From assembly GCA_020055645.1 (NCBI GenBank), contig CM034546.1:5394001-5458000 (forward strand): 64,000 nt of DNA. Reading direction: 5' to 3'. This DNA comes from Tomocerus qinae. Lineage: Eukaryota; Arthropoda; Collembola; Entomobryomorpha; Tomoceridae. The position numbers and the translations under genes were made by a program. Under the pieces are notes generated by a model. The model worked only from the letters and a program-made list of their open reading frames with translations. It ran no database searches and was not told the origin of the DNA. Positions 1 to 64,000 of the stretch are shown here, piece by piece; position 1 is the first letter of the stretch, and the number at the start of each line of letters is the position of its first letter.

Positions 1-816
1 GATAATATAATTAATAAAAGTATGCTGCTTGTTTCAAATTGGTGATATGTATATACTCTGTCTCTGAAAACTTTTCCAATAGTTTCCTTAAACACCGTAC
101 TAGAAAATTATTTATGTTTTCTTTGCTTGATAATCGGTTTAGACTGCAGACAACCCTACACCCCTACCTACAGTGCTATATGCTATATTTAAGCTCCATT
201 ATTAGTAAATTAAAAAAGGAAGTCGTGCATTGTAGGGCGGAATATGAACCTATAATTTTTATATTGCTTTAATAGTGCTCAAACTGCAAATTGTATTCCA
301 TTTGCAACTTTACCTTTCCTTTGCCTTTGAATCAATTATTAATTAAGTTTTTATTGAGTTATATTACAATATTATATTTCCATTTTATTCTTATTAAACA
401 AACCCATGATGTATTTAATTTATACATTAACATAACAATTTAAGGCACGTTTCTGCTCATTGGGCTCAATATACAGCTGAAAGAAATAAATATATACCTA
501 TAAGTTCAATTTCTTCAATTACCAAATCTATCATTAGATAAAATAGTAAACAAACTGCTTAAACGAAATATTGAGTAAGGAATAACCACTAATGACCATG
601 ATTATGCAAATATTGATTTTGTTACTCTTTTGTTTTAGACGCTATATGAAAATAAATGTCCAAAAATTAAATTTGCCAAAAAGATGAAAACGAGCAATTT
701 TATATTTTAGCATGAACATAATAATATAATAGAATTAAGTCAAAAGTATTACTAGTCTTCAAACTTTATGTTGTATTTTAAGTAGTATGGTCAAAGCGAA
801 TTAAGTAAATGCGTGT
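1..816. other. AT-rich intergenic stretch
   Basis: No supported gene, RNA or repeat was recognised. The short open frame at 39-272 has no recognisable motif and fits chance in AT-rich DNA. The stretch lies downstream of the 3' end of the minus-strand receptor kinase that starts near 9176. Confidence 0.5.
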
Positions 817-3800
817 CTACGTTTTCTGTGCAAGTATTACAATAACAAATAACCAGAAAAGGTTAGTCTAACAGAACATTTGCAGAATGCTACAATACTG
901 ACTAGTAACTTAGTAAATTTCACATATTCAAAGAAATAAAGACTTACTTCCGAAGATGATAATGACAAAAGACCTTGAAAAAACTCAGACAGATGTGAAA
1001 ACGTGGGTCTTTTCCTTGGATCGTCCAACCAGCATTGCTGAAGAATAACATATCTGCATAAAGTATTTGCGTTTCATATTAATTGTTATACGGAAATAAT
1101 ATAAAACATTTTAAAGGTGAAAATACTTCGTTTTTGTGTACATTCTTTTGAGAGTACATTCTTTAACAGATATAAAATTAAAAAATCGCATTCCTGATCA
1201 TCAACCATTGCATGGCTAAAGTAATTTGCATTTTTGTGGTACTATAATAATAATTTTCCTAACTAACAGTAGATGTTCAAAGCATCAAATTTGAACTCAA
1301 GCAGAACAATAGCTAGTATAGAATGGATAGGGAAACGAGACTACGTACATTGCAGTAGTGGAGTAGTCGGGTTTTAACAAACGAAGTCCCTCTTTTAATT
1401 TATTTGGAAAATCTAAGCTCCAAGATATTCCTCCATATGGGACTTCGCCCAAAGTAAATATTTCCCAGACAGTGACTCCAAATGCCCAAACGTCCGTTTT
1501 AGAAGAAAATTCCATATCCTTTAGGGATTCCACTGCCAACCATCGCCATGGTAGAGGTTCCTACCGAAATAATTAAAATCCTTTTATTTATTTTAGATTA
1601 CAATAACTAAACAAGTAAAACATTTGCAGAAAACAATATTTGTTTTTATTATATTACTATATGATCATTTAATGTGTACTCATAAATTAACGTTTCCATT
1701 AAGACATTCAAATAAGAAAACAAAGCGCACCTGTGACTTTTTGACATAATTTGTGTATTGGTAAAGTTTTCTAGACAGTCCAAAATCGGTAACTTTAATC
1801 CACGATTTATCACACAAAAGTATATTCCTTGTAGCCAAATCTCCGTGAATGACATTTTTACTTGATAAAAACATCATCGCATTTGCAGTTTGGAAGGACC
1901 AATTTATTAGATCTGTTATAGTTAGAATATTTCCTACGTCTGTGCTTGCGTGAGTGTTGCAATATCGCTTTTCACTGTAAATAGATGTAGATGAATGTTA
2001 GCACTTTATGAATTCGTTCAAATTACTTAAATTTTATGATTTTAAATTATTTGAAGTACTCCTCTTTAGCAATAAAGTATGTTCGATTCTTCCGCATGTA
2101 ATTTTCTACACTTCCCAAAGAACACAATTCCACAAACATGTAAACCAAACCTGTAAATACATTTAAGAAAACAATCCATTACTTCCTGTGAGTGTTTAAC
2201 TGAAAATCTATTGATGATATATTTATCAATAATTAAGATAAGTTACCTTTTGAAAGGCTTTGAGTATGTGCTCCGATTAAAGTTGGAATGTGAGGATGCT
2301 CTCCAATATAAATCATCAACTTTAATTCTGATAGTAATGATCGGACATGATCTTTTCTTGCAAGCTTCGAGACAGTTTTCACTGCCACTTGTTGGTTATT
2401 TACTATTCCTTTGTAAACAATGCCAAATTGGCCACTGCCCAGAATGTTATCTTTGTCTAAAAATAGTATTTAATGTCATGAATTTCATCTTCCATGAAAG
2501 TTTAGTTGAAAACTGAATTACCAAAAGTAAAATCTGCTTCTGCCAACTCATACTTTTTATCGTATGGAATATTTGGGATGTATTCTGAGTCATCCTTTGG
2601 TTTATGTTCATTGCCGGATGTGTCTCCAATGAAAAAGAGATCTATTTCTTCTTTGGGCATAAATATCTCCTGTAAAAGTGAATTTAATATTTAGCTTTTA
2701 CTTTACGACGAAAATAATTTTCGCGTAATAAATCATTACAAATTTTACCTTATTACGACGTTGAAGAAAATAATAAAAGATAAAGATGGCAACAGACATG
2801 GCACTTGAAATATTTCGCTTGAAATAAATAGGTGAAATTTTTGAAATATTTCGCGAAATATTTCACTTGTGCTTTCCTTGAAAAATGAAATATTTGAAAT
2901 AAATGAAATAAATAGGGTACATGGCATTTATTTCAATTTATTTCAATTTATTTCAAGTGAAATAAATTAACTGCGCATGTCTATACACATGCGCGTTTAA
3001 TTTATTTCATTTATTTCAAAAATTTCATTTATTTCATTTTTCGCGAAATATTTCAAATATTTCACTTTTCAAGAAATATTTCCTGAAAAATGAAATAAAT
3101 GCCATGTCTGGATGGCAACGATAAACAACAAGACAGAAATTGATACAGGAAGACCGATTAGTAATCCATAGGAACTTTTATGTGATGCTTCTGATGTTGC
3201 TTTTTCAAGTATCCGAACGTAAACCGTTTTGCTGAAGGTGCCTAACTCGTTTGATGCAGTACATGTGTAGTTAGTCTCATGAATTTTACTTATTTTAGGA
3301 AACGAAAGAGAAATTAATCCATTGGAAACTTTTTTGGTTGTGCCCCTCTCAATAGGAATCTAATCATGCAATTAAATAGAATAATATTTTGAAAATTTGA
3401 GCATGAATATCTTTTAAATCTTTTTAACGTTTATTTTTCGCATAAATTATTTATTAAGTCTTACAGAGCTGTTCAGTTTGTCATGGAGCGTCCAATTCAT
3501 TGCAGGGATTGGGATTCCATCACTTTTACAGTTAATACTTCGTCCCATATCGTTTAAAATAAACACAGGGTGGGTATTTTCAATTTGCACAATTGACTTA
3601 ATTCTGTCTGTTGGTTTAACACTTTTATTAAATTCAGAAACATATAAAAGTTTTGACTTAAAGTGTTCTAAATAAATATTATTACTTTACCAACAACGTC
3701 AACGTTTTTTGTAATATTCATTGCATCTAATTTGCGCAAATCATAATTCCAGAATGAAACGCTACAAGCTACTCTTTTAACTTGACTGCTTGTTAAGTTG

Positions 3801-6800
3801 ACAGTAAAAAGCCAAAAGCTGAAGGCTTCGAAATTGTTTTGCGGTGGTGCTTTAGCTGAAAATTATATTAAGGAATGGATAAAAAATTAAATGCAATCCC
3901 TAGTTGGGGCTCCCAACTTATCTCGTTGGGAAAACTAATTTCTGGGAAAATTATTTGTTAAAACTTTTAAGAATTTTTATAAATAAGTAAGCTTAAAAAA
4001 CTTACTTGTCATTGTATTCAATGTTTGATTCTGAGCATTTAAGAAATGACAAGCTGGATAATTGTAGTACATAAAAACATATTCAACGAAATATACGCAG
4101 ATTCGATAATTTTTTCCAGAGTAAAAACTCTCAACGGGTTGGCGGTTGTATATATTACTTGCGAATTCAAACAGTTCAATTTTTAGGACATTCTCTGGAG
4201 AAATGTGAGATGTCTTTAATTCCGTGTCTAAATTTAACAAAATAAAAGCAATTTTAATGAGCAAAAATTACCTTTTGGTTAATAACGAAATTGGGTATTT
4301 AATAATTGAACATTTACGGATATTTTTGTCAAATCCTAAAAAATATTCTTTGGCCGTATTAGAAAATAACGATCTAGGCGACGTGCAAATTAGCAATCCG
4401 GATAGCCAAACTTGAACCACAATTTTATATTTTGAATCAATCTGGGTCCAATCACGATCACTCCCTTTTTTACCTTCGCATTCATAATCCTGTTAGTTAT
4501 TAAAATCATATAAAAAATAGATGAAATTATTCCAAGTTTGATTATTTATTGACTTGAATGAAAATCAAACAAAGCCAGAATTAAGAGATATTCGTTGATA
4601 AACTTTGCTTAAATTTATGTTGTATCTATAAATTTGCTTCAAGGATATTATTTCTGTCATAAGCTTAATGGTTTGTACTACCTTAGGACCCATTAAGCAA
4701 CTTGTTTTCAGTCTAGACTCCGTTCTTTTGGACGATAAAATATTTATAAAATTTACAGAATCTTCAGAATCGCAGTACGCGGCTTCCTTCCAGAAACCTT
4801 TTGTTGAAGACTTGAACGATATAACCGGGACTGTCCTCTCTCTCTACACTGTAGTTGCCTTGATTGGGCAGAAAAAAATTGTTATTTTACTCTAGATATA
4901 ATACTCCTTGTGCAAGTTTTAAGTACAATTTTTACCTATAAGACCTTCAGTTAAAATTTTAACAAAACTTTTCCTGCGTTCTGAAATTGAGGAATTGGTT
5001 CTCCAACAAATATATTCCTTCCCTATTAAATGGCTGGACTTAGAAGAGTCGAGTTCTATACTAAATCCGACTTCCTTATCGAATTTGACTTGTTCATTTT
5101 CTGTTATTTCATCTTCTGTCTATAATGGAAGAAAAAATTAACACAATTTTCCGCTTTCAACAAATTTTAAGCCCATTTATTTTTTGTGGTATAATAAGTA
5201 TGTAATATATTTTATGTTTACATTTGCATCGCTGACTTTTGCCAAAGTAAGTGGAAGCTCTCGATCGAAGGCCCTGCATGGAATTACTAAATATTTCCCA
5301 TCTTTCCTCGCAGGTATAGTGTCTCCTTCGTTGAATAAAATAGGCCCACCTTTCTTATCTGTAATACAAATTAGTATGCTGTAATAAATTTCTAGAAAAC
5401 TCAGAGAATAATTAATGCTTACTTTTAATCCGCAAGAATACATCCACTTTCATTTCTGCATTGATTATTGAGTAAGAATGTATATTTTCCAGAAACGTCA
5501 GGCACAGGATGAACATTCACGTTTACTATATTTAACTTCTCCTTGGTCACCAGGGCCAGGTCCTTCGCGTTCAAAGTCAATGTTAATTGATTTGTGTGGC
5601 TACAAACAAAGTAGCCATTAGTCTAACTTTTTACAATCATATCACGTTATCGAGGAATTAGTTTCAATGGTAAGATATATGAAATGTTCAACAAGATTTA
5701 AACATGCATTATAATAATTACGAGCCCGTTCTCGACCCGTGACTTCGTCACGGTAGCAATTGTTCGAAAATCTTTATTCACAAAAATAGAAATTAAGATA
5801 AAAGTTAACAGGAAACCAAAAAATTAATATTATCCATTTACTTCTAACCAACATATCTACCTAACCAATTATAAATATCTTTAATGTAGTCTCCTACTTC
5901 CCAACCTATCCGCCACCCCAACAAAATAGTTTTTATAAGCTCCACTTAATCTCCACCTTCCAACGCATTGACTTCCCTAACAAAAAGTAATTTCTATTTA
6001 TTAAATGATGTCTCCACTTCCTCACACAATGCCCTCCCCCAGACCAAAATTCTGTGTATGCTCGATTTCCTACTCCAAGTCCTCCAATCTACAAAATACT
6101 TGTTATGAGCTCCATGCTATCTCCTCATCCATTTACCAAAGCTACTGCCAGCTACCAATGAATCAGTTTAATGTAGGCCCCAACTTACACCCAATTGTCA
6201 CAAAGGAAATTTTTATTAGTTCGGTAAACGTGTTTATATATCCATGTTATCCCCACTTCCTAACCCTCCATAAATTAGTCAGATCAACGAATTTTTTAGC
6301 TCTCCGCTCCATTCCCTCCCCCCAAATAAAAAAATTTAACCAGCCTCATATATTTTCCATGTGATATCTGCCCTCCTATTCTCCACTGAAAACAAAAAAT
6401 TATATTCCAGATCCGTTTCGCTCTCTACAATCACTTCCCTCGCACGCTTTCCATAAAAGTTTTTCAATCTTAAATTGCTCTTACTTGAACAGGATTAATG
6501 TGGATCCAAAAACTACATATTGTGTCTTTTCCATTGTTCGACTAAATGAATAAGCAATTGTTTTACAACAAAACATAAATTTCATTTAGCCTCCAATTTT
6601 CACCAATTTTTCCCCATTAAAATATCTCTGCTTCACTATTCATTCCATTTCTACTAAACAAAAAAACAATTTTATTAAGGCCCAAATCTTAAACTCACAT
6701 TTCTTTTCCCTAAACAAAAATATTATCAAATTCAGGTTAATGTCTCCACCCTATCCCACCCCTCCCGCAAATTTTATCAGCTCCCTGCTATCTTCACCTT

Positions 6801-9176
6801 CCCACCAATTTTCTTCACTCTAAATAATTATCCCCATTTTTCTACACATTCCTTTCCATGACCAAAATATATTTTTATTAGCTCCACACCATTGCCACTC
6901 CTCTAAAAAAATATAAACTTCACGTAGTTCCATTTCCCACCCAAATCCCTCCCACAACCCAAAAAATATGTTTATTAGCTCCACGTAGTCTCCACTTCCC
7001 AACCCATTCTCCTCCCACAAAGCAAAAAAAGTTTTTTATTAGCTCCACGTAATCTCCACTTCCCAACCCATCCCCCTCCCACAAAGCAAAAAAGGTTTTT
7101 TATTAGCTCCACGTAGTATCCACTTCCCCACCCATCCCTCTCCCACAAAGCAAAAAAAGTTTTTTATTAGCTCCACGTAATCTCCACTTCCCAACCCATC
7201 CCCCTCCCATAAAGCAAAAAAAGTTTTTTATTAGCTCCACGTAGTCTCCACTTCCCCACCCATCCCTCTCCCACAAAGCAAAAAAAGTTTTTTATTAGCT
7301 CAACATAGTCTCCACCTCACCACCCACCTCTCTCCCACAAAGCAAAAAAAGTTTTTTTATTAGATCCACGTAGTCTCCACTTCCCCACCCATTCTCCTCC
7401 CACAAAGCAAAGAAAGTTTTTTATTAGATCCACGTAGTCTCCACTTCCCCACCCATTCTCCTCCCACAAAGGAAAAAAAGTTTTTTATTAGCTCCACGTA
7501 GTCTCCACTTCCCCACCCATTCTCCTCCCACAAAGCAAAAAAAGTTTTTTTATTAGCTCCACATAGTCTCCACTTCCCCACCCATTCTCCTCCCACAAAG
7601 CAAAAAAAGTTTTTTTATTAGCTCCACATAGTCTCCACTTCCCCACCCATTCTCCTCCCACAAAGTAAAAAAGTTTTTTTATTAGCTCCACATAGTCTCC
7701 ACTTCCCCACTCATTCTCCTCCCACAAAGCAAAAAAAGTTTTTTTATTAGCTCCACGTAGTCTCCACTTCCCCACCCATTCTCCTCCCACAAAGCAAAAA
7801 AAGTTTTTTATTAGCTCCACGTAGTCTCCACTTCCCCACCCATTCTCCTCCCACAAAGCAAAAAAAGTTTTTTTATTAGCTCCACATAGTCTCCATTTCC
7901 CCACCCATCCCCCTCCCACAAAGCAAAAAAAGTTTTTTTATTAGCTCCACATAGTCTCCACTTCCCCACCCATCCCCCTCCCACAAAGCAAAAAAAGTTT
8001 TTTTATTAGCTCCACATAGTCTCCACTTCCCCACCCATCCCCCTCCCACAAAGCAAAAAAAGTTTTTTTATTAGCTCCACATAGTCTCCACTTCCCCACC
8101 CATCCCCCTCCCACAAAGCAAAAAAAGTTTTTTTTTGGCTCCACATAGTCTCCACTTCCCCACCCATCCCCCTCCCACAAAGCAAAAAAAGTTTTTTATT
8201 AGCTCCAAGTAGTCTCTACTTCCCCACCCATCCTTCTTCCACAATGGAAAAAAGTTTTTTTTAGCTCCACGTAATCTCCACTTCCCCACCCATAACCCGC
8301 CCCATAACAAAAATAATTTTTTTATCAACCCAGTTGTACAACATTTGCGTAATTTAATATATAGAGCTTACACCTCTAACTGAGGCCTTAAGTGCACATT
8401 TCTCATGTTGTAGGAGAATATGAGATATGATACAGCTGCCATCTCTTGTTCTGTTCTGTTATTTACTTGCTCGCCTCGGTCTATTCACTGCATTGTTGCA
8501 TTTCTTCCAATCCCAATAGCCTGTATCTCCCAACCAACAACCTTCCTTTATTACTACGCACACATTGCTGCTATATCTACAGCCCTCTCCTCCTCCAAAC
8601 TCGCGCATGATCAGAAGGCAAAAGGCTTCCGCAAAACCACAATTTAATATATGTGATGTACCAAAACGCCATTGTAGTCCACATCAAGAGCAAATGGAGC
8701 TGAACATTCAAAGGAAATATAGTCATCTATAAAACAAAAAAAAATTTTTAGTCTGACAACTACATTGTTTATTGCATTAATTCAAACATTAATTTTTATT
8801 TATTCATTGAAAATAAATAATAATTCGAGTTTAGATGCTTTAGAGTTTAGACTGTAGTCTCACTTGGTGTTATGGGGGATATGACGAAAATATTTCCAGG
8901 AATGCAGTTTTCAATTATTTTTGGATCTATTCTAACCGTACAACTGACACTGTTGATATTGCTAGTATAATTGCTTTTCAACTTGAATCTAGCTTTGATG
9001 TCTGTAATGCCATGAATTATAACGAAAGTAATGGAGTATTGGCTACAGCTGAGTGGAACCTTATTCTCACTCTGAGGAGGACGAAAGATATTTGTCAACT
9101 TGTTTCCGTCTATTTTTTGAACAAGAATTACCTGAATCAAAAATGTCCAAATACAAACAGCCACACACGAACTCAT
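817..9176 (-). CDS. Ig-domain receptor tyrosine kinase 1 (RTK1), multi-exon; membrane exon interrupted
   Basis: Single-pass receptor tyrosine kinase with Ig-like repeats, of the VEGFR/PDGFR-like type. Exons read from GT-AG sites (high to low): signal-peptide exon ending near 8847; ~8727-8650; ~5605-5430; ~5350-5200; ~5120-4935; ~4835-4645; ~4490-4270; ~4229-4007; ~3857-3690; 3667-3465; 3359-2749 (last Ig plus membrane helix); 2669-2522; 2456-2247; 2150-2060; 1974-1731; 1560-1349; 1053-948; possibly a 9-nt last exon 825-817. Visible motifs: [10 protein letters not shown] in the last Ig domain, glycine loop [15 protein letters not shown] lysine, catalytic loop HGDLATRN (usual HRD), TDFGLS, and [16 protein letters not shown]. 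The kinase looks competent. The membrane exon carries a 318-bp MITE that introduces stops, so this allele cannot make a full receptor unless the MITE is spliced out. Ectodomain exon limits are approximate. The minisatellite lies in the intron between about 5610 and 8650. Confidence 0.75.
2793..3110. mobile_element. hAT-like MITE inside the RTK1 membrane exon
   Basis: The 318-bp element has terminal inverted repeats CAGACATGGCA / TGCCATGTCTG and is flanked by an exact 8-bp direct repeat GATGGCAA (2785-2792 and 3111-3118). An 8-bp duplication with CAG...CTG ends is the hAT signature. The interior is full of alternating GAAATATTTC and GAAATAAAT motifs and has no coding capacity. Dropping the element plus one target copy rejoins a clean hydrophobic helix ([14 protein letters not shown] followed by QRRNK), so insertion was into coding DNA. 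A degenerate relative lies near 29985-30165. Confidence 0.85.
5737..5753. repeat. Short perfect hairpin at the edge of the minisatellite
   Basis: CCGTGAC-TTC-GTCACGG forms a 7-bp stem with a 3-nt loop in an RTK1 intron, just before the first degenerate minisatellite units. It may be the terminal hairpin of a transposon (Helitron-type ends carry such hairpins), but no CTRR terminus follows it. Confidence 0.4.
5880..8330. repeat. 64-65 bp minisatellite in an RTK1 intron
   Basis: Tandem units read roughly TTTTTTATTAGCTCCACGTA, then GTCTCCACTTCCCCACCC, then CTCCTCCCACAAAGCAAAAA. Adjacent unit starts at 7491, 7556 and 7621 give a 65-bp period. From about 6980 to 8320 there are some 20 well-matched units. 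From about 5880 to 6980 the same motif recurs in strongly diverged form. Open frames seen on the minus strand here (rich in [15 protein letters not shown]) are repeat artefacts, not genes. Confidence 0.9.
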
Positions 9177-11261
9177 GACGTTATTGTGGCCGGTTGTTAT
9201 TAGTTACTACAATACACTTTATTTTACACTAACTATGACTCGTTGCTTTAAACAATTATTGAATTATTATAACAGCTTTGAAAACAGTCTACAGCAACGT
9301 TGGGTGGGGTACAATGCTTAGTGGAGACTAAAAAATTTAGAACTAACCACATCCTGTGAAAAATGACATCAACATTCTGCAGCCACATTGCCACATTAAC
9401 ATAATATTAATCATAAATACATGTATAATATGCAAGTAATAACATATTATTATAAATATTATTACAACTATCTTATCCTAATATTATACACAAATAAAAG
9501 TCAGAAATAGAAATAATGTTGGCCTCGATACTGAAAAGTTTTTGTTCTCATTTGTTTTATATCAATAGTTCATCGCAATTAGTATTTATTCCCGTTCAAT
9601 TTTGTATATATATAATATATATAATGTGGACTGTGGACTAATGTAATGTAACGTTCAAACAGGCAACAATATCAGTAGTGGAAAGGTACTTATAACGATA
9701 ACAGATTATAGGTCTAGAAAGTTGAGAGAATAATTACTTGGAAAAGGTTAGACTGGTCGTCTTTTTATAAAAGTATTACAGTGGGATAGTCTCCTAAAAG
9801 TCTTACTGATTTATTTAGCAATTAAGGAAATTGTACAAGCTAATGCCAAAGATTTTGACCCGGTAAAAGTGACATTATTTTTAATGGGTCTTCACTAATA
9901 ATTGTATGCCCATTTAAAATAAATGTATGTGTATATGCTCCAGCTCTCGAATTGTCGACCGTAGAGAAAAAATTGCATTATTTTTTAAACTGTATTTGAA
10001 TTTTTTAATTTCTTTCCTTTTAACTAAATTTATATAACACAAAAATAAATCATGAGTGACTCTGACCAAGATGAATTAAACAATTAAACGTTATAAGGTC
10101 AATAGCCAATTCAACCTCATTCTGTAGGTATTTCGAGGTTTAGATGCATCCAGTTAACTTTTAGCTGTAAAAAAGTCAGTGGTCATAGATACTATTCCAT
10201 GACAGATTCCACAATACTATAGCTTTCGTATTCAAATTGGCTACAGAAAGAGAGCAAAAAGGGCTGTTGGCTTTGACTTCACCTATAAGCCTATAAGTGA
10301 AAGGACCCCTCATATAGTACATTTTCAACCATCATCTTGACTCTGACTCTATGCAAAATGATTCACCTGTCGTGCCAAGGTTACAAGTTTATTAGTCTTT
10401 TCTATACATCAAAAGTGAAAGATTATTAACAGTCGAGTAAACCATTATAATTTCATACACCTTGTGAATTACACAAAACCATTGATTTGAAACGTTGTCA
10501 ATCACTTAACGACAACTTTTTCTTTTTTGAAGGGTTAGGTAACCCAATGCGTAGCAATAACTTTTAATGGATATAGCATTGTAAGCACTAAGAGTGCTTC
10601 TAATTTGAGAATATAATAAATTAACATACTCAGCTATCTCCCCTCTCCATCTGAATGCACTGCAATATTATTTGGAGTTGTTTTGAAGGTCCCATTCCCA
10701 TCAGCAATCAAAGTTTCACAGGAATATAACTTTTTCAGATTATTTGTGGTCGTAAATATTAACACCTCATTGTTAGAGTTCAAGGACGTATTTAGGGATG
10801 GGCTTTATGGGCTGAAGCTGAATCCAAGAAAAAGGGAATTTTTTTTCTCAAAATAGCAAAAAATTTCGCGCTCCGCGCGATTATTTGCCAATTTTAGGCC
10901 ACTTTTGACTCATTTCCTTCAAAAAATGCCAAAAATTTTCGCGCTACGCGCGAATATATACTTAAAATATCTATTGGAAATCTAACCCCCTCCGAAACTC
11001 AGTTCTGCATACGTGCTTGTTAGAGTTACAGTCATACCACATAAATGGATCGCCTCTATGACCTCTGGATCAAGTTTTGAAGTCCGATAGATTCAAAAAG
11101 TAACACATGTTGAGGATCTTGAAACACACAATCGTAAGGTTTGTAGGAGTGAATGTTAGTGCAAACCGCAGTAATTTACACCGTTTGCAACCACACTAAT
11201 ATTTGTTATTACTACTCCTGAAATAGACTTGAAAAAGACTTGTACCTACGAAAGCACTTGT

Positions 11262-11370
11262 GTTGACAAAAAGTCTAAAAGGGTTGACAAAAAGATGTTG
11301 ACGACCAAAAGGGTCAAAATTGTGTTGACAAAAAGGTGTTGACAATTCGGTGTTGACAAAAAGGTGTTGG
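11262..11370. repeat. Short degenerate tandem repeat (TTGACAAAAAGG-like)
   Basis: Several close copies of TGTTGACAAAAAGGTGTTGA and variants occur within about 110 bp. No coding potential was seen. Confidence 0.6.
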
Positions 11371-11934
11371 CAATTTGGGGTGGTCCCTATTTACCATACC
11401 GTCTATAATATAATATATTGTGGAGTACATAACTTAGGACCATTGTTGCAGGAATTGCACACGTGAAACCTTTCAGTTATAAACATATTTTTGCCGCTTT
11501 GCGTGTTAGTGTTCAAAAATAAGTTCTGCAGAAGTCGGAAATGATGACATCGACATTTATATTATAAAGATTAAAATAGAAAATTGCTTTCATTGAAAAT
11601 GCTGAATGTTTTACTTTTTTCTTGGTTTGGAATTACCTGGAAAGTGCAAGTGTAAACCAAGGTTTGTGGAAAATACAAATTTTTTATAATGTGATGGTGA
11701 CATGCAGCAATTTGTATTTGATGACTTTTAAAGCGCCTTGAAACATCATGCCATTTTGGTAGAAACATTATACTCATGACATACCTACTTATTCCAAATT
11801 AATAAATTTGTGACATTATATACACATACTATAGAGTGACGCATTTATTTCAATAAACATATTGTATATCGACGTCACTTGGTGGCTGTGAAACCGCTGC
11901 TTCCTGATCACAAACCCAAACAAACAAACTCGCA

Positions 11935-12250
11935 AAGCCAAACACAAACACATCAAAATTACAAATTTATTACGATAAAGGACACATCGCGTACAAATTT
12001 ACTACATGAACTTTGGCTTCTTGTTGTTTACTAAAACCCTAAGCTGAACTAAAGCAAGCATATAGGAAATTGTAAAAATGTATATATTAGAAAGGGAACA
12101 GGGCTCTAGTATTATTGCAATGCAAACATGCGTCTTAAACTTTCCTAACCTACAAATATAATGAAAAACCTAATCTGATGGCAGTGTATTTTGCTAATTC
12201 TCCATTGGAAATGGATGGGCTTACTAATTTACTTGTATACGGCACGTTTC
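11935..12250. repeat. Dispersed copy of RTK2 3' intron sequence
   Basis: The block runs colinearly with 46680-46985 and with 57870-58110 (the last intron of RTK2). Shared words in order include GGACACATCGCGTAC, GTTTACTAAAACCCTAAGCT, TAGAAAGGGAA, CCTAACCTACAAATATAATG and GGAAATGGATGG. It contains no open kinase exon, so it is a non-coding duplicate. Confidence 0.7.
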
Positions 12251-12951
12251 TGAGATAATGATTGAATATCGAAGAACATGCAGATGATAATGAATGGTGC
12301 CTGATGCTACCAATAAGTGATGTAATTTAGAACATGTTATGGTATTTCCATTACGTGGTCTTTGGTTGGTGACAGCAACTTGATTTCAATACGCCCCAAT
12401 GATATGCAAAGTGGCTTCAGGCTTATAATGCTAGTGTCGACGATCAAAAAATTTAATAACTCCGAGGTCAAAGTTCACATCAACTCCATTTTCACACTCA
12501 ACATTTGTCATCGTCTCATGAACATATGCTGAAAGTTTCATTGGATTATCTCAATCCATTCGAAAGTTATTGTGACCAAACATTCACTCACTCATCCACA
12601 GACAGACTTCAAGGGTGAAATGAAAAAGCTAGCGGTTCATACCGCTACTTAATAAAGTGCCTTTAATTATTTTAAAAATAAAAGAACTGTATTGAAAGTA
12701 AGGAATATAGATGCAATAGCCCCCTGTATATGCTTAAAAATAAAAATTCTTATGCAAAATTCCAAAAAATTTAACTCTAAAACTAAAATTTTGAATCCGG
12801 CTTTTATAAAAATCCCTAATACATATTATGGCAAAGTATATAATTGCAAAACAGCCTTTGAGTATGACAGGAGCGTCATTTAGTTTATTCTTTTGCATGT
12901 ACATAGTATACACAAAGACCTTAAAGCGATCATTGTTTACCTTGGGAATTA

Positions 12952-14212
12952 CATAGACATGTGGAGAATGTACAATAGCAACAAAACTTTCAGGAAAAAA
13001 ATCGTTTTTGACCCTGTCAGTAGTTATATGAAAACAACCTCTAAAAAAGGAAAGCAAAATAACTTTTGAACCTCTGAACGGATTTTGATGAAAGTTGGTA
13101 AGGCGACCCGCCATAAGTATATCTCCAGAGGTTTTCTGAAAGAGCTATAACGTTTCAGTTTTTCGATTTCAAAAGACCCGGCAGAGTTTCAAAAAGTGGG
13201 TTTTTTCGGGTTTTTACCAGAAATAAAAAGTTTTTTCGAACATTTGCTCGGTTCAAATTAAAGAGATTATAAAACTATACACTTTGAGGGTATATCAAGT
13301 ATTTCACTACTACCATGTGTCATCTAACATGCTTTTAGATGTCATTCGGACATGAGAAAAGCGCAGCGAACTATTTCGAATTCACAACTAGGTTTATTAA
13401 TCACTTTTAATTGAACAGTAACTAGTACTCAAATTCCAATTTAATGCATAGGCTCGTGCCTGGCTATGTGTATACTTAATGCATATGGAATAACATTATT
13501 ATTATTTTGTTGCATTATATATTGAAATTTCACTTCCAGCCAACCCCGTATTGCTGTGCTAACATTGAAATGACTCCTAGCGACATGTTAGATGACACAT
13601 GGTAGTCTTTAATGTGCAGAAATATGCATGTTTTTTTTCGGAAGTATGTCGCGATTTTGTGAGTGTTCAGATACATCAACATTGATGCATTATTGTATTA
13701 TATGACCCGTGAACTCTTTTAGAGGTCATTATTAGCCAAAATAATGGCTTTAGCAACATTGGGGACCTTGTTAGCTTTCGATTGATACCTCAGACGGTGA
13801 AACTCTTCATAAAACCAAGGTTTGACCTTTGACACCGGGCAGGGGTCACCGAAAGTGAAATACTTGATATACCCTCAAAGTGAAGTTTTATAATCTTTTT
13901 AATTTAAACCGAGCAGATGTTCAATAAAACTTTTTATTTCTGGTAAAAACCCAAAAAAACCCACTTTTTGAAACTCTGCCGGGTCTTTTGAAATCGAAAA
14001 CCTGAAACGTTATAGCTCTTTCAGAAAATCTCTGGAGATATACTTATGGCGGGTCTCCTTACCAACTTTTATCAAAATCCGTTTAGAGGTTCAAAAGTTA
14101 TTTTGCTTTCCTTTTTTAGAGGTTTTTTTCATGTAACTATTGACAGGGTCAAAAGCGATTTTTTTCCAGAAAGTTGTTTGTTCCTATTGACATTCCCCAC
14201 ATGTAGAGACAC
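12952..14212. repeat. Large inverted repeat (arms ~350 bp, loop ~550 bp)
   Basis: The left arm (about 12952-13308) is the reverse complement of the right arm (about 13861-14212), with scattered mismatches. Shared words include GACCCTGTCA, AAAGGAAAGCAAAATAACTT, TATATCTCCAGAG, AAGACCCGGCAGAGTTTC and TGAGGGTATATCAAGTATTT. A second inverted pair lies nested in the loop (ACCATGTGTCATCTAACATG at ~13313; its complement at ~13585). No coding frame was recognised. It sits about 650 bp beyond the 3' end of the PKS. Confidence 0.85.
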
Positions 14213-14861
14213 ATAAAATGGCATTTTGGAAGCCACCGGGAAAAACATTTACCTATATCAAATAAAATCTGTCAGAAAGGAAATAGTCTTACAATTACAA
14301 CACATACTTAAAAGTACATTTATTTCGTAATTTTGAATTTGTAAATAATGAGATAGTTTGTAAAAAAGAGTAAGTGGAATTAAACATATTACAAAGATCA
14401 TACGACAAAAATTGATGATTACTGGGTTATCCCAAACGCCTCCAAAATTACTTTTCGGTTGACGAGTAGGAAATCAAAAAAGATTACATGAAGATGAGGT
14501 ATTAAATATATTAAGGATCTCTAAACTACGGGAGATACTAACTTTATTAAATCAAACTTAAGCATTTGCGAATTAATAAAAAATTAAAATATGGGACTTC
14601 AAACTAAAAAAATTGTGGCTATTTTTAAAAAAAATGTTGTAGAATATTATGTATTATTGGAATCCAATCCCAAAATTGACAATTTCAAACTTATTATTAC
14701 TAATCATTAAAATATAGCAAATGCAGATGGACAAATGTCAATCTGCCGTAATCCGAAAACTCGACTAAGCATAACCTAACAAAATCTAAATTACCCTGAA
14801 ATAATCTTAATTTATGTTCTATAGGTCAATCCACTATCCACTAATAATCGCCGAGGTATTG

Positions 14862-15884
14862 TCAATGTTTACAAGTCAATCCAAACTTGTCAGAAATTCC
14901 CGAACGATCAGCAAAATTTAAGAAGGACATAAAAATTCCATGAGGATGTGGTATTCGTTCATCAATGTCTGGTATTAGTTCCCTACATTTGTCACTAATT
15001 TTGTTTGTGTTAATTCCACTTTCTAAATATTGGCGTAATTTGGGATGGGTCTTTGATGCCTCTGAATATGACAAATCCCCATCTCCCATATAATTATCCT
15101 TAAAAATAGTCAAAAAGCTGTTTGTTTCAATTTCTTGTTTGACTCTCTCTTCGTATTCCTTCATTTCTACAATTTTAACTTCATAACCCATTTGTTTAGC
15201 AACCAAAACAAAATCCTTGACATACATGGGAACTGGTTGAACAATATTGAAAACCCCAGTTGGGGCTTTGTCATTAAATATCAACGCAATTGTTAGTTTA
15301 CTGGCCACATCAACTGGAATTCCAAAACAACCGCCTTCTATATTTGCCATCATGCCGAATCGAATGGAAATAAGCAATTGATTAATTAAGGAGTTTGTGT
15401 TTCCCACGAAAAGTCCCGTCTCGCTGTGCCCCAAAAGACTCGAATATCTAACCACCGTACAAGGAATTCCTCTCTCGTTTGCCTGCCGTAATAACTTTTC
15501 GCAAACAAGCTTTGCAACCGAGTATCCCATTGTGAGATCGTCGGCATTATTCTCATCGTCTGGGAAATCTTCATAAATAAACCCTTCATCTGTTAGACGA
15601 TTTATAGACGAAAAAGAAGATGGGAATACGACGCGCTTTGTTTTGACATTGGCGGCAAATTTAATAATGTTAATGGTTCCTAGTACATCGACAGACCTTA
15701 TGTCCATTTTATTAACATTGTTGATGTGATATTTTTCTACATGATTCGCTTTTGCAGCAAGATGGATCACCATATCAGTTACTGTAGAAAGTTTTATATA
15801 GTCATTGACAGGTAGTCCTAGGTTTTCACTCGTAATATCCCCTACTACAATAGAAATATTATCCATATTGATACCATCTAACAA
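14862..15884 (-). CDS. PKS block: thioester reductase C-terminal part
   Basis: A 340-residue frame of the extended short-chain dehydrogenase fold typical of PKS/NRPS terminal reductases: VVGDITSENLGL near the start, HLAAKANHV, VLGTINIIKF, FPSSFSS with the catalytic Ser/Thr region, and the YxxxK pair as GYSVAK (about 15515-15530). It is in the same frame as the upstream block but separated from it by a TAA at 15885-15887. The frame ends naturally after FGLTCKH, giving the PKS 3' end. Reductive release of the ACP-bound chain with NADPH is the family role. Confidence 0.8.
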   Translation of the reverse strand: MLDGINMDNISIVVGDITSENLGLPVNDYIKLSTVTDMVIHLAAKANHVEKYHINNVNKMDIRSVDVLGTINIIKFAANVKTKRVVFPSSFSSINRLTDEGFIYEDFPDDENNADDLTMGYSVAKLVCEKLLRQANERGIPCTVVRYSSLLGHSETGLFVGNTNSLINQLLISIRFGMMANIEGGCFGIPVDVASKLTIALIFNDKAPTGVFNIVQPVPMYVKDFVLVAKQMGYEVKIVEMKEYEERVKQEIETNSFLTIFKDNYMGDGDLSYSEASKTHPKLRQYLESGINTNKISDKCRELIPDIDERIPHPHGIFMSFLNFADRSGISDKFGLTCKH

Positions 15885-17285
15885 TTAATGCTTTTTCAAA
15901 TTGGCTATTAATTTTTTGTGCGCTAGTTCTGACGACTTTCCTCTGATCAGGCAAAATACTTTTAATCCCTCTATTTGTGCTAAATTGTTTAACAGGTATG
16001 CACCAATGTGACCTGTTGAACCTGTTAACAATATGTTAGTTATTTTAGACTGTGGATCGTATTTAAATATGGCCTGAATTTCTTTCGATAACTTTGAATC
16101 CAGCTTTACTAATTCGTACATAGCCTCTAGTTTAAATTCAGTTTTCTCTTTGGTTTTTACTTGACCCTGAACACCATCTGTTTCCGCTATTAAAGCTTGC
16201 TCCACTAAATATTTGCCAAGTGAATTTATCGTTGGGTTGTCCATCATTGCCGTGACATTTAAAGTAATTCGTTTTCCTACAATACCTTGAAGTTTGTTTT
16301 TCATTTCGACGGCCATTAAAGAATCGAGACCCATTTCCTGGAATGTTTGGAATTCGTCAATTGCTTCTGAGTCTGGCAATTTTAACGTCTTTCTAATAAT
16401 GCCACTAATTTTAGATTTAATATAAGACTGCTTTTCATCAGAACTGAGTGGCTCAATGTCAGCCCAAAACTTATCTGACTGGATTGAAGTAGAAGCGGAT
16501 TCTGCAGATTCATTATTGTCTGATAATTCAGACAGTACATTTCCAATGGCAGAGTACTGTTTAAATTCTTCCAACTCAATTTGCAAAACGCCGACTTGAA
16601 GTAAATCAGGTCTACCCATAATAAATTTTAAAGATGCAATGCCCTGATTAGGAGTGAAAGGCTTGACGCCAAATAAACCTTCTTTTCCGTAGGCTGTATT
16701 AGAAGCAGCGCCGACTTCTGCCCATCCACCCCAATTTATTGTCAGAGCTAGAAGACCAATTGAATGTCGAAAACTAGCAAATGAATCTAGAAAAGCGTTA
16801 GCTGCTGCGTGATTGCTTTGTCCCATTGGACCGACCAAACCAGCCATTGATGAAAATAGAACAAAATGCTCTAAATGTAAATCTTTTCTTAACTTATGCA
16901 AATTGAGACATCCGGCAATTTTCGCATTGAAAACGGTTTCGTATTTCTCCCATGTTTGATTCATGTAGATTGCGTCAGAAATGACACCAGCAGAATGAAT
17001 CACACCTCTTAAAGCAGGAAGACGAAGATCGGAAGACAAAATCGTTTCAAATAGAGATTTGCACTGCTCCCAATTTCCAATGTCGACTTGGAATGAACGG
17101 ATTTTGCAACCTTTCGCTCTCAAGCTGTTCAATACTTGTGAGACAGCTTCACTTGGTGCCGATCTACCAACCAGAACTAGATACTTACATCCAGAATCAG
17201 ACATCCATTTCGCAACTTCAAGTCCTATTCCACCTAAGCCTCCAGTAACCAGATAAGTCGCATTATAGAGCTGAACATCAAATCC
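15885..17285 (-). CDS. PKS block: ketoreductase, acyl carrier protein, start of thioester reductase
   Basis: The KR begins with YLVTGGLGGIGLE (NADPH loop, about 17225-17265) and continues KYLVLVGRS. The catalytic segment reads FSSMAGLVGPMGQSNHAAAN, where the usual Tyr of NYAAAN is His (codon at 16809-16811), so ketoreduction is probably lost. The ACP follows with GLDSLMAVE; its phosphopantetheine serine is at about 16320-16322. The block then enters the TR with LLTGSTGHIGAYLL. Its first residues are in a different frame from the ER block because of a single-base break in the A run at 17286-17290. It ends at TAA 15885-15887 after ANLKKH. Confidence 0.85.
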   Translation of the reverse strand, partial: GFDVQLYNATYLVTGGLGGIGLEVAKWMSDSGCKYLVLVGRSAPSEAVSQVLNSLRAKGCKIRSFQVDIGNWEQCKSLFETILSSDLRLPALRGVIHSAGVISDAIYMNQTWEKYETVFNAKIAGCLNLHKLRKDLHLEHFVLFSSMAGLVGPMGQSNHAAANAFLDSFASFRHSIGLLALTINWGGWAEVGAASNTAYGKEGLFGVKPFTPNQGIASLKFIMGRPDLLQVGVLQIELEEFKQYSAIGNVLSELSDNNESAESASTSIQSDKFWADIEPLSSDEKQSYIKSKISGIIRKTLKLPDSEAIDEFQTFQEMGLDSLMAVEMKNKLQGIVGKRITLNVTAMMDNPTINSLGKYLVEQALIAETDGVQGQVKTKEKTEFKLEAMYELVKLDSKLSKEIQAIFKYDPQSKITNILLTGSTGHIGAYLLNNLAQIEGLKVFCLIRGKSSELAHKKLIANLKKH

Positions 17286-17286
17286 T

Positions 17287-18026
17287 TTTTAATATTTTGA
17301 TTTCCAGTTTCAATTATATCGGACATAGTGACAACAATCTTTCCAATGTGATTTGCTTTTAAAAAGTAATTTAGAGCATCTCTGATATTAACCACGTCAT
17401 ATCTAGAATAAGGCAAAGGTTTGTAATCCAGTTTGTTGTGACATTTTAATTGGAGCAATAAATTTGCCATTTCTGTATTTGTCAATATCTCTAAATCAAC
17501 GATTGTGTATTGAACATCGGGTCGCAATTCCAGAACTTCTTCTGGTTTCCAGATATTAACTTTCCCAATTTCCACAAAACGTGCATTTTGTGCACAAGCC
17601 TTGAGAGTTGTTTCTTTGAATCCGTGTCCAGTCAGAGAATTAAGAACCATGTCCACACCTCGTCCATTTGTGGCTCTAGCTATTTCATCTCCAAAAGTCA
17701 AATCTCGGGAATGGAATACATGCTCAATGCCCAAACTTCGAAGATAATTCCTCTTTCGATGAGATCCGGCGGTCGCTATTATTTTAGCTCCAATATGTTT
17801 AGCTATTTGAATGGAAAATAGTCCAACACCTCCAGAGGCAACATGAATTAAAATAGTTTCATCATTGTGCAAATGGGCTAGAGCCACCATGCAGTAAAAG
17901 GCGGTCATTAGAACGGAAGGAAGTGTTGCAGCATCTGTGAATGTCAATTCTTTTGGCTTATGTAAAATAACATCTTCGTGAGTTATGGTGTGACTAGCTA
18001 CACAACTATTAATTGAAATCCCATAT
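17287..18026 (-). CDS. PKS block: enoyl reductase C-terminal part
   Basis: It continues the medium-chain dehydrogenase ER after the foldback insertion: TDAATLPSVLMTAFY, NADPH-binding IHVASGGVGLFSIQIAKH, VFHSRDLTFGDEI, GVDMVLNSLTGHG, FVEIGKVNIW. The upstream edge reads in frame from the foldback target duplication (ATAT at 18023-18026) through GISINSCVASHTI. The downstream edge meets the homopolymer frame break near 17286, after which the KR continues in another frame. Confidence 0.85.
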
Positions 18027-18650
18027 CGTCCCTTAAGGATAGAATAAGCCTGTATCCACTTTCAGATTGGTACAGGAATAAGCCTACATCCATTTTTTGT
18101 TTGGCACAGGAAAAAGCCAAAATCCATTTTTTGTTTGGTACAGGAATAAGCCTAAATCCACTTTTCGTTTGGTGCAGGAAATAGCCTCTACCCTCTTGCA
18201 GCTTATAGGGGCGTATTGATACATGGTTAATATGGGGGCAGCGGAAATATTGAACTTTCATTCTTCCTTCCAGCCAGTTTAGTTTTATCCAATATCAAAA
18301 TCCGAATTTAAGTCATTAGAAGTTTTGTTTTTGTCTTACTGTGTAATTAGCTAAAATTTTATAATGTTTATGTACATTATAGCATGATATATTTCAAGTA
18401 TCAACATAAAAATAATAAATACTTCATTTCGTCGACTTGTTTATTCTTACGGTGCCCCGACAACTTTACGTAAGGCTGTAAGAGGATAGAGGCTATTTCC
18501 TGCACCAAACGAAAAGTGGATTTAGGCTTATTCCTGTACCAAACAAAAAATGGATTTTGGCTCTTTCCTGTGCCAAACAAAAAATGGATATAGGCTTATT
18601 CCTGTACCAATCTGAAAGTGGATACAGGCTTATTCTATCCTTAAGGGACG
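18027..18650. mobile_element. Foldback element with 4-bp target duplication, inserted in the PKS ER domain
   Basis: The 624-bp element has long inverted ends starting CGTCCCTTAAGGATAGAATA and is flanked by ATAT on both sides (18023-18026, 18651-18654). Each arm carries a tandem motif of about 34 bp around GTTTGGTACAGGAATAAGCC and GTTTGGCACAGGAAAAAGCC, mirrored in the other arm. A unique centre of about 200 bp has no coding capacity. Removing the element and one ATAT gives GAT GAA ATA TAT GGG ATT, a continuous DEIYGI in ER. A second copy is at 44398-45047. The superfamily is unresolved; a 4-bp A/T duplication occurs in several DNA transposon groups. Confidence 0.9.
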
Positions 18651-19425
18651 ATATATTTCATCCCCTACTTTATATTTAGTCACTTCAGATCCAATCTTGG
18701 AGACGATTCCTGAAAAGTCTGACCCAATTGTCTCTTTTAATGTGGTGTACATTGGTGGTTTGAGTATAACAAAAATATCTCTGAAATTCAGAGCAACGGC
18801 TTTCACTTTAACTTCTAAACAATTTGGGCTAAGCTTCTCCTCGTCCATCGCAGAGAAGCTAACATCATTAATTTTTTTTGACTTAGGAATGTCTACTGTA
18901 TAACGCCCTCTTGGAAGTGTTAATGGAGCTAATGCCTTTGGTAGTACTATGACCCTTGAAACAAATTTTTTCCTATTTCTAAAACAAACCGTAAACTCTT
19001 CTTTCTCAAAAATCTCAAAAAACATTTGTTGAGTATTGATTGAATTATCAGATTCATCAGGATCTAAATCAATAATTTTCGGTTGCAATTTTGAGACTTC
19101 GTTCACCATGCATTTTGCCATCCCACAAATGGCGGCATTAAACGGGCACATCGTCTTCTGGTTTTGAATGTAATACACACCTTTAGTAACAACCATGAAC
19201 TGTAAATTGTGATGAGCTATTTCTGAAATAAATTTAAATACATTTAATATGGATTTGTATGCCAATTGACTGTTTTTGTTGTTAATGTTGGTAGCTAGAC
19301 ACATTATACCATTAACATGGTATTTTTCTAACAACTCTCTAGTTACTAATTTAAAAGAGCTTTCATCAGTTAGGTCACAATGTACCACATGTTGATTACA
19401 GCTACACCGATTTTGGCAAATTGTT
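18651..19425 (-). CDS. PKS block: linker and enoyl reductase N-terminal part
   Basis: It starts in the inactive-looking KR-like linker that follows the methyltransferase in reducing PKSs (VVHCDLTDESSF, NGIMCLATN, FMVVTKGVYYI) and runs into the ER N-terminus (VKAVALNFRDIFVIL, TIGSDFSGIVSKIGSEVTKYKVGDEI). The frame stops inside the foldback element right after GDEIY. Its upstream junction with the methyltransferase block, near 19420, needs a one-base shift, and no intron of reasonable length fits there. Confidence 0.8.
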
Positions 19426-21345
19426 TTATATTAAGATTACGTCTTCACAAATGCCTAAAATTTTCTTTTGAACTTCAATGGACAAATCTGTCTCTTCACT
19501 GAATATTAACCAAGCCGGCTTTTTATGGTCTTTTATATTCAAAGCATTTACGATCAGTCCCGTATTTTCTGTCCCGTTTATAGCACGCGATGTTAAAACG
19601 ATAATAAATTCATTTGCGGAAGATACATTGGCTGCTTCAGTAAATCCCGATTCAATCAAAACTTTGTTCCATATTTGTGACGACACCATCGGGTGTCGAA
19701 ATCGTACATTGTAATCAGTAAATTTCCAATATCCTTCTAACGTTCCAAATATGAAGTCGAGGGGTCTGCTAGGACTAGTAATCTCCTCTAATACCATGAT
19801 ACCATGTGTACAGATAAGTTTACGAATGTTGGTCATAGATCTTTTCAAATCTCCAGTTGCGTGAATAACATTAGCAGCAACAACTACATCATAATGATGC
19901 GGACAAAATCCTTGAGACGAAGGATCTTTTTCGATATTTAACACCTTAAAATCTATTCCATTATATGCCGAAAACTTTTCTGTGGCTCCTTCAAAAAAGT
20001 GAGGAGAAACATCAGTGAATGTGTACCGAAATTGAATTTCCTCCTTTTTTAGAACCGCTAAAATTTCTTTCGTTGTGGCTCCGCTGCCAGCTCCTATTTC
20101 TATAATTCGAACAATAGAATCATCTTTTGTCGGATCTGATTTAAACTCCCTTAATGCTAATCCAAGAAATATACCCGCTCGCATATTGGCAACAACGCAT
20201 TCATTACTCTTTGTGTATAGATCTAATGGGTCCAAACCCTCCGTTCCGAATAAAGCAGACACAGCCGTCTTTTTACCGGTCAAAACATCCCACGTATAGG
20301 CCAAGCATTTTAAGAAAATTTCGAAACCTATGATTCGACCCACTGATGAACCTTCGGAGTGAAAATAAACGTTAACATCTGAAATCCCCTTTTCAAGTTT
20401 CTCAAGAGTAGGAAATTCCTTAATACATTTCCAGCTATCCATAAATCCAGATTCCTCGTTGATTTCGATACCGTAACCATCTTCACATAATATTTCGAAT
20501 AAACGTTTAACAAACATACGATGATCGGGATGGATTATATAATCTTGAAAAAAATTCTCTATGCAATAAACATTACCTTCTTTGGGTGAAAATCCGTTGA
20601 GTTTGAACATTTTCATTATACCTAATTGTACAACATATCTCCCTTTCACGGAACATTCCATATCAAACAAATGCATATGCTGTTCCATACTTACAGCAAG
20701 TGGTTCAAGGATATCGTGTGTGTCAACAATTTTCCTAACGTCTATTCGAGACTGGACAGGTCCGATTCGTTGCCTCCAAACCTCTTGGTACATTCCGGGT
20801 AACATGTTATTGTGGGCATTGATCACATTGAGGAAAGAACTGACAGAAGTCTTCAGCAGTCTAATACCCACCATAACTGCGAGTAAAGCATTATTGTCAT
20901 TGTACAGACCAACTGTCCCTTCAGATTTTTCATTCGTCCATTTTGCATGAGCAAATAAATTTTGCGACATTAGATCATTTACAAGATAAACTCGTGCAAT
21001 TCCAATTGGCAAATAAAGGTCAACGTTATCCTTGCCGATACTCAATCCAAACAATTGTACCATGGCGTCCAAAACTATTGGGTGATATACATATTCAGTT
21101 AAATTACCTGCTTTCATAGGCGCGGGAATTAAAGCTAGCGCTTCATTTTCGCCTACCCAAACTGATTGTATGCTTTGAAAAGTCTCGCCAAAAAATATTC
21201 CAATTTCTGGAGCCATTTTATAGAATTCTTTTGAATCTTGTTCAATAGGACAACGACTTTTAACTTCGGCCATTTCTTCAGGCAGATATGTTGTCTCAGA
21301 ATTGGTTTCTTCACCTTCCGAAAGATTTGTTTCAACCGAAATACA
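19426..21345 (-). CDS. PKS block: dehydratase C-terminal part and C-methyltransferase
   Basis: The DH second half carries HPIVLDAMVQLFGL (usual HPxxLDaxxQ with the second catalytic Asp). It is followed by a SAM-dependent methyltransferase with motif I IEIGAGSGATT (about 20090-20125), then YTFTDVSPHFF, HYDVVVAANVIHAT and LKRSMTNIRKLI. In highly reducing PKSs this domain adds alpha-methyl groups from SAM. The frame remains open some way further upstream (to 21465), but homology passes to the other frame at about 21345, marking a one-base break within the DH. Confidence 0.85.
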   Translation of the reverse strand, partial: CISVETNLSEGEETNSETTYLPEEMAEVKSRCPIEQDSKEFYKMAPEIGIFFGETFQSIQSVWVGENEALALIPAPMKAGNLTEYVYHPIVLDAMVQLFGLSIGKDNVDLYLPIGIARVYLVNDLMSQNLFAHAKWTNEKSEGTVGLYNDNNALLAVMVGIRLLKTSVSSFLNVINAHNNMLPGMYQEVWRQRIGPVQSRIDVRKIVDTHDILEPLAVSMEQHMHLFDMECSVKGRYVVQLGIMKMFKLNGFSPKEGNVYCIENFFQDYIIHPDHRMFVKRLFEILCEDGYGIEINEESGFMDSWKCIKEFPTLEKLEKGISDVNVYFHSEGSSVGRIIGFEIFLKCLAYTWDVLTGKKTAVSALFGTEGLDPLDLYTKSNECVVANMRAGIFLGLALREFKSDPTKDDSIVRIIEIGAGSGATTKEILAVLKKEEIQFRYTFTDVSPHFFEGATEKFSAYNGIDFKVLNIEKDPSSQGFCPHHYDVVVAANVIHATGDLKRSMTNIRKLICTHGIMVLEEITSPSRPLDFIFGTLEGYWKFTDYNVRFRHPMVSSQIWNKVLIESGFTEAANVSSANEFIIVLTSRAINGTENTGLIVNALNIKDHKKPAWLIFSEETDLSIEVQKKILGICEDVILI

Positions 21346-21746
21346 AAATATCGTTGAATGGCAAGATAAGTGAGTCGCTAATGGTGACGATCGCACTGGA
21401 GTACCGTTTCCAACCTTTTTTGTCATTATAACCATTAAGTTTTCTAAACATATACACCTTGACATGAAACGTACTAGTGTTATTTTTTACAGGAGATGCA
21501 ACTACTTGAATTTTGTATTTCTTTCCTTCCTCCATCTCTAATGGAGATTCCACAACAAAATCTTCTACAGTTAGTAAACCTACATCATCATCTTTGTTTT
21601 TACATAGAATATCTTTTCCTGCAGCCAAAATAATTTCTAAAAATCCGACACCCGGTAACACAGTGACATGTGCTACTTGGTGATCTTTAATATATTGCAA
21701 ATCTGTTAAACTCCAAGTGTGTTTATAAACATGATGGGATACATCT
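21346..21746 (-). CDS. PKS block: dehydratase N-terminal part
   Basis: It begins at the target duplication with VSHHVYKHTWSLTDL, then the first DH catalytic motif DHQVAHVTVLPGVGFLE. This has the active-site His and the P, but the usual Gly after V is replaced. It continues through ILAAGKDIL and the hot-dog fold (VEDFVVESPLEM), and breaks frame at about 21345. Its first codons abut the 2.3-kb insertion. An apparent AG acceptor at this edge is a coincidence: joining it to available GT donors gives the wrong frame. Confidence 0.8.
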
Positions 21747-24045
21747 AAAAAAAAAATTCTAAAATCAATAATAATTATTATTATTATTATTTATTGGCTT
21801 CTTTCAAGACGATGTGACCTTTGGTCTTTACGTCCTATACAGTGTTTTTTAACAATGCATGATGATGACAATTTTGGTATACATTACATTAACAGCAAAA
21901 AATTGCATAAAAAAGGCTACTAATATAATATATGGTTTGGAGTTGGGTTGAGGCATGTAGATGAATAGCGTACTGCACAATAAAAACTAACGGTACGTAA
22001 TAAAATGTTACATAATGTTGAATATTACATATATCATAATCGGACGTTTTGAATCTTTTACATTTTAACTCTTTAAAATGACATACATTTAGGATTTTTA
22101 AAATGACTTACATTTTGGATCTTTAAAATGACTTACATTTTGACTCTTTAAACTGACTTACATTTTGACTCTTTAAAATGACTCTTTAAAATGACTTACA
22201 TTTTGACTCTTTAGAATGACTTAAATTTAGTCTCTTAAAAATGACTTACACTTTGACTCTTTATGACTTACATTTTGACTCTTTATGACTTACATTTTGA
22301 CTCTTTATGACTTACATTTTGACTCTTTAAAATGACTAACATTTTGACTCTTTAAAATGACTCTTTAAAATGACTTACATTTTGACTCTTTAAAATGACT
22401 CTTTTAAAATGACTTACATTTTGACTCTTTAAAATGACTCTTTAAAATAACTTACATTTTAACTCTTTAGAATGACTTAAATTTTAACTCTTTAAAATGA
22501 CATACATTTAGGATTTTTAAAATGACTTACATTTTGGATCTTTAAAATGACTTACATTTTGACTCCTTTAAATGACATAAATTTCGACTCTTTAAAATGA
22601 CATACATTTTGACTCTTTAAAATGACATACATTTTGACTCTTTAAAATGACATACATTTTGACTCTTTAAAATGACATACATTTTGACTCTTTAAAATGA
22701 CATACATTTTGACTCTTTAAAATGACATACATTTTGACTCTTTAAAATGACATACATTTTGACTCTTTAAAATGACATACATTTTGACTCTTTAAAATGA
22801 CATACATTTTGACTCTTTAAAATGACATACATTTTGACTCTTTAAAATGACATACATTTTGACTCTTTAAAATGACATACATTTTGACTCTTTAAAATGA
22901 CATACATTTTGACTCTTTAAAATGACATACATTTTGACTCTTTAAAATGACATACATTTTGACTCTTTAAAATGACATACATTTTGACTCTTTAAAATGA
23001 CATACATTTTGACTCTTTAAAATGACATACATTTTGACTCTTTAAAATGACATACATTTTGACTCTTTAAAATGACATACATTTTGACTCTTTAAAATGA
23101 CATACATTTTGACTCTTTAAAATGACATACATTTTGACTCTTTAAAATGACATACATTTTGACTCTTTAAAATGACATACATTTTGACTCTTTAAAATGA
23201 CATACATTTTGACTCTTTAAAATGACATACATTTTGACTCTTTAAAATGATATACATTTTGACTATTTAAAATGACATACATTTTTACTCTTTAAATTGA
23301 CAAACGTTTTGACTCTTTTAAGTGACTTACATTTTAACTCTTTAAATTGACATACATTTTGGATTTTTAAAATGACAAACATTTTGGCTCTTTAAACTGA
23401 CTTCGTTTTTAACTCTTTAAAATGACTCTTTAAAATGACTTACGTTTTGATTCTTTAAAATGACTTACATTTTGACTTTTTTAAATGACTTACATTTTGA
23501 CTTTTTAAAATGACTTACATTTTGACTCTTTAAACTGGCATAGGTTGCATTTTACGGTTTATAAACTGGTGTTACATTTTGACATTTAAAATGCAGATTT
23601 GCTTTCCACGGTGTATAATTTATTTCGTTCTCACGACTTCCAATGTTCTGGTGTCAGCAATTCCGGTGTCCTTGTACGGAATATAATCTCGTCTTGTGTT
23701 ATTTATATCTTGTAAGTAAGGTTTGCATTGCACTTGCACTTGTTGTTCACATGATAGATTTGTCTGGAGTAGGTTTTTTGCTTATGTAATGATGAGCTGT
23801 CGTTTCCGTTACAATAAATGTATAAATTTATATTTAATTAAATAGAAATCTAACAAAATTTATCATTTTCACAAAACTAACAAGAGAAAGACTGTTTATA
23901 CTATATGATGTTATAGAGTATTAAATTGCGAATAAAATGATATAAATAAATACCAATTAAGTTTAGTTTTAATACTAGAAATAGCCAATAATTGAAGAGA
24001 GTAGTAAAATAGATGTTTGCAGTCACACTGCCTCAACCCAACTCC
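21747..24045. mobile_element. 2.3-kb insertion at the PKS AT/DH junction with 14-bp target duplication
   Basis: It is bounded by exact direct repeats GATGGGATACATCT (21733-21746 and 24046-24059). One copy plus the flanks reads through as MTLADVSHHVYKHTWSLTDL, which is the normal spacer before the DH. Inside are an A10 run next to the left repeat, an ATT/TTA microsatellite at about 21768-21790, an inverted 17-mer (GGAGTTGGGTTGAGGCA at ~21938; complement ending at 24045) and the 25-bp minisatellite. No open reading frame was seen. The 14-bp duplication suggests target-primed retroposition, but the tail orientation is atypical, so the class is open. Confidence 0.8.
22049..23560. repeat. 25-bp minisatellite within the insertion
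   Basis: The unit is AAAATGACATACATTTTGAC plus TCTTT. About 26 essentially identical units run from roughly 22600 to 23255. Diverged units with varied lengths (TGACTTACATTTTGACTC, TGACTCTTTAAAATGACT) flank both sides. The unit contains an AAAATG...CATTTT inverted pair. It is not a CRISPR array: repeats abut with no unique spacers. Confidence 0.95.
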
Positions 24046-24059
24046 GATGGGATACATCT

Positions 24060-24995
24060 GCTAGTGTCATTTTTTTACCGAGGCGAGGAGAGGATGGATT
24101 ATCTTTTTTGTTCCGTCAGTATATACCTCTGTCCAATATTTTTGTCTCTGAAAAGGATAAGTTGGCAATTGTAACCTTTTCCGTGACCATGGTTTATCTA
24201 AAGATTCCCAATTAATATTTATTCCGTTTGTGTATAATGTTCCCATGCTGCTCAAGATAGTTTCCCAGTCGTCCTTATTTCGTTTTAAAGAAGGAACCCA
24301 CAGTTCGTGTCCAGAAGTATTTAAGTTATTCATTCCTAATGCCAACAATACAGGATGTGCTCCAATTTCCACAAAAACGTTGTAGCCTAAATCCCTTAAT
24401 GTGCACACGCCCTTTTGGAAATTGACTGATTCCCTTGCATGTCGTACCCAATAACTTCCATCCTCCATCTCGTTGCTAGACAGATATCCACCTGTAGTTC
24501 CTGATACGTAAAGGCATTTCGGAGATTGGTAAGACAATTTACTTGTAAATTTTCCAAATTCGTTCATAATTTTGTCCATATCTCGAGAGTGAAAAGCATG
24601 AGAAGCTGCGAGAACCTGAATTTTCATTTTATTAGTTTCACAAAACATTTTAAACGTTTCAATTGAACTTTTCCCGCCAGCTACTACCACTTCTTCCTCG
24701 GAATTGATAACAGCTATGTCCAACCACATATCTGAGTGGACACTTAAAAATTCCGAAATTAGTTTAGACACTTTTTCCTTTGGTAAACGAACAGCAATCA
24801 TTCCACCTGGTGGGAGACTCTGAATTAGTCTACTTCTTTCGGTAAGCAAAGTTAAAGCATCTTCTAGACTAACTATCTTAGCAGCCACCGCAGCAGCAAA
24901 TTCACCGACACTGTGCCCTAGAACGGCATCAGGAACAATGCCTACACTTTCCCACAATTTTAAAAGACCGTATTCAACCGCAAATATGGAAAGTT
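24060..24995 (-). CDS. PKS block: acyltransferase main part
   Basis: The true frame starts upstream of the first ATG with LSIFAVEYGLLKLWESVGI, typical of AT domains, and continues to the nucleophile elbow GHSVGE (Ser at about 24910-24912), the arginine segment PPGGMIAVRLP, ASHAFHSRDMDKIM (catalytic His region) and SYWVRHARESVNF. The docking tail PTYPFQRQKYW and HPLL mark the AT/DH boundary. The AHAFHS-type motif near position 200 usually marks methylmalonyl/malonyl choice; here AFHS suggests malonyl-CoA. A seven-A run near 24077 puts a TGA just before the target duplication; eight As would read through. Confidence 0.85.
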
Positions 24996-26834
24996 GGCTA
25001 CAAACTGATCTAATGAATTATCAACTGAGTCGCTCCACAAAGCATCTTTCAATGAAATGCCAATATTATTTTTAATAATATTCTCACACTCACTAAACGC
25101 TAGACTAAATACATAATTGGACTGGAAAAGAGACTTTGCCATGCCTGCATATTGTGAGCCTTGTCCTGTGAAAAGAAAAGCAACTTTGGGTATATCATTA
25201 AGTGTCGCTGGAATATGTACATCACTTTCTAAAGCTTTCTTAAAATCAGCCACAAACTTTCCAATAACTGCTAGACGGTGCTTGTGATGTGCCCGTCCTG
25301 TACTACAGGTGTGAGTAAGGTCACTGATACTAACTGACGGGTATTTGTTCAAATACTTACCATAAAGGTTGGCCAAATCTTTGAGAGCATTTTCTGATTT
25401 TGCAGAAAGCGTTAGAATATAATGTGACTTTTCAGACTCTAGAACATTTAGTTCTAAAGTGTGATTTTCTATATCACATGGAGGTTCCTCGACAACGACA
25501 TGCACGTTGGTTCCACTTATTCCAAATGAACTCACACCTGCAATTCGAGTTCTTTCAGAATTTTTTAACCATGGTGTAGGGTCAAGTGGAATTATAGCTG
25601 GAACAATGTCCAGATCAATACTCGGATTTAGTTTAGTGAAATTCCTATGCGGAGGAATCTCTTCATGCTCCATTGCCAGAATGACCTTTATTAGTCCAGC
25701 TAACCCAGCTGCTGATTCAGTGTGGCCTGTATTTGTTTTCACTGACCCAATTAAAAGTGGTTTTTCTCTTTCTCCAGTGTAGCCGGCGGAAATGGCGGCG
25801 AATTCAATGGGATCCCCAATGGGGGTTCCAGTTCCATGTGCCTCTACATAGTCAACATCTCCTGGCTTGACTCGTGCATTATTCAAAGCATGATTTATAG
25901 CAATTTGCTGACAGAGTTTACTCGGAGTTCCGAAATTGGAAGATGTTCCTTCGTTACTCACTGCTGTCCCTCTAATAATGCCCATAATCCTGTCACCATT
26001 TTTAATTGCATCTGGCAATCTTTTCAAAACAATTGCGGCCACTCCTTCTGCTCGGCCAAACCCATCCGCCGATTCATCGAAAGTTTTACAGTGACCATCT
26101 TTGGCCAGAATTGGAATATCCCCGAGTGGCAATGGCAGAATAATTATGTTAGCCCCCAACACCAAACCCAAATTGGTTTCCCTTTTCCTGAGACTGTCGC
26201 AAGCCAGGTGAAGAGCCACCATCGAAGAGGAACAGCCGCTCTCTGTAGCCACATTCGGTCCATTGAGACCCAAGAAGTAAGAAACTCTCGCGGATGTTGC
26301 AGAAAAGGCGTTTCCAAGGATCACATGGTGGAAATCTTCTGTAGTTGAGTTTTCGGCAATCACTCTTTCGTAGTCGTGTGTCCACACTCCAGTAAATACT
26401 CCCGTGTTACTCCCTTTCAAAGAATGTGGGTCGATAGCCGCGTTTTCCAACGCTTCCCAAGCCACTTCAGCCACAAGCCTCTGCTGTGGATCCATAAAAG
26501 CCGCCTCTCGAGGACTGATACCGAAAAACTTGGCATCGAACTCGTCTATCGGACATTTGAGGAAACCCGCTTTTGATTCTGTGTATTTGACATCGTTAAG
26601 CTGATTTTCGGAAAGTCTTTCTACAGGAACGGATCGGATTCCATCTCCTCCATTTTTTATCAGTTCCCAAAACTCGTCAATGTTGTTGGCCCCAGGAAAT
26701 CGACAGCTGTGTCCAATAATGGCAATGGACTCTTTATAATGGCCATTGTTCTTAAATCCAGTGGCATCTTTGCCGCATAAATTTTTATGTAATTCTGTTT
26801 CCAATGTCCAATTTCTCCATAAAGTATACACCTT
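24996..26834 (-). CDS. PKS block: ketosynthase and start of acyltransferase
   Basis: The KS starts with ESIAIIGHSCRFPG. Its catalytic triad is intact: Cys in ESGCSSSM (26232-26234; the usual TACSSSL is altered but Cys is kept), His in EAHGTGTPIGDP, and His in KTNTGHTESAAG. It ends with GISGTNVHVVVEEP. The KS-AT linker and AT start VAFLFTGQGSQYAGM follow. The exon begins at an AG acceptor at 26835-26836 (KVYTLWRNWTLE). The frame fails near 24995, where GTAGCCAAC should probably read GTAGCCCAAC. The KS performs decarboxylative condensation. Confidence 0.9.
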
Positions 26835-27350
26835 CTGTTGACATAGTTTATAAACAGATCAGGTGAAACCTTGAGTTAAAGGTTTAATTGGAATAGATTT
26901 TCTTACTGCTGCTATAACCTACTGGTATTGCATATTATCGTCCAAATAGATTAATTAAAGATAAATTTAACTAAGCTATAGTTTCCAAATACCAATATAG
27001 TTCAAAACCAAACTATTGAATTATACAGTATCATAAAAGAAAGTCTATGATATGAAAAGAGTTCAGCTATATATATAGTGAAATGAATTAATCTAGAATC
27101 AAATCTAATTACTTGTATTTAAAAAATCTTTCCTTCAATTAAATGTCATAAGTTTAATATTTATATATGTTTCAAATTATTTAATTAGTGCCATTACAGA
27201 TTGTTCTGCTACGTTCCGCTAGTTCACGTTAACTAGCAATAATTTCTAGAATAAGTGCATTAGATAAGAATTATGTTTACTTTGTAGGATTTATAAAAAT
27301 AATTTGAGTCCCGCATGCTCGTTATCATAAAAGTAACTACCTGAAATATG

Positions 27351-27470
27351 TCTGGAAACAAGCCATTCGTGAAAAATCCGTTCTTCTGAGAGCTATTCTC
27401 TGTATTTTCTAGGCCGGATAGAATTTTGATATTTAACACCTCCCTGGTAAACCTTACAGAATCATTAATT
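27351..27470 (-). CDS. Possible upstream PKS exon
   Basis: An open stretch (NDSVRFTREVLNIK ... GFFTNGLFPDIFQ) ends at a GT donor (27349-27350 on the complement) and joins in phase 0 to the KS exon starting at 26834. There is no ATG in it, so a further 5' exon or a different start is required. It is supported only by frame and splice sites, not by motif. Confidence 0.3.
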
Positions 27471-28530
27471 ACATATTATTATGCATTTACATACATAGAT
27501 TTTGTTGACTGACATTTTCACATATATTTATGTACAGTGAATTCGTACGATGTGTTTACGTGTTAAAACTTACATAAAATATTTATGTGTATCAAACTAT
27601 GATTGTATTACAGTACTTGTGGGGATATTTTCATTTATCAGTTAATTATTCAGTTACATGAAAAATTATAGATATACTATGAATAAAATATGCGTTCAAG
27701 ACACAGCCCACATAAAAAGGAGTCCATTGCCAATAATTAACGATAAGAAATAAGTATTTAAGCCATCGGGTGTATTAAGTAAATTTAAAAAATATTTGAT
27801 GGTCAATTCAGGAATCGAACCTTAGAATTTTTTGATAAACGTTCTACACATAATATCACAAAGTCGCAACGGACTATACAATTGTGTAATCAATTTTTGG
27901 CATGGTTCAATTAGATATGTTTTTATACATGTTTCAGGGCCGCAGCCGGGGGGGCAGCCCCCCCTCCGAAATTGAAGAAAAGAAAGGAATTTTTGCTTTA
28001 AAACCCAAAAATTTTTGATTATTTTTTGTCGCCCCCTCCCCCCGCTCGAAATTTTTTTCTGGCTGCGACCCTGACATGTTTGGTTGCTTACATTTCAGAA
28101 GAACTCCTTGAGATATAAAAATTGTAATTTTCAGACAGCTCTTCTTTTTTACTAATGTGAAAATGATCATTTAAGACCTCCGACACTGGAAAGTAAAAAG
28201 ATAATAACAATAATGGATCAGTTACATGCGCTCCACTGAATACATTAACCAGTGTCTGAAATATCTTTTACCACTTACCTAAGGTAAGTTGTTTTTAATA
28301 CGTTAAATATCATCACCGAAAAAGTAGTGGTAAGTGGTAAAAATATTCTAGTTTAAATTTCGTGCTTTTGAATAAAGCAAAATTACAGACAGAGAGTGTA
28401 TCCGTTCTAAGGTTTATCAAGCATCACAACAGGAACATGTCTTTTTATATCGTTAAAATTAAAATTAATAATATGGATACAATACGTGTATGCAAATTTG
28501 GATCAGTGTAAAGAAGGAGAGCAGACTTAC
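27471..28530. other. Region between the PKS 5' end and the last identified glycogenin-like exon
   Basis: It contains the small hAT-like MITE at 27935-28073 and a short inverted motif (TTTTACCACTTAC at ~28266; GTAAGTGGTAAAA at ~28331). The 3' exons of the glycogenin-like gene and the 5' end of the PKS should both lie here or just beyond; I could not identify them with confidence. Confidence 0.4.
27935..28073. mobile_element. 139-bp hAT-like MITE
   Basis: The ends are CAGGGCCGCAGCC and GGCTGCGACCCTG, with an exact 8-bp target duplication ACATGTTT on both sides (27927-27934, 28074-28081). The interior has G- and C-runs in an otherwise AT-rich region. It is non-autonomous and non-coding. Confidence 0.85.
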
Positions 28531-31500
28531 AAAAACTGTATTGACTGCCCATAGCCAACTTGCTTATGCTCCTGAATTCTTCATATCCCGGTTTGATTAC
28601 CATAACCGACACATCAAGCTGTTTTTCAGTTTCCCTTATCAAAATTGTCGAAAAATCTTCTGTTTGAAACAATTCATCACAGTTTTTCACGACCTATAAA
28701 TTTAACTCTAATTTTTATAAATATAAATAATAAACATCATGACGTTTACTAAATAAGTATACAAGCAAATAATTCAGGTAGGTTAATTGAGCCATAAAAA
28801 TATGAAATGAATGTAAAAATGTCTTTCTTGGGCGAAAATTTTTCAAGTTAATCAAAAATGTAGCTGGTGACATGTATTCGAATTATTATAAAATGGCTTG
28901 CCGCATGTAATGGTTATTTAAGCCGAGCAGATGACATCTACCTGTGCATAACTGTTCTCCAATTTAAGGACAATTGACGTCTAATAAACACATATGCCAA
29001 TGCTCCCTGCAGAGTATTTTGATTGATAACCCAAAATGAGTGAGATTTGTTACCATTTTATTTGGATTGAGAAAAACACATTTGTCATGTCCGCTAACAT
29101 TCCAGGCTTGAATGATAAGGAGTTCGTTCTTTGGAAGTTTTGAATTTTTCAACTCCAGGTGAACTGATAAGACGAAGTCGAAGTAATGTGTTAAAAGTGT
29201 ACTAAAACAAAAAATTACAGACAAAAAACTATTATGTAATCATAAAAATAACAAAATTTCATCATAAACCTGATTTAGTTTGATTCAGAAAACTAAGTAA
29301 CATATTTTATATGACCCAATCCAAATGAATGGTCTCCATTATCCGCACTCCTGCAGTAAACACACTTTTGACTAAGAGTAACTGGTTTTTCGCCTTCGCT
29401 CGAAGTTCAAACAAGCTTGGTTATAACATGTAGCCAAGGAAAGAATGTATATATATTGTATATTTGGATCGATAGTTAAATTTTCAATGCCTTTTTTACC
29501 AGTTGGCTTGGCCGATTGTCTAACTTTTTATTGTCCCAATCATATCAATATCATAGGTGTTCTACCCGATTTAATTGTCAAAAGTTGAACAATAGGTCAA
29601 GCCAATTGTCATTTCGGTGGCACAAAATTGAAAAGATTTAAAAAAATTAAAACCAAGAATTTTTCAAAACTGTTTTATAAGTAAAAATGTTGGTATATAT
29701 ATCCAGCAAATTAATTCAGCAATAATAACATTGACTTTTCTTAGCCTTAATGTTATAATTCAAAAAATCCAAATTTCTTGTGGGCGGGTTTCCTATTACC
29801 TGAGTGCTAGAAAAACAAAAAGTCAATGTAACCAGCTATATATTAAAGCAATGCATGCCTTTACTTTTAATTATATGTGTGACATGTGACAATTCATCCC
29901 GGACATGAAATAGCTGGATTTCGTCATATACAAGATCTAGTCCTAGTCATCTTTCTCACGTATACATGGAATTTAAAATATTTAGCGAAATATTCCACCT
30001 CCACCTTCCTGGAAAATTAAAGTATTTGAAATAAATGAAATATAGAGCACATGGCATTTATTTCCAATATTTCAATCAATTTCACTTGCTATAAATTAGC
30101 TGCGCATAAATATTTATTTCAAATATTTCATTTTGTAAGAAAAACTTTTTGAAATAAGTTTGAAATGATGAGTAGGACTTTTGACACTCACTAACGACTT
30201 CAGCAATAAAAATTGAAAAAAGTTACTAAGCTCTTTAACATTTGGTTGAATAGTTAAGGCTATCTCATCGATGCGCAGAACAGTGATAAACCGTTCCCCG
30301 TGGCGAAAAAATGTTGACCTAGTTTTTAAAAAATTTACCATATAATTTATGAAAATTGAAGTTTTTGGGTCCGAGGATGGGGTATTAATTCAATGTGAAA
30401 TAACTCACCAAAGCTGGCTAGGGACATCTTCAGATACCAAAACAACAGTGTCAGCTTCTGTGACGACTCTAGCCAGAGATTTTGCCAACACAATTGCCTG
30501 CAAAGCCGTTTTCTCATCCACGGCTGCAGTAATCCAAGCAATCTTCCCTTTTCCTACAAATTTAAATTATTATCAAATAAATGCTATAGATAACATAAAC
30601 TATTATAACAGGTCAATATTTCGCAAACAATTCATCGTGGATTGATATAAATGATTAGTTCAGTGAAGATACGAAAACAAAATTATTAACAACAACGAAG
30701 TCCATACTCCATCCAAATGACAAACATGCATTAATAACATATTACACTCATAATTTAAAAAAATTTTTAGTTTTGTCATTTTTTAATTGTGATTATTGTA
30801 TGGTATGCCATTTTTTCGTATGGTGCTAGTTAGAAAAATACCCCCACCCCAAAATCTCAAATATTTTGAATTTTGTGATTTTTGTATGGAAGTGTGATAT
30901 GCATGTTGATGCATCGGAAAAATTTTCCCGCCTGAAGTGGAGTAAGCTATGACCGTAGCGACATCAAGTAACATGCCTACTTTTGTATGGTGCGACTTAG
31001 AAAAATACCCCCATCCCAAAATCTCAAGATATTTTGAATTTTGTGATTTTTGTGTGGAAGTGAGATATGTATGTTGATGCATCGGAAAAATTTTCCCGCC
31101 TGAAGTGGACCTAATTTGCATAAGCTACAACTTATTACAATATATATTAAATATTAAAGTGATAAATGATATTGGTCTTTCGGACCATTGAATTTGACAG
31201 GTTTATTTTAATTTTAATACCTGTCATGTCTTGGCGTCTTGCGTCTATGTTAAAACAAATAATGTAATCTGAGAAAGGTTATGCAATGGAATGGCAGCTA
31301 TATAGCCGAATACCAGGAGTATATGGGAGCTAACATGGCCCTTTCTCGGAGAATAATTATAATATAGATGTCACATATGAGAAAATAGATAAGGTAATTG
31401 TAGAGGCCGCTGAGAAATGTAATATGTCTCAAATAGTTAAGGATTCTCCAAAACGATGTAACAATCAAAAATGGTACGACAAAGAATGTAGGGATAAAAA

Positions 31501-34500
31501 GAGACAAATTGTATTAACTTGAAGGAAACTACGAAAATCAAAATTCCAAAGTTCTCTTCTATTGGAATCAAACATACTGTAATGTAACTGTAATGTTTGA
31601 TGAGTGTTTGGTCTTTTGCCTTGAATAACTATAAATAATATTATGTTATAATGCAAAGAATGAATATGATACAAATGTGAACGCATGCGCAAGGTGTAAG
31701 CTGTGTTGTAACTTCCAAGCAAAACGTTTGTGCCTGGCTACAATCGTTGTGTGTTGTGTATGCGTCTGATGTGACTCAGAAGAGTCAGTGTGCTCCGCGA
31801 ATTCATACCGAATGAACGTGTATTGTGTGTGTGTGTAGATTTTCCAGATTTTGAATAAGTTGATTTGGAAATAAATATAGGTTAAGAAATAAGTCTTTTT
31901 CTTAGTTTTTTTGTAACGAGATATCATTTAACCCTAAATCAGATTAGGGAAAGTGTTTGTAAAAAGTCTGTTACAGAATAGTTGACAATAGTTGACAAAT
32001 AATCGTTGACATACACGCACTAAGATAGTTCACATTTACTAGTTTGTCATTGGCAGCCTTACAACCTGATCAGTGAAGCTAGTTAAACATTACGAACTCT
32101 TATATTTACTTGTGCATTAAATTAGCAGCATAAAGAAAGCATGCTTGCTTTCTTGATCTTGGCGGAGATCACAAATGTTCGAGATCTCCAGAAAATACAA
32201 ACGTTGGAGAGGTCTCGTCAAAATTCCATTAGAGGTTTTCACCTTGGCCACACGAACATGTCCGCCCTACCCGGGAATGAGCTCTAGAATCTTCCCCATT
32301 GGCTAGTCAAAGCTCTTTTTATTGTCGGCTCCTACGAGTATGACGTCTCCAACTTGAGGGATTCTAGCTACTTTCTCCTGATATTTTTGTATCAATAGGC
32401 CTAGGTACTCACGTCTAAATGTGGCTTGCAGTACTTCCTTAATTTCTTAAATCTTTCAATAATTTGACTACAGTTCACGGGATGTAAGATTCCCAATACA
32501 CTGCACTGTCCCTTTCACTCAGGCAAGCTTCTGTAACGGCTTGCTCTAGGTTTTACATTTTGCTCACCCACCCGGGCAAAAGGTTTGTGTGTGTTAGGGG
32601 GAGAGCACGGCTACTAATATTGATTAGTAGAGCTATGCTACCGCTCAAGCCACGAGGGCTTACTTGCAGTGACTCCCGGAACAATTCTAAATGTACAGAC
32701 TTACACGAAGAGACTTAGTGAAGAGTACTGAACCATGAGACGGAACGACTCAGCACTGTCCCGCAACTCTATCTGGTGAGCAGGCAGAGAGGGACCGGGA
32801 CATGTAAGCCGACCGCCAGTGACCACCTTCAAATCATTTATGGCAGTCTACTTCAACCCACCTATCACCTCAAGTGCATCCCATTGTCCAGACTTGTGCT
32901 AGGTAGAACTCGTAGCACGTATACAGACCAACAGAACAATCCATACACTACAGACAGGGCATTGATAGATACCCATATTGTCACTAAGATAGGCAAATCA
33001 ATGCTAATAACGAATATGTGGCAAGACAGCTTCTCTCAGCTCCGACTAACTACCTATTAGACCTGAGGCGCTCCAGAGATTCGGAATCCAGACCTCAGCC
33101 TGAGAATCGGCTATTTAGACCACTAGACAGTACTGTACCCCCGGGCAAAAGGTGCAAATGTACTTAAAATTCAAAAATTTGTGGCAATTTTTACATCCTT
33201 TGCTGTATTAATTATCCCTATTTTGACTTTTACCCACTAGCTACCTCGCAATTTACCAGCCCACTAACCACTTTTACCCCTAGCCACTTACCCACTACCC
33301 ACCGGCTAGTTGAATTTTGATAGCTTGTAGAAAAATGCTATCTTATTATTGCATCACTTCCGAGTTCCATTTAAGCTGGCTAAAATTGATTTTGAATAGC
33401 CAGAAATGAAATAATCTGAATTAGCTGATAGGCATGAAACATTTAGTTGTTTGAATTATCAACCTAATCAATGATGACTTTCTTAGTTCCGTCGTCCTAC
33501 TTATTTCTAATTTTGGCAATGGACAGTTCATTTTATTTTGCTGCTAAAAAGGACTTTTTTGTCATTTTATCTAAAAGTATTAAACCGTTAGCAGGTTGGA
33601 CACGGAACAAAGACTTTCCTACTACCTTGATTTAGTAATTCCATATTTATGAGTTGTTATTATAGGGCCTCGCGAGAACTTTTTGCCCAGGGCCTCACAA
33701 ATCCTAGAGCCGCTACTGGACTCGGATACCCATACGGATATACTATACATTCGAAATTATTTACGCGCATTTCGCATACGTTTATATTATAGCTTGATAC
33801 ATATGTCTAGCAAAATCCCATATGGTGGTAAAAAAGGTAAAAATCTTTGGAGTAAAATTGTGAATGTTTGGTTTTGAATGAAATTCCAAATGAAATATAA
33901 CTTAGCAATTACGTGTACATTACAGAGAAGATTTTCACCTTGATGTATGCCTAACCAAATATAATTATTATAACAAATTGCCGAATAAATAATTAATTTC
34001 AATTAAATTGGCACATTATTACTAACTGTTGGGTTGGGTGCATTAATGGAACAAGCGTCGTTTAAATGATATCTTTTCACTGTGATTTCATTTTTAAACA
34101 TTTACATATAAATATAAATTTTAGAGAATAAAAAGAACATTAAAATTTATTTTAATGGGCCTAATGCCTTACTCAGTGTACAAAATTTACCACTTTTTAG
34201 CCTTTTTTACCATCACAGGGGTAAAAATGCACTTAATGGTAAAAATGCATTTAAAGGTCAAAATGGTAAATTGTAGCGATTGATTAGACAGCTGAGTAGA
34301 GATACACTACATTTCCTAAAATATAAGTTTTAAAACTTTATTTTCTATGAAATATTTTCAATTAGCCCCTTAATCAATTAAAGTAATCATATTTATTTGA
34401 TTGTACACCAAAAGTTATAAAAAGAATGAAGAAAAAAGATTGCATTTGGTATCGCCCATTTAAATTGATTCTAATTTAATTGTATGAAGTAAGTATGAAA

Positions 34501-34713
34501 CCCCCCAACCCCATATTGAAGTCATGGAATGGAATGTCAAATGTACGGAAATGAAAAATATTTATTCACCTGATCAAATGAATTGAAAATCAGTCGTTGA
34601 AATAGATTCAAAATTATAAAAGCTTATTACCATTTACATCCTAATTATAAGTAGTCAATCTCAATGTAAAAGTCTATAAAAAATATCAAAATAATTAACT
34701 TACCCCACGTCAT
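28531..34713 (-). CDS. Glycogenin-like GT8 family protein, partial, DxD motif lost
   Basis: Exons read from splice sites: possible start exon 34713-34704 (ATGACGTGGG then GTAAGT), 30553-30409, 29201-29054, 28693-28531; the 3' part was not found. The joined product reads KIAWITAAVDEKTALQAIVL, VVLVSEDVPSQL, LTHYFDFVLSVHLEL, IIQAWNVSGHDKCVFLNPNK, NCDELFQTEDFSTI. This follows the order of glycogenin: an N-terminal nucleotide-binding strand, then the segment usually ending in FLDADTLVL, then NVDELF. Here the DxD is NPN, and the later FNSGVFVF segment is LDVSVMVI. Manganese and UDP-glucose binding are therefore doubtful. It could be a non-catalytic paralogue or an ageing gene. The first exon is inferred only from frame and donor; its 4.1-kb intron is filled with retroelement fragments. 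Confidence 0.55.
29985..30165. repeat. Degenerate copy of the RTK1 MITE family
   Basis: It shares the GAAATATTcC, GAAATAAATGAAATA, ACATGGCATTTATTTC and TTAGCTGCGCAT motifs with the element at 2793-3110, in the same order, but its ends are eroded. It lies in an intron of the glycogenin-like gene. Confidence 0.6.
30815..31110. repeat. Two-copy direct repeat, period 167 bp
   Basis: The segment starting TGGTGCTAGTTAGAAAAATA at 30821 recurs as TGGTGCGACTTAGAAAAATA at 30988. Both copies run through ATTTTGAATTTTGTGATTTT and TTGATGCATCGGAAAAATTT to CCCGCCTGAAGTGGA. No coding capacity was seen. Confidence 0.85.
31340..31582 (+). pseudogene. Non-LTR retrotransposon ORF2 fragment
   Basis: The plus frame reads YEKIDKVIVEAAEKCN ... 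NNQKWYDKECRDKKRQIV and then a stop. The W(Y/F)DxECxxxKR segment is the linker between endonuclease and reverse transcriptase in LINE ORF2 proteins. Only this scrap is present, and it is cut at its right end by the BEL/Pao LTR starting at 31583. Confidence 0.6.
31583..31975 (-). mobile_element. Candidate LTR of a BEL/Pao element
   Basis: A 393-bp segment begins TGTAAC and ends GTTACA, with a GT microsatellite inside. It lies just downstream (minus strand) of an integrase C-terminal fragment, where a 3' LTR is expected. No second LTR was found, so this is a truncated copy. Confidence 0.5.
32170..32430 (-). pseudogene. BEL/Pao integrase C-terminal fragment (DUF5641-like)
   Basis: The minus frame shows EYLGLLIQKYQEK, PQVGDVILVGADNKKS, PMGKILELIPG, HVRVAKVKTSNG and RPLQRLYFLEI, interrupted by at least two stops. 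This is the usual end of BEL/Pao-type polyproteins. It is a dead fragment within the long first intron proposed for the glycogenin-like gene. Confidence 0.75.
32585..33139 (-). mobile_element. tRNA-derived SINE-like insertion with 14-bp target duplication
   Basis: It is bounded by direct repeats CCCGGGCAAAAGGT (32571-32584, 33140-33153). The minus strand begins with a tRNA-like head at about 33138-33060: TAGTGGTCTAAATAGCC as an A-box region and TCTGGATTCCGAATCTC as a B-box-like region. The far end is GT-rich. The opposite-strand open frame at 32776-33060 has no recognisable motif. Confidence 0.55.
33154..34703. other. Non-coding stretch inside the proposed glycogenin-like intron
   Basis: Low-complexity runs of ACCCACTA / TTACCC (about 33225-33305) and TTTTACC / GGTAAAAATG (about 34180-34270) are seen. 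No gene was recognised. Confidence 0.4.
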
Positions 34714-36835
34714 GATATCGAAAATCTATAGCAGGATGGTTCCAAACTCAATGACTTAGATGTAGAAATTATATTTTGGACAGAAGTAGGAGAACAATAG
34801 AATGAATACTTAATGAAGGTATTTATTTCAATGTTGGCCTCTTTTATGGACATCGCGAAAGGCAGTAAAACTAGTGTAGAAATATAATTACAGCGTAATT
34901 GGTTTAGTTCTTGTATAGTTTTATCTCAATCAGTTCACACACTGTTTGCTGGTGATTATGTAAGAATCAGAAAAATACGCAAAAAATGTTGATTTCAACC
35001 AGTTGTGGAAAATCAATCTCACTCAAGGTTTCGATTCTTTGCCACAACTGGGTATTAGTTTTTAACTAATGAGGTTGAACAAATCAAAGTTTACCTAAAA
35101 TTGTGCAAACATGTTTTGACATCAACAGTTGATGACATTTTGCACAATTTTTGGGCTCCCTCATGTTGTTATTTATATAGGGGTATTTCACCACCATACA
35201 ACACCAGTGCATTGGTAGTGTAGTGGTTAGGGAGACTAGCACTGATACATGATAGAGCATCAATTCGTACCTGCTTGCAAAAACCCATTAGATGGTAGCA
35301 GTTGAGTAACATAGGTACAAGGGTTGATTAAAATTTAACTTCTGTTGATTAAATTTTAATCAACTATCGAGTGATCGTTTACTCAACTATTGGGTAAACT
35401 TTACTCAAGTGTTGAGTGGAATCTTTAAACAACCCCCTCGTGCAGATTATGAGCTCTAGTTAGCGAGGGTGGTTTTTAACTCAAAGGTTGTGGGTATTCA
35501 ATACAAGGTTGTGCTGAATATACTCTAATACTCTATAATTTTTTAAGGATTTGGGCAGCTGTTTTCCAAATAAAAAAGTTGGTGAATAAACTTCCCAGAT
35601 ACGTGCTTCATATTCTTCTGGTATAGTTTTATTTTAATTACAACAACTTCGGGTTTTTTTGTGTGGCAGATCCTCAGACATCAGACATTCCTAAAGTTTC
35701 CGAGTATTGATCTATTTGCTAAAATTGTAGAGACTCAAATGGTAGTGACTAAAATGGATTTTCACCTGCCTTAAATAAAACTAAGCTTTACTACATGGGA
35801 ACTTCAGATGGCTAAAATGGCCTATATAGACTGACAAAAGCGTAATAACACCAGGTAGCCCACCATAGTACATTATGGTCCATACCTATTTATATGTTAT
35901 AAAAATACCTGGTTTTATTTATCAAGACAATCTCCCGCATTAACTTTTTAAAGGATTACAAAAAGGATTAATGAGCTGAATTTAAAATCTAATAAATGAT
36001 GAGATAAATTTATAGTAATAAATGAATAAATTTAAAATTGCAAATAAAATTGATTGGTAGATAATTACATTAACCTAAATTTAACTTTTGATCTGATAGA
36101 TTTTATTCAGTGACTTTCCATATTACTAGTGCGATAAAACTTGCAATGAATTCGTTGTTTTTCTGTTTAATACAATAGCAAAATAACGAAGACGCGATGG
36201 AGTGAGCAGCTAAATCTTTAAAATATTGGATTATGGCTTTAGTGGCGTGGGCAGGCTATTTTAATCCATTAAATAAAACATTAGTTTCTATAATTAGTGA
36301 TCATAAATCATAATACCAAATTCATAATAAGAATGCATATCCAATTACCTTTTTTATTTTGCAAAAGCAACAATACATAAGTTCGGTTCCCACGCATTTC
36401 ATTGTCTGGAAAAGTGGATCGCTTTTTGCCTCTCTAAAGATACATAAAAGTAAAACATTCATTAGGTACTTTTATATGGCCTTGGGGAACCAGTTGCAGA
36501 CTTGCATTTATTAAATTGAAATTATGTTCATTTTGTTTTTCGGGCTTCTCGATGTGGGAAAATGCAGAGGATTTGTTAAAATACATCATAAAATATGTTT
36601 ACTCACTAAAAATCTCTATTTATAATCCAGACTTGATAAAGCAATATATTTACCTGTCTATATATGTCTGTACGTGTGGTAGGGAGAACCAAGGAAACCT
36701 GCATAAATTACGTAACGCAAAACCCACTCCCCCATGTGTAACGCAAGTGCTGACTGCAACACTTTTGAGTACCTCCTCCTCCCATGAACTGCACACGTAA
36801 TATATGTAGGCTCCATAAAAGCAATATGCGCAAGA
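34714..36835. other. Intergenic, with a tRNA-like SINE head near 35211
   Basis: At about 35211-35275, GGTAGTGTAGTGGTTAGG (A-box-like) is followed about 35 bp later by ATCAATTCGTACC (B-box-like), consistent with another tRNA-derived SINE head. Runs of TTGATTAAA and ACTCAACT follow to about 35420. No coding gene was supported. Confidence 0.4.
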
Positions 36836-36837
36836 CC

Positions 36838-36935
36838 AATTAATGTTTTCAACAATGTACTCCAACGCATACCTCCATGTACTAAATTTAGCACGCGAAG
36901 GTATGCGTTGGGGTACATAATTGAAAACATTAATT
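36838..36935. repeat. Hairpin with 37-bp arms
   Basis: The left arm (36838-36874) and right arm (36899-36935) are complementary with a few mismatches; the core words are GGTATGCGTTGG and GAAAACATTAATT. The loop is 24 bp. No terminal target duplication was identified. Confidence 0.8.
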
Positions 36936-37559
36936 CCTCTAAACCACCAAAATGAGTCGTTTCATATTGTTATTTCATATTCATATTATAACATCAAAAT
37001 AATAATAAAAATTTACATCAGAAAGCTGATTGGTGATTGAATAGAAATGATTAACTAAAGGGGAAATTTCGTAATGATCGTAATGTGCGAATTAAATAGC
37101 GTTTCAAAACTTCTAATCCAAATTGGTTCTGCTATATCTACAAACTTATTCAACATTTTTTAGTAGAACTGGGTTTACTTTTTACTACCCGCTTGATTCC
37201 TTTGTTCCAGTTGGGACATCTTTTTGTAGAATTAAAGAGCAATACTGGGAGCCTTTAAAAATATTTATTCGTAAGTTTTACTCATAGAATTTGTACGCTT
37301 TTCCAAAATCCCAGGGGGAATCTTAATTTTTCTGATTTTAAAAGGGAGCTTTATGGTAACTTTGTGGTAGTTTTTTCGAAAATAGAGTCTTAGTCTTTCA
37401 TTGTTGCCTCTATTTGATGCTACGATCTACAGTTATCATTTTGGTGTAGGGAATCCCTTTTGATCAGGAAGTTATGGGGCTGCTGCTAATTTTTCCAACC
37501 ACTGTAGAAAATAAAAGTATATTAATTTAAATATACTATGCATTTACGAAGTTAACTAA

Positions 37560-38270
37560 CCTAATGGGATGTTTTTGAAATTGTTTTTATTACTGTGATG
37601 AATGGCCTGCTAAAATTCTCTTGAGTGCTAGATTTGCCCCTTAGTTGGGTTCACTAGTTATAATATAATATCAATTATAATATCAATTTAAATTTTAATA
37701 TTGTATAACAAGCGTACAAAGTATACTGACACCAATTTTGTTAAGAACCCATTTACCCACTTTTTAAACATTAGCAAAGTTTTTCACTTTCATTGAAAAG
37801 TCGAATTTTCTTTTTCTATTTGAGTTAATGTTAAGAAAGGAATGTTTATTTATTTTGCAATAGTTATGATTCGAGTGTTTTGTATTTTGAGCTGAACAAC
37901 ACAATATTATTAAAACACGTTGGAATCCCGAAAATTCGCACGGTTCATGATAAATAATTTGATAACGTTGTGTGACGTTGGCTTCTACAACATTATGTCC
38001 ATGTTATGGAATTACTTTTATTATTATTAAGATGAATTAAGTTTATCTTCTGGTTTACTAAAAGAGTTTACGTCACAATCTTGGGATAATCTACCTTCTA
38101 TTCACACCATTTCTTAAAAACTAGAATTCTTAAAAAAAGCTGATTTTAATTTTTTGTGAATGCTGACTTCACCAACATTAATCTTACATTCGTTTCGACA
38201 AAAACCATGAAGCGAAGAATACTACACATAGTGGAACAAACATTGTGATATTATTAGCAAATATAATAAG
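37560..38270. repeat. Paralogous block A (matches 41330-42490)
   Basis: Shared words in the same order include TTTTTATTACTGTGATG, TCTCTTGAGTGCTA, GGTTCACTAG, TTTTGAGCTG / TTCTGAGCTG, ATTCGCA...GTTCATGA, TGCTGACTT and ATTAATCTTACATT. Spacing differs by insertions and deletions. The block is non-coding as read; see the partner block for its open frame. Confidence 0.65.
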
Positions 38271-38419
38271 GGGTCAAGCTTAGCTTATCGAACCTCACAG
38301 TCTTTCTGGGCGTCCGTTGTGACCCAAGATAACTTTCGAGCGCATTGGGAGAGGACCAAACTTAGTCCTCAGTATCAAAGCGAAACAATAAAACTATACC
38401 TGCTTTCTAATTGTTAGAA

Positions 38420-38448
38420 GCAACCTTCAGGAACTTCCTGAAGGTTGC
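38420..38448. repeat. 29-bp perfect palindrome
   Basis: GCAACCTTCAGGA-ACT-TCCTGAAGGTTGC has 13-bp arms and a 3-nt loop. It may mark the end of a small inverted-repeat element reaching to about 38710, where GGTTGCCTTGAAAG occurs. Confidence 0.7.
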
Positions 38449-38882
38449 CTTCAAGGTTTCGACTGGGAAGTACCACTAACGGGAAGTTTCCCATTTTCCA
38501 CTGGGAAATGTGGATATCAAAATGGAGTGGGAAATGGGTAGTGTGGGAAATAGAGCCAAAATTGCGCCAAAATTCAAATTTTTGGGCTTTATTTCCCACA
38601 TTTCCCACTAATTCCCACTATTCCCCATTAACCACAATTTCCCGCATTTCCCGGACGTCCAACAAACAGGTGGGGAATGGAAATATTTGCAACTCTGGTT
38701 GCCTTGAAAGTTTTTTTTGATGATTTTGCTTATTTTGGTTTATCATTTTTACACTTTCCTAGTTATGGAGCTACAATGTACTAACCTAACCTACTCTAAT
38801 TAAACCAACTATATAATCTCCGATAGTTTGTGGTGGTTAGGACGATACAAGGCCAGCCACATTGGCTTGGTGGAGTACTGTA

Positions 38883-39696
38883 CGCTGGTGGAAAAAACCT
38901 TTTCTCACTGGTATCCTGAAAAAATTCCCTGCTGGCCAAAATAAATTCCCTGATTTTATGCAATAGAAAAAGAGAGGTTGAAACTTTATAGGCATCTCGT
39001 AAAAAGATACTGGTGGTTTGAAAACAGTAGCTCTAAGAAACTATTATATACGATTCCAATGATCAATGATTTCAACAACCATTTTGTTGCATATTGCAAT
39101 ACCAAATTTCCATTAGTCGTATTGATAAAAGAAATAAAAATATTCAAATGCTAAAATGCCTCGGTAGCGCTGTTACGAATGTTATGCCTAGCAAAATTAG
39201 CAAAAAGGCAACCGTTTTGCTTTATTTCTTTTTGGTTATTATAAATTAAATGAAATAAATTGCAATTTCTGTTATACGGCATAAAAGTCATAGAAAATGG
39301 CAATATTATTTTGTTATGTGAAAAGGGGGTTTGAAACAATCTTCACATGTAGCGAATGTACAAAAAGGCAACCTTTTTCATGCCCTGTCAATAACATTCC
39401 AAAAGTCAAAAACTTTTCACGCTAACTTTTAATGCCAAATTCAGTTAAAAACGGAAAATTCCAGAACTTTTCTTCCTTTCCCTTTTTCCTCCCCTATTTT
39501 TTCTCTTCGCCTCCCTTTTTTCTCCTTCCTTTTTTTCCCTTTTCCTTTTTTCTCTCCCTCTCCCTTTTTTCTCCCTTCTCTTTTCTTCCTTTCTCTCTTT
39601 TCCCCCCTTTTTCGCAAATTTAAAAGTGAATTTTCGGCTTCGCCGAAAATTCATTGGTATCCTGGATACCCGGATACCGAGTTTTTTCCACCAGCG
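38883..39696. mobile_element. 814-bp TIR element with 8-bp target duplication
   Basis: The terminal inverted repeats are CGCTGGTGGAAAAAAC / GTTTTTTCCACCAGCG, with exact duplications GTACTGTA at 38875-38882 and 39697-39704. An 8-bp duplication suggests hAT or P type. A long polypyrimidine tract (about 39463-39612) and a nested repeat (39165-39385) shared with 43855-44135 lie inside. No transposase frame is present. Confidence 0.8.
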
Positions 39697-40236
39697 GTAC
39701 TGTAAAATCCATGGCACCACACGGGTTAAAGAAGTGATACGGTGACTTTGACTGACTGCAGGGCATGAAAAACACAAAAACCCGGGTTTTTGGGTATTTG
39801 GGTGGGTTTTTGGGTAGCAAAATTAGCAAAATCCCGGGTTTTTGGGGTTTTGCTCTAAAATGGGGCAATTTGGAATGCCAAGGATCAGAGCAGATAATAA
39901 TAACTCTATTTTAAAATATCCGTTTATTCCTATTCCTAAATAAGCGAATCAACGTAATAATAAATTATGGAGTACCGATCGGATCCTGATCATTGGCAAT
40001 TTATACAAGCATTTAGTTACCAATACGAAATATTTAGATAAACATAGTGTGTTTAGTGTTTATCTCAATATTTTCAACCTTTTCTTATTCAAGTTCGTCT
40101 ATATTAATATTAAATCGTCTCCATATCTGTCGGGCTTAATTGTTCACTGAATGCATCGAATTCACAAATATACTTCAACTATACTTATGTCTTCTTCAAG
40201 ATCATCCCAATCAAGAATCAAGACAAATATTGTTTA

Positions 40237-40330
40237 CTAGCCGGTCACAGGGTCCAGGCCCTGTTATAAATAAAGCTAGCGTGTATTTCGGGGCAATATT
40301 GTAGGATGGGTAGAATGTATTTCAGATGTA
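40237..40330 (-). mobile_element. Helitron-like 3' end, copy 1 (minus)
   Basis: Read on the minus strand: ACTAGCTTTATT-like sequence, then a hairpin (ACAGGGCC...GGACCCTGT, one mismatch), GACCGG, CTAG, then T. A hairpin a few bases before CTRR is the Helitron 3' terminus. About 90 bp are shared with the copies ending at 45307 and 48782. Confidence 0.55.
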
Positions 40331-40400
40331 CATAGATTTTTATATTAATTCCAATTACCATACATAGTATTAAGTAGAACGTATGTTAGCAATCGACAAA

Positions 40401-40765
40401 ATATTTTGACTATCATATCGCCTTTTAACTTTTTTTCCAGGAAAAGAATCAACTCAAAAACCAAAAGAGCTACAAGAAAGTTTAAATAGGGAAAAAGATG
40501 CTCAATAACCCACAATATTCGGCTCCGAAGAAAGAATATTTTAAACTTTTCTCTGTAGTTACGATTAATTGCAAATTCCGCACGAAAACGTTTATATCTC
40601 CAGATTGGAATAATATATTTGTAATATTCTTTCGGAGCCATATACTGTGGGTTATGGAGTATCTTTTTCCCTATTTAAAACTTTCTTGTAGATCTTTTAG
40701 TTTTTGAGTTGATTCTTTTACCGCAAAAAAAGTTAAGACGCAATATAATAGTCAAAATAATTTGC
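40401..40765. repeat. Foldback repeat, arms ~140 bp
   Basis: The left arm (about 40401-40545) is the reverse complement of the right arm (about 40615-40765). Shared words include AAAAGAATCAACTCAAAAAC, ACAAGAAAGTTT, ATAGGGAAAAAGAT, ATAACCCACA and GGCTCCGAA. The loop is about 70 bp. The open frames on either strand here are mirror images of the same arm. Confidence 0.85.
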
Positions 40766-41329
40766 CGGTTGCCCACAGATACTTCCCTTAACAAGTTCAC
40801 ATTGCATTGGTGGGAAAACTGGTAATCTAAGATAATCAAATCATTTAATTACGAATTGCAGCAAACGCCTTATTTTCATTCCCTTGTGAGTTAGAATTGT
40901 GTGAAACTAACATAAAACTACTTAACTATTTGTCTCAAGGTTCTATTACTTTCCTGGGATTTATCAAAGAATATCATGTTGTTTCCCATTTTTACTAGAT
41001 TAAACTAAAATGTGGCAGCCTTTTAAAAATGTATAACTTAAATATATTTCCAAATGCAATCAGATATGCTTAGAATCACAAGAAATATTAAGTATTTAAG
41101 AAGAACAGCCTCTGAACAACCAGACTCTTTTACCGTTGTACCTCATGATCCATTAGTACTAATATTATCTTCTTATCGATGCATTAATAATAATGTTATG
41201 AATTTTTGCAGTACTTCAAGTGGAAAATAGTAATACGCTTGGTAAAATCATGTAAATAAAATGCAATGCAAAACCATGCATTTTGGTATTTATATTAAAG
41301 AAAAATATGAAATCCAAAAAATACCGTTG

Positions 41330-42490
41330 ATTTGTTTGGAATCGTTTTTATTACTGTGATGGTTTGCCTGTTGAGTTTCTCTTGAGTGCTACATAGGTCC
41401 GTCCCTTTACTTGGTTCACTAGCATTTATACATTAATAATCTTGTAACACGTGAAGATTGAAATTTTCGGCAATAGATTTAAAATAATATGTGAAACTAC
41501 AATTTATGAAGTCCCTAAGGTGCTGCTTGAATCTAAAAATTCCACATCCTAAAACATAGTAAGGATAAAAATCTTGTAAGTTATGGAAGGGTTGAAGTGT
41601 GGAATTTATTTCTGAATAAATAACATCTTAACTAGTGAAATGTATATTATTTAATAAAATGTTTAGACAGGTCATTATAAGTAATAGAAATTATAGACAA
41701 TCACCAAAACAAACAACCACAACGTATAATAATAAATACAGATGTAACGATCATTAATAATCGTTTACTGGCATAATTAATAACCGTTTACTGGCTTATT
41801 GGCGATTACTAATCATATGAGCACCTCCACTGTAAAATGACAATCTGTTGAGAATGTTAACTTTAACACAATTTAATTTCATAGCAACTGAGATTTGGTG
41901 AGAAAAGATCAAATCAGTAATTTTATTGCAATAGGCTACAGACATGGTACAAACATTGTGGTAATATTTTTGGCATTTTCGACTTGAGCTATCTTAACAA
42001 TAGTGTAGAGTTTAGTGTGGTTATTATTTGACTTTTTTCTCTTCGACGATTTTATTCTGAGCTGGACTATATACAATATCATAAAGCTCGATAGAATTCC
42101 AAAGATTCGCAAGATTCACGATGAGATAAGGTTATTTGGCGTTTTTATCACACCATTAACTCAATGTTGTGCAATGTTAATGGCGATGAGACCAGTTCTA
42201 ATATTTTACTTAAAGAGCTGTTTTCTTAGAAATATCGAAAAATCGAAAAAAATCTTGGGACTTTCTGCTTTATATTCACACCAATTTATTGAAGTTGATA
42301 TTCTCGGAAACTGGTGTTTATTTTCTTTGCATGCTGACTTTTCTGGCTTATTTTTTGCTTGGAAAGTTAATCACTAAAATTAATCTTACATTGTTTTCGA
42401 AAACAAACCGTTTAATGCCTTTATGCATAAAGCGGAACAACATTAACGATATCAAAAAAATTTTGGTGTTTTTACTGAGATGATTGATTA
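41330..42490. repeat. Paralogous block B (matches 37560-38270)
   Basis: It is colinear with block A through the words listed there. It contains a 120-codon plus-strand frame (42015-42377) with hydrophobic stretches (WLLFDFFLFDDFIL, AMLMAMRPVLIFYL) and no clear family motif. A decayed membrane-receptor exon is possible but unproven. Confidence 0.6.
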
Positions 42491-43850
42491 TATGTTTGTG
42501 GTTATGCTGTACTAATGAACGTAATTCTGAAGTCATTTCCCAAGTTCTGTATGTCAAATTTTAATTTAAAGGGGAAACAATATGCCTTTTACTATTGGAA
42601 GGTGTGGGAGTGTGAGAAATGGGAAAAACGGAAGAAACCAAAGTGGGGTAAAATTAACATTCGTTTTTAATGTAGTCGCACGTAATAAACTTCTCCCGTT
42701 TCTCCCCTTTCTCACAGTAGGGTGTCAATTAAACCTAAAATATGCTTAAATTGCACAAAATCCATTAAAACACTTTATTTTTTGAGGCCAGCTTTTATTA
42801 GAAGATTTATGTGTATAGACGACACATATTATATATTTTAATGAACTTATGTCGCACCGAAACAGTGACTGTAAAACAATAGCCACCTAATTGGGATGCA
42901 CGATATGTTGTCTATTGATTTTCACACGATTTGTTTATAGCTCGCTTTTCCCCGGCTACGAACCAAATACCAAATTAATAGAATAAAAAAGAGATAAAAG
43001 AGTTCTTGAATATTGTGTACGCAAAGTTGTCTAATTAAACACTAAATCTATAAAAAACTAATGTTTAATTACTTGTGGCATAGTGAAAATATAAGACAGA
43101 TTTTTCTTAAATTATCCTGTTTTGAAACTATTGAGATACAATTTAAAGGTTTTATTGTTTTTTACATGCTGAAATAAAATAATGGATTTAATATTGAAAG
43201 TTCTCCTCCATTTGGATAGTTATGCATTTGGATCTTAACGTTTATCTCAACTTATTGTGCAAATTAATTTACTGCGATTTAAAATAAAAAGCTGAAGTTG
43301 ACAGGGAAAGTGTATTAATGATTGTAAAGCTTGGGATTGGTAATCACCTATTACCTATTAATACATGCATATCGAAAAATCGCTTGGCCATGGAAGATCG
43401 GAATTAAATTTATGGCAGTGGTAATGTGCAATAATAAATATGAGTGTAGTGGTGTATGAAAAATTTGCAACTAACTATTACTTTTTAATAACATAGTATG
43501 AACATTTTTAACGAGAACCAAACCTTTATATTAGAGCAAATCCAACAAAATGTTCTGCATTATTTCACAATAAACAAGAATTTCTGATTGATTGCGCATG
43601 CAGATAATAAGGGAAAAATGGTATTTTTATGGCACACACCGATAATAAGTAGAAGACAATTTAAAAAATTACTGGTATTGAGTATTTAAATGAAATATAA
43701 TAGAAATTTGCAAGTAATTAATACAAGGGAGAACCACTCTCAATAGATTCTGGATAGTGTACAAATATCATTTACCACTTAATAGTGGTAAGTGGTTTAT
43801 AACTGTATTTAACATTAAGTATTAATTACCACCAGCAGAAATACATGGTA
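42491..43850. other. AT-rich intergenic stretch
   Basis: No gene or clear repeat was recognised. A TTTACCACTTA / GTAAGTGGT inverted motif at about 43770-43795 also occurs near 28266-28340. Confidence 0.4.
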
Positions 43851-43851
43851 A

Positions 43852-44140
43852 ACAGGGCATGGAAAAGACAAAAAGGCTACCTATTTGCCGTTTTGGTTGC
43901 CTTTTTGCCTACCAAAATTAGCAAGAAGGTAACTTTTTTTGCTTTTTCCTCTTTGTTTGTTTTAAAATAAATGAAATAAATTGCAATTTCTATGTTATAC
44001 GGTATAAAAGTCATAGAAAATGGCAATATTGTGAAAACAAAGTTAGTAACAACCTCAAATTTATTTATAAATCAGCTTCACATGTAGCGAATGTTATAGG
44101 AAAAAGGCAAAAAAGTCCCATATAAAAGCCCAAACTCTCT
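43852..44140. repeat. Dispersed repeat starting CAGGGCATG
   Basis: It shares about 200 bp with 39165-39385: AAATGAAATAAATTGCAATT, TATAAAAGTCATAGAAAATG and TTCACATGTAGCGAATGT. The CAGGGCATG end also appears near 39380 (as its complement) and at 39760, suggesting a MITE family. Confidence 0.6.
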
Positions 44141-44397
44141 TATGGGACATAAATTACAATCAAAACAATTCAATTTTCTATTTTTGATCGCTATATTGTC
44201 AATTAAGGCTAACTTGACCTCAAAAATGGCTCTTGTCATTTAATGGCAGTATGTATAATGGTGGTTCAGAGTACCGTAGATCCTTAGCCAAGTGATCATA
44301 GTGGGCGACGGGAGTAAGTTTCCAATGCCTACATTTCAATGTAAAAAAAAAGTTGGTTGAAGTAAGGCTGCGGTTGCACAAGTATTTCGTCCCTTAA

Positions 44398-45047
44398 GGA
44401 TGGAAAAAGCCTCTATCCACTGTCAGATTGGTACAGGAATAAGCCTATATCCATTTTTTGTTTGGCACAGGAAAAAGCCAAAATCCATTTTTTGTTTGGT
44501 ACAGGAATAAGCCTAAATCCACTTTTCGTTTGGTACAGGAATAAGCCTATATCCAATTGTTGTTTGGTGCAGGAAATAGCCTTTATCCTCTTACAGCCTT
44601 ACGTAAAGTTGTCGGGGTACAGTAAGAATAAACAAGGCGACGAAATGAAGTATTTATTATTTTTATATTGATACTTGAAATATATCATGCTATAATGTAC
44701 AAAAACATTATGAAATTTAGCTAATTACACAATAAGACAAAAACAAAACTTTTAACGACTCAAATCCGGATTTTGATATTGGATAAAATTAAACTGGCTG
44801 GTAGGAAGAATGAAAGTTCAATATTTCCGCCGCCAATATTGACCATGTATCAATGCGCCCCTATAACTATACAAGAGGGTAGAGGCTATTTCCTGCACCA
44901 ACCAAACGAAAAGTGGATTTAGGCTTATTCCTGTACCAAACAAAAAATGGATTTTGGCCTTTTCCTGTGCCAAACAAAAAATGGATATAGGCTTATTCCT
45001 GTACCAATCTGAAAGTGGATAGAGGCTTTTTCCATCCTTAAGGGACG
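44398..45047. mobile_element. Foldback element, second copy
   Basis: Same family as 18027-18650: ends CGTCCCTTAAGGATGGAA / TCCATCCTTAAGGGACG, with 4-bp duplications ATTT (44394-44397, 45048-45051). The mirrored GTTTGGTACAGGAATAAGCC arrays are present. The unique centre is in the opposite orientation relative to the PKS copy. Confidence 0.9.
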
Positions 45048-45221
45048 ATTTATCACAACCACTCTTTAACTTCAATCCAAAAAGTTGATTTGTCTTTTGG
45101 ACAAAAAGTTTTGGAATAATTGTTGACTCTCTGTCAATGTTAAATCTTTACCCCTGGCCCACTAAAGTAGAAACCGTGATAAGGTCAATTGGAGTTAATA
45201 TAAAACATCTATGCATCTGAA

Positions 45222-45307
45222 TTACATTCTACTTAAATCGTACAATACTGCCCCGGAATACACACTAGCTTTATTTCTAACAGGGCCTGGGCCCTGTGAC
45301 CGCCTAG
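45222..45307 (+). mobile_element. Helitron-like 3' end, copy 2
   Basis: TACACACTAGCTTTATTTC, then the hairpin ACAGGGCC-TG-GGCCCTGT, GACCGC, CTAG, T. It matches copies 1 and 3. Confidence 0.55.
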
Positions 45308-46235
45308 TAACTGTATATTAGTTTTATAAATACTTTAGTCGTTGTATAATGTCGAAGGTATACTCTCTGTGTTCATTTACCACAATTTACCTTTTCAGTG
45401 TTCGCAGGGACATTTTAAATTTTTGTTTAGGGACTTTCTAAATTATTCGCAGGGATACCTTCAAAAATGACCGTTTAAATATTATTCAGGGACATTTTAA
45501 ATTGTTCCAATTACCCATTAAATATATTCCATTTTCTTTACAATTCAGTTAATTAGATTTTCAAAGAGTGATTCGTCCTTGTCATTCGTAATGTCTTTCA
45601 TCATGAGTATTTTGAGTATTTGCCTATTTATCTTGTATCTTATATGGATAAAATGTTCCGGAGATGTGGCAGTTATGACAACCTACCTGCTTCATGTTCT
45701 TCGGGATTTCGAAGGTATTTCAGAATTTATACACACAACTATTAAATACATTGAATTATTTTACAATTTATCTATTGGCTTTAATTGTTTAATTAAATTT
45801 AGATTACAGTTTCCTAAAATAAAATAATACACACATTTGTAATAAATTATGATAAATTTTTAGAGAAGTTCATGTTGGCCAAACTTATGAAGCGGCGTCT
45901 GAATAGAAGACTTGTTCATGTACTGAATGCTATTTACCTAAGTCCGATGATTACTTAAGGCTGCATTTATTTCAATAAGCATATTAAAATATTAAAAGTG
46001 TTAATACACGTTAAGGTTACTTTTTTTCTAAACAAGAATATTTAATTTAGTACCTAGTATGTTATTGTTACATTCTCGAATAAGTCGAATAGGTAGTCGG
46101 AATTCAATAATTGTTTGGCTGAGGTAAGGCAGTGCTTCCACAGTTCCACAAATTGCTATCAATGTTATTCTTTTCATTAGGTTATGTTATGTTATGTTAA
46201 GGACATCCTTCTTCAATGTCTAATGTAAATGCTTA
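45308..46235. other. Intergenic; short degenerate repeat near 45400-45510
   Basis: Three loose copies of CAGGGACATTTTAAAT-like sequence lie at about 45405-45505. No gene is supported; the 82-codon frame at 45579-45827 is hydrophobic but unassigned. Confidence 0.35.
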
Positions 46236-46239
46236 AACA

Positions 46240-47130
46240 TTGTAGTGTTCGCCATACGAAGAAATGTACTAGACATGTTGAGGCTTGTATAACAAAACGA
46301 CGGAATCAATAATCGATTTAATGTGGCATATATTGCAAACCATTACAATTTAAAATGTTCTTCTAGTGTAGGCTCCCAAGCTTTGACATAAATACTAGGT
46401 ATACTATATACTAGGAATTAGCCAAAGTATATTGATATTATAGCTTTGTACTTTAACAGTATAGTCATTGCATCAAAATACCTGTTTTCATCGAAACAAG
46501 ATCTCACCTAATGCCCTTTTCTCCAACAATCTTGATTGATGTTAAAACTGCAATTTGACATAAATAATAACTAATTCCTGTAAAAATAATATCTTTTGTG
46601 TCATATTCCGAAATAAATTGTCCTTTCTTGTACAATTAAGATATAAAATAAGCTAAAAGGTAATTTAAAAGGAGACAAACACATCAAAATTACAAATATA
46701 CACATCGCGTACTAATTTATTACATGAGCTTTGGCTTCACGTTGTTTACTAAAACCCTAAGCTGAACAAAAGCAAGTATAATATAGGTAATTGTAAATAA
46801 ATAAATGTATATTAGAAAGGGAAGAGGGCTCCATTATTGCAGACATGTGTCTTAAAAGTCTTAATCCTACCTAACCAACAAATATAATGAAAACCTATAA
46901 TCTGATGGCGTGGCGTTGAATTTTGGTAATTCTCCATCGGAAATGGATGGCTTACCAATTTACTTGTATACGACACGTATAATGATGTATATTAAATAGA
47001 AATGCATTTCGTAAGATGAAAACTCCAGGTACCCCATTCGAAATCAGCTTGTAAGCATTTTTACAAAATCAACATTGTATTCTTGGCCAAGGTATGGAGT
47101 TACTTTTAAATTAAATATTTCACACATTAT
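46240..47130 (-). pseudogene. Relic of the RTK2 3' end (last exon, intron, part of the penultimate exon)
   Basis: It is colinear with RTK2 3' sequence. About 46482-46560 matches the last exon (57628-57720; QDCW still readable, then decayed). 46680-46985 matches the last intron. 46998-47110 matches the penultimate exon (TTTGTAAGCATTTTTACAAA -like words). Frames are broken. Its left part also matches 49250-49530, so this tail has been copied more than once. Confidence 0.75.
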
Positions 47131-48690
47131 GAAAGTAGTAAATTTTGTAGGTTCTCTTTCTAAGCTGAAAATTTTCTATACAATAACTGTCTAGCCATGA
47201 CAAGCATCTAAATAATTCAGAGCATATCGATGAAGACCACATACAATCGATGTCGAATACCATTGCGCAAAGATAATAATAAATGGAGTATTATGTAGTA
47301 CTGCATGAATTTGCTTAGCTATGTGGTATAGGTGTTTATGATTTTAAGGCTTGCTTAGCTAGAACGCTACAATTTCAAAAGATAACATTTAGCTGCCAAC
47401 CGACATAAAAGGCTCATCTTCTTAATTCTATAATATAAACGTAATCCAAATGTATGTACGGATGTTTGTATGTTTGTGTGCACGGATGTTACGAAGTTAT
47501 GAATGTTATTTCTCGGCCACCATACCGTTATTTCAAAATGTATTAACAACACAATTTGGTTTATTTGCTGAAGATGCTAAATTCCATCCAGATAGAACTT
47601 GGTTTTATGCATACACGCTTGCGCGGTGATAAAATTATGAAAGTCACTGTTGTGAGACGTGGTAGTTGAAACTCTTTCTTTCAATTTAATACACCGTGCC
47701 GTGACCTTATTTTATAAGCAGGAAAGTTTAAAAATAGGCTATTCATAATAAAACTATATTTTTTCAATTCGCAAATGGTTTTAAGCTAATAGGAGGTTAA
47801 AAATGTTTTACGTCTTAAATAGAAAAACTAAGTCCATTCTTAAATAGAAAATATTCAGAGCGGGATGAAGTGGTAAACTATTTTTTATTTCAAATGTGTA
47901 CGTTTTGAGTCTGCCACTTATGTGTTAAAGATATTTATTATCATAAAATTATGACTTCTAATATGACGTCACAAATCGTGATTAAGATAGGATTAGGAAG
48001 AGTATAAGTAGCCCTTAAAAAGTTTAGGTGGATGGATATTTATGAATATAGAATATTTCTTTAATGTGATTCCATTTTCGTTGGTCATAGTCATGAATGT
48101 CATGGAAGTTGACATCTTCCTTGCATTGACACTAAACAACGGTAGTATATGTAATTAGTTATTCCAAATCAAAAAAAAGATTTTCTAAAACTTCAGCTTA
48201 TTACGACCAAGGGCCAATATTTTTGTGTTGGAATTTTATTGTGACTATCAGTACTTACTCTGGTCACCCATTATAGTCACATTTTTGATTTGGGGTATAA
48301 TGTTACGTCTACGTCACTCTGACTCATCATTATGCCTACTGCGAAGCTTAGATGTAAGCATCCCATCCATTATACCCAACATCCCCATCCAGGTGTATGA
48401 ATTGGCTGAAAGGGATGTGTTGGTGATGGCTGTAATGGTACTTTATTTGGAAACTGGGGATGGGCTATATTAGATGGATTACTTTATTTGAATATTGGTG
48501 GTGGGCTGGATAAGATGTTGATTTCTTGGGTGTTCGGTGATGATGGGATGGATGGGGTTGGATGTCCCATCTTTTGCATTGGATTTGTTTACCTACAACT
48601 TACATCTATACTGCTAAAAGTTATTCTGGTTTATCCGACCAAGCAAATAAACTACTTCCCCTCACGCTCCAGGTAGGTGACGGAAATAAG
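47131..48690. other. Intergenic stretch
   Basis: No supported gene. GGATGGG-rich sequence at about 48400-48560 gives a spurious open frame. Confidence 0.35.
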
Positions 48691-48694
48691 TTTC

Positions 48695-48782
48695 TGAAAT
48701 ACATTCTACCCATCTTACAATATTGCCCCGGAATACACACTAGCTTTATTTATAACAGGGCCTGGGCCCTGTGACCGGCTAG
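48695..48782 (+). mobile_element. Helitron-like 3' end, copy 3
   Basis: The cleanest copy: hairpin ACAGGGCC-TG-GGCCCTGT at 48755-48772, six bases GACCGG, then CTAG at 48779-48782 followed by T. The matching 5' end (TC) was not located with confidence. Confidence 0.6.
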
Positions 48783-49249
48783 TAATTAAATATTTCTCGT
48801 TTAAAACCAATCTTCACAAGGAATTATCATATGCAGTTACATGGGCATAATCTACAGCACTAGAAAGAACTTTATTTCACTGCATTACATGTCATCCCAA
48901 CAGGTTTCCCTACCCACAGTAGAAAACCGAGCTATCCTTAATGACCTGATTAGCCACGATCAGCATTAAAACGTATGATAAAATAATATCAAGGATTTTG
49001 AACATAGCATCCACATATCGACACTTGACATTACAATGTGACCAGCCACATTTTTGGAGAAACATTAAATTTTACCGAATGAAAAATATTTACAGGTTTG
49101 TTAAAAATATTTTTGGTCCATTAATGACTCGCCCGTTGTAAAAGTGATCACAAAATGCTTTGTTACATCCATGGTACAGACTGAAATTATAATGATGTGG
49201 CTGATAGCCGTTGCTTGCTTGCCAGTTGCCGCATTTGTAGTGATCAGCA

Positions 49250-49530
49250 TACGATATCGATATGTACTAAGTACTAGACTTGTTGATGCTTGTATAACAA
49301 AACGGAATCAATAATCGATTTAATATAGCAGACATTGGAACAAGCAAACCATTTGAACCTTAAAATGTCCTTCTAGTGCATAGTATAACCCCCAAGATTT
49401 GACATAAATACTTTAGCAATTTAGTATCATTTCCACTCTTATATTACAAGGACACTAAGTATACTATATACTAGGAATTAACCCAAATTATTAATATTAT
49501 AACAGCTTTGTATTTTGATAATATTGTCGA
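49250..49530. repeat. Copy of the RTK2-tail flanking sequence
   Basis: It matches 46255-46465: GCTTGTATAACAAAACG, GGAATCAATAATCGATTTAA, CTTCTAGTG, TTTGACATAAATACT and AGTATACTATATACTAGGAA. It ends about 440 bp before the first ionotropic receptor-like gene. Confidence 0.7.
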
Positions 49531-49924
49531 ATTAAATTTACCTGAAGTATGTAAATTACGTTTTGATAATCTGTACGGCATTCTCCACCTCTCCTTTTCC
49601 CCAGTTGTACATATTCAAGCGCTAAATATTAGCCGTTCGGAAATGTTTTTTTGGTTTGGATTTATAAATTATTTAAATATCGCTGATAACCTGAAAATCT
49701 AGCAGTACATTTCAGTACAGATTTGTCGCATATTTTAGTTCTGGAAATAAAGCTCTTAAGTAACACAACTAACAAATTTTCAATTTGGGTTAGCCAAGAA
49801 TATTGACATACTATAACTGGAGTAGTATATTTGAACCATAATTATTAGTAGTCATCAATATTGAAATTGGGATACCACCCGCCCGTAAGAGTATTGAATA
49901 TATTATTTAATTAAAATTTCGAAC

Positions 49925-49931
49925 TTATAAA
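49925..49931 (+). promoter_or_regulatory. TATA-like box upstream of IR-like gene 1
   Basis: TATAAAG lies about 40 bp before the ATG at 49969. Position and sequence fit a core promoter with a very short leader; in AT-rich DNA this may be chance. Confidence 0.35.
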
Positions 49932-49968
49932 GTAAAATAACTGCATTACTGCATGCAACAATTTTGAA

Positions 49969-52341
49969 ATGAAAGGCATTTTAGTTTCCATAATTTTCAT
50001 CGCTAAATTGACATTTGGATGGAAATTGTCAGAAATTGTGAATATTGATAAAGACTGTTACATCAACCTTATTTTCAACCAAAATGCGAATAAAGAGGCA
50101 GAAGAGTTTCAGAACAAAGAATTGCCAAATATTGAAATTCCGTACGCGTTTACAAACCTCAAATTAAACAGGAAAGATGAGTTTTGCAATTTAAATCAGA
50201 CAATCGGATTTGAAGATTCGAATGAAAATATGTATTATTGGGCAATGTATTGTATCCGTTCACTACGAAAGTCTAATTCCCTATCATCTCCACCTATACA
50301 ACGGATTGTTAATAATTGTGTAGTGCATTTCACAGTTAACTTTAACCCAAATGTTGTAAAAGATCTAATGCTGATTAAATATATCACGGACGTTATCTCT
50401 GACAAAGGATTCTACAGTGGAAGTTTGCCTGATTGGTTTAAAAAAACAAATCGTTGGTTTAATTTCGTTGAACGTTCTTCAGTGTACCTTCTAGTGGATA
50501 CAGAATCTATGCATTTGGCAAAGGTAGGTTCCAAGGAACAGGTAGGAATATACATGTTCCTGGAAAAGCCTTTCTTTATGGTTTCTCTGACGGGTGGGGA
50601 TGAGATCTATTTTATTTGTCCGCAAGTAGACGAAAAAAATGAACATACTTATTCAGCTGAGGTTTTTTGTTCTCTAAACGATTGTTTTGATCAACCACCA
50701 CGGGCAAGGGCAATAAAAATGTTCATTGAGAGGAGCTCCTTTCTAGATTCGCTTGTTCTGATGACCGTGGTGAGACATAAAGATGACGAGCAATCATACT
50801 GCGGACCGCCCATTAGGAACGAAAAAAATCTCTTTGAAAAAGATTTTTCCAGCTATGATATCTTTACTCTCCAAGTTATTTCGATAATGGCCGAGAATTT
50901 TCAAAATTCCACAGTATTTCTAAGGAATTACAAACAATTATTGTGTGCAAACATAAAGGGATTTAATTCATGGAAAGACCATTTGAATATTATTATTCAA
51001 AAGGAACACCTTAGAGTCCTTACCCACGATCCCAATTTGTTCGTCATTCGAACAATGGAAGATTCTTTTAATTTTATCTCCTGTGTCGTTTTGGAAGATG
51101 AAAGTCTGTCTTTCTATGGATACATTCGACCCTTTCAACCTGAAGCCTGGCTGGGGATGATCATTTCAATTCTGGCTGTAATTACATTCGTCGAAGGTGC
51201 CATATTTCTTAAAAAAGACGACCGTATTCCAATCACTTTGCTCTGTTATGCATATTTGTTAGAAGTCAGTTACTCGCTATCGGAAAAGGCTAGCAAAAAA
51301 ACTTGGATCAATTTAATTGTCGGTCCGCTGTTACTTATGTTCATTGTCATGACAAATGGGTACAAGGGAATTGTCACTACAGATTTGGTCGAACCACGTC
51401 CAGTGGAAAGAATCGAATCCATCCAACATTTGGCAAATCTAAACAACTTCACTGCTCTTGGTGACTTCATAACAACAAGCGAATTCAATCCTTTTGACCT
51501 TAATCAGTTTACAATAGGTGCGGTCCTTGATTACTATTGTCAAAAGAAAACGAATAGTACGAATTGGAGAGTAACAAGTCCGTGCGTACAATTTATTTTG
51601 GAAAACAAAAACCACAATGAAATTAAGTTAGCAATCCAACTGGTATTTCATACTGACCCAACATATCTTAAAGAGCCTAATTTTTTTAGGAAAGAATTTA
51701 GAATTCTTAAACATATTGACAACTTACGACAATCTTATAAAATTATTAGCTTTCCAAAACATTTGGATTTGATGGATAAAATTTGGAAACTTGTGAAACT
51801 TCCTCCCGATTTTCCTTCAAAAAGTCCCCAAAAATGGATTTCAGAGTGCAATAGATCTGCACTAATTCTCCGAAGTTCCCGACTGCATCGACTCCTGAAT
51901 GATTCTCACTGGAATCCACAAAGTGGCGGAATTGAACCAAAGAATACCTTGTATTATGGAACTGATGAGAATGCATTCCTATCGATACCTATATATACAT
52001 ATATCTCACCTAATGGAATTCCAATGATGACCCCCATTCTAAAGCGGATGCTGTTTGCACTGAGTCATTCTGGAATATTTAATCAATTGTTTGAAAATTA
52101 CAAGATACACAATTTTACTAAATGCAAAACGTGCTGGACAAGAGAACTTCCTCGACCAGTCACGTTTTTGAATTCGAATATATTCACGATATTTTTAATC
52201 AGCTTTTGTATTGCGTTGATGTACTTTGTGACATTTTTGTGGGAAAATCGAAGCCGTGTTAAGTCATTTACCACTGAAGTTCGGTATATGGTTAGATATG
52301 TCATTTGCTTCAGATTTCAAAGGTTTTTCTTGAAAAATTGA
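49969..52341 (+). CDS. Divergent ionotropic receptor-like protein, single exon (IR-like 1)
   Basis: A 790-residue intronless gene. The N-terminus KGILVSIIFIAKLTFGWKL looks like a signal peptide. A long extracellular part with a cysteine pattern follows, up to a ligand-domain-like segment (FVIRTMEDSFNFISC, about residues 357-372). Membrane helix 1 is WLGMIISILAVITFV (about 394-410), then a pore-like hydrophobic stretch ITLLCYAYLLEVSYSL and a helix INLIVGPLLLMFIVM ending TNGYKGIVTTDLVEPRP. The last helix IFLISFCIALMYFVTFLW is near residue 752. This 3-helix plus pore layout with a split ligand domain is that of ionotropic receptors, a chemosensory branch of glutamate receptors; no canonical glutamate-binding residues are claimed. 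An AATAAA lies about 35 bp after the stop. It could be a co-receptor-independent tuning receptor; the ligand is unknown. Confidence 0.75.
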   Translation: MKGILVSIIFIAKLTFGWKLSEIVNIDKDCYINLIFNQNANKEAEEFQNKELPNIEIPYAFTNLKLNRKDEFCNLNQTIGFEDSNENMYYWAMYCIRSLRKSNSLSSPPIQRIVNNCVVHFTVNFNPNVVKDLMLIKYITDVISDKGFYSGSLPDWFKKTNRWFNFVERSSVYLLVDTESMHLAKVGSKEQVGIYMFLEKPFFMVSLTGGDEIYFICPQVDEKNEHTYSAEVFCSLNDCFDQPPRARAIKMFIERSSFLDSLVLMTVVRHKDDEQSYCGPPIRNEKNLFEKDFSSYDIFTLQVISIMAENFQNSTVFLRNYKQLLCANIKGFNSWKDHLNIIIQKEHLRVLTHDPNLFVIRTMEDSFNFISCVVLEDESLSFYGYIRPFQPEAWLGMIISILAVITFVEGAIFLKKDDRIPITLLCYAYLLEVSYSLSEKASKKTWINLIVGPLLLMFIVMTNGYKGIVTTDLVEPRPVERIESIQHLANLNNFTALGDFITTSEFNPFDLNQFTIGAVLDYYCQKKTNSTNWRVTSPCVQFILENKNHNEIKLAIQLVFHTDPTYLKEPNFFRKEFRILKHIDNLRQSYKIISFPKHLDLMDKIWKLVKLPPDFPSKSPQKWISECNRSALILRSSRLHRLLNDSHWNPQSGGIEPKNTLYYGTDENAFLSIPIYTYISPNGIPMMTPILKRMLFALSHSGIFNQLFENYKIHNFTKCKTCWTRELPRPVTFLNSNIFTIFLISFCIALMYFVTFLWENRSRVKSFTTEVRYMVRYVICFRFQRFFLKN

Positions 52342-52566
52342 TTATTTGTATACAGCCGATATAAAACATAAATGAAATAAATTTGAATACGTTTGTTTTA
52401 TAAGGTTATTTTATTAATCTTCATTAAATTTACTAAATTAAAAACCTTGCTAAAAAATAAAATTCTTTCCTTTTGACATTATTTTAGTGTAGAGATTTCT
52501 CATTGAGGTGATCAAATCAACTTATTATAATATCTTGCTTGAAAATAATGCAAAAGTCATGTACTA

Positions 52567-53257
52567 GGGCATCCAAACTTGAACCATATTTTCAAACCCG
52601 GGTTCGGGTTCTGCATCATTGCTCTAAAAAATCCTTTTTTCTATTAATAATTCGAAATAATTACATATTGAATTAAGTTACAAAAATTCGACTGCTTTAA
52701 TTCAACAATGTGAATTCGGGTACTCCATAATATGAAGCATAAAGAAGCGTTTAAGGTTGCGCTTTGATGATGATGCATTCTTTTTGAAAACATTCTGCCA
52801 TGACTTTAATCCATTTGAAGAATGACATTGAATGGCTTTATTCCGCTTTTTGAAGTTAGACTAAATTCTACATTTTCCACTTACCGGTTTTCTCTCGCAC
52901 CAAAAATACCAAACTGATTTTTAACTTAGTTTTTGCATAAATATTCAATAAAAATTTAATAATTATGTTCCGCCATTACTTTTGTTTTCAAAATTGTTTA
53001 ATTTAGATTGAGTCTTTACTAAGCAAAATTTTCGATACCAAAAATTTGATCAATGCCTACTAAACTGACACATTTTTGATACAAGACAAGAGGTACAAAT
53101 CGTTGTCAATGTTCCCTCCGGTCGCATTGAAATATATTAAAAAATGAAAATTACATTGGAATTGAATTGTTTTATCCAGTGAAAAGTAATACGTCGAACC
53201 CGGGTTTGAAATATTGACTCGGGTTTTCAACCCGCCTGGAACCCGGTCTGGATGCTC
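52567..53257. mobile_element. TIR element, TA target duplication (mariner-like MITE)
   Basis: The ends GGGCATCCAAACTTGAACC and GGAACCCGGTCTGGATGCTC are inverted with mismatches, flanked by TA on both sides (52565-52566, 53258-53259). AACCCGGGTT motifs lie near both ends. It is non-coding and sits between the two receptor genes. Confidence 0.65.
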
Positions 53258-53744
53258 TATCGTGTGCATAATATATAAATCAGACTGTTATAGTAAATTG
53301 TGAGGTCGTACTAACACTTTAGAAGGAATAACGCGTGTGCTACTTGTGCATTATTTATTGCTTATATCAACGAGGTTACTTCGACATAATTCCTCTTAAT
53401 AATTCAAAAGAGCTTTCACCTTCTAAGTATCTTGTAAGACTACTAGTAAGCCTACAATATACTAAGAAACTTTCACTTTTCAATTAGGATCAATATGTAG
53501 CACAGAAATCCACCGGAACACCGATAGACTAGTATTAAAAATTTCAGCAAACTCACAGAAAGGAATTAATCAATCTACGAATCACCAAAATTCAGACTTC
53601 TGATTGACATGTATTGAAAGAACATATATTTGAAAAATCGCTGTAGCAAAGTATGAAGTGTGAAATAACATTATCTACGTCGTACGTGAACGTACTAACA
53701 AATTTGACCAGATTAACAACATTAAAATGGTCACTTTTACTTTA

Positions 53745-54000
53745 GTTTAAACAATTTACATTGTCATCGACAATTTCCAGCAATTGAAATTGTCCGAAAT
53801 TGTAAATTTTGAAAAGGATTTTACAATAATCTGACTTAGGTGGAATAAGTAAAAACTCAGTAGAAGAATTTCAACTAAATGAATTACAGCACATTAAAGT
53901 TCATTTCGTATTTACAAGCATGTTCAAATTAAATGGGAAAGAACATTGTTGCAGCTAAGTAAAACAACAATTGGCTTTCATTTGTATAGACGGAGAAAAC
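53745..54000 (+). pseudogene. Relic of a third ionotropic receptor-like gene (5' end only)
   Basis: Frames with shifts read LKLSEIVNFEKDF, then VEEFQLNELQHIKVHFVFT and FKLNGKEHCCS, parallel to the first 90 residues of the downstream gene (WKLFEIVNLDKN, VIQLNELEEIRVPYVFT, KLHGKENCCS). Stops and shifts break it, and nothing of the rest remains. The upstream word CGTCGTACGT (about 53675) also precedes the intact downstream gene (about 54594), so promoter-proximal sequence was copied too. Confidence 0.75.
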
Positions 54001-54619
54001 TTTTTTGCAAAAAAAAATTAAAAATCAAACTCCGTAATGTGATAAATTTTTAAAACTTTCTCCTTATAATATTCATACTACAACACATTAATACAAAACG
54101 AAATTACATTATATATTCATATATAGCTTCATGGCATTTTTTATTATCGCGTTTAGATTTTATACAATAATAGAATGTGATAGTTTACAGACATAGAATA
54201 TTTGTATGGTCGTTGCAATGCTGCACTTACATTTTTAGAAACTAAAAATTGAAAGTAGTCCAGTTTGTGTTAATTACATTGCTCATATCCACCGATCAGC
54301 TATGAAAAATGTCTAAATAATTCAGAACAGCCTTCACAATGCAATACATTGTGGTGAAAGCCTTAACATTTCAATTGGATTAATATTATTAACTGAAATT
54401 CAAAAATTTCACCAACTTGAAATTGTAAACTACTGAAATACACTGAAAAGGCCATCCATAAATAATTTCTATTCAATGTTCAGCCAAATAAAACGTCTAT
54501 GTTTTAGATTTTATTTCCTAATTGGAAACGATAATGACGAATTTTTTGGCTTGCCTTAAATATTATTTTCTTATAAACGAAAATATAATTTATTCGTCGT
54601 ACGTAACAGAACTGCACAA
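54001..54619. other. Upstream region of IR-like gene 2
   Basis: No gene is seen. TATAAACG at about 54571 and CGTCGTACGT at about 54594, just before the ATG at 54620, are candidate core promoter features, the latter shared with the relic. Confidence 0.35.
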
Positions 54620-56974
54620 ATGATTGACAACAGTAAAATAATGAGTATTTCAGTTTTAATATTTTTTATGGTTGAATCGGCTGCTGGGTGGAAATTATTC
54701 GAAATTGTGAATTTGGATAAAAACTGTTACATTACTCTAATTTTCAAAGAAAGTAAAGTGAAAGCACATTTGGAAGTGATCCAACTTAATGAATTAGAGG
54801 AGATTAGAGTTCCTTATGTATTTACAACACTCAAATTACATGGAAAAGAAAACTGTTGCAGTCCAAATCAAGAGTATTGGCCTTCTAACTGTACACTGGA
54901 ATACAGTGATAAGAACTTTTGTATCAGAAAATTTCAAGAGTTAAATTCCATAATATCATTTCCACATATACGAAGTCTGTATACTTGTGTGGTACACTTT
55001 GCAATTAACTTTAACCCAAATGTCTTGTTGGACCTATTGGTAATCCACCATATAAGTGGAATTATATCTGACGGTGGATTTCACAGCAAATATTTGCGAA
55101 AGTTGTTAATATACCCATACCATTGGTTTAATTTTGCACAGCATTCTTCTGTGTACTTTATTGTGGATAGAGAAACTTTGGAGTCAACAAGAAGGAAATC
55201 TTACTTTAGCTTTGAAGGGTCGCGCACATTCCGTTATGACATACTTTGGAGAAAGCCTTTGTTTTTGACTTCTCTGGCAGGTGGCAATGAGATCTATTTC
55301 ATATGTCCGCAATTAAACAAAGAACATAAATTTAGTTATTCTTTAGAAGTTTTATGTTCCTCAAAAGATTGTTTCAAACAAATACCACGAGCAATGGCTA
55401 TGAAAATGTTTATTGAGAAGAGCTCTGTTGTAGACACATTTGTATTAAGGTCGTACCTGGAAGATACAGGTAACCGGGACAAGAAATCATACTGTGGACC
55501 GCCGATTTTAATAAATAATAATAAGGTTGAAAATTATTTTGCCATTTATGGTGGTGTTCCTTTTATAATTTCGTCTATTGTGGCCGAAAATTTCAAAAAT
55601 TCTACTTTATGGCTACAAACTAATATTGAAAACGGATGTCGAAACCAACTTCATTTCCGGAAAAATGTTTTGTCAATTAGCATTCAATCTGAAAGCAATT
55701 TATTAGATGAGAATGATCCAAATTTTGTCGTCATTCGAACAATGGAAGATTCCTTTAATTTTATCTCCTGTGTCGTTTTGGAGGATGAAAGTCTATCTTT
55801 TTATGGATACATCCGACCTTTTCAACCTGAAGCTTGGCTGGGGATGATCATTTCAATTCTGGCAGTAATTGTATTCGTTAATGGTGTAATCTATTTCAAA
55901 AAAGACTCCAGTATTCCAATTACTTTGCTCTGTTATGCATATTTGTTGGAAGTCAGTTACTCGTTATCGGAAAAGGCCAACAAAACTTTGTGGGTCAAAT
56001 TAGTAATCGGACCAATGTTGCTCATGTTTATTATCCTGACAAACGGATACAAGGGAATTGTCACGACAGACTTGGTCGAACCGCGCCCTGTGAAAAGAAT
56101 TGAATCTATCGAACATTTGTCAAATCTAAACTTTACTGCCCTTACTGAATTTAAAGAAACGAGTGAGTACAATCCGTTCCGTTTTACGATGCTAATGCTT
56201 GGGGATATCCTGTATGACTATTGTGAAAGCAAAACGAATATTGAATCTTGCGTAGATTTCGTTTATAATAACCCGAGCGAATTAAAGTTTGTAGTCCAAG
56301 CGGCTTTTCATAAGAACAACAGTAAAGAAAAGGATTATAAGAAACAGTTTTCACTGCTTGATTCCATCGACAACTTCCGGGAATCTTACAATATTATTGG
56401 ATATTCAAAACATTTGCAGTTGATGGATAAGATTTGGGAACTTGTGAAACTTCCTCCCGATTTTCCTGCTACAAGTCCCCAAAAATGGATTTCAGAGTGC
56501 AATAGTTCTGCACTAATTCTCCGAAGTTCCCGACTTCATCGACTTCTGAATAATTCTCACTGGAATACACAAAATGGGGGAGTTGAACCGACGAAAACTT
56601 TGTATTATGGGAATGAGGAGAATTCATTTCTTTCGATACCTGTTCACACATTTATCAGTACGTTTAGAATTCCGATGATAACTCCAATTCTGAAGCAAAG
56701 ATTGTTTTCACTCAGCCATTCGGGAATATTTAATAAATGGTTAGATTATTCCAAAAGACACAATTTTACTAACTGCGAAACGTGCTGGCCAAGAGACCTC
56801 CCACGGCCAGTGACATTTGTAAATTCGAATATTTCCACAATATTTCTTATCAGTTTTAGCATTTCGCTGATGTATTTTGTGACATTCTTGTGGGAAAATC
56901 GAAAGCGATTTACATCTACTGTTATACCATTTAACACCAGTGTTTGGAATTTGATAAAAATGTATGTATATTAA
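54620..56974 (+). CDS. Divergent ionotropic receptor-like protein, single exon (IR-like 2)
   Basis: A 784-residue intronless paralogue of the gene at 49969 with the same layout: signal peptide ISVLIFFMVESAAGWKL, extracellular domain, helix WLGMIISILAVIVFV, pore-like ITLLCYAYLLEVSYSL, helix VIGPMLLMFIILTNGYKG, last helix IFLISFSISLMYFVTFLW. A run of 46 residues from VIRTMEDSF to ISILAV is identical to the other copy, while the N-terminal halves differ at many positions. A second in-frame ATG (SKIM, residue 8) could be the true start. AATAAA follows about 13 bp after the stop. Orthology and ligand are unknown; it is likely expressed in sensory neurons, by family analogy only. Confidence 0.75.
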   Translation: MIDNSKIMSISVLIFFMVESAAGWKLFEIVNLDKNCYITLIFKESKVKAHLEVIQLNELEEIRVPYVFTTLKLHGKENCCSPNQEYWPSNCTLEYSDKNFCIRKFQELNSIISFPHIRSLYTCVVHFAINFNPNVLLDLLVIHHISGIISDGGFHSKYLRKLLIYPYHWFNFAQHSSVYFIVDRETLESTRRKSYFSFEGSRTFRYDILWRKPLFLTSLAGGNEIYFICPQLNKEHKFSYSLEVLCSSKDCFKQIPRAMAMKMFIEKSSVVDTFVLRSYLEDTGNRDKKSYCGPPILINNNKVENYFAIYGGVPFIISSIVAENFKNSTLWLQTNIENGCRNQLHFRKNVLSISIQSESNLLDENDPNFVVIRTMEDSFNFISCVVLEDESLSFYGYIRPFQPEAWLGMIISILAVIVFVNGVIYFKKDSSIPITLLCYAYLLEVSYSLSEKANKTLWVKLVIGPMLLMFIILTNGYKGIVTTDLVEPRPVKRIESIEHLSNLNFTALTEFKETSEYNPFRFTMLMLGDILYDYCESKTNIESCVDFVYNNPSELKFVVQAAFHKNNSKEKDYKKQFSLLDSIDNFRESYNIIGYSKHLQLMDKIWELVKLPPDFPATSPQKWISECNSSALILRSSRLHRLLNNSHWNTQNGGVEPTKTLYYGNEENSFLSIPVHTFISTFRIPMITPILKQRLFSLSHSGIFNKWLDYSKRHNFTNCETCWPRDLPRPVTFVNSNISTIFLISFSISLMYFVTFLWENRKRFTSTVIPFNTSVWNLIKMYVY

Positions 56975-57598
56975 AATTTTTTTAAAGAATAAATTACGGC
57001 TAAGGTCAATTACGGTGGCAAAAATGTATAACCTACGACAGAGAAGAGCTTAATGCTATAATTCAGTTTAGAAGCAATAATGAAGAATTTGAAAGACAAG
57101 TTTTGCAATTTAAAAATGTTGTCACAACGTTTGGAAGCCTTCCAAACGTTGTGACAATTTTCGCAACCTTTGGTACACCAACTTTAGTTGATGAAAGTAA
57201 ACCAGCATTTCAATATAGATGTCAATGGTAATTATTGAATAGTTTTATGTTAATGGAAACACTCGACTAATTAGCCGAATGCTCTAGTATTGGTAGTTCC
57301 GTTAGTATTGATAATAATATCATTTATTTGGTATATCTATTTATCAATTTTATGTGTATCGAAATACCGATACCTTTCCAATGTAATACTTATTAATTGT
57401 GGAGCAACATTCATTTTTTCGTAGAGCTAGACGAGTCATTGTATTAAAATTAAAGGTATGATTAGTTAATTATATGGGCTGATTAATTGACCACCATTTA
57501 ATTATTTTGCCTCCCAATACACAGAATATTTATATTAATATGTATAAATATTATAGGAGTAATCGTGAATTAATTTCATCTTGTAATAGAACTTTCTT
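56975..57598. other. Convergent intergenic gap between IR-like 2 and RTK2
   Basis: It holds the 3' end signal AATAAA of the receptor gene, the 39-bp palindrome at 57119-57157 and nothing else recognised. Confidence 0.45.
57119..57157. repeat. 39-bp near-perfect palindrome
   Basis: TTGTCACAACGTTTGGAAG, one base, then its exact reverse complement: 19-bp arms with a 1-nt centre. It lies about 145 bp past the stop of IR-like 2 and 440 bp past the 3' end of RTK2 coding sequence. Confidence 0.9.
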
Positions 57599-60500
57599 CT
57601 ACGTGTTAATGTAAATTCCTCTCATTGAATCAAAACGCCTGTAAATTTCATCGAACGTAGGTCTCATCAAAGGTTCTTTTTTCCAACAATCTTGAATGAT
57701 GTTAAAACTATAATTTAACATTAAGAAAAATTAATTCCAGCAAAAATATATATCTCGTGTCATATCCAGAAATAAGCTAAATAAATAATAAAATTTGTTA
57801 TACAGGTAAGATATAAAATAAGTTAAGTAAGATTGTTTAAAAGTAAAAAAATAAATATGATGCCATGTATTACGAATAAAGGACACATTGCCAATAAATT
57901 ATTACATGAGTCCTGAGATTATTTTGGCTTCACATTACTAAATAAGCTGAATAAAAGCTAGCCTATAGGGAAGTGTAAAAGTTGTGTATTTGAAAGGTAA
58001 TTGTCGACGCGCTGCATGCACTGCCTATATATGTCTTAATCTTACCTAACCTGGTGGCGGTGTACTTTGTCCATCCGCCATTGGAAATGTATCTTAATGT
58101 ACTTACTTGTATAATAAGTATAATTATGTATATTTAATAGAGAATACATTTCATAAGATGAAAATTCTGGGATTCCCATGCGAAATCCGTTTGTAAGCAT
58201 TTTTACAAAATCAGCATTGTATTCTTGGCCAGGGTAAGGAGTGACACCTAAGGTAAATATTTCCCACAATGTGATAGCAAAAGCCCACACATCTGATGCT
58301 GTTGAAATTTCAGTGAAATTCAGAGACTCCACTGCAAGCCAACGCCATGGAAGCGGTACCTAAATTTTCAACAACATTAAAATCCCCTAAAAATGTTTTA
58401 AACTAATATCTTGTTTGCTCTTCACGAATTTAAACGTATAATTACATTTCCCTTTCGAACATAGATTGAATATTGGTAGAGATTCTTCGACAAGCCAAAA
58501 TCCGAAATTTTAACAGTGAGACTTCCATCAAGGAGGATATTTCTGGCCGCTAAATCACCATGTATAATATTCATTCCAGAAATATATCTCATTCCATTCG
58601 ATATCTGCATTGACCACTTAATTAGATCGGACGTTGTCATCACACCTGACTTTCGTCGCTGTACATTTGTGTATCTACATAATATTAAATCAGTATTAAT
58701 TTATTAGAATACGTTCATTTGAGAAGAAATCAAGAATTAATTGTGTTAGCTGTAAAAGTATTTTTTAGCGCTAACTCAGGGAGATCTTCGTGAAGGCCCT
58801 CTATTGTTGTAATACGATTTACCATTCCTTTGGAAACTTCATTGACAAATTCGTCCTTATTTTTTCTTAAATAAGAAAGTAGGTCACCGGAGATGCAATA
58901 CTCCATTACAACGTAGAGTTGATCTAAGAAGTCAAGAAAAAAATCACTTAAAATTTATTGAAATCCATTCTGGAAATATTAGGTAACAGTTTTCATTACG
59001 TTCAATCAAATTTTGCGTGGATGCTCCAATTACGTGGATGATGTTTTCGTGTTCCTTGATATAAAGCATGACTTTCAACTCAGCCATCGCTGATTTTATG
59101 TAACTTGCATTTGCCCCTGGCTTAAGTGTTTTAACAGCCACGGATAGCAAATCATGGTTCTTGAGGACACCCTTAAACACGATTCCAAACTCTCCACTTC
59201 CCAATATTGTTTTGTGATCTAAAATCAGTTTCTAAATATAGTTTATAGAACAAGAGAGAAATTTTATATTTTAATTAACCAATTTCTAAATCATCCAACA
59301 GAATCTCATAGTTGATATCATATGCTAAGTTTTGTGCATTGGCGTTGGCTATTTCGTTTTCGGAAATGCAATCAGGTCTTCCCTTAAGAAAATATTCTAT
59401 CTCTTCTGGTGTTAAGTGATCCACTATTTAGAGATCTCTGTCGTAAATACAGCCAGGTAGAACTAACAACCACAAGAACGAAGAGTACACCTAATGCTAT
59501 CCATAGAATGCTTTCAGTATTTCTTGAGATTTGAGCTGATTAAAGATAACAATAAATAAAACTCGGTCACATTCTTTTAATTATGTAATTTTTACAATTT
59601 ACCTTTGACATCTAATGCTACTTTAGCTATTTTCGTTTTGGTACCGATTGAAACTTTGTCTTCAACAAGCAACCCTACATTAGAATTATTGCGTTATGGA
59701 AAATAATTTGTTGTGCACATCATTGAACTACATAATTGTTTTTGGGTGTATTTTTTTTATCTTGTATGTATGTTTAAATAGTATATTACTAGCAGATAAG
59801 CTTTAGATTACCGTTTTTCCATATTATTGGTGGTACCGTTTCAATGAGTGTCATTTTGCAACCTAAGCCAATGACTTCCGTCGATGGAATGTTTAAAGTT
59901 GTTGAAACTTTATATACGTCGGCCACTTCCTCATTGATGTGGTTTATAAAGTTTGCTGTGTATAATCAGAATTTTAAACATATTATCACAAGAGAATGTA
60001 TTTTTAAACATTAAGTACATATATTAATATGTACTGTGCATAATACAAATTGATTTATATATTATGGTCATTTGATAATGCATACTGGCTACTAAAATTA
60101 CATTACAAAACTTTTTTATAGAAGCAGCAGAACATATAGTACCTGAAGGAATTGTTCTTTCCGTGTTATTTTTAAATAGTAATATCCATTCTGGATGTGT
60201 GACTACTATCATCAGCTGAACATGACATTTTGCTGTAATAAATTCTCCCTCTATTAATTGTGTAACGTTAACAGAAATAATTGGTTTTGGAGTCCATTTG
60301 GTAACAAAATGCTTCTTTTGCACCACCTTTTCGCTTGGAATTGCATCTTTTTAAATATAGAGCATCATTAATTACAATAAAAAATTCCTTTAACTGGAGG
60401 AGTGAGTTGGTAGATGCTTATACTTACGGTGGGTTGTGTTGTCTTCAGTACCTTCAATGTTTGGGTAAAAAATTGAAAAGACATCTTTATGAAATCCAAC

Positions 60501-63351
60501 ACATCGTAGCATTCCAGAAACATTACGGGGAAGCTCGAAGTGATCCGAAGTGTATCCTCGAAAATAATTTTTTCTTGTGGTGAGACGATGGTCCTATTAA
60601 AAACAAATCTACAGTGATTATGTTTATAAACTGTGATTTACATCTATCAAGCAATGGAAGAAGCTTTCCTCCTATAAAGATCAATGTATTGATATAGCAA
60701 CGTTGTATATGTACTAAGGATAATGTAAATAAATTGCATACCATATATTCTGTAATAAAGGCCGGGTCTTAAACAAATACCTGTTAGATAGTACAGAGTT
60801 CGATACCTGTATTTGTACATATTATAAGCAGCATTAGACAGTAAAACTTAATAGTAGTTGTGGTTAGTAAGTTGAACAGTCGATATTGATATTGATAAAA
60901 CCAGATAGCATTTGATTTCTTAAAATTAGCATTTCCCATCCAAAATAACGGTTCTGCTGGTCAGTGAATAATTTTTTTAAATTTTAAAACTAATTTTAAA
61001 AGCAAACGTAAACGTCAAGGGCTCTAAAAAACGCCGGTCCGATTTTATCGTGCGAAAGCTTAATGTCAGGGGAATTTATTACAGATATTACGGTATTCAT
61101 TGCAACTACAAAATAAATACTAATTCCTTGTTTTCACACCTCAGATATGTAGAGGAGTGGAGCTTTCATTCGACATTCGGTATAAGTGGAACAAGGAACA
61201 AAGTACAACTTAACAGAATTTGGATCCATAGAATAACATTTTCCACGTTTTAAATGAAAAACAGAATCAACCACAGCTTCCTTTGTTGGTATGTAATAGG
61301 CTGCAGTTAAAATTACAATCTTATTGTTAAAGTCATTACTTCCTTAATTTACATACAATGGTAATATTATTTATTTATTTTTACTACGACTAAAGATTAC
61401 AAGCAATATTTAAATGTGTGTCTCACCAAGGTTAATGAACAAGCTGTAAGACCATTCGTATAGTACATTTCCTGCCGAATTAACACAGGACACTGATACA
61501 TTTATATTTATCCAATTATTGAACAATATCTTCTCGTAAGGAGAGACCTCATCCTTATTCGGCAGGAATAATTCTATCTCCGATTTGTATTTGTAAAAGT
61601 TAGAACTTTCTGTTGTTACAATTAATTTTTCGTATTTGTAATCCGTTTCAAACCGAATGGGATGGAAAGATTGGCATGAAAATTTAATCTTCTGGCCATG
61701 GCTTGTGGACAAATTCACTTTTCTTTCAGTAGGAAATGCAATTATATCTAGAAAGAGCAATACTAATATTTAAGACATTAATTAATTACTTCAGACTTAA
61801 TATTGAAGTTATTTACCTGGCGTTTTCGGAATAACTATCAGTACTGAATCGTTATTGTTTGCTCGACGCCTGGATTTACAAGTTATAGAGGAACTGTGTT
61901 GGGTCCTGAGCATTTGATGTACATTAAACATCGATTTGAAATCAGCACAAAATAGTCCTTCACACCTCATATTGTCCAAACTCGACATACTCTATGCAAT
62001 TGAAAATGAAATATAGAAGACATTGTTTATAATATGAGTTAAATCAAGTTACCAAAGAAATATTGCCAAATCGAGTTTCTCTGCCATTATTCCATTCCAG
62101 AATTGCAGTTTTCGGATAATTTTGGACGCATGGCAATACTATCCATTTATCTTGCATTATTTCTTGTCTAAATGCCAGAGCATCTATTTGAAATTGCTGT
62201 CCATGTTGTAGAAAGGAGCCTATTGCTGATTTGTTGTTCACTAATATGGTAATGAAGACATGATTGTTATAACGCGATAATCAGTAATACCATGCTATAA
62301 CCACACCCTATAAGTAATTTCAGAGTCCAATATTAGAAATATAGAAAATAAGAATACGTTGCGAGACTATGGAAATATTGTCATTAATTGAAATAGTCTA
62401 ATGTAAAAATACATTATTAATACGAAAAGGTTTCTTAAATTTTATTAATGACTAAGTGAGAAGTCTAATAATGCCCTTCTTACCAAGACCATTCGAAACG
62501 GTAAATGATATCAACTGATTTAAATAAGGAAATGTAAAATATAATAAATCAGAGTGAATGAAATTGATTTACCTTCTCCTGAAAATATGCCGATATGCTT
62601 AGAACTAAATTCATTCCCGCATGAATATAGTCCAGTAATGCTTTCGTCAAATTCTTCCAAAATTAAGCTTGTCGTGTAACAAATTTTTGGACCCAGATAG
62701 TTTTCGGAGGCCACACTTATGTTGAAACTAGTTTTAATTTTGCCAACATAAGCCTGTAGTTTTTGAATGGCAACAAAAATAATAACTTTTTAGAATTGAT
62801 TTCCACCCAAAAGTTGAACATTAATGAATGATTGCTATGAGTATATATATTTATAGTCAGTCTCCTGATGAATTTTAAGATGACCACAGACTTCAGTCAA
62901 AAGGCTGATTCGTTAAAAGAAGAAAGATTAAGTTAGTTTAAGAAATGCTTTCGCAGAGCCTTTATCCACGTAAAAATTTGGTCACCAGAAAATAAAGCAC
63001 CATCAAATACTACTCACTAATTAATGAATGTATGAAGTAAAAACAATAAACAGGTGTAAATAGTTTTATTACTATATAAATTTTTACCTTAGCAGTATTT
63101 ACTTTCCATAAACTGGGTTGAGCAGTGGTACAGTTTATTACAATCTTTTTTATTCCTTTCCGGATCACATAATTAGTCCTCGGTGGCAAATTATTGTGTG
63201 GAAGCACTTGTAATCCTTCGACAAATATTGTAAAATGTGGATGGTAAAAAGCGTCTTCTTTACAAACATGACAGCTTCCAATTTTCAAATTGAAAATCAG
63301 ATAAAACAGCCCTAATCCGAGACAAACGTTTTTAAAAGTATGAACAGACAT
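57599..63351 (-). CDS. Ig-domain receptor tyrosine kinase 2 (RTK2), about 16 exons
   Basis: Paralogue or close relative of RTK1. Exons (high to low): 63351-63088 (signal peptide), 62753-62573, 62240-62053, 61991-61817, 61747-61427, 61300-61140, 60593-60428, 60346-60143, 59955-59812, ~59675-59604, 59536-~59280 (membrane plus juxtamembrane), 59218-~58991, 58923-58776, 58674-58446, 58359-58148, ~57711-57599. The ectodomain has Cys/Trp-bearing Ig-like repeats. The helix is ILWIALGVLFVLVVV. Kinase motifs: [87 protein letters not shown]; it stops at RGIYINT. All catalytic residues are present. One anomaly: the membrane segment and the juxtamembrane segment (LTPEEIEYFLKG) are in different frames near 59425-59435 with no room for a normal intron. 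Confidence 0.8.
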
Positions 63352-64000
63352 ATTTAAAAGTTCATTGCAGAGCTTCCTTGTTTATCTATTAGTAATGCAA
63401 TGGATGAATAAACTTCTACTAATAATAAATTTAAATGCAAATTAGATTTGCTTAGGTTTTGGTAGTTTATGACAACGGCTTGTCCGTCCATCCGCAACTA
63501 AGAATACTTTCAACAAGGAATGTAATTAAAATTGCACTTAACTATATTATATAATAATAGCGTGCACAGGCGTTGTAAGAAAAGTTAATGAGAAATATTG
63601 CTTCGCATTCTTGTACGAATAGTAAAAAACAGTATACATTAATTCAATGACCAGAAATATAATCATTTTGAGACCACAAATATATTTTGTATATTTTTAT
63701 GCATAAATCCCTGGGTTATCTACATATTTCACTGTGCATTTCTTTTGGTACAATTTCGTTCGAGTTCTTTAGTATATTTTAATGATTTACTTAATAATAT
63801 AGCATTTGTGATTTTCAATATTTAAGTCCCTTCTAAAAATGGAGAAAGTAGGATTCCAATTTCCTATCGGTGCTTGTCATAACAAATTTGGTATTCTGAT
63901 GCTCATAAAATAGAATACACAAGAATTCACAAATCTATTTATTTGTATATAATAAAACGGACTGCTACTTTTTTACACCGTTTGACTATGGTTATTATGG
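63352..64000. other. Upstream region of RTK2
   Basis: Should contain the RTK2 promoter, but no TATA box or other element could be assigned. No gene was seen. Confidence 0.4.

Follow-up and report, generated by a model that had tools for sequence, protein, structure and literature searches.

Arthropods have been reported to possess few or no PKSs beyond FAS-like ones, and a few arthropod FAS-like PKSs are said to end in reductive domains (PMC10764717, in the part of the text available). The animal FAS-like PKSs described there, EcPKS1 and EcPKS2, are type I synthases of animals, as is the family presented here, and a protein of Folsomia candida (OXA62418.1) was scored in that source as a PKS rather than as FAS-like. 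F. candida is likewise a soil arthropod rich in type I PKS genes, with 30 clusters of this type reported; most genes of its biosynthetic clusters were described as horizontally acquired (PMC5490193, available part). We compared this species by description only; neither its domain order nor a homogenised KS core is given in the accessible text of that paper. KS or AT domains of bacterial assembly-line PKSs are homogenised by internal recombination (PMC4256081, accessible text), but this was described within bacterial gene clusters, whereas the similar pattern reported here concerns separate genes over 12 Mb of an animal chromosome, and the KS core only. A parallel expansion of PKS genes is known from Dictyostelium, and gene conversion is not mentioned in the accessible part of that description (PMC3188802).

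Against the earlier picture of arthropods, the single arthropod genome analysed here holds at least 43 PKS genes that run to a terminal thioester reductase (TR) in one frame. The fungal highly reducing PKS LovB has the order KS-AT-DH-cMT-ER-KR-ACP, the same as here, and mycocerosic acid synthase (MAS) is not known to have cMT or TR. We compared L019, an intact relative of the locus described below, with solved structures. The best matches for the whole protein were MAS (795 bits, over two stretches) and bacterial modular PKSs such as CurL (734 bits) and EryA, the third match reaching 693 bits, the latter two scores each from one stretch; scores to FAS (442 bits) and EcPKS1 (378 bits) were far lower than those to CurL and MAS. 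This ranking of similarity points away from membership in the animal FAS-like PKSs (AFPKs). LovB (PDB 7cpx) matched aa 26-968 of L019; in the KS it reached 269 bits against 405 for CurL (the first match reached 550 bits by adding up two KS stretches), and unlike LovB the family here ends in TR. MAS chains have 2124 residues, against 3000 for L019. The closest solved structure for TR was MxaA (122 bits).

A degenerate PKS-TR locus on the minus strand

The window is the whole stretch of DNA that was analysed (64,000 nucleotides, C1:5,394,001-5,458,000). The assembly comprises 334 Mb in 115 contigs, five of which make up 96% of it, and contig C1 is 140 Mb long. A Pfam search of the window gave the minus-strand order KS-AT-DH-cMT-(pseudo-KR)-ER-KR-ACP-TR, with the locus in pieces. 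A preliminary description of this DNA had proposed a PKS with KS, AT, DH, cMT, ER, KR, ACP and TR, and all eight domains were recovered in the proposed order, far above chance. The E-values were 3e-74 for ketoacyl-synt and 3e-43 for Acyl_transf_1 (KS, AT); 1.5e-16 for PKS_DH_N, 8e-21 for PS-DH and 1.4e-15 for Methyltransf_12 (DH, cMT); 1e-8 for ADH_N, 6e-20 for ADH_zinc_N and 7e-60 for KR (ER, KR); and 5e-10 for PP-binding and 3e-29 for NAD_binding_4 (ACP, TR). The features are, in window coordinates:

14862..27560, minus strand: degenerate PKS-TR locus, whole, including about 0.66 kb of 5' flank common to the three nearest paralogues
25638..26732, minus strand: KS domain (PF00109 and PF02801, Pfam; PF00109 at C1:5420007-5420732)
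25800..26519, minus strand: window copy of the apparently homogenised 720-bp KS tract, 99% to L019, 7 changes from the majority
24217..25178, minus strand: AT domain, motif HAFH present, frame break near 25,010 (Pfam and alignment)
21747..24045, minus strand: insert (i), a dispersed repeat at the AT/DH junction, absent from paralogues
20857..21739, minus strand: DH domain (PKS_DH_N, then PS-DH), frame break near 21,350 (Pfam and alignment)
19801..20103, minus strand: C-methyltransferase (cMT) core (Methyltransf_12, Pfam)
19038..19268, minus strand: structural pseudo-KR segment (Beta-ketacyl_N, 5.9e-06, just under the Pfam cut-off)
17330..18824, minus strand: ER domain (ADH_N, then ADH_zinc_N, Pfam), split by insert (ii)
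18027..18650, minus strand: insert (ii), splitting ER, absent from paralogues
16716..17261, minus strand: KR domain with a frame break near 17,260 and, like the rest of the family, with His at the position of the catalytic Tyr
16206..16412, minus strand: ACP (PP-binding, Pfam), GLDSL serine present
14862..16028, minus strand: thioester reductase (TR) domain (Pfam), in-frame TAA at 15,885-15,887

We take the HAFH motif of the AT to be of the malonyl type. The coding sequence of paralogues is matched between about 26,750 and about 14,860, and the DNA match to L019 continues to 14,504. The segment 26,900-27,560 is a 75-85% match to the 5' flank of the three nearest paralogues, and an end of the locus near 27,470 appears reasonable from these alignments. 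TIGR01746, the TR model, scored 189 bits in L019, under its cut-off of 213.

Disabling lesions of the window copy

The reference for lesions was L019, the best full-length match among 20 fetched paralogue regions, and three blocks were aligned separately. The broken frames with strong protein motifs that had been noticed before were found again. Compared with L019, the locus carries five internal frameshifting indels (near 25,010, 24,090, 21,350, 19,430 and 17,260, the fourth by the pseudo-KR segment), two in-frame stops (the DH-to-ER and ER-to-TR blocks having one each) and two inserts, which the closest intact paralogues fetched lack. Indel counts per block include block ends, so that a few are counted in intact paralogues also; the five are the internal ones only. 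No single open reading frame crosses the locus, whereas L019 and L020 do have one, of 3000 and 3015 aa, that reads through the corresponding break points; introns were rejected as the cause of the breaks on this ground. A stop inside TR was found in the window's match alone among the 91 TR matches scored (of 132 candidates). The indel near 24,090 adjoins a run of A.

Insert (i) is flanked by 14-bp target-site duplications (24,046-24,059 and 21,733-21,746) and contains a minisatellite of about 1.5 kb (22,058-23,542). Its unique part has 31 candidates in the genome, the best others being 99% identical over 424 of 483 bases. Since the closest other copies of this repeat family are nearly identical (98-99% alike), we conclude that it moved recently. 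Insert (ii) ends in perfect inverted repeats of 60 bp, carries subterminal tandem repeats of 34 bp and is bordered by ATAT at either end. This element was found at 40 or more genome places (among the best 40 of 222 candidates), with the closest other copy 96% identical and a second copy within the window, at about 44,400-45,033.

The five small indels alone could be sequencing error, the stops less easily and the two inserts hardly. Judged by its sequence, the window locus is a pseudogene. Intact paralogues on the one side and disabling lesions on the other mark it as a duplicated pseudogene. A retrocopy is excluded by the 5' flank, which was duplicated too; since the 5' flanks of the nearest paralogues match at 75-85%, the duplication took place at the DNA level.

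We counted 24 nonsynonymous and 21 synonymous private changes and 1 stop on the window branch, compared with 13 nonsynonymous and 20 synonymous for the nearest paralogue; the difference is small. The nonsynonymous excess is a weak signal, and in these counts the window branch still looks mostly constrained. Dating of the decay by codon position was tried and is weak, as most private changes seem to predate the loss. The loss had been described as recent, and the part of this that stands is decay which is probably recent, given the mostly constrained branch and the 98-99% likeness of the relatives of insert (i).

A large family of intact PKS-TR genes

We searched the genome for relatives of the locus. 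PF00109 (KS) had at least 127 matches (123 of 163 candidates scored), some of which are exon pieces and two of which lie on the small contig C100. TIGR01746 (TR) had at least 91 matches (91 of 132 candidates scored), most of them under the curated cut-off. A KS was present upstream of 83 of these 91, on the same strand and within 14 kb, and 43 of the 83 pairs lie in one uninterrupted frame of at least 2,800 aa. Another 39 pairs are in separate frames; 8 TR are without a listed KS and 44 KS without a listed TR. Many of the separate-frame pairs may be intron-containing genes, and others may be dead, for example L017, a subfamily-A copy whose frame is split in two. GT/AG-like edges were seen in L022 and L028, paralogues of another subfamily, and an acceptor in L018. 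Two further KS matches contain an internal stop (C1:62385183-62385911 and C1:72027210-72027941). These KS copies, at C1:62.39 and 72.03 Mb, and L017 are probably other dying copies.

Over KR-ACP-TR, the nearest relatives of the window (among the best 40 of 95 candidates) lie at C1:3,708,159 and 3,678,861 (93%) and at 4,134,873 (90%), and their frames span 3008, 3018 and 3008 aa. Between five sampled intact copies dN/dS was 0.11-0.18 in three blocks; therefore these copies are maintained, under purifying selection. The search for intact paralogues that the preliminary description had suggested was thus successful, and its picture of a rare enzyme lost by the lineage fails, as at least 43 genes with KS to TR in a single frame remain. 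The first reading, a rare animal enzyme being lost, was only half right.

We consider it very probable that the window locus belongs to a large native family of reducing type I PKSs with terminal thioester reductase and that it was disabled recently. The gene would descend, through segmental duplication, from relatives like the ones at C1:3.67-4.13 Mb and have remained in the pool whose KS core gene conversion may overwrite. Indels, stops and two insertions that resemble transposons would then have put it out of function. Taken by itself, the loss of a single copy from so large a family is nothing unusual; noteworthy are the number of intact members and their uniform KS core.

A KS tree had also been suggested, and we built it from 76 rows of this genome (all fetched) and the best 25 of 79 bacterial loci. 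Among the genome's own rows, 67 of 76, the window included, form one clade against the bacterial rows (support 100/100). Eight of the other nine belong to a modular PKS family and one has a very long branch. Places where long branches meet were flagged, the base of the 67-row clade among them. The modular family (L001-L008, at C1:34.00-34.03 Mb, C1:35.26-35.29 Mb and on C100) is separate, with KS domains about 7.6 kb apart, and a single open frame of L005 encodes ER-KR-ACP-KS-AT, as where one module follows another. By its domain layout this is a modular synthase of the bacterial style that sits on an animal chromosome. A stretch identical to L005 is also present on contig C100.

It is very unlikely that the window gene is functional, with introns or errors of assembly behind its breaks. 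In favour of this, introns seem to occur in another subfamily of this genome, and homopolymers are found close to some of the breaks; however, L019 and L020 read through every break point, and neither an insert with a 14-bp target-site duplication nor an inverted-repeat element with 60-bp arms is a sequencing error. We give hardly any credence to a chimeric contig, or to bacterial or fungal contamination, as the source of a PKS among animal genes, despite the KS being nearer to bacterial modular PKSs than to LovB among solved structures and the whole protein being nearer to them than to animal FAS. The contig is 140 Mb long and carries 25 places at 95% or more to the KS tract of L019 within 12.5 Mb, repeats of the host genome sit inside the PKS locus, paralogues of another subfamily have intron-like GT/AG edges, and the best bacterial KS found in a scan by two peptide patterns was 51% identical. 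The relatives of the tract on the same contig, together with a 5' flank common to three of them, make a chimera unlikely. With the best KS identity at 51% in that two-pattern scan, a recent bacterial transfer was not supported either; a transfer long ago may have taken place.

A uniform 720-bp tract in the KS domain

In subfamily A (n = 13 fetched), 12 of 720 columns were variable in coding nt 301-1020, compared with 361 of 720 in nt 1081-1800. In 66 pairs of 12 full-length genes, the mean difference was 0.23% inside this tract (maximum 0.83%) and 21% downstream of it (minimum 7.8%). Among all windows of 720 columns, the smallest number of variable columns was 10, while 2,000 column shuffles gave at least 274. 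Synonymous differences were 0.005-0.014 in two 100-codon windows of the tract and 0.28-0.68 in the others. Most pairs have their edges at similar positions (medians at nt 273 on the left and nt 1035 on the right, with modest spread), and at the right edge the mean pair difference climbs from 0.2% to 8-13% over some 100 bases.

The following places were found among the best 40 of 94 candidates. The identical 720-bp tract was present with full score at 12 genome places, spread over 5 Mb; 20 places were listed as 100% and 22 at 99% or more, window included. All 25 places with at least 95% to the tract of L019 lie on C1:0.40-12.50 Mb, the window among them. Copies at 40.8, 128.1 and 124.6 Mb were 91, 87 and 82% identical. 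L132, L145 and L146 are partial mosaics, of which the KS piece alone was read. In the window the tract has 7 changes (4 synonymous, 3 not), compared with 0-5 in the 13 others; this is one copy, and the number is as expected of a copy leaving the pool.

Uniform synonymous sites between divergent flanks, together with three mosaic members and a modest spread of the edges, are what gene conversion leaves, and from these patterns ectopic gene conversion appears to be the best reading of the uniform KS core. It is improbable that the near-identity reflects a constraint on the nucleotides themselves, by an overlapping element or an antisense frame. The tract edges are similar in most pairs, and an antisense frame of 197-200 aa overlaps the tract in the 13 fetched subfamily-A copies, both of which would suit such a constraint. 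Against it, L027, whose KS is 87% identical and lies outside the pool, has no uniform tract; its synonymous differences are not depleted there (pS 0.53-0.66), and none of its antisense frames reaches 150 aa; a uniform KS tract was not found in the second subfamily; and some members are mosaics. We saw no evidence that the 197-aa antisense frame is a gene. That similar reads were collapsed in assembly or polishing is a more remote explanation still. One assembly was examined, which leaves room for such an artefact, but polishing would have to rewrite 8-13% divergence at about 20 loci and yet spare the flanks.

For ectopic gene conversion we propose, tentatively and as a model that may well be wrong, that through it about 20 genes in one chromosome region retain one and the same 720-bp KS core as their AT, tailoring and release domains drift apart; duplicates would keep a working condensing core and explore new chemistry, and the window gene would have just left the pool. 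With this uniform core, gene conversion within a family of animal enzymes can be put to the test, and the dead window copy may serve as its natural clock. We found no earlier report of PKS gene conversion in an animal among the titles and abstract openings found in one open-access library.

Predicted chemistry of the intact members

Intact members are predicted to be iterative synthases. The KS would condense malonyl units, the cMT would add methyl groups from SAM, KR, DH and ER would reduce the chain, and its release by TR would yield an aldehyde or alcohol. The likely products are branched lipids set free by reduction, possibly of the kind found in the springtail cuticle.

At the catalytic-Tyr column of KR (L019 aa 2353), we found His in 21 of the genome's own matches and Tyr in 7. 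The first number agrees with a total of the window and the 20 regions fetched (L009-L028); the matches with Tyr are presumably those of the modular family. Full reduction is a prediction only, because His stands at this column in all members read. Bacterial KR matches have His there in 4 of 96, and one of the four, L041, is the bacterial KR that matches best (48%). Eight aligned paralogues show no variation at the presumed catalytic Ser and Lys, and we assume that these residues are the catalytic ones. Cofactor patterns of KS, AT, ER and KR were found in the open subfamily-A frames, and those of DH and TR missed several. The cMT motif pattern was present in 16 of the 19 longest frames able to hold it. 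It was not found in L022, L024 and L026, relatives outside the window's subfamily; methylation may therefore not be general.

A 2,4,6-trimethylhexadecyl ester is known from Anurida maritima, and its authors assigned it to the fatty-acid pathway and assumed its alcohol half to be a reduction product of the acid (PMC11321324, in the part available). The PKS-TR genes are candidates for such unexplained branched springtail lipids, this ester being one example, and the link of the family to cuticular lipids is a candidate one drawn by analogy with the literature.

Neighbourhood of the locus and further observations

The neighbours in the window are:

1297-1997, minus strand: tyrosine kinase exons (Pfam)
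58042-59231, minus strand: tyrosine kinase exons (Pfam)
49936-52341 and 54560-56974, plus strand: two single-exon ORFs of about 800 aa each, 57% identical

A weak Ig-like match was present at 3069-3359, as in receptor tyrosine kinases. The locus had been placed between animal receptor genes, and tyrosine kinase exons do lie on both sides. The ORFs of about 800 aa matched nothing in Pfam, and the one tried had no PDB match, so that they are putative receptors only. We take them to look like divergent ionotropic receptors. The predicted structure of such a protein (two-sequence model) had a mean pLDDT of 27.9 and was uninformative. A 64-bp tandem array of about 21 copies occupies window 6921-8325, with strong C-over-G skew (-0.62).

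Elsewhere in C1, a mitochondrial-type stretch lies inside the nuclear contig (L029, C1:36670928-36672268 with flanks). In it cox1 and cox2 are open under code 5, and nad2 seems to carry a frameshift. Its order is I-Q-M-nad2-W-C-Y-cox1-L(taa)-cox2-K-D-atp6, where nad2, cox2 and atp6 were named by eye and two other weak tRNA calls, both within nad2, were disregarded; we assume this order to be the pancrustacean arrangement. Together with the wealth of PKS genes reported for F. candida and the literature on soil arthropods, it makes a springtail the likely host. The stretch may be either a nuclear insertion or a misassembly. Decayed mitochondrial-type copies were also observed near C1:139 Mb.
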